64,000 nt of DNA from Zingiber officinale (Eukaryota; Streptophyta; Magnoliopsida; Zingiberales; Zingiberaceae), in NCBI RefSeq assembly GCF_018446385.1, contig NC_056004.1:33610492-33674491 (forward strand). Reading direction: 5' to 3'. The number at the start of each line of letters is the position of its first letter. Within the stretch, counting starts at the first letter, position 1. The notes beneath the pieces were generated by a model. It saw only the letters and a list, made by a program, of their open reading frames with translations. It did not search any database and was not told the DNA's origin. The translations under genes were made by a program, and so were the position numbers. Below, one piece after another: positions 1 to 64,000 of the stretch.

Positions 1-129
1 AAAAATATAAATTATAATAATATATAAAAATAAACGTAAACTCATCTAAACCAGACATGTCTCTGTTTAATTTTTTCCACCATTTTTTCATGTAAATAAA
101 GTTGTCCTGGTATCATCTCACTGGTATCC

Positions 130-1301
130 TTCATAAGAATTTCATAATCCTTATGAAAGAGCTCAGTTTCCCGCAAAGCCATTTTTTGTATTTGATATTC
201 TTTAATATCTTGTTATTCTTTGCCGATGCTATGTTCCATTGTGTCGCCCTCTCTGGTTTAGATTTGCCCTTCCTCTTCGCTGTCTTTTGCCCTATCGGAC
301 GAATGCGGACTTCAGAGTCATCTAAATCAACACTTTAATTTATCTAAATTTGATGTTAAAGTGTTTCCCCCTGATTCGGATGTCCTTGCTTTCCTGTTAG
401 AGTAATGAGCAACTAATTGTGGAGTATATTGCTCATATTCTTTGAGAACCCTCCACACATGCATATACTTAAAATCCTTGTTATTGTTGTTAGCTTTCCA
501 TATATTCAGTGCATTCTCCAACACATTCTCGTCATTCCAACCGCTTTGCCGATGAGTATAAAAATTATTATAAGTTGCAGAAAATTCATTTACCATCGGT
601 GCAAACCTATAATAATGTGATTTCAACCGCTCATAACTTCTCGTCATAGTTCCAGTGGAGCGATGTTTGTTGTAGTAATCAGCTATATATTTCCAAAAAG
701 CTTGATCCTTCTAGTCATTACCAATGATTGCATCAGTGCTTATAGTTGCCCATGACATCGCAAGAACCACATCTTCATCGAGAGACCAAAATCTTCGTTT
801 CGATTCATTTTCCTCCAGCTCAACTTCACGCTCTTCTTGTGATGAGTGTGGTGGCAATTGAGTTGCTGGAATAGATCATGGTGTTAGAGATTCTTTATCG
901 CTGATAGATGGATCAATAGTTGCCCTTCTTGATTCATTTGAAAGTATGACAGGTGGTTGAGTAGGAGAAAATATGTAAGGATAAGGCATCCCAAGTTGAC
1001 TACTCATTGCTGACTAATCTTGGGATGGATACATACCAAATGGAGCTGGGGCGGCGTTACTTGGATTCCACGTCTGCAAAAAATTTTGAGAACTTTGGGA
1101 ATTTGGGAAATTTGAAAAATATTGTGGAACATATGAAATATTTTGAACATTTGGAGGATATTGTGTGTGAGAGAAAATACGAGGATATTGGATATTTGGA
1201 GGAATGCTAGTTTTTTGAGAAAATGTATTTCCTTCCGTATTTGAAGAATTCAAAAGATTCGTAAAGGAAGTATTGAGATTTTTCAGCCATCTCGAATACA
1301 A
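130..1301 (-). pseudogene. PIF/Harbinger-type ORF1 (Myb/trihelix plus NAM-associated domain), decayed
   Basis: Read on the minus strand, this looks like the DNA-binding partner protein of plant PIF/Harbinger transposons, often annotated in plants as glutathione S-transferase T3-like or NAM-associated. The N-terminal part (1301-1014) is Asn/Pro/Phe/Gln rich and ends at a TAG. Reading on in the same sense gives a trihelix-like block at about 800-640 with WSLDEDVVLAMSW and later FWKYIADYYNKH, interrupted by a stop near 714. The piece at 647-327 holds KSHYYRFAPMVNEFSATYNN and WKANNNNKDFKYMHVWRVLK. A shifted downstream segment contains RPIGQKTAKRKGK, typical of the C-terminal NAM-associated region. 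Several stops and at least one frameshift make this a pseudogene. No DDE transposase partner is visible in the window. The family assignment comes from remembered motifs, not a search. Confidence 0.6.
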
Positions 1302-1410
1302 ATAGGGAATGAAAGGAAGAAATGAGTTGAGAGCAAAGATAGCAATGGAATGAATGAAATAAATCTCATATTTATAGATTTTTTTATATATTAAAAAATT
1401 AAATTATAAT

Positions 1411-1640
1411 CCTTGAACAACGACTAAAAATTAGCCGTTGTTCAATGACATACAACAGCTAAAACATTAGTCGTTGTTCTCTTTTTATCTTTTTACGATT
1501 ATTAAACAATAATAATATATATATAAAATAAAAAGTCGAAGAAGCGGCTCCATGGTTACGGAGCCACTTCTTCGATTAAAGGGAAAAACCTCCCTCCATT
1601 ATGGGAGGGAGGTTTTTCCCTGTTGTCAGCTCACAGTGGG
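1411..1640. repeat. Run of consecutive hairpins, MITE-like
   Basis: Four inverted repeats lie back to back. Arms 1413-1426 and 1432-1445 (one mismatch) and 1452-1462 and 1468-1478 share an ACAACGRCTA-type motif. Arms 1536-1551 and 1560-1575 have one mismatch. Arms 1581-1597 and 1604-1620 are a perfect 17-bp match around a 6-base loop. A short CAGCTC/GAGCTG pair follows at 1627-1645. No ORF covers them. A miniature transposon end or the terminus of the adjacent Harbinger-like relic is the simplest reading. Confidence 0.6.
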
Positions 1641-1856
1641 AGCTGTAGATACTCTAAGGTCAGGGCGTTCGGAAGTGATATGGACATCCTCTCCGTCGTA
1701 GACAAATAAGCATGCTTTACGATTTAGGAATTATAATTCTAAACATTTTAAAACTTATTTTTGCAACTATAATTTTTTTAGAAATTTATTCTTCATCCCA
1801 GTTCTTTCTTATTTGAGAGCATAAACACGATTTCAAATCTGCTAAGGTTGCCTGAA

Positions 1857-2430
1857 TTATGCAGCATGGAGCGAGAAGATGTCCGTCGGTGCATTAGTGC
1901 AGTCGACATTACCTCCCTCGAACTTGGAACCTTCGCCTTCTTCGCCGTCGCCGTTGCCGCCATGGTTGAGGTTGATGACTATGACCGTTATGTCATCATG
2001 GACCAGCTGCCTGATCCCCTTCTCCACGTGTTTGATGTCGTCGTATCTCATCTCCCTTTTCTTCGCTGCTTCGGCGACGACAGCTTGTACAAGTCTCTTC
2101 GCTATCCCCTGCGCCGCCGCAACCACAATTAGGGGATCGTGAATCAAGAACGGAAATTGAACGGAGAGAGCAAGGACAAATCGATCGGGGGTTGTTGGAG
2201 ACGATATCTACGGCAGCTTCGTCGCTCAGATGTTCCCAGAGGCCGTCCGATGCGAATATCAGGAATAGGTCATTCTTCTTGAGGTCGCGTATCCTGATCG
2301 ACGGCTCCGCCGTCACCACGGGCCGTGTCAAGGGGACCGGAGCGGCAAGCTTCTGATACAGAGCGTCGTCGGAGAGTTCCGGCTTCTTCAGGTACACGTC
2401 GCCGATGGATCTCGACACTTGAAAACACGG
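1857..2430 (-). pseudogene. PP2C protein phosphatase, 3' fragment (clade D-like)
   Basis: The minus strand encodes the C-terminal half of a plant type 2C Ser/Thr phosphatase. At 2427-2184 are QVSRSIGDVYLKK, the PVVTAEPSIR segment and FLIFASDGLWEHLSDEAAVDIV, which includes the metal-binding DG. In a different frame at 2112-1857 come GIAKRLVQAVVAEAAKKREM and HDDITVIVINL, then a stop. The two blocks are separated by about 75 bp that ends in CAG like an intron, but no GT donor follows the NNPR codons in a usable phase. The N-terminal half, including the catalytic RXXXM and DGHGG motifs, is absent. Just upstream, the sequence is broken by the LTR of element C1 at 2473. It is probably a fragment truncated by the insertion or an already dead copy. 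A functional last-exon pair with the rest outside the window cannot be fully excluded. Confidence 0.7.
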
Positions 2431-2472
2431 CGCGTGTCAGACCAAGAGCGTGGGATCTAGGGAAGTGAGAGA

Positions 2473-2712
2473 TGTAAAAAATAAGAGAAGGAGAAACAAA
2501 CATATTATTGAATCCAAAATTGATTAAGAAAAATAAAAAGTACAAGACCTTTATATAGTTAATTATAAGAAAAAAAAATCTAAACCCTAAACTGAAAAGG
2601 TAAAAGATTATATCTAAACCCAAAATAGAAAAAGGTAAAAGACTAAATTGCCCTCAAGACTATAAACAAATAATTATAATAGATTATATAATATAAATTA
2701 TATAATCTAACA
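2473..2712 (-). repeat. 3' LTR of C1 (about 240 bp)
   Basis: On the plus strand it begins TGTAAAAAATAAG and ends ATAATCTAACA, so it has TG...CA termini. The polypurine tract just inside the element is TTTGAGGGGGGA on the minus strand (2713-2724). The base run left of it, AGAGA at 2468-2472, is the candidate TSD. No matching copy is found at the other end. Confidence 0.75.
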
Positions 2713-2773
2713 TCCCCCCTCAAACTCACGATGCTACAGCTAGAAACATTGAGAGTTTGTCAGATAAAAATCA

Positions 2774-3864
2774 GAAGCGTGAAGTAGAATGAGCCTTGGT
2801 AAATATATCAGCAATCTGTAGCTTTGAAGGAACAAAAGGCAATGTGATGGTGCCAATCTGAAGATGATCACGAGTAATGTGACAATCAATTTCAATATGT
2901 TTCGTCCGCTCATGAAAAACTGAATTGCGCGTAATTTGAATAGCACTCTGATTTCACAATATAACGGAGTAGGTTGATGAAGAAAGATACCTATATCCGC
3001 AAGCAACCAACGCAACCAAACTATCTCACAAGTAGTTGAGGCCATGGCATGATACTCAGCTTCTGTGGAAGATCTAGAAATAACATCTTGCTTTTTACTC
3101 TTCCAAGAAATGAGGGAATCACCAAGAAAAATGCAGAAGCCAGTGGTAGATTTACGATCCGTAGGATCACCAGCCCAATCCGCATCAGAGTATGCATGCA
3201 GCTCAAGAGATGAAGTAGAAGAAAATAAAAGGCTTTGAAATTGAGTGCCCCGAAGATACCTAAGAATACGAAGAACAGTAGCCCAATGAACTGTAGTTGG
3301 TGCAGTGACAAATTGACTAACCACATGAACAACATACGCAATATCTGGACGAGTCACGGTGAGATAAACTAAGCTTCCAACAATAGTTCTGTACAAACTA
3401 GGATCCGACAAAGGTGAGCCATCAGATGGAGAATATCGATCATTAGTCTCAATAGGAGTATCAACAACTCTATTATCAGTAAGACGAGCACGCTCAAACA
3501 TGTCAGATATATATTTTGACTGAGATAAAAGATAACCTTTTGGAGAATAAGCAACCTCAATGCCCAGAAAGTAGCGTAGTATACCCAAGTCTTTCATAGC
3601 AAAACAATGAGCCAACTCAGACTTCAAAAAAGTAATTTCATCAGAATCATCATCAGTAATAATCATGTCATCAACATATAACGATAAAAGAATACGACCT
3701 GCACTCGTACATATGATAAATAATGCTGAATCATAATTACTAGGATGAAAACCAAACGAAGTAATCGCTATAGAGAACTTCTCAAACCAAGCACGAGGTG
3801 CTTGTTTGAGACCATAAAGCGCTTTATGAAGCCTGCAAACTTCACCAGGTTGATGTGAAATACC
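2774..3864 (-). pseudogene. C1 reverse transcriptase C-terminal part and RNase H
   Basis: Minus-strand copia polyprotein segment. The catalytic loop SLYVDDMIIT is near 3680, followed by MKDLGILRYFLGIEVAYS, the TRPDIAYVV block, and the RNase H segment SDADWAGDPTDRKSTTGFCI and SRSSTEAEYHAMA. One base is missing around 2953, just after the LYC(D) RNase H codons. Beyond it the expected continuation, including [18 protein letters not shown] and the terminal FTKA region, is in another frame up to a stop near 2774. The upstream end is cut by E1 at 3865; the remaining reverse transcriptase resumes at 10952. Confidence 0.85.
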
Positions 3865-4827
3865 AGGAGTGTTGGTGCAACCTTAGGTCAAGGTTGACCT
3901 GGTTGACCCGACTCGAGGTGACTTGACTCGAGTTGTATTTTGATGTTTGACTTAGGAAGATTGTCGGTGCAACCTTAGGTCGAGGTTGACCTAGTTGAGT
4001 CGCATGTTGATGTTTGACACTCGTGAGAGAGTTCTATTCTTGATGTTTGACAAGAATAGGTGTTTGGAAGATTGTAGGTGCAACCTTAGGTCAAGGTTGA
4101 CCTGGTTGACCTGATTCGGGAAAAGTCCAAGCAGGGAGCTTGGCACGCGAAAAGTCCAAGCATGGAGACTTTGGAAAAGTCAAGCGAGGAGCTTGCGCGA
4201 AAAGTCAAGTATAGAGACTTGGCGGGAAAAGTCCAAGTATGGAGACTTGGCAGGAAAAGTCCAAGTATGGAGACTTGGCTGGAAAAGTCCAAGTATGGAG
4301 ACTTGGCGGAGAAGTCCAAGCAGGGAGCTTGGCACGAGGAAAGTCCTAACTGGGATGTTAGGCACTGGAAAGTGGTGAGTGAAGCCAGGCGGTGGGAAAG
4401 TCCTAACTGGGATGTTAGGCGGTGTGGAAAGTCCAGTGAGTGAAGCCGGGCGGTGGAAAAGTCCTAACTGGGATGTTAGGCGGTTGGAAAGTCTGGTGAG
4501 TGAAGCCGAGGCGGTGAGAAAGTCCTAAGCGGGATGTTAGGCGGTATGGAAAGTCCGTGAGTGAAGCCGGGCAGGAAAAATCCGGATGGATCAAGGGTGA
4601 TCGGACATCGGTGATGGGAAGTCCAAGTAGGTCATAGGAGTGACCGGATACTTGCACGAAGAGGAAAGTCAAGTGGGTCAAAGGAATTGACCGGACACTT
4701 GGTGGGAATTCTAGCAGGTCAAGAGTGACCGGATGCTAGGAATGAAGTACCAACAGTCGAGGTTGACCGAATGTTGGTTTGGAAGGCTTGGGACTTGGCT
4801 TGGGCAAAACCAAGTCACTAGTTATCT

Positions 4828-5057
4828 GATCGGTGCGGACCGATCGGTGATCGATGGCAGCGAGAAGGCGCTGATCGGTGCGTGGACCGATCGGAGCTCC
4901 GATCGGTCGTGGCGGCCGTCGAGGCGATGTCGCGAAGGGGCCGAGTTGGGATCGATGCGTGGACCGATCCGGTGTCTTTGATCGGTCCACAGACCGATCA
5001 CGCTTATGCTTAGCCTGATCGGTCCAGGGAACCTCTGATCGGTCCTGGGGACCGATC
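4828..5057. promoter_or_regulatory. Palindrome cluster upstream of the E1 TATA box
   Basis: At least five copies or variants of GATCGGT...ACCGATC lie in 230 bp: 4828-4845, 4873-4892, 4950-4969, 4980-4999 and 5037-5057, plus a half site at 5017-5024. A perfect 24-bp palindrome spans 4885-4908. The nearest copy ends about 39 bp before the TATA box. The 3' LTR has the equivalent cluster starting at 10094. The position suggests binding sites for a dimeric factor or a hairpin-forming control element; that role is inference. Confidence 0.6.
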
Positions 5058-5095
5058 ATTGCAACGGCTAGTTTCTTCGCTGTCTTCTTCGCAGG

Positions 5096-5102
5096 TATAA
5101 AG
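5096..5102 (+). promoter_or_regulatory. TATA box of the E1 LTR promoter
   Basis: TATAAAG follows the palindrome cluster and precedes a pyrimidine-rich stretch. The same motif is at 10394-10400 in the 3' LTR. Transcription would start roughly 30 bases downstream and read into gag. Confidence 0.65.
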
Positions 5103-5646
5103 GGGTCGAGGGCTGCTGCTGCACTACTTCTTCTTCCTCTTCTCTTCTTCTACAGAGTTGCTGTTCTGGTGCTTGAGCTTTGTTGAGCTCTTCTTCACAA
5201 GCTTCGCGTGAGCTTCTCGACTGGGATATGGTGTTCTGAGGAGCTGCTGCTTCAACGAATCCAGTCGGCGAGGAGGCAAGAAAACCTGTGTTTTTACATT
5301 TATTGTTCTTGTCTTCTTGTATTTCTTGTTGTATTCCTTTCTTGCTGTTGCAAGAATATTGTGGCGAGGTTTCTCCACCCACAAGGAGTATATTGTATTA
5401 GCCGGTTTTCCGGGGACTCATCCACCGACGGATTGATAGGCTTCGTCCACCTTACGGACACGCCGAGGAGTAGGAGTTTCATCTCCGAACCTCGTTACAT
5501 CGACGAGTTGAGGTTTGGTTTGTTCTCCTGTTTTCTTTCTGCATTTAGTTTCCGCTGCTAACCTAATTTGTAGAAAGAAACGAGCAAAGATTTGGGGTCG
5601 GCTATTCACACCCCCCCTCTCTAGCCGTACGAAGGATCCTAACAAG

Positions 5647-5662
5647 TGGTATCAGAGCGAGG
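5647..5662 (+). other. E1 primer-binding site
   Basis: TGGTATCAGAGCGAGG, two bases after the 5' LTR, is the usual plant copia site complementary to the 3' end of initiator methionine tRNA. Confidence 0.85.
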
Positions 5663-5705
5663 CCGCTCTTCGACGGATCAACACCCGGGGGAGCACGGGC
5701 TAGAG

Positions 5706-7187
5706 ATGGATCTCTATGGAGAAGATATCACGATTCAACCCTTCTACGAGTCTCACGACAACTTCACGTATTGGAGGGTAAGGATGATGTATTTTCTTAG
5801 GACTAATATGTTAAATTGGTTTTGTGTACAAGAAGGGTTTTCCCCTCTGATGGATGAGGAAGGAAAACCTATCAAGAAGAAGGAGTGGACGAAAGAGCAA
5901 ATCCGACAATCCGAAATCAATGACGAGGTAACAAAAATTATTGAATTTGCGTTACCTAATAATGTTTTGTGCAAGATAGATAGGTACAACAACGCCAAGG
6001 AGTTGTGGAACAACTTGGCCAAGTTTCATGAGGAGAGCTCCACTTCAAGCCATGAAGATGAGCCTAGTGAGCCAAGTAGCTCACATCATGGAGGGAGCGA
6101 ATTGAGAGTTGAGGGCTACTCAACATCCAAGGAAGAAGAGGAGGAGAGTTCCTCTTGTTCAAGTTCAGAGCAAGAAGAAGAAGTTTCCACCTCCGGAAGG
6201 GTTGAAGAAGAAAGCTCATCTCCACCCTCAACCCTAGGTAACTCAAGCAATTTAAGTTCAATTAAATTACACATTATGTGCTTTGAGTGTAGGGAACATG
6301 GACATTACAAGAGTAAGTGTCCAAAGAGGGTAAGAAAGACTCCACCGGCGCCAAAGGTCAAGGAAGCCGGAGTCCCGAAACGCAAGGGCAAGGAGCACAT
6401 CGTGTGCTTCCAATGCAAGCAAAGGGGACACTATAGGAGCCATTGTCCGAGGGGGAGGCAACCTCACAAGGGCAAGAGACCGGGCACAACGATAGGGGGA
6501 GCTAAGGCAAACCCTAAGGTAACCTCTAAGGTTCATTATTGCAATTCTAATAAAACTCATGCTAGTAGTTTTGTTGCAATTGTTAATAATGATAAGCATG
6601 TTAACTTTAGGAACCAATACATGTGCTTAGGAGCTAAACATGTTAGCCTAGGTAAGGATAACACTAGAAATACCAACCCTAGGATTAACGCTTCTAAAGT
6701 TAAGGAAAACCTAGGTAGAAATCCCAAGAAGACTAGACACATGCCTAGGAATATCTCAAGAGAAAATGACAAATTAAAACTTGAGGTATTAGAGAGAGAA
6801 AATCAAGTCTTGAGGTCAAGACTTGATAATTTAGAAAAGGCTCTTAAAAACATGGAGAAGTCATCTCTAGGGTTTAAGAGTCAAAAACTCAAGTCCAAGG
6901 ACAAGAAAGGTTTGGGTCACAAACCTAAGTCCCAAATGGTCAAGCCCACTTACCACAATGTTCCATTCGATTATGGAACAAAACCTAGGGCTAGGAAGAC
7001 CATTACCAAGGTTACAAGGGGAGTCACCCCTATAGTTGACCTTGACGAGACCCAAATGACCAAGGCTTCAAAGCCTAAGAGGGCCATTAGGAGGGTTGCT
7101 AGGGAAGTCATCCCTAGTGAATATTCAGTGAACCCAATGAGCTCAAATAGGTATTGGGTTCCTAGGAGCATCTTCTCTACCCCATAA
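5706..7187 (+). CDS. E1 Gag-like protein with two zinc knuckles, no capsid core
   Basis: 493 residues from the ATG at 5706; the open frame runs back into the primer-binding site, so upstream starts are unlikely. The N-terminus resembles the DUF4219-type Gag start: PFYESHDNFTYWRVRMMYFL, then EWTKEQIRQSEINDE and NAKELWNNLAKFHEE. Where copia Gag normally continues into the UBN2 capsid-like domain (compare E2), this protein jumps at about residue 110 into a Ser/Glu-rich acidic linker. Two CCHC knuckles follow: CFECREHGHYKSKC near residue 195 and CFQCKQRGHYRSHC near 237. Then come a basic region, a predicted coiled coil (ENDKLKLEVLERENQVLRSR, about 360-390) and a basic C-terminus with NRYWVPRSIF. 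The frame is fully open, unlike the other coding regions of retroelements here. It could bind RNA and be packaged by another element's capsid; that is inference. Confidence 0.85.
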   Translation: MDLYGEDITIQPFYESHDNFTYWRVRMMYFLRTNMLNWFCVQEGFSPLMDEEGKPIKKKEWTKEQIRQSEINDEVTKIIEFALPNNVLCKIDRYNNAKELWNNLAKFHEESSTSSHEDEPSEPSSSHHGGSELRVEGYSTSKEEEEESSSCSSSEQEEEVSTSGRVEEESSSPPSTLGNSSNLSSIKLHIMCFECREHGHYKSKCPKRVRKTPPAPKVKEAGVPKRKGKEHIVCFQCKQRGHYRSHCPRGRQPHKGKRPGTTIGGAKANPKVTSKVHYCNSNKTHASSFVAIVNNDKHVNFRNQYMCLGAKHVSLGKDNTRNTNPRINASKVKENLGRNPKKTRHMPRNISRENDKLKLEVLERENQVLRSRLDNLEKALKNMEKSSLGFKSQKLKSKDKKGLGHKPKSQMVKPTYHNVPFDYGTKPRARKTITKVTRGVTPIVDLDETQMTKASKPKRAIRRVAREVIPSEYSVNPMSSNRYWVPRSIFSTP

Positions 7188-9131
7188 ATGGGTTAGAGAG
7201 TGTCAACTCCAATAAGAAGGGTAGTTAACCCAACTTTGAGGAAATTGACACTCAAGGAGCATTTTCAAGGTTTTGTGAACCTTTGAAAATGAAAAGGAAT
7301 TATCGTTTACTCCTTGAAGAGTAAATTGTGCCATATTTGAAAAATATCGATTTTAATCTTATTTGGCACAATTTAAGAAAACCTAGAGAAATACCATAAT
7401 TGAGATTTTGATTTTCTCTTAGGGATATATGGGCAATCTAGGGTTAGATTTTAAGTTAGCAAAGGCTAAGGATACTTAGATAGGGAATTTAGGTATTTTA
7501 TTTGTACTAACTTGCCATGATTGGTTGCCATATGCCATGCCATGACATCATATTTATTTTATTATCATTTGAAATGTTATGATAATGCTTAGGTTATCTA
7601 TATGTCATGTTTATTTAAGTTTTCAAACTTTATGCCATGACATCATGACATTGGCACATGTTTTTACTTATGATATCATTTTATGCCATGTTATCATCTC
7701 TTGCATTAATAATCAATGAAATTGATTTAAGGATGAAAAACACATTTTGATATTGAGATCAAATTTGTGTTTAGAAAATGCATGAGACCTTAGTCTAAGA
7801 TACCTAAACCCATATCTCACATCAACATTGACTTGGATGTGTTTGATACACTTTAGATGTATGTGAGATATTAGGATCATGAGTTAGGATCAAGGTGCAT
7901 AGTTTTTGTACCTAGATGAGCCTAATTCAAGAAATGAAGGATCATAGGGAAAGCTTGTGTACAAGTCATGTACATCTAGCCCTAAGATTATGGTCCTAAA
8001 TTCAAATAGTTTTAAAAGCATTTTAAAATTGATTTGAAAAACCTTGATGAAGCTTTCCTAGTGATAGCATTCATCATTGAACATTGTGATACAAAATTGA
8101 CTTAACTTTGAACTATTTCAAAGTTTTCGAATTTTGTATCAAAATTTGAAAATGGAAACTATTTTCATAGAAAATTATTTTTCCATGATAGTATATGTTA
8201 TGAGGAATGTATCCTCAAAATTTTACAATTTTTCAAATTTTCTGGAATTTTCTAGGAGTTTCTGAATTTCGGGAAGGAAATTTCAGAAAACTGACTATCA
8301 GAGTCTGGATCGGTCTGGGGACCGATCCAGGTAAGTTCTGATCGGTCTGCGGACCGATCCAGAGTATTGTGGATCGGTCTGCGGACCGATCCAGTGAGTT
8401 CCAGTAGCACGAGTGCGATCTGGTGAAGGGCTGATCGGTCTGGGGACCGATCAGAGCGTGCCAGTTTCTGATTTTCAGCTGTTGGTATGAAATTTCAGCT
8501 GGAAGTTGGGTTTTGTGGATTACTAATGGTTTGAAACTCTCCAAGACATTGTTGGTGCAATAGTCAAGGGGGAGTTGACCTTTAGGGGGAGTTTTTACCT
8601 AATTGTCAAGGGGGAGTTGACTTTTAGGGGGAGTTGACTTTTAGGGGGAGTTTTTACTCCTTAAGACTTTTGAGGATTAGTGATATGGGATTATCACTAA
8701 GTTGATTGTTGAGTTTAGTATCAAGGGGGAAATTAAGAGTTTCAATGAAAGGTATGGGACTTTCATTAGGAAGAAACTCTTGACCTTGATACCCTCCTTT
8801 TTCTTTTTGATGTGTGTCAAAAAGGGGAGAGTGTTCATTTGAGAATTATTTGGAGATCCCAAGTTAGGTTATCGGGTTAACCTAAGCTAGGGAAAGAATG
8901 TCAAGGAATGTTCAAGAAAAGAACATTGAAATTCTTTTTGATGTGTGTCAAAAAGGGGGAGAATTATTGGAGAACCCAAGTTAGGTTATCGGGTTAACCT
9001 AAGGGGAGAATGTCCAGAGAATGTTCAAGGAAAAACATTGGACATTGGAAGATGGTTGGAAAACCTAAGTTAGGTTATCGGGTTAACCTAACTTGATTAT
9101 GGGTTTTGTCAAACATCAAAAAGGGGGAGAT
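7188..9131 (+). other. E1 internal non-coding region
   Basis: No long ORF. 7520-7700 has repeated ATGCCATGACATCAT-type words. 8305-8452 has four near-identical copies of GATCGGTCTGSGGACCGATC. 8567-8660 has short repeats of a TAGGGGGAGTTGAC type. 8860-9090 has three copies of GTTAGGTTATCGGGTTAACC, which contains an inverted GGTTA/TAACC. The polypurine tract closes the region. Position suggests a packaging, RNA-structure or regulatory role in place of pol, but no function is shown. Confidence 0.7.
8305..8452. repeat. Internal palindrome cluster of E1
   Basis: Four copies at 8308-8327, 8340-8359, 8372-8391 and 8433-8452, spaced 32, 32 and 61 bp. The first has 11-base perfect arms (8305-8315 and 8320-8330) around TGGG. 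It uses the same GATCGGTC/GACCGATC arms as the LTR cluster. Confidence 0.85.
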
Positions 9132-10946
9132 TGTTGGTGCAACCTTAGGTCAAGGTTGACCTGGTTGACCCGACTCGAGGTGACTTGACTCGAGTTGTAT
9201 TTTGATGTTTGACTTAGGAAGATTGTCGGTGCAACCTTAGGTCGAGGTTGACCTAGTTGAGTCGCATGTTGATGTTTGACACTCGTGAGAGAGTTCTATT
9301 CTTGATGTTTGACAAGAATAGGTGTTTGGGAGATTGTAGGTGCAACCTTAGGTCAAGGTTGACTGGTTGACTGATTGAAAAGTTCGAGCGTGGCACGCGA
9401 AAAGTCCAAGCATGGAGACTTGGCACGGAAAAGTGCAGGTTGACCTGAAAAGTCCAAGTATAGAGACTTGCAGGAAAAGTCCAAGTATGGAGACTTGGCA
9501 CGGAAAAGTCAAGTATGGAGACTTGCACGGAGAAGTCCAAGCGGGGAGCTTGGCACGAGGAAAGTCCTAACTGGGATGTTAGGCATTTGGAAAGTCCCGT
9601 GAGTGAAGCCAGGCGGTGGGAAAGTCCTAACTGGATGTTAGGCGGTGTGGAAAGTCCTGGTGAGTGAAGCCAGGTGGTGAGAAAGTCCTAACTGGGATGT
9701 TAGGCGGTTGGAAAGTCGTGAGTGAAGCGAGCGGTGAAAGTCCTAACTGGGATGTTAGGCGGTTGGAAAGTCCCGTGAGTGAAGCGGTGAGAAAGTCCTA
9801 GTGAGTGATGTTAAGCAGGTAAAGTCCCGTGAGTGAAGCCGGGCAGGAAAAATCCGGATGGATCAAGGGTGATCGGACATCGGTGATGGGAAGTCAAGTA
9901 GGTCATAGAGGACGATACTTGGCACGAAGAGGAAAGTCCAAGTGGGTCAAAGGAATTGACCGGACACTTGGTGGAATTCAGCAGTCAAGGAGTGACCGGA
10001 TGCTAGGAATGAAGTACCAACAGTCGAGGTTGACCGAATGTTGGTTTGGAAGGCTTGGGACTTGGCTTGGGCAAAACCAAGTCACTAGTTATCGATCGGT
10101 CTGCGGACCGATCGGCAGGGATCGACCAGGAGGCGCTGATCGGTGCGTGGACCGATCGAGAGCTCTGATCGGCCGTGGCGGCCGTCGAGAGGCGATGTCG
10201 CGAAGGGGCCGAGTTGGGATCGGTGCGTGGACCGATCCGGTATAGCTTTGATCGGTCCACGCCGATCGAGTCGCCTGAAGGTTACGTGCCGGTGATCGAT
10301 GCGGGACCGATCGGTAGCGAACTGATCGGTCCACAGATCGATCAGGGTACGGCTAGATTCAGCGGCTAGTTTCTTCACTGTCTTCTTCGCCGGTATAAAG
10401 GGGTCGAGAGCTGCTGCACTACTTCTTCTTCCTCTTCTCTTATTCTATGCCGCTGTTACGGTGCTTGAGCTTTGTTGAGCTCTTCTTCACAAGCTTCGCG
10501 TGAGCTTCTCGACTGGGATATCCTGCTGTTGGAGGTGTTCTGAGGAGCTGCTGCTTCAACGAATCCAGTCGGCGAGGAGGCAAGAAAACCTGTGTTTTTA
10601 CATTTATTGTTCTTGTCTTCTTGTATTTCTTGTTGTATTCCTTTCTTGCTGTTGCAAGAATATTGTGGCGAGGTTTCTCCACCCACAAGGAGTATATTGT
10701 ATTAGCCGGTTTTCCGGGGACTCATCCACCGACGGATTGATAGGCTTCGTCCACCTTACGGACACGCCGAGGAGTAGGAGTTTCATCTCCGAACCTCGTT
10801 ACATCGACGAGTTGAGGTTTGGTTTGTTTTGTTTTCGTTTCCTTTTGTTATTTCCGCTGCTAACCTAATTTGTAGAAAGAAACGAGCAAAGATTTGGGGT
10901 CGGCTATTCACACCCCCCCTCTCTAGCCGTACGAAGGATCCTAACA
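9132..10946 (+). repeat. 3' LTR of E1
   Basis: Same start, end and module order as the 5' LTR, with differing numbers of short units (9385-9840), the palindrome cluster from 10094 to about 10343, and TATAAAG at 10394. Many short indels separate the two LTRs in the repeated part, while the leader part is nearly identical. Confidence 0.9.
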
Positions 10947-10951
10947 AGGAG

Positions 10952-13000
10952 GAGGTGTCATATAAACTTCTTCATGAAGATCACCATTTAGAAATGCATT
11001 CTTGACATCCATCTGAGATATTCTCCATCGACAAACAGAAGCAACATCAATCAGAGTACGAACAGTCGTCATTTTTGCAACAGGAGCAAATGTTTCCTCA
11101 TAATCCATGTCATACTCCTGAGAATAACCTTTAGCAACAAGACGAGCTTTGTATCGTTCGATAGATCCATCAAATTTAGTTTTGATCTTATATACCCAAC
11201 GAGAACCAATGGTATGTTTTCCTGGTGGCAATGGGACCAAATCCCATGTATGATTTTGATGCAAAGCAGTTAGTTCCTCAGTCATAACACTCTGCCAAAG
11301 TGGGTTACAAACAGCTTCTCTATAGGATACAGACTAAGAAAGACATTGAATAGATGCAACAAATGAAGCAAAAGAATGAGAATAACAGAAGTAAGCAAAA
11401 TCTGATAGTTTAGTAGACTTACGAATATGAGTAGATTGACGACGACGGAGAGAAGGATCATCCGCAATCTCAGGAGATAATTGGGTGATGGTAGAAGGAG
11501 GAGCATGTGGAGTGAATATTTCGGGAACCAAAATACCAGATTCAGTTGAGCTACCAGTAGGAGCTGTGAGTGAAGCTTCCTCAGTGTCGGTATTGAAAGG
11601 ATCAATGCAAAGTAGATCTGCTTTGTCATATTATGTGAACTAGCAGGAATAGAAAAAAATGGAATATGTTCAAAAACACAACATGATGAGAGACTTACAA
11701 TTTTTGACTAACAGGATCAAAACAACGATATCCTTTTTTATTAACACCATAACCCAAAAGACACAAAGAGCAGAACGAGAGGCTAATTTATTACGTTCGA
11801 CATGTGGACGAAGGACGAAGCAAGTACAACCAAAAACACGCAAAGAGGAGTAAAGTGGAGCATGCCCATATAATTTTTCAAAGGGTGACAAGCCTGAATT
11901 GTGTGAGATTGGAATTCTATTAATTACATGAGCAGCGGTAAGGATTGCTTTCCCCCAAAAGGTACTAGGAACACTAGCAGACAATAAAAATGAACGAGCT
12001 ATTTCAACAAGATGTCTATGTTTTCGTTCAGCCACATCATTTTGTTTGGGAGTATCTGTACATGAAGTTTGATGAATAGTACCATCAGAAGCAAATAACT
12101 GTGAAAAATTATTCGAAGTGTATTCACCCCCAAATCACAACGAAAACACTTTATGACACTAGAATGTTGAGTTCTCACAAGAGCTCTGAAGTTGTTGAAA
12201 ATGGTAAGATAATCAGATCTATGTTTCATAAGATAGACCCAAGAGTAACGAGTGTAATCATCAATAAACGAAACATAATACCTTGAGTCCCCTTTTGTAG
12301 GAATTGGAGAGGGTCCCCACACATCAGAATGGATAAGATCAAATGGAGCAGAAGAAAAAGAAAGACTTTTAGAAAATGGTAAGGTAGAAAATTTGGCCAG
12401 TTTACAACCACTACAATCAGAAATATCAAAACTTTTTAAAGGTCCTAATACTCCTGTAGAAGCTAAAAACTGTAACCGAGATGCTGAAACATGACCTAAA
12501 CGGGAGTGCCACAAATAAAAATCAGAAGATGAATGACTCAAATGAAAAGATGATAAATCCACACTTGAAGCTGCAACTTCTGGTACTTTGAGTTGATCTA
12601 AAACATACAGTCCTCCTTGCCTATGACCAGTCCCAATCAGCCTCTGAGATCGCTGGTCCTGAACATAACAATTAGATGAAAAAAAAGAGACTAGGTATCC
12701 AGACTCACATAATTGACTAACAGAAACAAGATTTAGAGTAAGACTCGGAATATAATAAACATTAGATAGAGAAAAAGAAGAGTCACAATTGAACCAACAC
12801 CTGCTAATGACATAGGAGTACCATCAACAGTTATAATAGATATAGATGAACTGGGAGAAAAAGAAACAAAAGATGACAAATTGGATGACATATGATGAGA
12901 GACACCAGAGTCCAAAATCCATAAGGACGAAGATATATCTGAAATACCAGACAATGACAAACCTATATGAGAGGAAGCTGACACGGCAGAGAGCTGTAAA
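10952..13000 (-). pseudogene. C1 protease, integrase and reverse transcriptase N-terminal part
   Basis: Minus-strand copia polyprotein in several frames. 12984-12733 has the aspartic protease site LWILDSGVSHHM. 12562-12090 has the GAG-pre-integrase zinc motif (FYLWHSRLGHVSAS ... CSGCKLAKF) and the integrase core with HSDVWGPSPI and FIDDYTRYSWVY. A frameshift lies near 12120. 12035-11670 continues with AERKHRHLVEIARSFLL (the catalytic Glu region) and FGCTCFVLRPH. A degraded linker follows at 11630-11290. 11285-10952 is the reverse transcriptase start, [18 protein letters not shown] to EVYMTPPP, cut there by E1. No usable gag was found upstream. Confidence 0.85.
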
Positions 13001-13552
13001 GCAAGGAACTATTGAAACTGCTCAAACATATATGAATCAGATTTCCATAAAGCATCTGCACGATCATGCATGATGACAGAACGAATAATTCTCAGAATAA
13101 CCAAACTGTATGGATATACATTTTTATGATCCGCAAATTCTGACGTCAATGCCGAAATCAGTAGAAAAGGATATCAGTGCCGAAATCAGCAACATAGGGC
13201 GTCATCACCTAAATTGGCAGAAAGGAACGTCGGTGCCGAAATTAGCAGCACAAGGTGTCGGTGTCGAAATCGGCAAAAAATAATGTTGGCACCGAAATCG
13301 ACAGAAAAGAATGTCGGAGTCCAAATCGACAGAAAATAGATGTCGGTGCCGAAATTAACAACATCAGTAGGAAACGACAGCGGCAACAAGAAGCAAATTA
13401 ACAGCAACAGTTGGAGACGACAGTGACAACAAGAAGCAGATTAACAGTAGCAGTTGAAGACGACAGCGACAACAAGAAACAATAACAGGGGATGGTAGAA
13501 AAAATTAGGTCAGAGAAGGTGAATTTAGCTTTGATACCATGTAAAAAATAAT
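13001..13552 (-). other. C1 leader region with primer-binding site
   Basis: 13140-13400 contains imperfect repeats of about 28-30 bp around GTCGGTGCCGAAATCRGCAG. The primer-binding site is at 13529-13540. A normal copia gag with a zinc knuckle is not recognisable here, so gag is either deleted or replaced. Confidence 0.6.
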
Positions 13553-15177
13553 GATCATTAACAAAACTCAAAAGGGCATTCCTTTTTGTTTACTGGATCA
13601 TTAAAGACGCCCTATATTGATTTTTAATAAAAAAGCACCCCCACCTTCTTATAAATTGACACAAATACCTTCTTCTACACTACTCACTTTTGACATATAC
13701 ATGCTTCTGACACGTGCATCTCCAACATAAATTTTGATATGGAGTCATGTTATATTGTAGCAGTTAATCATCGTAGTTGTTATACTATTATAAAAACTAT
13801 GATTTCATAACTATTATAACAAATCCGACAAGTTCAAGATTTAGGTGGGAGATGGGTATATAGCACAAGCTGATGATTCAGAAAATAAAAGGCTTTGAAT
13901 GAAATAGATTCTTTTAAATTAGATTCTTGATGATTCCTAAAATAATGAGCTGCCTTTTTTTTTAGCTATTGAATTTGAATGAAATAGATTCTGACAAATT
14001 GGATTCCGGGTCTTAAATTGAAATCAAAATCAAATTAGTATAATTCATATACTCCTATAATTTATTAACAATAACAAAATTATTTATCAAATCACCCTCA
14101 ACAAACAAACGTCTTAACTCGATTTTAGGAGACATGAGTTGTTGACATCCATATTAAACGTTCAACGACATCGCACCCAACACCCACCTAAGCCACAACA
14201 TTCACATTTTCATTCTTATACATTCTTATAATAATGATAATTAGTATTCTTACAATAGGTAAAATTAAATTAAAACAAAAAAAAAAAACTATCTTAGAGA
14301 TTTGGATCAGATTTAGATGCGGCACCTCATTCCAATTTAATTATTTATATCATTGTTTAATTACATTATAGGAGGAAACAAGTGAGGAGCATATATCTCA
14401 ACAACTAAAGTTATCTTTATTTTCCTTTGTTATTTTTTTTTTAAATATTGACGCATAAATTGGATGTCGGCATGAATATTGTCTTTCCTTTAGAGTTTTC
14501 TTGTGTAGACTATAACAATACATTTATATTTTTTAAAAAATTACATTCTTTTTTATTTACATGATATATCCCACCAAATAAACATGCAACCACCAAAAAC
14601 CATAAATTAAAAGGAAATGATGAGATTGCTTGCATATCCTACCTCCACGTGTCATAAATAAGAGAGGTGCTTTTCGCACCCCCTCTGACACGCCTCCCTC
14701 CCGGTTTCATTTTCAATTTTCCATTTATACCCTTACAAGCTGACTTTTGTTCGTTTTTTTTTAATTTTGTTAATTTTTTTATTGATTTTGTTTTATCAAT
14801 TTTTTTTTAAAGATTGGAAGGGATTTTATCAATTTTTATAAGGATTGGAAGGGAATAATTTTAAGGGAAGAGAGATTTTGATATGTCAAGAGTTAGAGAG
14901 GATAGTTAAAAAAAAAAAAAATGGTATTTTGATATATGTTAAGGATTAAAAAATGGGTAATTTAAGAAAAGTATTTTTCGCACCTTTTTTACATATTCTT
15001 TTTTCGGACTCTGTCTCAAATTTTAATTTTATTTACGTTTATACCTTTTTATTTGTTTAGTTTTATTTTTTAACTTGTTTTTTATTATTTTTTATCAGTT
15101 TTATTTTTTAAATAAATTTTTAATTATATGTTTGTAATCTGTGTAAATTTTAAGATTTATTATTTGTAAAAATTCAA

Positions 15178-15181
<4 letters not shown>
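13553..15181. other. AT-rich intergenic sequence
   Basis: No supported gene. 13740-13830 has a short repeat rich in GTAGTTGTTATA/TATAACTAC words that recurs near 20100-20280 and 43830-44000. The rest has poly-A and poly-T runs and no clear element. Confidence 0.5.

Positions 15182-15243
<62 letters not shown>
15182..15243. repeat. (TA)n microsatellite
   Basis: An uninterrupted TA dinucleotide run of about 60 bp. Confidence 0.95.
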
Positions 15244-15246
<3 letters not shown>

Positions 15247-15329
15247 AAACTAATTAAAATATTAATACTTAATAGTAAATACATTTCTAGCTTATAAATA
15301 AATATTTTTTAAAAAATATAAAATATAAT

Positions 15330-15560
15330 CTCAATTAGTCTCATTAACTACTCTTGGTAATCGGTTCAGTCCTACGAAAATTTTCCACCGGCTACCAGGA
15401 TAAATCAAGAAGCGCACGCGACAGCTAGCCCAGAAACCAACATCTTTTGGTTGTGCCTTTCATTTGGAAATTTTTTTTTTACAAATACGTCGTAGCTGGG
15501 AATTGAACCGTGGGTGCCTATGTAATAATCTGAATATCCTACCATAGTATCATAACCCGG
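15330..15560 (-). mobile_element. tRNA-derived SINE-like element
   Basis: On the minus strand an A-box-like TGATACTATGGTAGG is followed about 40 bases later by a B box (GGTTCAATTCC at about 15500-15510). Then come an A run and a tail containing GATTTATCCTGGTAGCCGG. A second copy of the same body lies near 19120-19310 on the plus strand, which supports a dispersed family. TSDs were not resolved. Confidence 0.6.
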
Positions 15561-15573
15561 GGACGGAGCCAGA

Positions 15574-15800
15574 TCTCCTGGTCCACAAAAAAGTGGACCA
15601 GGGGATGGATCATTTTTAAGATTCACCGTCCCCTCTAAGTTATAGTTTAGGTCGGAGCGGACGACTAAAGGCCGCTTGAAAGTCGTCGGAGGTGGGCAAG
15701 TGGTCAGGCTGCTCGGCGCCGAGCGGGGGCGACTTTCGGACGGCTTCCGACCGCCCGCTCCGACCCAAACTATAACCTAGATGGGATGGTGAATTCAAAA
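15574..15800. repeat. Foldback element
   Basis: A small stem, CTGGTCCAC/GTGGACCAG, sits at 15578-15602. It is followed by a large imperfect inverted repeat: about 15619-15680 pairs with about 15735-15796 (ATTCACC...TTATAGTTTAGGTCGGAGCGG against its complement). The centre is GC rich. No ORF. A miniature inverted-repeat transposon is the likeliest explanation. Confidence 0.6.
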
Positions 15801-16646
15801 AAGTATCACAATTAATTGCGACCAGATCACGGTGAAGATCTAATTGTAATTAAGGGTGAGTTATATCCTGGTATACCTTTTTATGGACTAGAAAATCTGC
15901 TTCTCCTAGGGACATGTAAAAATATACACAAAAATATATAAAAATAAATTTTTTAATCAATATTATCTTTAAATTTTACTTCGACTTATTTGAAGGTGTA
16001 CATATTATTTTGTACCATAGATAAATACGTGTCGAGTGACATAGGTTGAAAATTATATAAAATAAAAAATTTTGATTAAAAAAATAATAAATAAAATTGT
16101 TTAAAAAAAATAAATTAAAATTAAATAAAATTGAAAACAAAGAATGAAATAACTCGGTATTAAAGAAGGAAGATGGGTAGAAAAGTCATTTCAAAAGGAG
16201 ACAAAAGGGGGGTTTGTGTAAGGGGAGGGGGGAGAAGCAATTTACCATAAATAATTAAGAATCAAGCCAAGAGGCATATCCGCTACTGATTTTGTTTGAT
16301 CTTTTTAAAAAATGGGGAACTTGAGACTGCCGAAGGATTCAAAACTGCTAATAGTTGAATTTTCAATAACTTTCCCTTAATTTTTAAGGATATAAATTCC
16401 TTGTTAATTAATTTGCATCTAGGAGAATAAAACTAGACTAATTTATCTATTAGATTATTTTTTTCAATGGAGGAATATAGAGATGGATCGAGTGAAACCA
16501 AATTAAATCATTTATACACAAAGTTCAATACAAGTGCACTAGCAATTTAGTACACTACAACTTGTATCATTAACGTCCGACCCAGGACGTTCACAAGACC
16601 AGCACAGCCTACTAAATATTAACAAAACACAACGCTTTCTGCTTCT

Positions 16647-16679
<33 letters not shown>

Positions 16680-16833
16680 AAGTTTCTAATATAATAAAAC
16701 CCGACCATTTTCACTAAAAAGGAGAAGGGAAAAAACAAAACGAGCCGACCATCATCACCTCCGTTGATAGTGGATGCAGCGGCCGAAAGTAAATATTTAC
16801 CCACCTTCTCCGACACGTGTCGGTAATACTGAA
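15801..16833. other. Intergenic, 3' flank of the ARM-repeat gene
   Basis: AT-rich with no ORF of note. A run of about 26 T on the plus strand (16649-16674) lies about 160 bp downstream of the gene's stop. Nothing else is recognised. Confidence 0.5.
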
Positions 16834-17976
16834 CTATGAAGGTGGTGCGGTCGGTTGGCGTAAAAGCGCAATCAACGCCTCCGCCTGTAAAAAAATTTGA
16901 AAAAAAATAAATATTTTAATTTTTTTTTACTAAATGTCCGCTAAAGGAAATAATTTATGCGTTCGAGTCGAAACACCGAATCAGGTCGGAGGTGAGCTTA
17001 CCTTCTCCTTCGTCTTCTCCGAGGAGGACTGAACCAGAGCTACGACTGGCGGAATGCCGCCCTCGCGGACTACCATCCTTCGGTACCCAGCGCCCTCCTT
17101 GCATATTTCGAGAAGCGATAGCATCGACACTTCCTTCTGCCGGCGGGTCCCGACCTCCACCATCTCCACCAGCACAGGTACGCCGCCCTCCGCCACCGCT
17201 GCCCTACGCCCCTCCTGCAACGACAACACCCGGCGGAGCACGTATGCCGCCTTGTCCACCATCCCAGACTCCGGATCGGCCATCAGATCCAGAAGGGGGC
17301 GCACCGCTCCGGCCTCCACTGCCCGGGTCATGTTCTCCTTCGCAGCTAAGAGGGCGAAGAGGGCGGTGGCGGCGTCCTTCTTCCCGCGGGGTCCGCCTGT
17401 CTCGAGGAGGGAGACGAGGGCTGGGATGGCACCCGAGCAGCCGATAGCGGCGCGGAGGTCGTCGCGCTGGGCGAGGCGGAGGAGGGCGCAAGCGGAGTTC
17501 TCACGGGCAGCGGGGGTGCCGAAGCGGAGAGCGAAGACGAGGTGGCGGATGGCGCCGGCACCGGCGATGGCGGATTTGTTCTCATCGCAGAGGGAGAGGT
17601 TTAAAATAGCGGTGACGCCTTGCTCCTGGATCCGAGGATCGGGGTGGGAGAGGAGGGCGACGAGGGGAGCGACGGCGCCGGCGCGGGCGATACGGACGCG
17701 GTTCTCGGGGCTGTGCTTGGCGAGGAAACGGAGCTCCGTTGCGGCGAGGCGCTTGGATTCGATGGAGGGCGAGTCAAGGTCGGCGATGAGCTTGCAAATG
17801 GCGTCATCGGAGCATTCGGCGGCGGAGTGGACGAGGAAGCGATGGAGGGAGGAGGAGCAGCTTGTTTGACACCGGACGAGTGGGGAATCGTCGGAACGGC
17901 GGCTATTGCAGTCGCTGTAGCTCCGGGTGATGCGGGGAAGAAACTCCGGCGGTCTCTCCACCACCATCACTTCCAT
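16834..17976 (-). CDS. ARM-repeat protein, U-box 4-like without a U-box (two exons)
   Basis: Minus-strand gene. Exon 1 runs 17976-17002 (325 codons) and ends GAGAAG before a canonical GTAAGC donor. The 117-bp intron (17001-16885) ends TTTTTTTACAG. Exon 2 (16884-16834) adds AEALIALLRQPTAPPS and a TAG, giving 341 residues. The join is in phase 0 and the last helix completes the final ARM repeat as in relatives, which supports the model over a read-through ending in VSSPPT. Residues 1-50 are a Ser/Arg-rich leader. From about residue 58 there are tandem armadillo repeats with typical signatures such as AGAVAPLVALLSHPDPRIQE, NLSLCDENKSAIAGAGAI and SGAIPALVSLLE. Relatives of the plant PUB4/SPL11-like group act as protein-binding scaffolds in ubiquitin or signalling pathways; no U-box is present, so E3 activity is not expected. 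The GC-rich coding sequence contrasts with its AT-rich flanks. It is the only intact host gene seen. Confidence 0.9.
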
Positions 17977-18060
17977 TGGATCTGTCGACCGAGCTAATCG
18001 GGCGGTTGAACAATGGAGGTTTCTCAGAGGAAGAAGGGGCGATGAAGAGAGATGAGACCA

Positions 18061-18067
18061 TTAAATA
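18061..18067 (-). promoter_or_regulatory. Probable TATA box of the ARM-repeat gene
   Basis: TATTTAA on the minus strand, about 85 bp upstream of the ATG at 17976. This allows a 5' leader of roughly 50-60 bases containing CT-rich sequence. Confidence 0.5.
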
Positions 18068-19020
18068 GAGCGAAAGGTATTGGTGCTTGGAGTGGGGCCC
18101 GGTGTAGGGACGAGCACTGGGCGAAAACGATTGGGTATTTAGTTTGGTTGATTGGACACGTGTCCAATCTAATCAAGGTAAGAAGGAACCGGCAACAAGC
18201 TCAAGCTGCACGCCTGCACCCAACTTTAACCCTGCGTTTGAATGAGGGTGAAAAAAAACAGGGTCCTTAGGAGAGAGGAAAGGAATGGAACGAGAAGATA
18301 GGAAAAGTATTTAACTTCCTATTATTTCAGAAAAAAAAAGAGAAGGTTATTATGTGTTTCTGTTGGGAAGAAAATGAAAAGAAATTAAGATTAAATAGAT
18401 AAAGTTATAAAAATATTTTTATTTTTTAAATTAGATATTTTTATAATATTAATATTTATTTTATAAATATAAATTAATTATTTTTAATAATAAAATTAAT
18501 TCTTTTATATTATAATTTAAATTAGTTACTTTTAAAAAAATAATTCTTTCATACTATCAAAAGAATTATAAAAATAATGAATTAATAAGAAATAATAATT
18601 TTAGAAACCTCAAATACAAAATTAGAAGATAACATTGATAATGAGAATCCTTGTTCTTTTAAAATTTATTAAATTTTGAGGGTAAAATTAAAAAATTATA
18701 GATCTCCTTTTAAATTTTGATTATAAAAATAATTTCTCCCTTTAATTCAGTCATAAGACGTGTCGGATCCTCTCCTTCGATGATCCAGCGGCAGGCGAGC
18801 TCTGAAGAAGGTGAAGGAATTGGACTTCGGCGGCATAGTAAGGTTAGAAATTGAAAAATTTCTTAAATTATTAAGAATAGGGATAAAATTGAAATAATTT
18901 TTTTTTTGTTTTCCCTTCCCCTTTCTTACACCCCAATTCAGGGTGTAAGAAAATCTCCCTTTCCGGAAGGTTAAAGCTTACCCTTTCTTACCAGGTAAAT
19001 TGGAAAGCTGTAGTTGACTA
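18068..19020. other. Intergenic, upstream of the ARM-repeat gene
   Basis: Mostly AT rich with no supported gene. A short GC-rich patch at 18765-18840 resembles degraded coding sequence but gives no recognisable protein. Confidence 0.4.
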
Positions 19021-19320
19021 GTGCGGGGAGGGATTTTTTTTCCTTGGCGTTGCCAAGATTTGAACCCATATCCTATGGTAGAAACTCTACTCGACACTAG
19101 CCAACTCAACTCTGCCCTCGGACACCCACGATTCAATTCCCAGTTACGGTGCATTTGTAGAATTTTTCCTCTAAATAGGACATGTAACAAAGCGATGCTA
19201 AGCTTCTGGGCCGTCCGCTGTGAGCATTTTTCGATTATCCTGATGACTAGCAGAAAACTTCTGTAAGGCTAGACCAATCACCTTAGATTCGACGTTACCT
19301 GGTCTCGTTAATCATTTTTT
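19021..19320 (+). mobile_element. SINE-like element pair with tRNA-like promoter boxes
   Basis: On the plus strand, CGATTCAATTCCC near 19130 is a B-box-like motif. The following body (CTTCTGGGCCGTCCGC ... TTATCCTGATGACTAGC ... GACCAATCACC) aligns by eye with the SINE at 15330-15560. On the opposite strand, near 19050-19075, GGGTTCAAATCTTGGCAA is a second B-box-like motif, followed on that strand by an A run. Two tRNA-like heads may therefore face one another. Boundaries are approximate. Confidence 0.5.
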
Positions 19321-19563
19321 AAAAATTCTTTTATCAAGTTTAATTTTAAAAAGGTAGTGTTATATCTTAAATGTAATGAAAACATCATTCTAATAGAGAT
19401 TATAATCTTACTAATTTTAAGGCTTATTAGTAAGTTTCTCTGGTTGTTTTTTATATAAAAAATATTCACTGTCATGATTCTTTTTAGTCCTATATCTTAG
19501 GGTTGACAACATTACTTGCGGAGAAGTTTCTATAAATATCTTGGGCCAACAACATTAGAAAGC

Positions 19564-19708
19564 ATGCATTTCTCAGCCTTTTGGCTAAGATCTAGTGTAA
19601 TATCTTTTTTTTATCAGTTTAATATATGATATAAAAAATTAAATTAATTTTTATGAGGGAGACTCGCTCTTACGTTGCACTACTGGATGGGTCTGACACA
19701 CCCTTACC
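19564..19708 (+). pseudogene. U2 snRNA pseudogene
   Basis: The start TTTCTCAGCCTTTTGGCTAA, then AGTGTAATATC and TTATCAGTTTAATAT, then GAGGGAGACTCGC, then GTTGCACTACTGGATGGGT and CACCCTTACC, follow the order of plant U2 snRNA. The length is about 145 against roughly 196 nt. The stem-loop after TTAATAT is missing and the stem III region is shortened. The branch-point pairing word GTAGTA reads GTAATA. A TATAAATA-like motif lies about 35 bp upstream (19530), but no upstream sequence element of the usual plant type was seen. It is therefore most likely a dead copy. Confidence 0.8.
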
Positions 19709-20279
19709 AAGTCTAATTTATGAGCTTGGAATACTAACTTACACGTATTCATGCATTATATTATATATGTAATGTGTGCGTGATTACTAGTTAATCTGAA
19801 ATTTACACTGATATATATTATGGCTATACACGCTACACGCCAGGTGTGCACACTTGAGTGCACACCTAGCTAGACATACGTGCAGCGTAAGACAACTCCA
19901 TTTCTATATATACCTAAATGTACAATTTTAAATGGCTAGAATCAAGAAGTCATTCTTTTTCCCAAATCATCTAAGAGGCATCCCACTTTAATTTCTTTAT
20001 TAAAAGAGTGCCTCATTCTACTATTTAGTCATGTATAATTACTCAACTGGTTTCTAGTACTGTTTAGTATTGTTATCTCCAGCTTAATTTATGAACTAGT
20101 CAAGTACATTGTAGCAGTTACGAATCGTACCCGCTACATATATTATAACAACTACGATTTTGTAGCTACTACAATATGAATGTTAAGTGAGCAAGTCATA
20201 TTCGCGTTATTGTAGCTACAATTTCACAACTACTACAATATGAATGTCAAATTCGAGTTATAGTAGTTATGATTTCTTA
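19709..20279. other. Intergenic with a GTAGCTACTACAA-type repeat
   Basis: A perfect 10-bp hairpin (AGGTGTGCAC at 19842-19851, GTGCACACCT at 19858-19867) lies in the first part. 20100-20279 carries repeated short words such as GTAGCTACTACAATATGAAT in both orientations. This repeat resumes at 43831, on the far side of the large nested insertion. Confidence 0.6.
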
Positions 20280-22543
20280 TGTCACGCCCTGGGAGAGTCC
20301 CTGCCAGAGGAAATTTCGGCAGCATCTCTCCTGTATGGGTGACAATATGAAACTTATCTACATAGCCCTCAGGACTCACAAACCTCGGCCAACACGGCCG
20401 GAACATAAATAATAAAATATGATAAACAATCCACGCAGTTTAATAATAAAGCAGCCTTCGGCTGACACAACCACGCAGTTTAAAATATAACCTACTTCAC
20501 TACTCGAGAAAAATACAATCCACAACGGAAAACCATCGCAGCAGAAAATCAAAACACAATATAAAAATCCTCGAGTACAACCACACATCACAAGTATGTA
20601 GGAACATAACAAGGAAACCAAAAGTCCAAAAATAGAAAACCGTCGCGACTCGAAGTGGGGACTAGCGACTGGAACCTCCTGACAGCATCAACCTGAAATA
20701 GGAAAATAAAACCACGGGCTGAGTCCAAGAACTCAGCGGATACCAAGATGACATGCATAGTACAATATAACCAATAATAATCATCATGCCGTACCGTCTC
20801 CTGGACAAAAGTTAGAAATACTAAACTGAAAAGACAGGAGAAACTATACTCACCAGGGCCTCTATCCTGACATAAAGGTCGTCAGACCAGATACCTCATG
20901 TCTTCTGTATGCATGTCAATCATATGCAACCCAAATAAATGCATCATCCAAAATGCAGCAATCACAAACAATAAATGCAATCTATGCATATGATGCAAAT
21001 GACTTGGTCACCCTTGACGCCAGTCAACCATCTCACACACGATGGTGAGACTGAGTGGGTAGGACTATGATAACTGTGCACTCTGCCATCACTACTCCTG
21101 AGTGATCGAGTGGACAAGATGCTGTCGGAGTACATCTATCCTCCTACCCCAAATCATAAGTGGGGAAGCTCAATACTCTCATCTCCCTGAGACAGTCCAG
21201 AGGAGGGATCCCTATCTTGTTACCACACTGCGTTATCACTACTCATGAGTGGGCTAGTAGAGCCCTTGACAGAGCAACCTGTTGCAACACACCCTGCCTG
21301 ATATACCACTAACCCATGAGTGGTTGTGTGTGCATATCCATGTAACTGGTGATGTGCTCAACAATAATGGAGCCGACAATCGCCCAACATGCAATCATGC
21401 AAGATGGTGCATGACACTAAACATGAAAATCCTGACACCTCCATAATATATACCAAAAGATAAAGAAATCCAACAAGGATCTAAGTATTATGAAATTAGG
21501 TACACATGTCGATATGTCTAGTAACTAGTCATGAACACAGTAAGACAATGTATGCCACTACTTATATGATCACAAGTATACATGGCAAGAACAAAATAAT
21601 ATAAGTCTAAATGCATACAGATAATAACAAACAAAGGCATGTTATAGGTATCAAGTAGTGATATACCCAAAACAAAGATAAACATAATTATTACTAGTGA
21701 CCATAACCTACTACGCATATCAAAATGTCGTTATTAAAAGAGATAAGTCAAGGTACTCACCTCAAAAGAATGTCGTATCTGATAGATTCCAAGTCGTGAT
21801 GTTGTCTCAAATAGAGCCTGCATCAAAGTATTTTATTTAGCTAAATTCCTTTGAATTAAATAGCTAAATAAAATCCCCCACACTAGTTAGGGAAACCCTA
21901 ATCAAATAATTAACCTAATTCAATAATCCAATTAGGTTTAACTAAATCCATAATATCCACAATTCCTTCACTTCAATCCACTCTCATTCCACCATATGAA
22001 AATCAACATTTCAGTAAACACACTTAATCCAATACAAATTTGGTTCCAACAAATCCATTCAACTACTACCACAGTTACTTCAACAATTAAGCATTCAAAA
22101 ATCTATAAAATTCTCAATGCTAATACCCTCACCTCTGTAGGGGATTGGTGGTCGGCTAGAAGGGGGGTTGGATAGATGACATCCCCAAATCGTTCGCTTC
22201 CTACGTATTTGTTAGTGCACAATGAAATCTAATACTAAATACAAACATGAAAGCTAAAGACTAAAGACAAGGAAAGAAATGCAAACCGCTAACATGTTCG
22301 TTTACGTGGTTCGGAGATAACTTGCTCCTACTCTACGGCTGTTCATAAGGTGGAAGATCCCTCAATCCGTCGGTGGATTAATCCCCGGCAAACTCCAGCT
22401 TTCTCAAGTCGCTCCTTATGGGTAGAGAAACCTCATCACAACACTAATCAAGACTCTTGAGACACTAGGGCACTAGTAGACTACTAATAGTGGTTAACCA
22501 CCTCTATTTCGTCAACCTTAACAAAGCTTCCAATGCTTGGTTA

Positions 22544-23775
22544 TGTTGGTGCAGGAAGCATCCGACGATCGAACTCGTGTTTTGATAATGGCAAAGAATT
22601 CAAAGTTAAGATGTTTTGTAGTCTAACAAGTCTACTTGAGGATTTCAGGAAAGTCCTAGCTGCGGTTAGGCAAAGGGAAAAAACCCTAGGAGGTGGTAAC
22701 CCTATGCGGAAAGTCTTGGTAGGTCGATGTCTTCAGGCAAAAGTCCTAGGGGGTGGTAACCCTAGGTGGAAAGTCCTGGTGTCGCGAACCAGGTGAAAGA
22801 CTGGACTAGTCGGGGAAGCGGATGTCCAGCAGAAAGTCCGGAAGCATCGAGTGCTGAGCAAAAGTTCAGTCGATCTGGAGGATCGCACTGGCAACAGGTA
22901 AATCTCCTGAGTGGAGTAGGTGAGGACGCGTTCGCCGTAGAGGGAACAGTAGGCGTCGGGTCGACCTAGGGTTTTCGATTGGAAACCCGAAGTCAGACTC
23001 GGATAGTCCGGAGACTGTCTATACTTCATTTATCATGTTTACTGTGCTAACTTTGTGTTGCAGGATAGTGTTTGGGACTAACGTATCTTGCAGGTGCAAA
23101 GGAGCAACCTAAAGCCTCGGATGAATAGTGTCCGAGGCGCCTCCATGGAGCTTGGAGGCGCCTCGGGCGCAAAAGCTGAGCTGGCTGCGAAGCAACACTG
23201 GAGGCGCCTTGAAGCAGGCAGAAGGCGCCTTGGAAGGCGCCTTGAGTGAGGTTTAAGGCGCCTTAAGCAGATGAACTTTGACCAGATCAGATTTGATCCA
23301 CGCGGAAGACCAGGCAGCATGGAGGAGCCTTGAACAGCCTTCAAGGCGCCTTGAACACCCTTTATAAGGGGGTTTCGACCAGCACTTCAATCAATCAAGT
23401 TCCAGGCCTTCTTCCTTCAACGTGCTGCTAACAAAGTCATTCCGAAGTGCTGCTGCAACATTTCGACGACCCGGAGCTTCGTTTTTCTCTTTTTTAAGTT
23501 GTCGGTACAAAGTTATTCTAAATTGCTGTTACAGTTGTAATTTGTAATTCTTATCGAGCTTATAGTTGTTTCCCACCGGAAGCGATCAAGGATCGCGGGC
23601 CTTCGAGTAGGAGTCGCCTCAGGCTCCGAACGAAGTAAATCTCCGTGTCCTTCTGTTTGTGTTTGTTTGTTTTAATTCCGCTGCTTTAATTACTCTAACG
23701 CTGTTTTCGATTCTGATACGTACAAAATAGCCACGAGCACTATTCACCCCTCCTCTAGCGCGTCTCGATCCAACA
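22544..23775 (+). mobile_element. S1: solo LTR of an E1-like family
   Basis: 1232 bp, starts TGTTGGTGCAGGAAG, ends CTCGATCCAACA, TSD GGTTA at 22539-22543 and 23776-23780. It has GGAAAGTCCT/CCTAGG modules like the E1 LTR, a GGCGCC palindrome cluster (23134-23353), a TATA-like TTTATAAGG at 23360 and a leader related to the other gag-only families. No internal region is present. Confidence 0.88.
23134..23353. promoter_or_regulatory. AAGGCGCCTT palindrome cluster upstream of the S1 TATA box
   Basis: Copies or close variants at 23134-23143, about 23155-23164, 23201-23210, 23222-23231, 23234-23243, 23253-23266 (14-bp perfect palindrome) and 23342-23353 (12-bp perfect palindrome). The last copy ends about 7 bp before the TATA-like motif. 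Confidence 0.65.
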
Positions 23776-24450
23776 GGTTATATAGGCCACGAGTTGGAAA
23801 ACCCCGCCTACCAGTCAATTGCCAATACCATTAGTTGACTGCCCTCTGTGGAGAATCGATCGTTACAACTCAACGGCTCGATACCAATCGACTGATACTT
23901 CCATCAGTCGACTGCTCCATGCTAACCGAGAGAACAGAAGCATTCTGTTCGCTTCTAGTCGACTGCCTGGTCGACTGTACCAATCGACTGATGAAAATAC
24001 GAGTCGATTGCTATAGTAACTGCTACAATACTACTACAGTAATTGCTACAGTAACTCCTACAGTAAAATCCTGAACTTAGGATTTTACTCTAAGTACAAT
24101 CTCTCATGCACTCGTACCCTCACGATTCACTTGACCCTTCATTACAACCACCTCTAGCCTTCAAGTCTACTTCCTTTGGCTCTCGTCCCTCGGATGCATC
24201 AAAGCCCACGGCTCGTCCCCAATACCATCCGTCGTGTATGCCTCGAAGTCGCTTCCCTCGGCCCTTGTCCACGGTCCCTCGGATGCTCCATCCTTCACCG
24301 GACCCGAAGCCATCAAGCTGAGTCATATGTGTATCCTACAAACCTGCACACTCACATACACCTATCAAATAATAAGGGCGAACCTAACTCAAACCCTTTA
24401 CCCAAACACCAAAACACATGGTCACACGGACCATTGTGATTGCTCCAACA

Positions 24451-25451
24451 ATCTCTCCCTTTTTGATATTTGGTAATACGTTTAAGTTAGGGAAAACATA
24501 ATAGTAAATAAACATGCTAAAACAAATGGACTTACATTGCCAAAGCTACACACTTGGACTTACACCGCCGAATGAACTTATGTTGCCAAGGCTACACACT
24601 TGGACTTACATCGCCAAATAAAAAATAATGCAACATGCATTGGAACCTATCACAAGACTCCCCCTACACCTAAGCTCCCCACTGAGCTAGGAATTTTACT
24701 ATAGGGCTATTTAAGAACTTATCACAAGGCTCCTCCTATACCTATGCTCTCGAGCTAGGATTTTCACCACTACAAAGGTATTTTCAGGTTTTTCCAACTA
24801 AACCTTACTTCTCCCCCTTTGCCTAACATTAAAAAGCTTCCAACAATATCTCAATTATTGAAACTTATCATCAAAACTGACCATAAACTCGTGTATTTAT
24901 CCCCCAAGGATCTCATATACCTATACGAGTTATCCTGGTCAAAATCAGTGCTAAAAACGGTTTCAGACTGGTATCAGTCGACAGTCATAAGTACCAGTCG
25001 ATTGCCCTCATCAAAATGAGCTTACAGAGACATTCTGCGCTCAAAAACACTGTTACCTGTCGACTGATAACTATACCAGTCGACTAGTACACTATTTCTG
25101 TAAAAATCAACCTTTCTGACCCAACTTCAAAAATGCACCAGAAATTCCACAGACCTCCAAAAATTCTCAAATTTTATGGAGAGGTCTATTTTATCAATGT
25201 CTACTTGAAAAAAATATATATAAAAATATATTTATCATAAATCCCAAGATTGATATAAAATCCAAAACTAACTATGTGGTTCAATTGAACCTTAACCTAA
25301 AGTCCTAGTTTTGGCTTCTTCTTGATGTATTTGCCCATACTAACCTACAATGCATCCCTAGCATTGGTTTATATGACATCTATATATCCAAAACTAATTA
25401 TCATACTATATGACCCTAATGTCATATTTCTAAACATGAAACATAAACTAA
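24451..25451 (-). other. H internal non-coding region near the 3' LTR
   Basis: No long ORF. Palindrome words around CAGTCGACTG or one-base variants lie at 24968-25085. The flanking AT-rich sequence on the minus strand resembles the corresponding stretch of E1 and E2. Confidence 0.6.
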
Positions 25452-26117
25452 TTATGCCAATTCCCTAATGTTGAGACTCAAATCCGTCTCCAAACCATTT
25501 GGTACCTTCCATGGCTCCTCTATACTCCCAAGTAAAATCCACTTGAGATCCATTTGCCATGGGTCCCAACTTGACTCTTTGAGCTCCCCCCTAGAGCTCT
25601 TAATTTTAGTCACCTCCCTAGGTGACTTATCTATAATTGCTAGGCCACATCGGTGCACCTTCGGTGACACTTGGCCTACAAGCCTCATCTTTTTAACCTT
25701 GGACACCTTGTCCTTGGTTAGCTTCTCCTTATCTTTAAATGGCTTTCCCTTGCCATTTATTGACTTCTCCTTGCTATAGTCATTTGCAACCCTAGCATAA
25801 GACTTTCCCTTAACATTGGAGACATTAAATCGGTATCCCAAACCCAATCTATTATTGTTGGGTCTTTGGTTATCCAACACCATATCTAAACCCTTAGATC
25901 CAACATTGAACCTATCTAGGGTTTTCTCCAAATGATCAAGCTTTGCCTTTAAAGCTTGATTCTCCCTTTCTAGGTTCCTAAACCTAGAGTCAACATGTCC
26001 ACCATGGACATTCCTAGACCTGCCCTTCCTAGGCATGTGTCTCCCCTTCTTGGGATTAATGCCTTGGTTCTCCATAGGTCTACCATTTCTAGATTTATCA
26101 TGAATGAGTCTCCTAGG
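25452..26117 (-). pseudogene. H gag, C-terminal part
   Basis: The minus-strand frame 26075-25452 (207 residues) contains GINPKKGRHMPRKGRS, a coiled coil with LERENQALKAKLDHLEKTLD and a Lys-rich basic tail. The same order, RNPKKTRHMPRN then ENQVLRSRLDNLEKALKN, is found in the E1 Gag. The N-terminal part lies at 41779-40898; E2 and C2 now separate the pieces, with a short link at 30859-30945. Confidence 0.8.
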
Positions 26118-26486
26118 GTTATTGTTGGTGCAATCGACCTAGGTTTTGATGTGTGTCAAAGAGTTTAAGTTAGACTTTCACATGTATTTGATATGTGTTT
26201 GAGTCTTGCAGGACTTGGAGAAATACATGTGGAACTTGGTACGGCCAAGTGTGGGAAGCTCATCCAAGGGCTCGGATCGTTGAGTCAGTGAAGGGTGGTG
26301 TGGAAGACATCCGAGGGACCGCAGGACGAGGAGCAATGGAGTGGAGCCGAGGGAAGTGGACTTTAAGGCAACGTGAAGGATGGCACGGAGAGGAGCCGCG
26401 GGCTCGGGTGCATCTGAGGGACGAAAGCCGAGGAAGAGAACTTCAAAGGCGACTCCAGAAAGGATGAGAGGAGTGAATGTACTGGG

Positions 26487-26695
26487 ACCAGTCGACTGGT
26501 AATGGGACCAGTCGACTGATCCAGCTTCACAGAATGCACAGAAGCATTCTGTGCTTGTCGGCTACGGGGACCAGTCGACTGGTCCTGAGACTAGTCGACT
26601 GGTGCATAGCCGTTGGCAGAATTTAGTTTTCTGCAGAGAGCCGTTGGCTGGGTCCAACGGCACACCAGCCGACTGGTGCTTGGACCAGTCGACTG
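26487..26695. promoter_or_regulatory. CCAGTCGACTGG palindrome cluster upstream of the E2 TATA box
   Basis: Six copies or one-base variants: 26488-26499, 26508-26518, 26571-26582, 26591-26602, 26665-26676 and 26684-26695. The 3' LTR has the equivalent set at about 30198-30385. Confidence 0.65.
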
Positions 26696-26736
26696 GTGTC
26701 GGGGTTTGAATTGATTGTTGGTCAACTCTCTCCTCT

Positions 26737-26743
26737 TATTTAA
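26737..26743 (+). promoter_or_regulatory. TATA-like box of the E2 LTR
   Basis: TATTTAAGG sits about 40 bp after the last palindrome. The same word is present in the 3' LTR (about 30426) and in S2 (52439). Confidence 0.5.
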
Positions 26744-27220
26744 GGGATGCTTTGAGGACTTGAAGAAGGTGACTGGTGCTAATTGTAAACCTTCTTAGTC
26801 TTGCCCAAAGCTTCCAAGTTCAATTCTCTTCCTCCTAATCTAAACTCTATCTTGTAAAGAGGAAGAGATCATCTTGTGAGAGGTTTGCTCCACCGAGAAG
26901 GAGAAGCTCTAGCCGGAGATTACCGAGGATTGATCCACCAAAGGATCAAGGGCTCGTCCACCTCAAGGACACGTCGTGGAGTAGGAGCATCATCTCCGAA
27001 CCACGTTACATCGAGCGTGTTAGCATTTGTGTTCTTGTTTATTTTTCATTGCTTTAGTTTTAGTATATTTCTCTGTGCACTAACCCTCTTATAGAGAAGA
27101 AATCGATTAGGGGGTGACTGAGCTATCCAACCCCCCTTCAAGCCGGCCACTGATCCTCCAACATTTGGTATTAGAGCGAGGTTAGAATCGGAAGAACTAA
27201 CCGTCGACCAAAGCATCAAG

Positions 27221-28872
27221 ATGGCGCTTCAAGAGGGATATAGCACGGCTCGACCACCTTTATTTGACGACAACGACTTCGCATATTGGAAAGGTAGGAT
27301 GGAATATTACTTAATGAATGATATTGAAAATTGGTTTAGTATTGTAGATGGATTTGAGAAACCAAAAGATGGGTCGGGAGCGCCTCTTCCAACTAAGGAT
27401 TAGACAAAAGAGATGGCAAGGAAGGCTCAAGCAAATGCAAAAGCCACAACAACTCTACAATGTGGACTCTCCAAGGAGCAATTAAGCAAAGTAGGACCAT
27501 TCAACTCCGCTAAAGAGCTTTGGGAAAAACTCATTGAATTAAATGAGAGATCAAGTGAATCTAGGAGGGCCAAGAGAGATCTTTTGGTGGGGCAACTTCA
27601 AACCTTTGCCATGAAGACCAATGAGACCGTGAGTCAAATGTACGGTAGATTCAAGAAGACAGTAAATGAACTTCATGTAATAGGTGAGAAGATTGACAAT
27701 CGAGACCTAGTAAGGTATGTGCTCCAATCTTTTCCTAGAACCACCTTATGGGCATCGATGGTTGATGCGTATAAGGTATCTAGGGATCTTTCCTTGATTA
27801 AACTTGATGAATTATTTTCCGAATTTGAACTTCATGAACAAGCTAATGAGCCTTCAAAAGAGAAGGGAATAGCTCTTGTTGTAGAAAGGAAGAAGAAGAA
27901 AACTTCATCCCCATCATCCTCCGACTCTGAGGATTCAAGCGCCTCAATAGATAGCGATCAAGAGGCATATATGGTAAGGAAGATGAGAAAAGCATTTAAA
28001 ACCTTTTCTACTAACAAGTCTCATGCTAGAAGGAGTTCAAGAAGCAAGAGTACGACAAGAAGAGTCATTTGTTATAATTGCCAAGGAAAAGGACACATGA
28101 GGAATGATTGCCCTCTCTTGAAAAAGAAAGAAGGAAAGAAGAAGGAGGAGAATAAAAAGACAAAAGGAAAGGGAAAGAAGGCTCACAACCTAAAAGCAAC
28201 ATGGGATGATCCATCATCACCATCGGAGGAAGAAGAGCACCATGTAGTCAATTTTGCTCTAATGGGAATTGATGATGTAGTTTCCACCTCATCCGAAAGA
28301 GAAGAAGGAAGGAGCTCAAGTGAAGATGAAGAGGGGAGCTCAAGTGAAGGGGGAGGTCAAACCTCAGATTCGAACTTCTCGGTAAGTGAGGTACACAATC
28401 TTCCTCCCCAGGTTTTGGTTAAGATTATTAAAAGCACAAATGAGGATTTATTCAAGGCAAAAAAGAAAAATAAATCTTTGAAACATGATATTATTTTTCT
28501 TGAAGAAAAATTAGAATCCATGTGCTCTAAGGACAACAATATGCATGCTTCTTCTAATTCTTCAAATGATTCATGTTTAGAAGAAGAAAATAGGAAATTA
28601 AGGGAAAAGGTAGAATACCTTACCAATGCCCTTAGGAAATTTGAAATTGGCTCTAAAACCCTAAATATGATCATTGGGAGCCAAAGGGCAAGTTTTAATA
28701 AAAATGGGATAGGATACAATGAACCAAATAATGAAAAGACCTATCATTGTTTACTTGCTAGGGGCAATCAAAAACAAAGACCATAGATAGAAAATGGATC
28801 CCCAAGGAATATTTGGTTAATCCAATTAGAAAGAATTTCTATTGGGTGCAAAAATCAATCCTCAAGGGTTAG
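27221..28872 (+). pseudogene. E2 gag with UBN2 domain and one zinc knuckle
   Basis: The start is MALQEGYSTARPPLFDDNDF at 27221. A TAG at 27401-27403 replaces the Trp that E1 keeps in its EWTKEQ motif (here KD*TKEMARKAQ), then the same frame continues to 28786. The UBN2 capsid-like domain is present (NSAKELWEKLIELNE, QMYGRFKKTVNELHVIGEKI, VLQSFPRTTLWASMVDAYK). It is followed by a Ser-rich linker, one CCHC knuckle CYNCQGKGHMRNDC near 28071-28112, a Lys-rich stretch, an acidic Ser/Glu region and a coiled coil (EEENRKLREKVEYLTNALRK). A frameshift near 28780 ends this frame; the adjacent frame continues with KWIPKEYLVNPIRKNFYWV to a stop at 28870. Because of the stop and the shift this copy is counted as broken. 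Confidence 0.85.
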
Positions 28873-29831
28873 AGGATTTTAGGTCAAGTCAACTATGGAA
28901 GTCATAATTCCAATTTTTCCTATATGGTTGACTTGAGACCTTAAGGGGGAACACTTAGCATTGTTAGAATTTCATGATTAAGAGGGCTAAGTAGAAGTTA
29001 CCTTTATCTCACAATGACTTGTCTTCTTTTCTAACCATAAATGTGAGATATTAGGATGATACAAATAATTCACATATGCTTATGGCATTTTGATGAGTTA
29101 TGTGATGTATCAATTTTTAGTGATCATAGACCAACTATAGGGAAAACAAATGTTTAATTAATGGACATCTTGCTCATAGATCATAGTTGGACATTTTAAA
29201 TGTTTTGAAAATAGTACTATGTTCTATTTACTGTGGAATAGTTATATTGAAACATATGATTGCAAAACTAGATTTCAATTTGGTACAAACTTGCATGTTT
29301 TTGAGACTTTTTGAGATTTGGTCAAAATTTAAAAAATACTTTGACTTTTCATGAAAATATATTTTTCCTAGTTAAAGGATATGTCAAGGAATATGTGTGC
29401 AAAATTTCATGATTTTTTGAATTTTCTGAAATTTTGTATGTATTTCTGAAGTTGGACTCAGAAGGCTGAAATTCGAGTTCAGCATGTATCAGTCGACTGT
29501 GACAGGTACCAGTCGACTGGTACCAGCCTTCCAGCACTCTGAGGGTTTCTGAAATCAGGTTTTTGGTCCAAAATTGGTTGGAATTGATACCATAGTATGT
29601 GTATGTGTCTGGTACAATATTTTTGATGGTGTCAAAGGGGGAGAAAAGGGAAGGTTAAGTTAGTAACCTACTTGGTTTACTTGTGTGCAAATCTTTGAAA
29701 ATTAAGGTTGAGAGCATGTGTTAAGGGGGAGCTTGGGTTTTATGCTTCATGTTTACATATTGCTTCAAATTTTCAAAGTTGTTATTTATGCCTAACTTAA
29801 ACATATTGCCACACATCAAAAAGGGGGAGAT
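28873..29831 (+). other. E2 internal non-coding region
   Basis: No pol ORF. CAGTCGACTG-type palindromes occur at about 29488-29523, followed by TTTCTGAAATCAGG, in the same setting as the palindromes of E1 (about 8305-8485). The polypurine tract ends the region. Confidence 0.65.
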
Positions 29832-30853
29832 TGTTGGTGAAATCGACCTAGGTTTTGATGTGTGTGTCAAAGAGTTTAAGTTAGGCTTTCACATGTATTT
29901 GATATGTGTTTGAGTCTTGCAGGACTTGGAGAAATACATATGGAACTTGGTGCGGCCAAGTGTGGGAAGCTCATCCAAGGGCTCGGATCGTTGAGTTGGT
30001 GAAGGGTGGTGTGGAAGACATCCGAGGGACTGCAGGACGAGGAGCAATGGAGTGGAGCCGAGGGAAGTGGACTTCAAGGCAATGTGAAGGATGACATGGA
30101 GAGGAGCCGCGGGCTCGGGTGCATCTGAGGGACGAAGGTCGAGGAAGAGGACTTCAAAGGCGACTCCGGAAAGGATGAGAGGAGTGAATGTACTGGGACC
30201 AGTCGACTGATCTAGCTTCACAGAATGCACAGAAGCATTCTGTGCTTGTCGGCACGGGGACCAGTCGACTGGTCCTGAGACCAGTCGACTGGTACATAGC
30301 CGTTGGCAGAATTTGGTTTTCTGCAGAGAGCCGTTGGCTGGGTCCAACGACACACCAGTCGACTGGTGCTTGGACCAGTCGACTGGTGTCGGGGTTTGAG
30401 TTGATTGTTGATCAACTCTCTCCTCTTATTTAAGGGATGCTTTGAGGACTTGAAAAAGGTGACTGGTGCTAATTGAAAACCTTCTTAGTCTTGCCCAAAG
30501 CTTCCAAGTTCAATTCTCTTCCTCCTAATCTAAACTCCATCTTGTAAAGAGGAAGAGATCATCTTGTGAGAGGTTTGCTCCACCGATAAGGAGAAGCTCT
30601 AGCCGGAGATTGTCGGGGACTGATCCACCAAAGGATCAAGGGCTCGTCCACCTCAAGGACATGTTGTGGAGTAGGAGCATCATCTCCGAACCACGTTACA
30701 TCGAGCGTGTTAGCGTTTGTATTCTTGTTTATTTTCCATTGCTTTAGTTTTAGTATATTTTGCTGTGCACTAACCCTCTTATAGAGAAGAAATCGATTAG
30801 GGGGTGACTGAGCTATCTAACCCCCCTTCAAGCCGGCCACCGATCCTCCAACA
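29832..30853 (+). repeat. 3' LTR of E2
   Basis: Nearly the same sequence as the 5' LTR. It is about 20 bp shorter because one spacer between two palindromes is missing. It ends GATCCTCCAACA. Confidence 0.9.
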
Positions 30854-30945
30854 GTTATGATCTATATTTACCCTATTCCTATCATGATATCTAAATCCGA
30901 AATTTTGCATGGGTAAATAATGGAAATTATTTCTAGCATGCATGA

Positions 30946-33383
30946 TGTTGGTTAGTCCTAGGAAAACGTACCGGTTCCACTATACAAAATTTTTTAATAC
31001 AAGTGTCGAACCTTTCCTTAAATAACCTATTGTGTTCTTTAGAAGTTAAATTAGAAATCGCAGACGGGAACTTAACATCATTGATTCCAAATTTAACTTA
31101 TCTGTTCTTAATGGTTTAGATTTGAATCACAAGCGGAACTTAACACTATTGATTCAAATCTACCTAAGTTATTAATTCCATAAATATTAATTTCCAAAAT
31201 AGACTTCTAGAACTACATGGCGAGGCACATGACCTTCTTGGATATGAGAGCAACCACCACCGCCTAGGCAAAGCCTTTTAAGGAAAGCTAATATTTATTT
31301 CCTTAAATAACTCTAGGTTAACCAAAAGGAACAATCGAATCACAAATTCGAAAAAGAAGAAAACACAAACTCGAAAAATAAATTTGATAAACTAGATCTA
31401 ATTGCCTCTTGTATTTAGAATTCTTACAAAGAAAATAACTAGTATGATGCAGAAGAAAATTTCTAGTTATACCTTCTCTTTGTAAACTAATGACCTCGAG
31501 AACTTCTACCGTATTTCTCGCCTCTCCTTGGACGTCGTGTGGGCGACGATCCTCCAAGATGAACACCACCCAAAAGCTTCCTCCTCTTCTTCTAAAACCA
31601 GCCACCAACACCACCAAGGAGAAGAGAGCAAAAGGGAAAAGAGAGAAGAAAGGGAGGGCCGACCACTTGATGATCTCCAAGCAAGAGAATAAGAATTGTA
31701 TCTCATGAAGCTCCCTCACCCCTTCTTTTATATTACTTGCCCAAGACAAATAAGGAAAAACTTTTTACAAAAATAAAATCATCCAAGAGTTTTTCCTTTT
31801 TCCTTTTTATTTTTCATTTTCTTTCCTCTTGATTGAATCAATCACCAATTTTAATTTGTGATGATTTTAATTAATTTTATGATGGCCGGTCACTTGCTTG
31901 GGCACTAAGCAAGGTGGCCGGCCACCTCATCAAGAGAATAAAGGAAATATATTTTTATAAAATTTTATAAGAAAAACTCTTATAAAATTTTACAAGCTCT
32001 CTTTCTTAAAGTAGGAGTTAAAAAAGGAAAGTTTCTAAAAATTAAAACCATGTTTTAAAATTTTAAAACTCTCTTATAAAATTTCCTTTTTTAACATGAT
32101 GATAGAAAATTTTAATTTTAAAACTTATTTCCCTTTTTTCCTTAAACCATGAGGATGGTTAAAAAAGGAAAGTTTTAAAACTTTTAAAACTCTCTATTAA
32201 AACATGTGGCCAAATTCAAATAAGGAAAGTTTTTAAAATTAAAATCTCTCTTTTAAAACTTATAGTTTTCTACAAAGAGAAGATTTTAAAAATTCAAAAA
32301 CAACCCTCCTTGTTTGAATATTGTGGCCGACCCCTTCATGCTTGGTCACCAAGCAAAGGGCCGACCCCTATAGGAGAGGATGTGGCCGACCCTTGCTTGG
32401 TCACCAAGCATTGGACCGACCCACTTCTTGGACACCAAGAAGAGCCTTACATTTGGATGGACTTGAGGCTATAATAAGGCTACGTTAGGGACCTAGAGGA
32501 GAAATTGGTTTTAGCCTTCCGATGAGCTTGAGTATCCCGTGTTCTCCCCGAACACACAACTCAAGTTCATCGATAATAACTCATTCCACTAGAGAGTTAT
32601 TACCGCACTACCGCACCAATCCCAAATTACATTATGGGCTCCTTCTTATCATGAGTGTGTTAGTCTCCCTGTGTTTAAGATTACGAATGTCCACTAATTA
32701 AGTAAGTTACTGACAACTCACTTAATTAATATCTAGCTCAAAGAGTAATACCACCCAACTTTATTGTCATGTCGGACTAGGTCCACCTGTAGGGTTTAAT
32801 ATGACAATCCTTATGAGCTCCTCTTGGGGACATTCTCAACCTAGATAACTAGGACACAGATTCCTTCTATAATCAACAACACACACTATAAGTAATATCA
32901 TTTCCCGACTTATCGGGCATATTGATTTATCGAGCTAAATCTCACCCTTTGATAAGTCAAAGAAATAAATATTAAATATATATGCTTGTTATTATATTAG
33001 GATTAAGAGCACACACTTCCATAATAACTAAGGTCTAGTTCTTTTACTAAGTCAGTACAAAAAGAACTTACCTAAATGATCCTACTCAATACACTTAAAG
33101 TGTATCAGTGTAATTTATTAGTCAAGATAAACTAATACTTAATTACACTACGACTATTCTGATGGTTTGCTCCTTTCCATCTTAGTCGCGAGCAACTGTT
33201 TATAATTTATAGAGAACCGACAACATGATCTTCTGAGTGTGACACCACACTCCATGTTGTCTACTATATAAATTAATTGAACAATTACATTTAATAAATA
33301 AATGTAGATATTGACCAATGTGATTCTTTTATTTCAACAAATAAATGTTTACAAAAGCTAGGCTTTTAGTATACACTCTAACA
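30946..33383 (-). repeat. 3' LTR of C2
   Basis: The plus strand begins TGTTGGTTAGTCC and ends CACTCTAACA. It contains AT-rich stretches and several GGCCGGCC and CTTGCTTGGTCACCAAGCA-type small inverted repeats. ORFs within it are not conserved coding sequence. Confidence 0.9.
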
Positions 33384-33405
33384 ATCTCCCACTTATACTA
33401 AAAGA

Positions 33406-36400
33406 CTAAGCTGCCATATCTGTTGCCTTACATCTGATTCCCATCCTCTCCACATGCCGATCAAAAGCTTTCGCCGGAAGGGCCTTTGTGAAAGGATTTG
33501 CTAGGTTATCTTCTGATGCAATCTTGGCGACAACAACTTCTCCTCGCTTGACGATGTCTCGTATCAAGTGGTACTTGCGCTCTATATATTTACTTGCCTT
33601 ATGAGCTCGTGGTTCCTTTGAGTTTGCAACTGCACCGCTATTATCACAATAAATTGTGATGATCTTGGGCAAACCAGGAATCACATCTAAGTCCATTAGA
33701 AAGTTCCTGAGCCATACAACTTCTTTGGCTGTCTCAGAGGCTGCCACATACTCAGCTTCCATGGTTGAGTCTGAAACGCATTTCTTCTTAACACTCCTCT
33801 ATGCAATGGGTCCACCTCCTAGAGTAAACACATAGCCTGACGTAGACTTACTATTGTCGCTATCTGATTAGAAATCTGAATCCGTGTAACCCACAGGGAG
33901 CAAATCGTCTGCTTGGTAGACTAGCATATAATCTCTAGTCCTTCTTAGGTACTTTAAAATACGCTTCACATCAGTCCAATGCCCTTATCTAGGGTTACTT
34001 TGATATCTGCTAACCATGCCCACGACAAAATAGATATCAGGTCTCGTACACAGTATTGCATACATAATGCTTCCTACAGCCGAAGCATAAGGAACTGCCT
34101 TCATGTCCTCAATCTCCTTTGATGTCTTTGGGGACATCTCTTTAGATAAGGCTACTCCATGCCTAAAAGGTAAGAAATCTTTTTTGGAGTTTTGCATGCT
34201 AAAACGAGCAAGGATTGTATTTATATATAAGGCTTGGGATAGACACAACATTCTTTTCTTGCGATCCCTTATAACTTTGATCCCAAGAATGTGTGCACAT
34301 TCTCCTAAGTCCTTCATATCAAATTGTTTGGACAACCATACCCTTACGTCCGATAATACCTTGACATTGTTTCCAATTAACAAAATATCATCTACGTATA
34401 GTACAAAAAATACCACCACGTTTTCGTTACACTTCTTGTATACGCAAGACTCATCCAGACACTGAATAAATCCATATGACTGGATTACTTCATTAAACCG
34501 GATGTTCCAAGATCTTGAAGCTTGCTTCAGTCCATAAATGGACCGATTGAGCTTACATACTAGATGCTCTTTGCCCTTTTCAATGAACCCTTCTGGTTGC
34601 TTCATATGGATGTTTTCTTCAAGACTTCCATTAAGGAAAGCTGTCTTGACATCCATTTGCCAAATCTCATAATCCATATGAGCGGCAATGGATAAGAGTA
34701 TCCGGATAGACTTAAGCATAACTACCGGCGAAAAGGTCTCCTCGTAATCGATTCCCTCTTTCTGAGTGTACCCTTTCGCAACAAGCCTTGCTTTGAAGGT
34801 TTCTACCTTCCCATCTATCCCTCTTTTCCTTTTATAGATCCACTTGCATCCAATGACTTTTACACCATCAGGTGGTTCTACAAGCTCCCAGACCTTATTA
34901 GAATACATATATTCTATTTTGAAATTCATTGCCTTTTGCCAAGATACTGCATCTATATCTTGGAGTGCTTCGTCATATGTCCGGGGATCAGGTTCATGTT
35001 TACCCGGGATCAAGTCCGAAGACTCTCCCAAAAACATGAATCTCTCAGGCTGCCTTACAACCCTCTCACTACGACGAGGCACCGTCTGTGATTGTGTATC
35101 ATTTGCACGTGGTACTTCATCTTGTACTGTTGGTACTGAAGTAGACGTGTCCTCTCTAAGTTCTTCTAGAACAATTTTGCTACTGGGCTTGTGGTCCATT
35201 ATATAGTCTTCTTCTAAAAACTGCGCATTGGTGCTAACAATGACCTTCTGGTCTTTAGGACTATAAAATAAATCACCTTTCGTTCCTTTGGGATAACCTA
35301 CAAACACACGAACTTCTGTATGAGATTCTAACATATCAGCATCTGGTTTCAGCACATGTGTTGGACTGCCCCAAATCTGAATATGTCTTAGACTAGGCTT
35401 TCGTCCATTCCACATTTCTGTGGAAGTAGAAGATACTGATTTAGAAGGTACTAAGTTCAGAATGTGCGCTGCCGTTTTCAGAGCGTATCCCCAAAACGAA
35501 TTTGGTAATTCTGAATAACTCATCATCTATCTAACCATCTCCATAAGAGTCCTATTCCTTCGTTCTGCCACACCATTCTGTTGGGGTGTACTAGGTGCGG
35601 ACAATTGGGATTGAATCCTGGCCTCTGATAAGTAATTCCTAAACTCTCCTAAGAGGTATTCGCCACCACGATCAGACTGTAGTGTCTTGATACTTTTACC
35701 TAGACGTTTCTCCACATCAGCCTTGTATTCTTTGAACTTATCAAAGCACTCAGACTTGCGGCGCATTAGTTAAATGTATCCATATCTAGAATAATCGTCT
35801 ATAAAAGAGACAAAATATTCAAAACCACCTCTAGCCTGGATAGACATAAGACCACACAAATCAGAATGAACCAATTCTAACGCTTCTTTGGCTCTATACC
35901 CCTTGGCCTTAAAAGGTCTCTTGGTCATTTTACCTTTCAAGCAGGATTCACATGTTGGAAAGTTTTCCAACTCTAATGGACCTAAGAGTCCATCGGCTAC
36001 AAGCCTTTGAATCCTACTTAAGTTAATATGACCAAGCCTTAGATGCCAAAGATGCGTTTGGTTCATTTTCGAAGGTTCTTTTCTCTTATTAGAGTTAGAA
36101 GATGTGTTATTAATTTCCATATTTTGCTTTGTGGGAGAAATTGGATTTAAAGTATATAAATTGCCAACCAATGCAGCAGAACAGATAATCACCTTATTTC
36201 TCTTTATAACCACATTGTTACTAAAAGAAACTGAATATCCATCCAAATACAGTTTAGAAACTGAAATTAAATTCTTTCTAAAACTGGGTACATAAAGACA
36301 ATTTCTTAAAACCAAATTTCTATTCATATTAAAAGATAAGTAGATGTCTCCCACTGTAACAGCTGCCACCTTAGTAGCATTGCCCATGTAGACGGTAATC

Positions 36401-37345
36401 TCTCATTTAGTTAGTCGTCGGGTTTCCTGGAACCCCTGCAAGGAATTGCAGACATGATCAGTGGCTCTCGTATCTACACACCAGGTGCTGGTAGATAACA
36501 CCGCTAAACATGTTTCAACAACTAGAGTATGAGATATACCTTTATTGTTCTGATTCCTACGAGGACAGTCCGTCTTCCAATGCCCTGTCTGCTTGCAAAT
36601 GAAACACTTGCCTTTCGGCTTCTTCATTCTAGCTTTTTGTCCCTGAGGTTTATTCACTCTCTTCGCTGAAAAGACCTGTTTCTTCTTCTTCTTGCCTTTC
36701 GTCTTAGAAGTAGAACCATTTTCAGCATAGTGAATCTGAGAACTTTGATGAAATATACCTTCTGCTGCTTGTAGTTCTGTCAGAAGTTCCGCCAACGTAT
36801 ACTCTCTTTTGTTCATGTTATAGTTCAGGCGGAACTGCTCAAAACTTCTGGGTAGCGTTTGGAGAATTATATCGACCTGAGTTTCCCCATTGATTTCTCC
36901 TCCAAGGACTTGTATTTCATTCAGATAAGCCATCATTTTGAGGATATGATCCCTTACGGGTGTCCCCTCAGACATGGTGGCTGTCATTAGCTTTCTCATT
37001 GCCTCTTGCCTAGCAGTCCGACTCTGGTGCCCAAAGAGTTCTTTGAGATTGTTCATTATATCATAAGCTGTTGGTAAATCTTGATGCTGATGTTGCAATA
37101 CATTTGACATAGATGCCAAAATGTAACACCATGCCATCTCATCAGCTTTTACCAATTTCTTATGATACTCAATCTCCTCTGGGGTAGAGTCACCGTTAAG
37201 TGCATCAGGGCAAGCCTCAGTCAGTACAGACTTATAGCTTTCTGCAGTAAGGACAATGCCCAGGTTTCTTTTCCAATCAATATATATAGTTGGGTCCAGT
37301 AAGTTTGTTCTCTTTCAGTATAATGGCCAGTGGGTTGAAAGTCAT
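33406..37345 (-). pseudogene. C2 copia gag-pol polyprotein with multiple stops
   Basis: From the ATG at 37345, the N-terminus reads about 20 residues to a 4-bp expansion in an AT repeat near 37280. After this shift one single frame runs to the natural end near 33406. Domains in order: Gag, with zinc knuckle CFICKQTGHWKTDC (near 36600); protease with WCVDTRATDHVC, where the active-site triad D-T/S-G reads DTR; integrase zinc region (HLWHLRLGHIN ... CESCLKGK); integrase core (HSDLCG, FIDDYSRYGY, NGVAERRN); reverse transcriptase with FFVLYVDDILL; RNase H with MEAEYVAASETAKEV and a VERMGIR end. In-frame stops occur near 36395, 35768, 35528, 33986, 33880 and 33800. It cannot make a full polyprotein. 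Confidence 0.92.
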
Positions 37346-38455
37346 CCTAAGAATCACAAAAATAACTTTGGTCAGGACTCTAAATTTAGAATAATATTGA
37401 TTCCTCAAACAATACTATTTTAAATTAACCAACACCTCAAAACACCGTGAATTTTTTATGCCACGATAGTGTGGACGTATACAAATTCATCATTTGTAAA
37501 AGGAGGGTGTAACCCATTAATTTTATTATCTTGTCAACCTAACTTTTTGACAAATAAAATTAATAGTTGGTTTTCTTCGGTCACACAAATAATAGCAGTG
37601 ACTCTGATGGGGAGGATACTATTAGACGTGCCTAAGTGTATATCATTACTTGACACTAAGTCCATTAATAAGATTGTGCCCTTTCCGATGGGGAAGATCA
37701 CACGTTCTTAATTAATTTCCTATAGTCATCCTAAATGGAAGTTTGATCTAGTGATCCGCAAACAAACTCATCCGATATGGAGGAAGGCACTCAGAGCCAA
37801 CGCGCAAGTTTGCTTGCATCACTTACTAACCAGTAATGGAGACCGTGAAATTTATTAAAATAAATCCCTCTCCCACTTAGTTATTTAAAATGAGGAATTT
37901 TAAACTATCCTAGCATAAATCATATGCATATAAACATCACAGTAAATAAAAGCAATAAATTTGGAAATTAATTTTCCAACTATTATGGCCTTTTCCATCA
38001 CTGTCTTTAGTATGCTCCAACCCTAGCTGCTGCCATCTTTAGCCACCGCCATCTGGTCGAGTTGTCGCATCCATCTTGCTTCTTATTCCGCTGCGCCTCT
38101 GGTGCTCCAAAAGTACCACGCCTCGCAAGAATCCGATCCACAACAAAAATAGAATTTTACATATATCGATCCTATATTCCACGAGGGAATGTACATGTAT
38201 TCTAGATTAAAAAAATAAAATTCTAAAAATAATACAGCTCCTGCTGTATTTTATACATACAATCATGCACACAAATAATGCTCTTGACATGCCCAAGGGT
38301 CCAATCACACACAATATCAATAAGCCATAATAGTTGGAGCCTGCAACCAAAGAGTTAGCACATCCTACTATTTTCCTGCCTAAATTATGTATGACATGTG
38401 CATAACCTATTTGAATTCTAAATACACAGAGGCAAACCCTAGCTCTGATACCAAT
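37346..38455 (-). other. C2 untranslated leader
   Basis: Non-coding sequence between the 5' LTR and gag, starting at the primer-binding site (38442-38455). No ORF or strong repeat was recognised. Confidence 0.7.
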
Positions 38456-40892
38456 TGTTGATTAGTCCTAGGAAAACGTACCGGTTCCACTGTACAAAAT
38501 TTTTTTGTACAAGTGTCGAACCTTTCCTTAAATAACCTATTGTGTTCTTTAGAAGTTAAATTAGGAATCACAGACGGAACTTAACATCATTGATTCCAAA
38601 TTTAACTTATCTGTTCTTAATGGTTTAGATTTGAATCGCAAGCGGAACTTAACATTATTGATTCAAATCTACCTAAGTTATTAATTCCATAAATATTAAT
38701 TTCCAAAATTGGTTTCCAGGACTGCATGGCGAGGCAGATGACCTTCTTGGATATGGGAGCAACCACCACCGCCTAGGCAAAGCCTTTTAAGGAAAGCTAA
38801 TATTTATTTCCTTAAATAACTCTAGGTTAACCAAAAGGAACAATCGAATCACAAATTCGAAAAAGAAGAAAACACAAACTCAAAAAATAAATTCGATAAA
38901 CTAGATTTAATTGCCTCTTGTATTTAGAATTCTTACAAAGAAAATAACTAGTATGATGTGGAAGAAAATTTCTAGTTATATCTTCTCTTTGTAAACTAAT
39001 GACCTTGAGATCTTCTGCCGTATTCCTCGCCTCACCTTGGACGTCCTGTGGGCGACGATCCTCCAAGATGAACACCACCCAAAAGCTTCCTCCTCTTCTT
39101 CTAAAATCCGGCCACCAACACCACCAAGGAGAAGAGAGTAAAAGGGAAAAGAGAGAAGAAAGGGAGGGCCGACCACTTGATGATTTCCAAGCAAGAGAAT
39201 AAGAATTGTATCTCATGAAGCCCCCTCACCCCTTCTTTTATATTACTTGCCCAAGGCAAATAAGGAAAAACTTTTTACAAAAATAAAATCATCCAAGATT
39301 TTTTCCTTTTCCCTTTTTATTTTTCATTTTCTTTCCTCTTGATTGAATCAATCACCAATTTTAATTTGTGATGATTTTAATTAATTTTATGATGGCCGAC
39401 CACTTGCTTGGGCACCAAGCAAGGTGGCCGGCCACCTCATCAAGAGAATAAAGGAAATATATTTTTATAAAATTTTATAAGAAAAACTCTTATAAAATTT
39501 TACAAGCTCTCTTTCCTAAAGTAGGAGTTAAAAAATGAAAGTTTCTAAAAATTAAAACCATGTTTTAAAATTTTAAAACTCTCTTATAATTTTTTTTTTT
39601 TAACATGATGATAGAAAATTTTAATTTTAAAACTTATTTCCCTTTTTTCCTTAAACCATGAGGATGATTAAAAAAGGAAAGTTTTAAAACTTTTAAAACT
39701 CTCTATTAAAACATGTGGCCAAATTCAAATAAAGAAAGTTTTTAAAATTAAAATCTCTCTTTTAAAACTTATAGTTTTCTACAAAGAGAAGATTTTAAAA
39801 ATTCAAAAACAACCCTCCTTGTTTGAATATTGTGGCCGGCCCCTTCATGCTTGGTCATCAAGCAAAGGGCCGACCCCTATAGGAGAGGATGTGGCCGGCC
39901 CTTGCTTGGTCACCAAGCATTGGACCGACCCACTTCTTGGACACCAAGAAGAGCCTTACATTTGGATGGACTTGAGGCTATAATGAGACTACGTTAGGGA
40001 CCTAAAGGAGAAATTAGTTTTGGCCTTCCGATGAGCTTGAGTATCCCGTGTTCGCCCCGAACATACAACTCAAGTTCATCGATAATAACTCATTCCACTA
40101 GAGAGTTATTACCGTACTACCGCACCAATCCCAAATTATATTATGGGCTCATTCTTATCATGAGTGTGTTAGTCTCCCTGTGTTTAAGATTACGAATGCC
40201 CACTAATTAAGTAAGTTACTGACAACTCACTTAATTAATATCTAGCTCCAAGAGTAGTACCACTCAACTTTATTGTCATGTCAGATTAGGTCCACCTACA
40301 GGGTTTAACATGACAATCCTTATGAGCTCCTCTTGGGGACATTCTCAACCTAGATAACTAGGACACAGATTCCTTCTATAATCAACAACACACACTATAA
40401 GTAATATCATTTCCCGACTTATCGGGCATATTGATTTATCGAGCTAAACCTCACCCTTTGATAAGTCAAAGAAATAAATATTAAATATATATGCTTGTTA
40501 TTATATTAGGATTAAGAGCACACACTTCCATAATAACTAAGGTCTAGTTCTTTTACTAAGTCAGTACAAAAAGAACTTACCTAAATGATCCTACTCAATA
40601 CACTTAAAGTGTATCAGTGTAATTTATTAGTCAAGATAAACTAATACTTAATTACACTACGACTATTCTGATGGTTTGTTCCTTTCCATCTTAGTCGCGA
40701 GCAACTGTTTATAATTTATAGAGAACCGACAACATGATCTTCTGAGTGTGACACCACACTCCATGTTGTTTACTATATAAATTAATTGAACAATTACATT
40801 TAATAAATAAATGTAGATATTGACCAATGTGATTCTTTTATTTCAACAAATAAATGTTTACAAAAGCTAGGCTTTTAGTATACACTCTAACA
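38456..40892 (-). repeat. 5' LTR of C2
   Basis: Matches the 3' LTR along its whole length, one base shorter. It begins TGTTGATTAGTCC and ends CACTCTAACA on the plus strand. Confidence 0.92.
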
Positions 40893-40897
40893 CATGA

Positions 40898-41779
40898 GAG
40901 TATAAGAATTATAATTACAATTCATGTTAGGATATACCTCCCTTACCCTTGAAGCTCCCCCTTGACTTGAGCTCCTTTTTTTTTCTTCTATTTCTTCAAT
41001 TGCGCTAGCTTCTTGATCTCTCCCTTCTTGGGGCATTTGGTGTGGTAGTGGTCCTTCTCTCCACACGTGAAGCATATGATGCGTGCTCTCCTTCTTTGGA
41101 TTTCTTCATTCCTACAACCCTTGTTAGTGTTTAAATTAACTTGAATGGGTTTAAGATTTACCTCTTTCTTACCCAATGGACACCTACTCTTGTAGTGTTC
41201 CTTTTCATTACAACCGAAGCAAATTATATTGTTCTCTGACTTCACTTCGGTGGAGACGCTAGCTAGGTTGACTTCCAAGACTTCCTCTTCTTCTTCATTT
41301 GTCTTGGATTCTTCTTCAACCTTTGAGGATGTAGATGCTACCTCATCTTCCTCATCCACACTTGTGGATGAACTTTCTTCATCCTTCTCCTCCTCTACTT
41401 GAGCCACTTCTTCCTTTTCTTCAGATTTTCTTTCTTCTTGTGTAGGCATAAGTTCTTTGCCTAGAACTTCCTTTACTTTACTCTACAAATTGTGGGCATT
41501 CTCGTATTCACCTACATCACTTATCACGTTAGGAGGTAAAATATCAATTAAAATCGATATTACCTTTGAATTTGCCTTTGCCCGTGATGTTTGCTCCTCC
41601 GTCGAATGACGTGGTCGGAGTCTCTTCCCTTTCTTGTCCTTCGGGACTTCAAATGGCTCTTCTACCACCATCATTGTGTCCCAATTCATCTCGAAGAAGT
41701 TCTTCATCTTCACCATCCAAAAGGTGATGTCCCATAAGCTTCCTCCTTCAAACTTTGGTGGATTTATCAAGCCAGTCAT
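40898..41779 (-). pseudogene. H gag, N-terminal part with two zinc knuckles
   Basis: Starts MTGLINPPKFEGGSLWDITF at 41779. A TAG at 41483-41485 falls after GEYENAHNL; the same frame continues with SKVKEVLGKEL, an acidic Ser/Glu linker and two CCHC knuckles, CFGCNEKEHYKSRC and CFTCGEKDHYHTKC, to a stop at 40988. As in E1, the acidic linker follows directly after the short N-terminal block, so the UBN2 capsid-like core seen in E2 is missing. The remaining C-terminal part is at 26117-25452. Confidence 0.85.
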
Positions 41780-41833
41780 CTTTGCTTTCTCGGCGGTTAG
41801 TCCGACAGAGAGCGGCTTCGCACTAATACCACT

Positions 41834-42905
41834 TGTAGGGGATCAGTGGCTGGCTAGAAGGGGGTTGGATAGATGACACCCCCAAATCGTTCGCTTCCTA
41901 CGTATTTGTTAGTGCATAACGGAAATCTAATACTAAATACAAATATGAAAGCTAATGACTAAAGATAAGGAAAGAAATGCAAACCGCTAACACGTTCGTT
42001 TACGTGGTTCGGAGATAACTTGCTCCTACTCCACGGCTGTCCGCAAGGTGGAAGATCCCTCAATACGTTGGTGATTTAATCCCCGGCAAACTCCGGCTAT
42101 CTCAAGTCACTCTTTGTGGGTGGAGAAACCTCACTACAACATCAACCAAGACTCTTGAGATACTAAGGTACTGGAAGACTACTAATAGGGATTAACCACC
42201 TCTATTTCGTCAATCTTAACCAACCTTCCAATGCTTGGTTATATAGGCCACGAGTTGAAAAACCCCGCCTACCAGTCGACTGCCAAAACCATCAGTCGAC
42301 TGCCCTCTGTGGGGATTTGACTGTTATAACCCAATGGCTCGATACCAGTCGACTGATACTTCCATCAGTCAACTGCTCCATGCTAACCGAGTGAATAGAA
42401 GCATTATGTTCGCTCCTAGTCGATTGCCCGGTCGATTGTACCAGTCGACTGATGGAAATACAGTCGACTTCTACAATAACTGCTATAGTACTACTACAGT
42501 AACTGCTACAGTAAAACCCTAAACCTAGGATTTTACTCTGAGTACAATTTCTCATGCACTCGTACCCTCACAACTCACTTGACCCTTCATTACAACCACC
42601 TCTAGTCTTCAAGCCTACTTGCTTTGGCTCTCGTCCCTCGGATGCATCCAAGCCCGTGACTCGTCCCCAATGTCATCCTTTGTGAATGCCTCGAAGTCGC
42701 TTCCCTCAGCCCTTGTCCTTGCTGCCTTGTCCACGGTCCCTCGGATGCTCCATCCTTCATCATACCCGAACCCATCAAACTGAGTCATATGTGTATCCTG
42801 CAAACCTACACATTCACATACACATATCAAATAACAAGGGTGAATTTAACTTAAACCCTTTACCGAAACACCAAAACACATGGGACCATTAGGATTGCTC
42901 CAACA
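41834..42905 (-). repeat. 5' LTR of H
   Basis: TGTAGGGGATCAG to GCTCCAACA on the plus strand. On the minus strand CAGTCGACTG words lie at 42273-42282, 42293-42302, 42346-42355 and about 42442-42451, with variants between. They lie upstream of TATATAA at 42245-42239. The leader between 42239 and 41834 resembles that of E1 and E2. Confidence 0.9.
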
Positions 42906-43830
42906 ACCTCTTCCTCTTCAGCATCTAGCAAGTGTCTTGGATCGGCAGAGTCAGCAACAGGCTACTGATGCTGTGGTAGCTAGAACCAAACTAGGTCACT
43001 GCCAATCAATCAACACTACTAATGCATCAACTGCCTAAATCTAATACCAGATTTAAATCACTTACCTGAGGGAACCGAGAGAAAAAGAAGAATGGGTGAA
43101 ACCAAGCTAGGGCAGAGGGCCAAGGTAACTTGGCGTCAGCGATCAAGATCGCAGCTGTTGGCATCGGAGCTCTATAGTCGGCGGCGCTGAAGAGGGGCGG
43201 CACCAAGAAACTAGGGCACGACTTGGAGGGGAAGGAAGAAGCGGATCGACCGCCTGGTAGCCAAGAGAGCTTGGTGTTGAAACTTGCGGGAATCCAAAAA
43301 GAGGAGGATCGCTCACCCTTGAAGCTCCTAGGTTAGATCCACACCGGCAATTCCGAAGGGAGAAGCTAAGAACCAGCGAGGAAACAGGGCGATCGCGGTG
43401 AAGAGGAAGAAGGGAAATTGGTGTGAGGAAAAAGGATGGAAGAGGGAGGAGTTGTGCCTGATCTCCCTTGGCCGACAGGTTTTGTTCGTGAGGGAGAAGA
43501 GGAAATGAAGCAGTGGGAGGGCGGCGCCGGTTGGGGAAGACGAAGAGGATTGGCGTCGGGTTGGGGAAGAGAGGAAGAAGAGGAGAAGAGAAGGATTAGG
43601 GCACGACGAAAATGAATAGAAAAGGGAAATTATAAACCTTGAATTAAAGTATAGTTTAAATTCCTCAATCAACTCCCACCTTTGGGTATGTCAAATAGAC
43701 TTTCCCCTAGTCCAATAATTGATCCCCTTGACCTACGCCATACGAGCTCCGAAAAATTCTCAGAAAATTTAAAAAATTTTCTAAAAATTCCCTTATGGTT
43801 ATCCATCCTTTTTCGGTATTTTACATCTTA

Positions 43831-44090
43831 ACTGCTATAGTAGTTATAGTAGCTATAATTTCATAACTACTACAATGTGAATTTCTACTAACGTTGAATA
43901 GATTAAGTATGCATTATAGTAATCACAAAACTGTAACTGCTACAACATGTGTAGTAACTATCAAATCGTAGTTGCTACAATACGTTCGTCTGATTTAAGA
44001 TTTAGGCGAAAGATTTAGACAAGTACTGGCTCAAGGCTTAGGTCATAATGACTTGTGCCTAGACCCAACCACGATTCGGAACTGATGGTT
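43831..44090. repeat. GTAGTTGCTACAA-type dispersed repeat, right half
   Basis: Continues the repeat broken at 20279: words such as TAGTAGCTATAATTTCATAA, GTAACTGCTACAACA and GTAGTTGCTACAATA in both orientations. A related copy lies at 13740-13830. Confidence 0.55.
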
Positions 44091-44679
44091 AGGGCTGTAA
44101 ATGAACCAAGCATTCATGAACAAGTTTGATGTTCGGATTGGTAAGAGCTTGTTTATGTTCATTTAATATATATAAGATTAATTAAATAAACAAACTTGAA
44201 TAGCTCGTTAGGCTAAATAAACAAGCTTGAACACATATGTGTTCAGCTCGCTAACGTTCGTGAACAACGTTCACGAACCATATTCATTAATAAATTTTTT
44301 TCAATATGCTAAATAAATAATAAATAAAATAAATAAATAAATAAATAAATTTAAATTATCAAGCTCAATAATCAATCAAACAACTACAAGTTTTAAACAA
44401 TCAAATAAGTTTGAATAGAGAGTTTGATAACATCTAAATGAACTAAGCTCAAAGCTAAGCTTGAATTGAGAGTTTGATAACATCTAAACGAACCAAGCTC
44501 AAGTCAAGCTTCAAACAAGCTCAAGCTAATAAAAATAAACCAAGCCAAGCTTGAACACTCATTTCAAAAGCTTGGTTCATTTTAAGCTTGGCTCGGCTCG
44601 GCTCGGCTCGGCTCGGTTACCTTATCGAACAAGCTTGAACACCCCAAAGATAGGCTCGACTCGGCTTGTTTACAGCCCT
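44091..44679. mobile_element. Non-autonomous TIR transposon (589 bp) with 10-bp TSD
   Basis: Ends AGGGCTGTAAA and TTTACAGCCCT, flanked by a perfect 10-bp duplication ACTGATGGTT (44081-44090 and 44680-44689). The inside has no transposase. It holds short inverted and direct AAGCTTGA-type words, an AAAT microsatellite (about 44310-44350) and a (GGCTC)n run (44590-44616). TSD length fits a Mutator-like element better than hAT (8 bp) or Harbinger (3 bp). Confidence 0.75.
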
Positions 44680-44689
44680 ACTGATGGTT

Positions 44690-46640
44690 CAGAACTAATG
44701 GTTCGACGGTTCAGAACCACCGATTTGATTATTCATAGGAGGTTAACCCTTAACCTTAATTGTCCAAGATGATTACAGTTCACGGTTCGAAACTGCTTGT
44801 TGAGGATTCATGTACAGTTCACCACGGTTTACCACAATTCAATATTATTATATTAAAATTTAAAATTATAAATTCATATTGGTCTTGTCGGGAATCTGAG
44901 AAGATGGAACTGCCAGAATGACGTGGCTGGAATGTTGACCGCATCTCCATGACACGGATGGTAAGCTGTCTTCTGTGTTGACTAAGTTGTCGGAAGGCCT
45001 CTGGTCAATGCTACTTGTAGCCAGTGACCGGGTTGTCCCGGCCCCTGGTACCTCGATGCTCGAGGCGGATCCCACAAATATATAAGCAGCCGAATAATAG
45101 TAGAATAATAAAATAAATACAAGATGAGTATGATGACATACCTTGGCCCCAGGGGGGGCGCCCTCGGATAGATCGGTGAGCCGGTCACGATGCTGATCGA
45201 GTCGTTACAGCCCTGAAGAGTAGATAAATGTCCACCAGCTGAGTAGCTATATCCAATGACTCGAAGCCGAACGCGATATGGATCCGTAGGATGGCGTGCA
45301 GTCTAACTACAGCAACGACTCACAGGTTGGAATAGCGGCACGAAGGCCGGAATACAATAGTGGCATGAAGGCCGGAATGCAACAATGACTCGCAGGCGGG
45401 GACATGACAACACCACATAGATCAGAACATAATAACGGTGCGAAGGCCGGAACACCATATCGGCTCGAAGGTCGGAGACAGATTGGATCGAAGCATAACT
45501 GGAGATGGTGGGCGATGAGGCTGAGGGCTATAACCTCCTAGAAGGCCACCTGCGCCAGGGTAGTGACACCAGAGCATAATGACATGCCCTCGATGTCGGT
45601 GACGCGCATGAGAGTGATTGGTGTGGTGGAAACGAGAAGCTATCGACGTTCCTGTGAGAACGTGGCTATTGTGCTGGGGCCACGCGGAGGCTGTGACGGG
45701 CCGTCGGTGAGGAGTCACAAGACGAAGAGGAGCTGGCAAGTCGGATCCGGCGTCGGGAGTGCAGTCGGCGACGGTGGCGCTGTGCAACCGGCAGAGGCCG
45801 CGGATCGGCCGCTAGAGGCGGCGGCCGCAGGGAGCTAGCACGTGGGTTAGGGCATTGGAGGATGCCAGCGTTAAGGAGGCGACGATGGCGACCTCAGTGC
45901 TAGAGACGATGCTCGGGCTAGCTGTCAGCGAGCGGGTAGGGAGAGGAAGAGGGAGATCCAGTGGAAGTGACGTTGGCGGCATGCGTGAGGCGACCAAGAA
46001 AAGGGAACTACGACCGACGTCAAAGACTGGTGGCGTCGAAGGAGCTGGTGGCGATCTATGTGTGACGACGACCCCCAAAAATCACGAATAATGTCTCTCT
46101 TTAAAACCCTTAAACCCTCCTCAGGTGAAATGACCAAAAGACCCCTCTTGTTCTCCATAATTACTTTTGGGCCCAGAGACCTATCCGCATCACAAGCTTC
46201 CCTTTCAAGTCTAGTCGAAGGAGGCGCGAGTTCGACTAATTAGATAGTCTGTCACAAAAGCCGAATCACTCTCGATAACAGAGTCAAGCCGCTAAACTGA
46301 TCGTATAATGACATGCAAGTGGTCATTATCGTAATGGCGTTGGTAATGCTGAGCGAAGAATGACGCGTGCTTGGCAGAGTAGCTAGAAAAATGTGTCGAC
46401 CAAACGACGAAAAATAGTGCAGAGTGGACACAAAGTGAGCTATCGGGCGAATGCCAAGTGAGTGCCCAGGCAAATACCAAATGAGAGACAAAGCAATGGC
46501 GGGCAGGAGTGGAGCCCTAAAACTAAGCGGGAGCACAGACTGTGAAATCGAATGCGCATGGAAACGAAAGTCGTGAGCTGAGCGAGCGCAGAGCTCATGA
46601 GATATTCTTGTCCGAAATTAGTGGAGATACTTTTGTCTGC
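44690..46640. other. Repeat-derived sequence, no supported gene
   Basis: GC-rich patches (45560-46080) give several overlapping ORFs on both strands, none with a recognisable domain. 45320-45480 contains four or five imperfect copies of a CACGAAGGCCGGAATRCAA-type unit. It may belong to a retroelement LTR or leader extending to about 47960, but no LTR pair or PBS was found. Confidence 0.45.
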
Positions 46641-46644
46641 TACC

Positions 46645-47065
46645 ATTGGAGATAGTTTGACCCCGAACAGGAGAAATAGATGCTCTAATAAGCTGGTATG
46701 TGACGAGTGAAAATCACTCGACCCCGAACGGGAGAGATAAGAGAATCCGCTAAGCTGGTCCACGACCAGTAAAGACCGCTCGACTCCGAACGGTGGAGAT
46801 AGATGCTCGGATAAGCTGGTCCGTGACCAGTGAAAATTGCTCGACCCCGAATGGGGGAGATATAAGAGAATCTGCTAAGCTAGTCCACGACCAATAAAGA
46901 CTGCTCGACCCTGAACGGGGGAGATAGATGCTTGGATAAGTTGGTCTGTGACCAGTGAAAATCTCTTGACCCCAAACGGGGGAGATAAGAGAATATGCTA
47001 AGCTAGTCCACGACTAGTAAAGACCACTCGACACCGAACTGGGGAGTTAGATGCTCGGATAAGCT
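46645..47065. repeat. Tandem array of about 60-bp units in an alternating A-B pattern
   Basis: Units A (GATAAGAGAATCCGCTAAGC...) and B (GATAGATGCTCGGATAAGC...) alternate. Both carry TGGTCCACGACCAGT or TGGTCCGTGACCAGT (a short inverted repeat) and end in GCTCGACCCCGAACGGGGGA. About seven half units, a period of roughly 120 bp for the dimer. Confidence 0.8.
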
Positions 47066-48180
47066 GGGGATGTGTCCCTCCTGTTCGGAAATCGAAGAGA
47101 TGGAATGCTGGGGATGTAGCGCTCCTGCTGACAGCTTGTGGACTTCGCTCCAACCTACAACACAGACCACGTCAGTGTCTAGCCAGGGAAGGTGTCCCCG
47201 GTGTTGGTCCTCCGATGCTCAAGTCAGTCACTGGCGAAGAAATAGGAGGCGGAGCAGCGATAAGAAGAATGAATAGTAGTAACAACAGTGTATTGCGCAT
47301 ACCTCCACCAATGCTTGGACCCCCTTTATATAGAGCTCCTATAGCGTGCGTGCACTCTTCTCAAAGTGAGCATGCATCCCCAAGTTTTCCCTGAAAAGAC
47401 TTGTCCGTAAAGTGTCCCTGATACAGTACCTTAACATGATGAGTATATCTCTGAAATGACAGTAGAAGCTTTCGCCATATGATCTTCTATCTGACCACGC
47501 CGCTTGTCAGCGGTACTAGCTCCCAAAAGGATGTTAAAAGATAGCGTGATGAGTCTACTGCCGGGTCGAGCAGGATAGCGGCTTGGCTGTACTCCACTGT
47601 CCACTCGACCGGAACCCTACTGTTTCGGTACGTAGTCCCCTCGGCCGTAACATTGCTATTCTTGTAGCCAGTCCGCTCGGTCGTAACATTGTTGTCCTGT
47701 TCCGAGTACTATTGTAAGGTCGAGCGAGGTAGCCGCTCGGCCCAGATTTTGTATATCCTCTTTGGCGTCCTCCCTTATTGAGCGTTGGGTGCTCGGCGCA
47801 TTGTTCGAGTCAAAGGTGATGTCTGATCGGGTCTTTCTCCTCCCGGTCGGGACATGATCATCCAATCGGTCGATGATATCGGAGCGTTGACCTCCTTGAC
47901 TTTGACCTCCACCGTGGCAATGGTCCTCCGTCGGGTGGGCCCCTCATCATCGCATCACATATGAAAAAATTTGCACACTTATTTAAGTTACTTACGTATC
48001 TCTTAGAGTATATGAGAATCAAAACACACATAATTTTCTTATTTTTTAATCCTTTTATGACATTGTTACTCACTCTCATTTTTTATTCCCATAATATTTG
48101 TTCATTGTGTATCAAATTTATAAAAAAACTATTGATTAGATATTAATAAACTAACTGACATAAGATAATAATAATAATTA
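47066..48180. other. Repeat-derived sequence, LTR-like
   Basis: Contains CCGCTCGGTCGTAACATT repeated near 47640-47700 and, at the end, the reverse of TGATGAGGGGCCCACCCGAC near 47957. This looks like a retroelement LTR edge on the minus strand. No coding sequence is supported. Confidence 0.35.
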
Positions 48181-48285
48181 TAGTCTGAATGGTTAAGTTG
48201 TTTGGCTTTCATATGGGAGATGTGGTTTCAAACTTTCAATCTACCTCTGAGAAAATATTTTTAACAAAAAAAATCCCACTGAACC
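48181..48285 (+). mobile_element. tRNA-like SINE head
   Basis: GTCTGAATGGTTAAGTTGTT resembles a tRNA A-box region and GTGGTTTCAAACTTTC about 45 bases later resembles a B box. An A-rich end follows. It does not fold as a full tRNA cloverleaf by eye, so a retroposon fragment is preferred to a tRNA gene. Confidence 0.4.
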
Positions 48286-49801
48286 TCCGGTCCAAACCTG
48301 CGATCGACGGTTAAAGGCGGTTTGAACTGATGGTCGGCGGTTAAAAATATATTTGAACTATAACAAACCCGACCGGGGGGGAGGGGGTGAGTCAGTTACA
48401 ATTTTAGCCTGTAACCTGTGTCAACAAGTACCCGGTCCATTGACTTGATTACGGGCTTGGGCCGAGGTCGGTGAGGACCTAGCCCGTGGTCGGGTTTATG
48501 CCTAGGGCCTCATTTTATTAGGGCGTCATTTCATTAAACCTCAATTTTTTACATTTTAATATTACTTATAATTATTTTTTTAAAAAATCACATGATTAAT
48601 TTAAGAGCCAGTTTTTATATTTTAATATTATTTATAATCAATTTTTAAAAAATATTCATTTTTAAATTTTAGACTAATTTAAAAGAAACATCTATTTTTA
48701 ATTTTAGATTATTTTAATTTTATTTGTTATTTTAGACTAATTTTATTTTAGAAACATCTTTTTTTGTTGATCTTATTTGACTAAATTGAAAGAAAAACAA
48801 AAGTTGTGGGAGGGGATTGGTATGAGTCTAGATTCGCACTAGATTTATGTGTCCCTTGACGTTCACTCACTACCTGGAACTAGCAGCCAACTTTGAAACG
48901 CTAAACCACTCACCACTGAGTGAGTGATCCATACTTTTATAAACACTGTCTGTTGGCGGTTCCCAGAACAGTAGTCATGATCAGTATGATACAAATATGA
49001 AATAATAAAACGGTAAATCTTCTTTTGTCAGAATTTGACCAGTTAAAAATAAATTATAATATATACATATAATTAATATATAAATATAATATTATTAAAA
49101 TATTTTTGATAATAACTTACAAAATATATTCTAACTGATTAAATTTTAATCATTTAGTATTATCCATAATAAAATAATATTAAACTTAGAAACGTGAAAT
49201 AACATTCGAGATTGAATGAATAATAAATGGACTAGAAGTTGTCATAATATTTGGTGGGCGAGGAAGTAAAGAGGAAGACGCCTGTCTGAGTGATGAATGA
49301 GAATTAAAAATTGACGAGTAGCTGAAGATGCATGTCGACTGTCGAGGGCTGCTAATTCAACAACCCACCTGGATTTCTAGGAATCATTATAATTTATATC
49401 AATACACGTGTGATGCTGATAGAGAGATCATGATCGGTCCGCGTAAAATATTATGCATTAATCAATTGTTTCATGAATTTGGGGATGTCGGTATGTATTC
49501 TTCCATGAATAATAAGAGAGAGAGACAAAATTATTGATTGAATTTTCAAACCATTTCAATCTCACCTGTTCTTGAGACAGAGAGAGAAAAAAAACTGAAA
49601 GGATTTCAATCTTTTGTTTTGTTGATCAGCTACCAAACAGTAGTCTGCTTTTCAATTTCAGATTGCTAAGAAGAAATACGAGTCAACCGAATGAGAACAC
49701 CATCCTTTGATTAATTTATCATCTTTATTAATGCATATTCTGGAATAATGTCAGTGATACGGATTATAATAGGTGGATTCAGAAAATGATCTCACAGTTA
49801 A
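48286..49801. other. AT-rich intergenic sequence
   Basis: No recognised gene or element. Short ORFs such as 49328-49537 (+) have no domain features. Confidence 0.4.
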
Positions 49802-51085
49802 TGTCAAGATGATTTAATAGTCAAAGTCAATATGTCATGATAGTCAAAGTAAAAATAGGAATATATTTCCTATTTAGTTTTGTGGCCCACTTAGTATCAG
49901 GGGTTTTGGATTTAGCTCGAGCAGTCTATCCCCAGCCGGATAATGTACTTAGCTTCATAAATGCGTATGCACTTGGTCGGATAAAAGACCGGTCGGACCT
50001 AAAACACTTAGCCTCATAAATCTATATGCGCCTGGCCGGATGAAAGATTGACCGGGCTTGAGTCATTTTATCTTATAAATCTCTCCGTGTGTGCCCAGAC
50101 AGGTTGGCAGGGCTCAAGGCTTATAGTTTTATATATATATTTCTATATATGCCTGGCTAGATGAAATGTTGACCGGGTTCAAGGCAGTTAACTTTGTAAA
50201 GTTCTTCACGTAGGGCTGGTTATAAAGTCGGTCAGAGTTAAGAGACTTAGTTGCATATCTACTTTCAAATAAATCTTTAGTGCACATAGTTTTTGAACCT
50301 CCCTCCATATCCGTGGGGCCGGCACTAGGGGGGCCGCTAAGGTAGCGGATCTACCTTTTTAGTGCACATAGTTTTATCAAAGGGTTGCTTAAACGGATGT
50401 CTAGCATGCTCAATGTGTCATACGGACTTTTGATCGGACTTATGACAACATTCAATGTGTGATAAAGTAGCTTAATACAAGAGAGGGTATAAAGGTAATC
50501 GGCTTTGTTAGTCGGCTGGGAAATATTCATCATATAAGCAATAGACAACATTTTAACAACCTATTAGGATTGTCAGAGAATATTCCTTTGGGAACTCTTT
50601 TAGAGGATATCCTATTTCCCATTGGGCGACCATTTATGAAAGCATATTCTTGTAATGACTTCGTCAAAGGCCTAAGCCATAAACGACAAAAGAGGTACAT
50701 CTATGGGTAAATAAAAGATTTCTCATATACTCATTACACAACAAATTAACAAACTCCGACACACGGTGCCACCTTATGATTACGGAGGTTATGATAGGTG
50801 GTATATAAAGGGAGGTTCCTCTCTGTAGGCAAGGTATGCAATTTTATATCTTTTGAACCCTATTCTCACAAGACTACTTTCTCTACAATTCCTTCATTCA
50901 GGATGGTACTAACTTGAGCATCAGAAGGCCTTACTAGGGATCCTCTTCCCTAGTTTTTAGTCACTAACCCTCTGTTGGATCATCAGCGTGTGCGCAGGAT
51001 GGCAAGGGGGTCTCTCCAAGAAGGGAAAAGTCTTGCTCTAGTCAACCATTCAGCCATCATCACCAGCACGTCATCTCTCCAGCTT
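49802..51085 (+). repeat. Probable 5' LTR of the gypsy element
   Basis: Candidate ends TGTCAAGATG and TTTTAGACA. 49900-50240 holds imperfect repeats of about 80 bp built on GGCCGGATGAAAGATTGACCGG. A TATA-like GTATATAAAGGGAGG is at 50810-50824. The second LTR lies beyond the window, so boundaries are provisional. Confidence 0.5.
50276..50375. mobile_element. Short retroposed insertion with long direct repeats
   Basis: The 18-bp direct repeat TTTAGTGCACATAGTTTT (50276-50293 and 50358-50375) flanks about 64 bp of GC-rich sequence ending in CTACCTTTTT. A long target duplication plus a T-rich end suggests LINE-mediated retroposition of a tiny SINE-like sequence. Confidence 0.6.
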
Positions 51086-51147
51086 TTAGACAGGATCAAA
51101 TTTGACGCCATTTGTGGGAATCTTTGCCTAAATCTTAGGCTCAGAGA

Positions 51148-53420
51148 TGGAGGAAGCTGAAAAAATCACCATGGTTACTTTAACACAAGAGGAGCTGGAG
51201 ATGATCATTAATGCTCAGGTGCAAAAGGCATTGTAGTAGCAACAACAAGCCGCTACTAGTAGTACATTGCCACCACCAAATACTGTGACATCCACAATAG
51301 CTCACTAGAGAGAGAGGGGAGCTCAAGAGGAAGTCCCCCATTTTCTTTGTGCACCCCCTCACCAATCCAGCATCCTCGAAAACTTTTTTGTACACCCCTC
51401 GACCATGTGGATCCAGAGGAACTACGCCAAGAATCCTCTAGAGAAGTATCTGTTTGAGAAGGGCGTAAAGGAAAAGCTCGATTGACTGATAGCTCTCCTT
51501 AGCAAATTAGTTCCCCATTCTCTCAGCGGATGCTAGATAATAAGTTGCCAAAACATTATCAGGCCTTAAACATAGGAGAGTACTCGGGATCAACTGATCT
51601 AGAAGATTATCTCCTTAAATTCGAACATGCTACCCTCCTTCTATAATTTACGGATGGTGTAAAGTGCTGAATGTTCCTCACTACATTCGACAATTTAGCA
51701 TAACGATGGTTCAAGCGATTGTCGGACAACTCCATTCGTCGGTTCAAGGATTTTCGCAAAGGTCCTTCTGCATCACTTCTCCAACAATTAGCGTTATCAT
51801 AAGACCCCCTGAAGCCTCTTTTCACTCAAGCATGGGCCTAAGGAGACTCTTAGAGCTTATATTAAGAGATTCAATCAGGTGGCTATAGAAGTCTTTGTTG
51901 GTGCAATCGACCTAGGTTTTGATGTGTGTGTCAAAGAGTTTAAGTTAGACTTTCATATGTATTTGATATGTGTTCGAGTCTTGCAGGACTTTGTGAAACA
52001 CATGAGAACTTGGTGCGGCCAAGTGTGGGAAACTCATCCAAGGGCTTGGATCCTTGAGTCGGTGAAGGATGGTGTGGAAAAACATCCGAGGGACCGCCGG
52101 ACGAGGAGCAATGGAGTGGAGCCGAGGGAAGCGGACTTCAAGGCAACGTGAAGGATGGCATGGAGAGGAGCTGCGGGCTCGAGTGCATCTGAGGGACGAA
52201 GGCCGAGGAAGAGGGCTTCAAAGGCGACTCCGGAAAGGATGAGAGGAGTGAATGTACTGGGACCAGTCGACTGGTCATGGGACCAGTCGACTGATCCAAC
52301 TTCACAGAATTCACAGAAGCATTCTGTGCTTTCTGCAGAGAGCCGTTGGCTGTGTCCAACGGCACACCAGTCGACTGGTGCTTGGACCAGTCGACTGGTG
52401 TCGAGGTTTGAGTTGATTATTGATCAACTCTCTCCTCTTATTTAAGGGATGCTTTGGGGGCATTAAGGAGGTTACTGATGCATATAGATTAACTCCTATT
52501 CTGTGCCCAAAGATCCTAAGTCAATTCTCTTCCTCCCAATCTAAACTCCATCTTGTAAAGAGGAAGAGAACCTTTGTGAGAGGTTTGCTCCACCGAAAAG
52601 GAGAAGCTCTAGCTGGAGATTGCCGGGGACTGATCCACCGAAGGATCAAGGGCTCGTCCACCTCAAGGACACGTCGTGGAGTAGGAGCATCATCTCCGAA
52701 CTACGTTACATCGAGCGTGTTAGCATTTGTATTCTTATTTGTTTCTAATTGCTTTAGTTTTTATATTTCCGCTACGCACTAACCTTTTGTAGAGAAGAAA
52801 TCGATTTGGGGGTGGCCTAGCTATCCAACCCCCCCTTCAAGCCAGCCACCGATCATCCAACAATCTCCACAGCTACGACAGAATTTTGGTGAGCACTTTT
52901 TTTCAAGGGTTTGCCGATAACGACTTCTTTCGTGATATGGTGAGAAGACCTCCATGGAACTTTGATCCACTACTCGATAGTGTGACTAACTTCATCAATG
53001 TGGAAGAATCACAAGCCGCTCAGAAAAAGGAGGCCACCCCACCTGCCTCAACTCCAACCTCCGAGCACCCGACTCTACCTGCTCCTCAGCCTAAAGGGCC
53101 TCGGGCAGGTCTTCAGTTTCATCACCAAGAAATATAGCCTCAGGCCGTGCAACATGTAGAGATCCCCCGAGAGCCGAGAGGCACCGAGCCGGTGGTGTAT
53201 ATATCATTGGTTAGCTATGCATAATACTCAGGAGTGTTACTCTATGAGAAATCACCAAAATCCCAATCTGAGATTTTGTTGGCACAACCCATCGCCCAAT
53301 CACCACCTTTATCGATGACCAGATGGTTTTCCCAGGAGAAATCAGTGAGAAATCGAGCTCCGCCAGAGAACATCTCCATCACCATTAAACCGGGCGCAAG
53401 TTCCAGCCTGGGTTCAACCT
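51148..53420 (+). pseudogene. Gypsy gag, split by S2
   Basis: Begins MEEAEKITMVTLTQEELEMI and reaches stops after about 28 residues. Further on, KHYQALNIGEYSGSTDLEDY, TTFDNLA*RWFKRLSDNSIR and FNQVAIEV match the Retrotrans_gag core. After S2 the sequence resumes with VSTFFQGFADNDFFRDMVRR and VTNFINVEESQAAQ, then a Pro-rich tail. Numerous stops. Confidence 0.75.
51896..52862 (+). mobile_element. S2: solo LTR of the E2 family
   Basis: 967 bp, same start and end as the E2 LTRs (TGTTGGTGCAATCGACC, ending CATCCAACA), no internal region. Shorter than the E2 LTRs mainly because about 70-85 bp between the hairpin and the CTGCAGAGAG segment, including two palindromes, are missing. TATTTAA is at 52439-52445. 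Flanks GTCTT (51891-51895) and ATCTC (52863-52867) differ from a possible original GTCTC by one base each. The surrounding gag reads through the insertion point, supporting it. Confidence 0.85.
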
Positions 53421-53639
53421 GAGCTAACAACTCGGTATGAGAATAATTGTAACAATGCTACTTGGGGCAACATCAACATGATCACCAGGGGACCAACCGA
53501 TGGAGATTCTAATTGAGTAAAAAAGTCACATGCCCGACGTCTGGAGGTTCATGCAGTCGGCTGTAGTATAGAGAATGCGGTTGGGCCTGAAATCAGTTTT
53601 GGGCCCAAAGACTTGGAAGGGGTGGAGTTTCCCATGACA

Positions 53640-54592
53640 ATGCTCTAATAATTAAGGCTGTTATAGCCAATTATAATATTTTTTTATATTTTGTTGACAT
53701 AGGGAGCTCCATTAATATCATTTTTAAGCAGATGTTCGAGCAGTTGCAGATCGACCCGAGAAAACTTTAACCTATGATGACCCATCTATATGGATTCACG
53801 AGAAATAAAGTTCAACCGCTCGACCAAATAAAGTTAGCCATATCCCAAGGGGAAGAACCCCTAATGAGGTCACGTCGATCCATCTTCATAGTTGTGGATG
53901 CGCCTTCGACCTACAATGTCATTTTAGATGGGCCGACCCTAAATGAATGCGGAGTAGTCGTCTCGACCTTCTGTCAAGAAATAAAATTTTCAGTGGATGA
54001 CCAGGTGGGGGAGGTTAAGGGAAATCAACTAGTAGCACACAAGTGCTACGTAGAAATCATCAGAACGGTGGCCAATGTTGCTCGAAAAATTCAAAGAATA
54101 GAGGTCAACACTATCTGGGAAGCACCTCTTGCCCTGGTATATGAAAAGAAGGAAGAAGTGCAGATCTAACTCTGTCGGTCGGAAGCTATTACTCAAATAG
54201 CGGTCGACTTGTCTCCTGAACTTAAAGCTGAGCTGGTCAAATGCTTGACGCGTAATAGTGATGTTTTTGCCTGGATGACTAAGGAAGTGATAGGTGTCTC
54301 GCCTGAGGTCATGAAGCATGTACTTCATGTTCATCTAGATGGTCGTCTGGTCAAGCAAAGGAAGCATGATTTTAGGGCAGATTAGAATAAAATCATTAAG
54401 GAAAAGGTAGACAAATTAATGGAGGTAGGTTACATCCGGGAAGTTAAGTTTCCAAGCTGGTTGAAAAATCTTGTCCTCATGTCTAAACTAGGAAACAAGT
54501 GTGCGGGTTTGTATAGACTTCTGAGATCTTAACAAAGCCTATCCGAAAGATTACTATTCGCTATCCCGTATCGATCAAGTGATGGATTCTAC
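53640..54592 (+). pseudogene. Gypsy protease and reverse transcriptase N-terminal part
   Basis: Protease: FVDIGSSINIIF (a D-x-G-S-type active site reading DIGSS) and VILDGPTLNECG. Linker and reverse transcriptase start: DVFAWMTKEVIGVSPEVMKH, EKVDKLMEVGYIREVKFPSW, then a frameshift near 54510 before the LNKAYP-type segment. Cut by C3 at 54593; resumes at 63336. Confidence 0.8.
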
Positions 54593-56399
54593 TGTAAGGA
54601 TATAGGTTGCTAAACACGCAAACACGCAGCGGAAAAACCTATATCCTCCAGAAGATCCATGTGAAGGGAAAGAGAAAAATTCCTATCTATACTAAGTTTT
54701 CTAACATGATAGTGAATATACCTTTGTAGCGTGCTCACGATCTCTCGACAACTCGGATCTCAGCACGAACACACGCCCGTGCCTCTATGGTATCCACACG
54801 AACAAGGTTTCGTTTGTCTCACAAACTCACTAAGTGGAGATGCCTTCCACCTAAGGTTGTGCTAGCAACCTATGAAGGAGGATTCGACCAAGAGAGAAGA
54901 GAGGGAGGAGAATGATGATCAAGTGTGAAAAATGAGAGTAAAATTGGCTTAAGTATTTTCATCTAATGAAAATACTTAATGCTCATTAACTCCATTAATG
55001 AGCCTTAATGAGTATTCACTCTTCATTAAGGGCCATTTTGAAACTCCTCATCTCTTCATTTTTTTTTAATTTCAAAATTTGAATCTAATATTCAAATTGA
55101 ATTCATAATTCAATGAATGTCACCATTTATCATTGAATTCAAAATTCAATGAATATCATCATTAAACCTCACTTGAGTCTAACTCAAGTCTAGCCTCACT
55201 TGAGTCTAATTCAAATCTAACTCAATCGAGTCTTACTCAATTAATTCTCATGCAATTCAAATTCAATGAATCACTATTTTATTAATTTGAATTGACTTTC
55301 TCAAATCTAGTTTGAATTGGACTTAATCCAATAATTAGATTTAATTGAGTCTAACTCAATAAGTCCAATTCGAATTAGACTTAATCCAATTATTCATCAT
55401 ATGAATACATCTCCAATTTACTTGTTCTTTGTGTGTGACCCAATAGGTTCTCGTAACGTTGGCAATGTACCCGAATCAACATTTAGATACATAAGCAATG
55501 AGTGGCATCTAGCAAGACATCATTGCTACCCAAGTGACGAGAAGGTCAAGATCCGACCTAACCTGTCCGTGACTATTATCTTGTATGACTTAGTCCCTCT
55601 ATCCTTGATATCTAGGTTGATCAATGAGTCATAGACTGTGTCATCCTCTTATCAACCTTTGTGTTTCTTGATCTCTAAGTAGACACACTAAATCAAATAA
55701 GCTCAATATCTCATATTGACTCATTTGAGCATGTCCATGCTTTTCTTGTGTCCTACTATCAAGGGGCCTACAGATATCACTTCCTTCATATGGAAGGGAT
55801 AGATCTCATCTACATCACTCACATCCCTCCGCATAATTCATTGCATATCCAGTGATTGACTTTATTATCCACCTTGTTACAGGTGACGTTTGCCGATACC
55901 AAAGTACACAACTCCTTATGTAGGGAACCGTAGTGACTTCAGGTCCAAGGACTATTCATACTAATATTCACATGAGAATGTTTATGATACTCATATAATG
56001 ATCCATGAAACATTCTCATGGTGGGTCATTCAGTATATATTCTCTAATATATACTGATGTGTCAACCTGATATCTCATATCCATGACTTGTGAGATTAAG
56101 TCATCCATTGACCTTCATGTTAGTCTTAATGCATTAATATTGTTCTTGTATATTAATGCTTGATTAGGAATGCTTTAGAGTAGTGTTCTATATATATCTA
56201 CATATCTCACTATCAACTCAACTAATTGATATGTTGTAGATAAGAACCTATTACTGAAGGACATTATTATACTTATTCAACCAGCACTGAACTGAAATAA
56301 ATATAATAACCAACTTTGCCTTTTATTAATAATGATATATGATACAATAATGCGCCCTTTACAATCATCTCATAATTGGTACTAGGGCTAACACTAACA
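54593..56399 (-). repeat. 3' LTR of C3
   Basis: TGTAAGGATATAGG to CACTAACA on the plus strand. Contains repeated TCTAACTCAA and GAATTCAAAATTCAATGAAT-type words at 55080-55390. A plus-strand ORF (55401-55634) recurs in the other LTR simply because LTRs are duplicates. Confidence 0.9.
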
Positions 56400-56423
56400 A
56401 TCTCCCACTAGCACTAGTGCCAA

Positions 56424-59400
56424 TCACTAAGATATCGAATACCCATGGACCTAGTGTGACCATCATGCGTTCTCTGTGCCAAAGCCTTGGTCAAAGGATC
56501 TGCAATGTTAGCATCGGTCGGTACTCTGCATATCCTCACATCTCCTCTATCGATGATCTCTCGAATGAGATGGAATCGCCGTAGTATGTGTTTGGATCTC
56601 TGATGAGAGCGAGGTTTCTTAGCCTGTGCAATAGCCCCATTGTTATCACAATAGAGGTCTATTGGACTCGCTATACTAGGAATAACACCAAGCTCTGTAA
56701 TGAACTTCCTGATCTAAACAACCTCCTTTGCTGCAGCTGAAGTAGCAATGTACTCGGCCTCTGTTGTAGAATCAGTGACTGTGTCCTGCTTCGAACTCTT
56801 CCAGCTCACAACACCACCATTTAAGCAAAACACATACCCTGACTGTGATCTGTAATCATCCTTATCTGTTTGTAAGCTAGCATCGGTGTAACCCTTTATA
56901 ACAAGCTCTTCATCGCCTCCAAAGATCAAGAAATAATCTTGAGTCCTTCTCAAGTACTTAAGAATATTCTTGACTGCTGTTCAGTGACCTTCACCTAGAT
57001 CTGACTGGTATCTACTCGTCATGCTTAAAGCATATGAGACATTTGGGCGAGTACAAAGCATGACATACATGATAGACCCCATAGCAGATGTATAGGGAAT
57101 CTGATCCATGCGGTCCCTTTCTATCTTAGAAGGGGGACATTGAGTCTTCGAAAGACTTACACCATGTGACATAGGCAAGAATCCCTTCTTGGAATTCTCC
57201 ATGGTAAAACGTTTAAGCACCTTGTCAATGTATGTACTCTGACTTAGACCAAGCAATCTTTTAGATCTATCTCTATAGATCTTAAGGCCTAAAATATAGG
57301 TTGCCTCACCTAAGTCTTTTATTGAAAAATAATTTCCAAGCCAAGTCTTCACTGACTGAAGAGTAGGAATATCATTTCCAATAAGAAGTATGTCATTTAC
57401 ATACAATATGAGAAAGATGACTGTGCTCCCACTAACCTTCTTGTAGACACAAGGTTCATCTTCATTCTTGATGAAACCAAACATTTTGATCGCATCATCG
57501 AATCGAAGATTTCAGCTTCTAGAAGCTTGCTTTAATCCATAAATGGATCTTTGCAACTTACAAACCTTTCCAACATTATTTGGATTTACAAAACCCTCAG
57601 GTTGTGTCATGTACACATCCTCGAGTAGATTTCCGTTAAGAATTACGGTTTTGACATCCATCTGCCAGATCTCATAATCATAGTAAGCTGCAATAGCAAG
57701 TAAAATCCGAATGGACTTAAGTATCGTAACTGGTGAAAAAGTTTCATCATAGTATATACCATGAATTTGCTTGAAACCTTTAGCTACCAATCTACCTTTA
57801 TAGGTATGCTTATGTCCATCCATGTCAGTCTTCACTTTGAAGACCCACTTACACCTAATGGGTTTGATCCCTTTAGGTGGATCAGCCAAAGTCCATACTT
57901 GGTTAGTGTACATGGATTCCATTTCGGATCTCATGACCTCTAGCCATTTCTTAGAATCTGGGCCCTGTACAGCTTCCTGATAAGATGTAGGCTCATCGAG
58001 ACCAATAAGCTCTACATCACCATAGTCAGACAAGAGAAATGAATATCTCTCAGGTTGACGACGGGTCCTATCAGATCTGCATAGAGCATGTGCTACTTGA
58101 ACAGGTCGTTGTTCCACAACTTCTTGTGATACCTATTCGATTTCCATCAAGGCATCGGTGCTAGTTTGTGTATCTTGAATTTCTTCAAGATCGACTTCAC
58201 TCCCACAAGTCTTTCTAGAAATAAATTTTCTTTCTAGAAATACACCAGTTTTGGCAACAAACACCTTGCCTTCTGTGGGATTATAGAAGTAATATCCCTT
58301 TGTTTTCTTAGGATATCCTACAAAGTAGCACTTGTCTGATTTGTGCCCAAGTTTATCTGAGACTTGTCGTCGAACGTAAGCCTCACAACCCCAAATCTTC
58401 ATAAAAGACATCTTGGGACTCTTCCCTATCCATATCGTATATGATGTCTTTATGACGACCTTGGATGGAACTCGGTTAAGTGTGAAAGCGGCCGTCTCTA
58501 GAGCATGCCCCTAGAAGGAAATAGGAAGATCTGTATGACTCATCATCGATCATACCATATCTAATAGAGTACGATTTCTCCTTTCTGATACACCATTCCA
58601 TTGTGGTGTTCCAGGTGGAGTGAGTTGAGATATAATCCCACACTCAACGAGATGGTCATGAAACTCCTGGCTAAGATATTCCCCACCTCGATCTGATCGA
58701 AGCATCTTAATACTCTTACTAAGTTGGTTTTGTACTTCATTCTTGAATTCTTTGAATTTTTTAAAGGATTCTGACTTGTGTCTTATCAGATACACATAGC
58801 CGTATCTACTGAAATCATCAGTGAAGGTAATGAAGTAATAATAGCCTCCTCTAGCTGCTATTCTGAAAGGACCACATACATCTGTATGTATGAGCTCTAA
58901 CAGATCATTAGCCCTTTCGCCGTGTCCACTAAATGGAGTCTTTGTCATCTTGCCTCGAAGACAAGATTAGCATACCTCATATGATTCAAAATCAAATGAG
59001 TCCAAAAGTCCATCCTTATGGAGTTGGGATATGCGACTCTCATTTATGTGACCCAGGCGATAGTGCCAGAGATATGTTTGGTTTAAATCATTAGACTTGA
59101 ACCGTTTGATATTTATGTTATAGATTGGATTTTCAAAGTCTAGAACATAGAGGCCATTTATAAGAGGTGCACTACAATAGAACATATCATTGAAATAAAC
59201 ATAACAACATTTATCCTTTATTACGAATGAAAAACCTTTCTTGTCGAAACAAGAAACATATATGATGTTCTTTGTCAAAGAGGGCACATAACAACACTCT
59301 TCTAGTTCTAAAACAAGCCCAGTGGGCAAAGATAAAGAATATGTTCCTACAGCGACAACAACATCTCTTGCACCATTGCCTACTCGTAGGTCCACTTTGC

Positions 59401-60360
59401 CCTTTGTCAATGCTCTACTGTTTCTCAGCCCATGCACATTAGTACAAATGTGAGATGCACATCCGGTATCTAATACCCAAGGAGAAGAAATAGATAGATT
59501 GACTTCTATAACATATATACCTGAGGCAGAAGTCTCACTTCTCTTCCGTTTCAGCTCCTCCAGGTATACTTTGCAGTTCCTCTTCCAGTGTCCGGTCTCA
59601 CCGCAGTGGAAGCAGCTTCCTTCCTTGGCAACCCCGCCTTTGGGTTTCAGTGCATGAGCCTTACCCTTGCCTTTGGCTTGGGTCTTACCCTTACCTTTAG
59701 GCTTCCACTTGCCTTTGCCCTTAGATACCATCAAAATGGAACTAGGCTTTGTCTTCTTAAGGTTTAGTTCAGCAGTTCTTAACATGCTCAATATCTCAGG
59801 CAGTGGTTTCTCAATTTTGTTCATGTTGTAGTTCATGATGAATTGACTATAACTATCGGGCAAGGACTGCAGAATAAGGTCAGTGGCCAATTCTTGGCCT
59901 AGTGGGAATCCTAACCTTTATAGATTCTCCACATACCCAATCATCTTGAGCACATAGGGCCCTACAGGACTTCCTTCTTGCATTCTGCATTGAAACAGTG
60001 CTTTAGAGATCTCAAATCTCTCATGCCTTGCTTGTCCTTGATATAATTGTCTAAGGTGTTCAACCATATCATAAGCATCCATGTTCTCATGTTGCTTCTG
60101 AAGCTCAGAGTTTATGGTGGCGAGCATAAGTCATGACACATCTAATGCATCATCTTGATGCTTCTTGTAAGCATCCCTATCAGCTCTAGTGGCAGTAGCG
60201 GGGGGTGCCTCAGGAATAGTCTACTCTAGGACGTACAATTTTCGTTCTTGCTTGAGAACTATTATCAAGTTTCTGTACCAGTCCAGGAAGTTAGCTCCAT
60301 TGAGCTTGTCCTTATCAAGGAAAGATTGCAGAGAGAGAGAGTGTTCGACGTATTTGATAA
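56424..60360 (-). pseudogene. C3 copia gag-pol polyprotein with multiple stops
   Basis: One frame throughout, from about 60360 (LDKDKLNGANFLDWYRNLI) to about 56424 (VERMGIR-equivalent RSMGIRYLS). Zinc knuckle CFHCGETGHWKRNC near 59600. Protease site WVLDTGCASHIC intact. Integrase zinc motif (LWHYRLGHIN) and core (HTDVCG, FTDDFSRYGY, NGVSERRN). Reverse transcriptase catalytic loop reads FLILYVNDILLIG, with Asn in place of the second-from-last Asp of YVDD. RNase H includes TDASLQTDKDDYRSQSGYV and DSTTEAEYIATSAAAKEVV. Stops at about 60225, 60133, 59918, 58967, 58550, 58512, 58133, 57512, 56981 and 56714; several replace expected Trp or Arg/Gln codons. Confidence 0.92.
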
Positions 60361-61533
60361 CATGATTATCTACAACAACATAATGGAGAACTTAGTGTAT
60401 CATATATCGATCATTTAATTAGGCCTTTAATTAAATGATGCTCCCACTGAATTGTAAAGCTTGGTAGGAGCAAGTCATGGTTGTGGTTTTACCCACACTA
60501 CTAGCTCCAAATCCAATCGCAATGACATTCATGTGAGACAAGATCCTTATTATACTCATCTTGAGTTAGCTTTGGCCAATCGCCCAAGACTCGTATAGTG
60601 TAGGTAGGCATCTTATACCAATTGCATCAAATGCAACTATTGTATAGCTAGATGAACAATACTATTTGTTCATTTGCTCATCTTATGAAATTCATATTAT
60701 AGCTCATCTTGAGTTAGCTTTGGCTAATCGCCCAAGATTAGTGCAATTTAAATTTCATCTTATGGGATATGCCTTTAAATTCTTAATCTAAGTGAGACAA
60801 CTTTGTTAAGTTGCACCCAAGTTTAATAGTTGGACATCACAATTGTCCCATCGCACTCTAACAAGATAAATTGAGTCACTTTGCTTTGGCAAAACCTGAC
60901 TACAATTGATCGAGCTAGGAGTGAGTATTAAACTTTTGGTAGGCATATTTTAAAAGACCTAATCAATTCAAACTAGACTTGTATCGAATACAATGAAGCA
61001 CACAAGCACACATCACATATATGCATGAATTAAGCGTGACATGGTTATGATCCCCATAAACTACGATCTTCTCAAGCCAATGAGAAGAGCGGTGAGTCAA
61101 CCTAGGTCAAAGCAGCTTCTCTAAGCGCTTCCTTGGTCATCGTGTGTTGTTGTCCTTCCTTCCTTTTCACCCGTCGTCCATTAGACTAACTTATTTCTAA
61201 TTGTGCATTATAAAATATAAAGAAACTCGAGTTACATTCGAGTGTAGTCTAAAATTACAACAAGAATAAAAGGATAAAGACACGACACGCAGACTGTATT
61301 ATGAATTACAACAATCACACACAATCATATTGGGGTTCAAGGATCATAACCATGCACCATGTTATTTATATATTCACAATATACCTACGACATAAATTTA
61401 CTATGATTATAGTAACAAATTATGAGCCGAAACTTATAATTTTGCAAAATCATAATAAATCTATCATGCTTTTCTATATCACATATAAAATTGACAACTT
61501 AGTATATCCCTTCGCAAGTGGCTCTGATACCAC
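60361..61533 (-). other. C3 untranslated leader
   Basis: Non-coding. A direct repeat of CTCATCTTGAGTTAGCTTTG...ATCGCCCAAGA is found at 60555-60590 and about 60713-60737. The primer-binding site is at 61521-61532. Confidence 0.7.
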
Positions 61534-63335
61534 TATAAGGATATAGGTTGCTAAACACGCAAACGCGCAGCGGAAAAACCTATATCCTCCAGAAGATCCA
61601 TGTGAAGGGAAAGAGAAAAATTCCTATCTATACTAAGTTTTCTAACATGATAGTGAATATACCTTTGTAGCATGCTCACAGTCTCCCGACAGTCAGATCT
61701 TAGCACTAACACACGCCCGCGCCTCTATGGCATCCACATGAACAAGGGTTCGTTTGTCTCACAAACTCACTAAGTGGAGATGCCTTCCACCTAAGGTTGT
61801 GCTAGCAACTTATGAAGGAGGATTCGGCCAAGAGAGAAGAGAGGGAGGAGAATGATGATCAAGTGTGAAAAATGAGAGTAAAATTGGCTTAAGTATTTTC
61901 ATTATACTTAATGCTCATTAACTCCATTAATGAGCCTTAATGAGTATTCACTCTTCATTAAGGGTCATTTTGAAACTCCTCATCTCTTCATTTTTTTTTT
62001 TCAATTTCGAAATTTGAATCTAATATTCAAATTGAATTCATAATTCAATGAATACCACCATTTATCATTGAATTCAAAATTCAATGAATATCATCATTAA
62101 ACCTCACTTGAGTCTAACTCAAGTCTAGCCTCACTTGAGTCTAATTCAAATCTAACTCAATCGAGTCTTACTCAATTAATTCTCATGCAATTCAAATTCA
62201 ATGAATCACTATTTCATTAATTTGAATTGACTTTCTCAAGTCTAGTTTGAATTGGACTTAATCCAATAATTAGATTTAATTGAGTCTAACTCAATAAGTC
62301 CAATTCGAATTAGACTTAATCCAATTATTCATCATATGAATACATCTCCAATTTACTTGTTCTTTGTGTGTGACCCAATAGGTTCTCGTAACGTTGGCAA
62401 TGTACCCGAATCAACATTTAGATACATAAGCAATGAGTGGCATCTAGCAAGGCATCATTGCTACCCAAGTGACGAGAAGGTCAAGATCCGACCTAACTTG
62501 TCCGTGGCTATTATCTTTTATGACTTAGTCCCTCTATCCTTAATATCTAGGTTGATCAATGAGTCATAGACTCTGTCATCCTCTTATCAACCTTTGTGTT
62601 TCTTGATCTCTAAGTAGACACACTAAATCAAATAAGCTCAATATCTCATATTGACTCATTTGAGCATGTCCATGCTTTTCTTGTGTCCTACTAATCAAGG
62701 GGCCTACAGATATCACTTCCTTCATATGGAAGGGATAAATCTCATCTACATTACTCACATCCCTCCGCATAATTCATTGCATATCCAGTGATCGACTTTA
62801 TTATCCACCTTGTTACAGGTGACGTTTGCCGATACCAAAGTACACAACTCCTTATGTAGGGAACCGTAGTGACTTCAGGTCCAAGGACTATTCATACCAA
62901 TAGTCACATGAGAATGTTTATGACACTCATATAACGATCCATGAAACATTCTCATGCTGGGTCATTCAGTATATATTCTCTAATATATACTCATGTGTCA
63001 ACCTGATATCTCATATCCATGACTTGTGAGATTAAGTCATCCGTTGACCTACATGTTAATCTCAATGTATTAATATTGTCCTTATATATTAATGCTTGAT
63101 TAGGAATGCTTTAGAGTAGTGTTCTATATATATCTACATATCTCACTATCAACTTAACTAATTGATATGTTGTAGATAAGAACTTACTACTCAACGACAT
63201 TATTATACTTATTCAATCGGCACTGAACTGAAATAAATATAATAACCAACTTTGCCTTTTATTAATAATGATATATGATACAATAATGTGCCCTTTACAA
63301 TCATCTCATAATTGGTACTAGGACTAACGCTAACA
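61534..63335 (-). repeat. 5' LTR of C3
   Basis: Same sequence as the 3' LTR with few substitutions and small indels, for example a short deletion near 61902. Confidence 0.9.
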
Positions 63336-64000
63336 TCTACCTCTGGGTGCAAATTCATTTGTATATTGGATGTCTACCAGGGATATCACCAAGTCCTGCT
63401 CGCCAAAGATGATCAGGAAAAGGCTAGCCTCATAACTGTCAAGGGCACTTATGTTATAATGTTATGCTATTTGGACTAAAGAATGCAGGAACTACCTATT
63501 AACGACTTATGAACAAGGTCTTTTAGAAGCAGATCGGGGGAAATATGGAGGTTTATGTGGCTGACATCCTTATCAAATCCCTCCGAGCAAGTGACCTGTG
63601 TGTGGATGTGGAGGAGACCTGCCAAACTTTAAGGTGATATGGATTAAAGCTCAATCCCAGTAAATGTCTGTTTAGAGCTAGAAGCGGTCAACTCCTGGGA
63701 TATATAGGGATGAAGTGGGGAATTAAAGCCAACCCAAGTAAAGTGTGAGCTCTTCAAGACATGACCCCCTCCCTGGTGTAATCTAAAAGAAGTGCAAAGG
63801 TTGACCGGTTGGATCCAAGCATTGTCTTGCTTCATTGCCCGATCAGCTGACTAGAGTCTGCCTTTCTTCAAGATACTTCACCGGGTGACCAAATTTCAAT
63901 GGGATGCAGATTGCGACAAAGCATTTGAAGAGTTGAAGAATCATCTATCGTCCCTGCCTATATTAGCTAAACTAATACTAGGTGAAACTTTGTGGATTTA
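63336..64000 (+). pseudogene. Gypsy reverse transcriptase, continued, and start of RNase H
   Basis: Begins SGCKFICILDVYQGYHQVLL, then KDDQEKASLIT. The catalytic loop reads VYVADILIKS, with Ala in place of the first Asp of YVDD. It continues with LNPSKCLFRARSGQLLGYI and the RNase H entry FQWDADCDKAFEELKNHL, and runs off the window. Several stops and frameshifts. Confidence 0.85.

Follow-up and report, generated by a model that had tools for sequence, protein, structure and literature searches.

Palindromic repeat clusters upstream of the TATA box in Sirevirus-like LTR retrotransposons of Zingiber officinale

In the genome of Zingiber officinale, LTR retrotransposons carry clusters of palindromic motifs upstream of the TATA box, and at least one element has a word that differs from that of its close relatives while both flanks can still be matched. 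The clusters are the RM boxes of Sireviruses, i.e., palindromic repeated motifs, and hence the kind of feature is already known (Bousios et al., 2010; PMC2829016). The initial annotation, which knew of no named feature of this kind, has to be corrected on this point. The explanation that we prefer, tentatively and as one slightly more apt to be wrong than right, is that RM clusters are exchangeable putative binding sites for a symmetric factor that would control the LTR promoter, hairpins and small RNAs then being a by-product.

Sireviruses abound in many plant genomes; the 2010 paper left the role of the RM box open. With copies in the tens of thousands, with four classes and with an LTR (one at least) whose class is not that of relatives alignable on both sides, this genome offers a natural swap experiment, which could separate explanations based on (i) a protein; (ii) RNA structure; and (iii) mutation. 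A class-specific factor, should there be one, would reveal how a retrotransposon changes its control, or escapes silencing, with its body mostly kept.

RM clusters in the window and the elements that carry them

The window, that is, the whole 64-kb stretch that was analysed, is plant DNA dense with nested retrotransposons. An inverted-repeat block of family-specific sequence precedes the TATA box in each of five elements, here called E1, E2, H, S1 and M. The feature under study is the block at 4828..5058 of the E1 5' LTR (3870..5644, plus strand; TGTTGG...CTAACA, ends placed by eye), which comprises four GATCGGTC/GACCGATC inverted-repeat dyads (one exact and three slightly departing) and a 24-bp palindrome; the TATA box (TATAAAG, 5096..5102, plus strand) starts 37 bp past it. 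On the same strand lie (i) the gag frame (5643..7187, stop to stop), with two zinc knuckles recognised by eye; (ii) the primer binding site TATCAGAGC (5650..5658); (iii) a linker RM block of the same class as that of the LTR (8305..8454, four dyads); (iv) seven copies of the polypurine tract (PPT) AGGGGGAG (8567..9129); and (v) the 3' LTR (9132..10946), with an RM block at 10093-10343.

E2, also on the plus strand, has RM blocks in its 5' LTR (26123..27163; block 26487-26697, made of CAGTCGACTG pairs 20 bp apart, with TATTTAA about 40 bp past it) and in its 3' LTR (29832..30853; block 30200-30387, which is short of the 5' LTR block by one 20-bp unit), as well as a pair in the linker (29490..29524, plus strand). 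H is a plus-strand solo LTR (51896..52862; block 52261-52399), and so is S1 (22544..23775; block 23134-23355, GGCGCC class), which is nested in M. The latter lies on the minus strand (22136-42905) and is of the CAGTCGACTG type: the block of its 5' LTR (41834..42905) is found at 42273-42470, its 3' LTR (22136..24450, with S1 inside) holds decayed RM copies at 23812-24010, and its linker (24975..25086) has two pairs with a spacing of 20 bp and one mismatch in each copy. Matching 5-bp direct repeats were read by eye for E1 (AGGAG, 3865-3869 and 10947-10951), E2 (GTTAT) and S1 (GGTTA), and none for the H solo LTR.

The palindrome clusters that had been claimed to precede the TATA box of E1, E2, H and S1 are real, being above shuffles; M is an addition to that list, as are the motif copies in the linkers. 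On both strands of the window, GATCGGTC occurs 25 times (shuffle mean 1.15), and GATCGGTC-N4-GACCGATC occurs six times (once per E1 LTR and four times in the E1 linker) versus 0 in shuffles; with at most one mismatch, CAGTCGACTG is present 32 times (shuffle mean 1.0) and AAGGCGCCTT five times (shuffle mean 1.0, shuffle maximum 4). Inverted-repeat coverage is 0.25-0.71 in 10 of 11 blocks, against shuffle means of 0.02-0.06 and maxima of 0.17-0.57, and 0 in the M linker block. Genome-wide, reversed-pattern controls gave 0 for the Sirevirus junction, for GATCGGTC-N4-GACCGATC and for CT..AG, TG..CA and mixed dyads, 0 and 7 per strand for the CAGTCGACTG pair searches, and 1 for GGTC/GATC mixed dyads; these controls and the window shuffles rule out a chance origin. 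The viral contigs searched gave 0 matches.

GC-rich palindromes number 4-7 per LTR in E2, H, S1 and the M 5' LTR and, by the same count, only 2 and 1 in E1; two other LTR pairs of the window (30946-40892 and 54585-63344) have 1, 1, 0 and 0 per LTR, and no AGGGGGAG tract at their LTRs. Loop-free palindromes of at least 10 bp in the three E1 blocks (2, 1 and 0) are not above shuffles (means 0.54, 0.58 and 0.22), and the E1 excess is confined to looped dyads. The sequence type does differ among families as proposed, but GATCGGTC itself is not a palindrome: the symmetric unit in E1 is a dyad of 20-24 bp. E2, H and M use CAGTCGACTG, mostly paired at 20 bp, and S1 uses GGCGCC with several flanks. 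The TATA box follows the end of the RM block at a distance of about 40 bp in E1, E2 and H; in S1, the distance is 5 bp. Past the TATA box, the common leader that had been described was recovered for E1 and E2 (74-75% over about 200 bp) and for E1 and H (73%), the S1 resemblance being short and seen by eye; E1 and E2 have this leader in common and differ in the RM block.

E1, E2 and M carry Sirevirus (Ty1/copia) marks, namely: (i) several AGGGGGAG tracts (linker copies: seven in E1, three in E2 and two intact ones in M); (ii) a TATCAGAGC-type primer site; and (iii) a C-rich LTR end. The C-rich integrase signal was found in both LTRs of E1 and E2, in H, in S1 and in the M 3' LTR, with no match in the M 5' LTR; a terminal AGGGGGAGATTG is present at the 3' LTRs of E1 and E2 and altered in M. 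The 5' junction of E1 (CA/AGTGG/TATCAGAGC) has the Sirevirus form CA/A[T/G]TGG/TATCAGAGC, while that of E2 (CA/TTTGG/TATTAGAGC) is two bases off, its primer site being one base off. Such a junction is not Sirevirus-specific, because an unclassified LTR pair (38442, minus strand) shares it. As for the large copia gag, the E2 frame matches copia gag (E=4e-19) plus a zinc knuckle, its best named relative being a Curcuma longa protein (46% identity); the E1 frame has the zinc knuckle only, slightly below the cut-off, and a piece of M has a zinc knuckle. M retains gag pieces only, outside the elements nested within it, and no pol frame of at least 150 aa follows gag in the internal regions of E1 and E2. 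These regions (5643-9131 and 27164-29831) resemble gag-only non-autonomous Sireviruses of a TR-GAG-like kind.

Other features were observed in the window. E1 sits inside a copia-type pol region, with flanking pieces at 2740-3882 and 11670-12823 (minus strand). The pair at 30946-40892 (minus strand) is a copia element with pol, a 5' junction of Sirevirus form (CA/ATTGG/TATCAGAGC) and a 3' LTR without the AGGGGGAG tract. A long frame at 16981-18060 (minus strand) resembles, on visual inspection, a host protein with armadillo repeats, and 61/123-bp units form a tandem array at 46659-47067.

RM classes across the genome and the replacement of a block

The genome searched (3.09 Gb, 211 contigs) holds 42,443 exact Sirevirus PPT/LTR signatures (21,117 + 21,326) and 156,429 occurrences of GATCGGTC-N4-GACCGATC. 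The first 70 Sirevirus junctions on contig 1, with no random draw, were taken as a sample, from which L051 was dropped because of a run of N, leaving 69 LTRs; at least two AGGGGGAG tracts are present in 65 of them (mean 4.2), in a sample chosen by that very signature. A class was called from at least two copies of its motif within the first 1350 bp of the LTR. Sixty-two LTRs carry a class (GGCGCC 25, GATCGATC 18, GATCGGTC/GACCGATC 15 and GTCGAC 4) and seven carry none, a proportion that is only descriptive, because the classes were defined after viewing the same LTRs; base-shuffled LTRs had a class in 10 of 1380 cases. One LTR (L017) tied between GTCGAC and GGCGCC, and was counted among the four GTCGAC LTRs and placed under GGCGCC for flank alignment.

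The classes are mostly exclusive, with on-class/off-class counts of 174/14, 97/7, 169/0 and 22/17. Eleven of the 17 off-class matches in the GTCGAC LTRs are GATCGGTC, which, in our reading, can overlap GATCGGTCGACCGATC. The linker (the 1.5 kb before the junction) carries a class in 34 of the 69 elements; 32 of these linkers stand beside classed LTRs, and the class is the same in all 32; these agreements go back to common descent in a handful of families. GGCGCC elements are mostly without linker copies (24 of 25). Among 69 clustered LTRs, those of the window included, 40 have a TATA motif at most 220 bp from the cluster, at a median of 57 bp from the last core; the other 29, many of the GATCGATC class, have no TATA motif near the block.

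The replacement of a block between alignable flanks was seen in one LTR, L052, which carries CGGTCGACCG. Its identity to L028, of the GGCGCC class, is 90-93% in the first 300 bp, 39-56% inside the block itself and 53-73% downstream; against L071, the corresponding values are 81-92%, 38-62% and 64-86%. Two further LTRs (L008 and L026) are 82-83% identical to it over the upstream 341-345 bp. The view that position is kept while sequence changes, put forward in the initial annotation, agrees with all this: type tracks family in a mostly exclusive way among the 69 LTRs, L052 differs in class from a relative with alignable flanks, and the palindromes are not absent from most family members, as 62 of the 69 carry a class. 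A separate case is L041, the first 94 bp of which are 93% identical to L052 and which has GATCGATC motifs further down, by block exchange or nested insertion.

Proximity to the TATA box, class exclusivity, LTR-linker agreement, block replacement and the fixed spacing described below suit double-stranded recognition by a symmetric factor. Under the preferred explanation, RM clusters would be arrays of putative double-stranded sites for a sequence-specific protein of symmetric build (a dimer or tetramer), encoded by either the host or the element; this protein would control the LTR promoter by (i) activation; or (ii) shielding from silencing. Each family would use one class of sites and, upon a change of partner, LTR and linker sites would switch class together, the block being replaceable inside the LTR with flanks still alignable; the host would exploit hairpins and small RNAs that arise as a by-product. 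Against this explanation count the distance of the linker copies from the LTR promoter, the lack of a TATA motif near the block in 29 of the 69 LTRs, the common descent behind the 32 LTR-linker agreements, and the choice of the classes on the same sample. We know of no factor that matches the RM classes. It is unlikely, in our judgement, that RM classes are interchangeable address labels, with LTR and linker blocks replaced together by another self-complementary class; elements, gag-only ones included, would then be recognised by one specific partner, either a DNA-binding factor or sister RNAs, and could leave one recogniser for another. No recognition code of this modular kind was found for any lineage of LTR retrotransposons in the literature searched.

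Spacing, symmetry and folding of the repeats

Spacing is fixed in several classes. Genome-wide, 22,171 of 29,410 CAGTCGACTG pairs (75%) are at exactly N10 (20 bp) among N0-N30; CGGTCGACCG is spaced at 21 bp in five of five cases, GGCGCC at 19-21 bp in 43 of 60, and GATC arms at 12 bp in 84 of 155 and 100 of 127. The palindromic cores GTCGAC, ATCGAT and GGCGCC are all CpG-centred. Helical phasing is suggestive for GATC and GTCGAC and is not established: for GATC dyads, R at 10.5 bp is 0.50 when weighted and 0.09 when each spacing is counted once, and GGCGCC has no 10.5-bp preference. Dyad-to-dyad gaps of 32, 41 and 53 bp make up 21, 7 and 7 of the 67 listed GATCGGTC gaps of 14-130 bp; these gaps approximate three, four and five turns of the helix, with no clear periodicity when each spacing is counted once.

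The two arms of a repeat change symmetrically. The inner pair of 190 GATC dyads from LTRs and linkers is G-C in 100, A-T in 84 and mismatched in 6 (i.e., complementary in 184), and 134 of the 190 are fully symmetric. Within single LTRs, flank 1 covaries (92 of 115; null mean 61.6, maximum 76) and so does flank 2 (94 of 122; null mean 68.2, maximum 82), and therefore the GATC unit is 24 bp long; there is no covariation at flanks 3 and 4, and flank 5 is borderline (p 0.065). Genome-wide, CT..AG dyads number 67,149, TG..CA dyads 47,853 and mixed ones 8,216, whereas random arm pairing would give about 60,100 mixed; copies are related, so these are counts and not events. Arms of the GGTC and GATC kinds are mixed in 5,826 + 5,709 places across the genome. 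Flank covariation was also found at several positions for the GTCGAC, ATCGAT and GGCGCC cores. The idea that any palindrome would do was rejected, since seven control 6-mers (CGATCG, GGATCC, AGATCT, TGATCA, GCCGGC, CCCGGG and CGCGCG; 10 to 121 distinct sites) had no flank covariation at p<0.05.

Arm covariation beyond the fixed motif within one LTR counts against reading by a protein, because independent half-sites predict none; such symmetric change suits hairpins or arm-to-arm copying better. Accounts of both kinds were weighed. According to the first, rather unlikely on balance, structure is what is kept: RM clusters and the upstream array would be RNA hairpins in the 3' UTR (linker plus U3 of the 3' LTR), serving stability, Gag contacts or small RNAs, and the sequence would be free as long as the arms stay complementary. 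The inner-base complementarity, the covariation of flanks 1 and 2 and the shortage of mixed GATC arms favour it, as does the folding of the RM regions beyond shuffles (z -10.0, -7.8, -8.1 and -5.6); however, folding of comparable strength is found in several other parts of the window, and the RM reverse strand folds about equally well.

Further support for structure comes from the AAAGT-led arrays that lie upstream of RM in E1 and S1 and whose units can fold back. In the E1 5' LTR (4117..4790, plus strand), units consist of AAAGT, an arm, a loop and the complementary arm, and 12 of the 21 units have 6-bp arms, of seven distinct sequences; further U3 arrays of this kind are found at 9379-10055 (E1 3' LTR) and 22650-22890 (S1). 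Taking the E1 5' and S1 arrays together, a perfect 6-bp stem recurs at one and the same position in 15 of 29 units, where 0.26 would be expected, and 10 different arms make up these stems; stem arms swapped between units with different arms fit in 11 of 196 cases; the E1 3' LTR array has a perfect stem in nine of 22 units. Over the sampled loci and E1, 18 different arms come right after AAAGT, some of them of low complexity and probably due to chance. Longer units of the E1 array contain GGTCA/TGACC repeats, which are W-box-like. No report of a hairpin array of this type was found in the literature searched. On the other side, single G.U mismatches are not clearly preferred over A.C ones (52 against 34, p=0.07, compared with 73 against 64 in control repeats), variation of the inner base is confined to five single sequences, where pairing (22 of 25) is no better than the best shuffle, and structure alone leaves the common class of LTR and linker and the fixed place by the TATA box unexplained.

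The second account needs no function at all: template switching from arm to arm, during reverse transcription or replication, would keep the symmetry, and duplication would spread it. The RM block is unstable, because the two E1 LTRs diverge most in RM (0.177) and in the array (0.108), against 0.024-0.049 in three longer other parts, and the E2 LTRs differ by one 20-bp unit. Moreover, the symmetric GATC types number only six, so that few events need explaining, and few founding events may stand behind the large dyad counts. RM substitutions are, however, not faster in E2 (0.030 vs 0.030-0.049 elsewhere), and mutation alone does not explain class exclusivity, LTR-linker agreement, the precise spacing or the place by the TATA box. 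We consider this account quite unlikely.

Comparison with known systems

Among the papers listed for the motif letters, no title concerned plant retrotransposons; the Zingiber search gave only papers unrelated by their titles, and the hairpin search gave none. The closest known system is that of the Sirevirus RM boxes, described as palindromic, repeated, clustered upstream of the TATA box, element-specific and present again in the linker (Bousios et al., 2010; PMC2829016). Here, too, LTRs carry a palindromic repeated motif ahead of the TATA box, with copies partly in the linker as well, and the Osr10 CGGTCTGACCG and Vitis CGGTCGACCG motifs of that paper resemble classes found in this genome. 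Some differences are apparent as well. The CGG-CCG core is present in GATCGGTC/GACCGATC and CGGTCGACCG and absent from CAGTCGACTG, GATCGATC and GGCGCC, which in this respect depart from the RM definition; the paper itself lists one exception without that core, Tnd-1 (PMC2829016). The definition given there also asks for at least eight copies per element, in 3' LTR plus linker, a number that is not reached throughout (about 8-9 dyads in E1, 7 in E2 (5 + 2), 7 in S1 and 4 in H), and GGCGCC LTRs average fewer than four copies (97 in 25). Besides, linker copies were reported there only alongside ENV (PMC2829016), whereas the E1 and E2 linkers have RM copies but no evident ENV frame, with no frame of at least 150 aa after gag; in 25 sampled linkers with at least three GATC arms, the longest frame from the last RM to the LTR is at most 137 aa, and ENV remnants are possible. 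The sections consulted make no mention of paired spacing, of exclusive classes, of the replacement of a block or of arms changing symmetrically.

In maize Sireviruses, hairpin formation and small-RNA matching have been reported (Bousios, 2016, as cited in PMC10760457 and PMC5311732). As far as these citing papers convey, the maize palindromes likewise form a fast-changing, palindrome-rich LTR region able to form hairpins; unlike a uniformly fast change, the RM block changes fast in E1 and not in E2.

Another comparison is with Ty3, whose RNA dimerises in vitro via a short palindrome, PAL6 (PMC11381356). PAL6 and RM are both short self-complementary words, and RM motifs might similarly be labels by which RNAs of one family recognise each other, through self-complementarity, for dimerisation or co-packaging, much as with the dimerisation palindromes of retroviruses and Ty elements. 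Copies of one class pair with themselves and with each other, the linker and U3 copies would both sit in the genomic RNA, and E1 and E2, which have no pol frame of their own, would need a partner. Nevertheless, PAL6 is one 6-nt site near the RNA 5' end, while RM comprises numerous sites of greater length, expected at the 3' end, and labels of this kind leave the proximity to the TATA box unexplained; we hold them to be very improbable.

A further comparison is with the VANC target motifs of VANDAL elements. Those quoted in PMC5735166 are non-palindromic, unlike RM, and E1 and E2, unlike VANDAL, have gag as their only frame of at least 150 aa (Pfam was run on those frames). Like RM, the VANC targets are short, non-coding, repeated motifs that differ between related elements; a sequence-specific protein reads them (PMC5735166).
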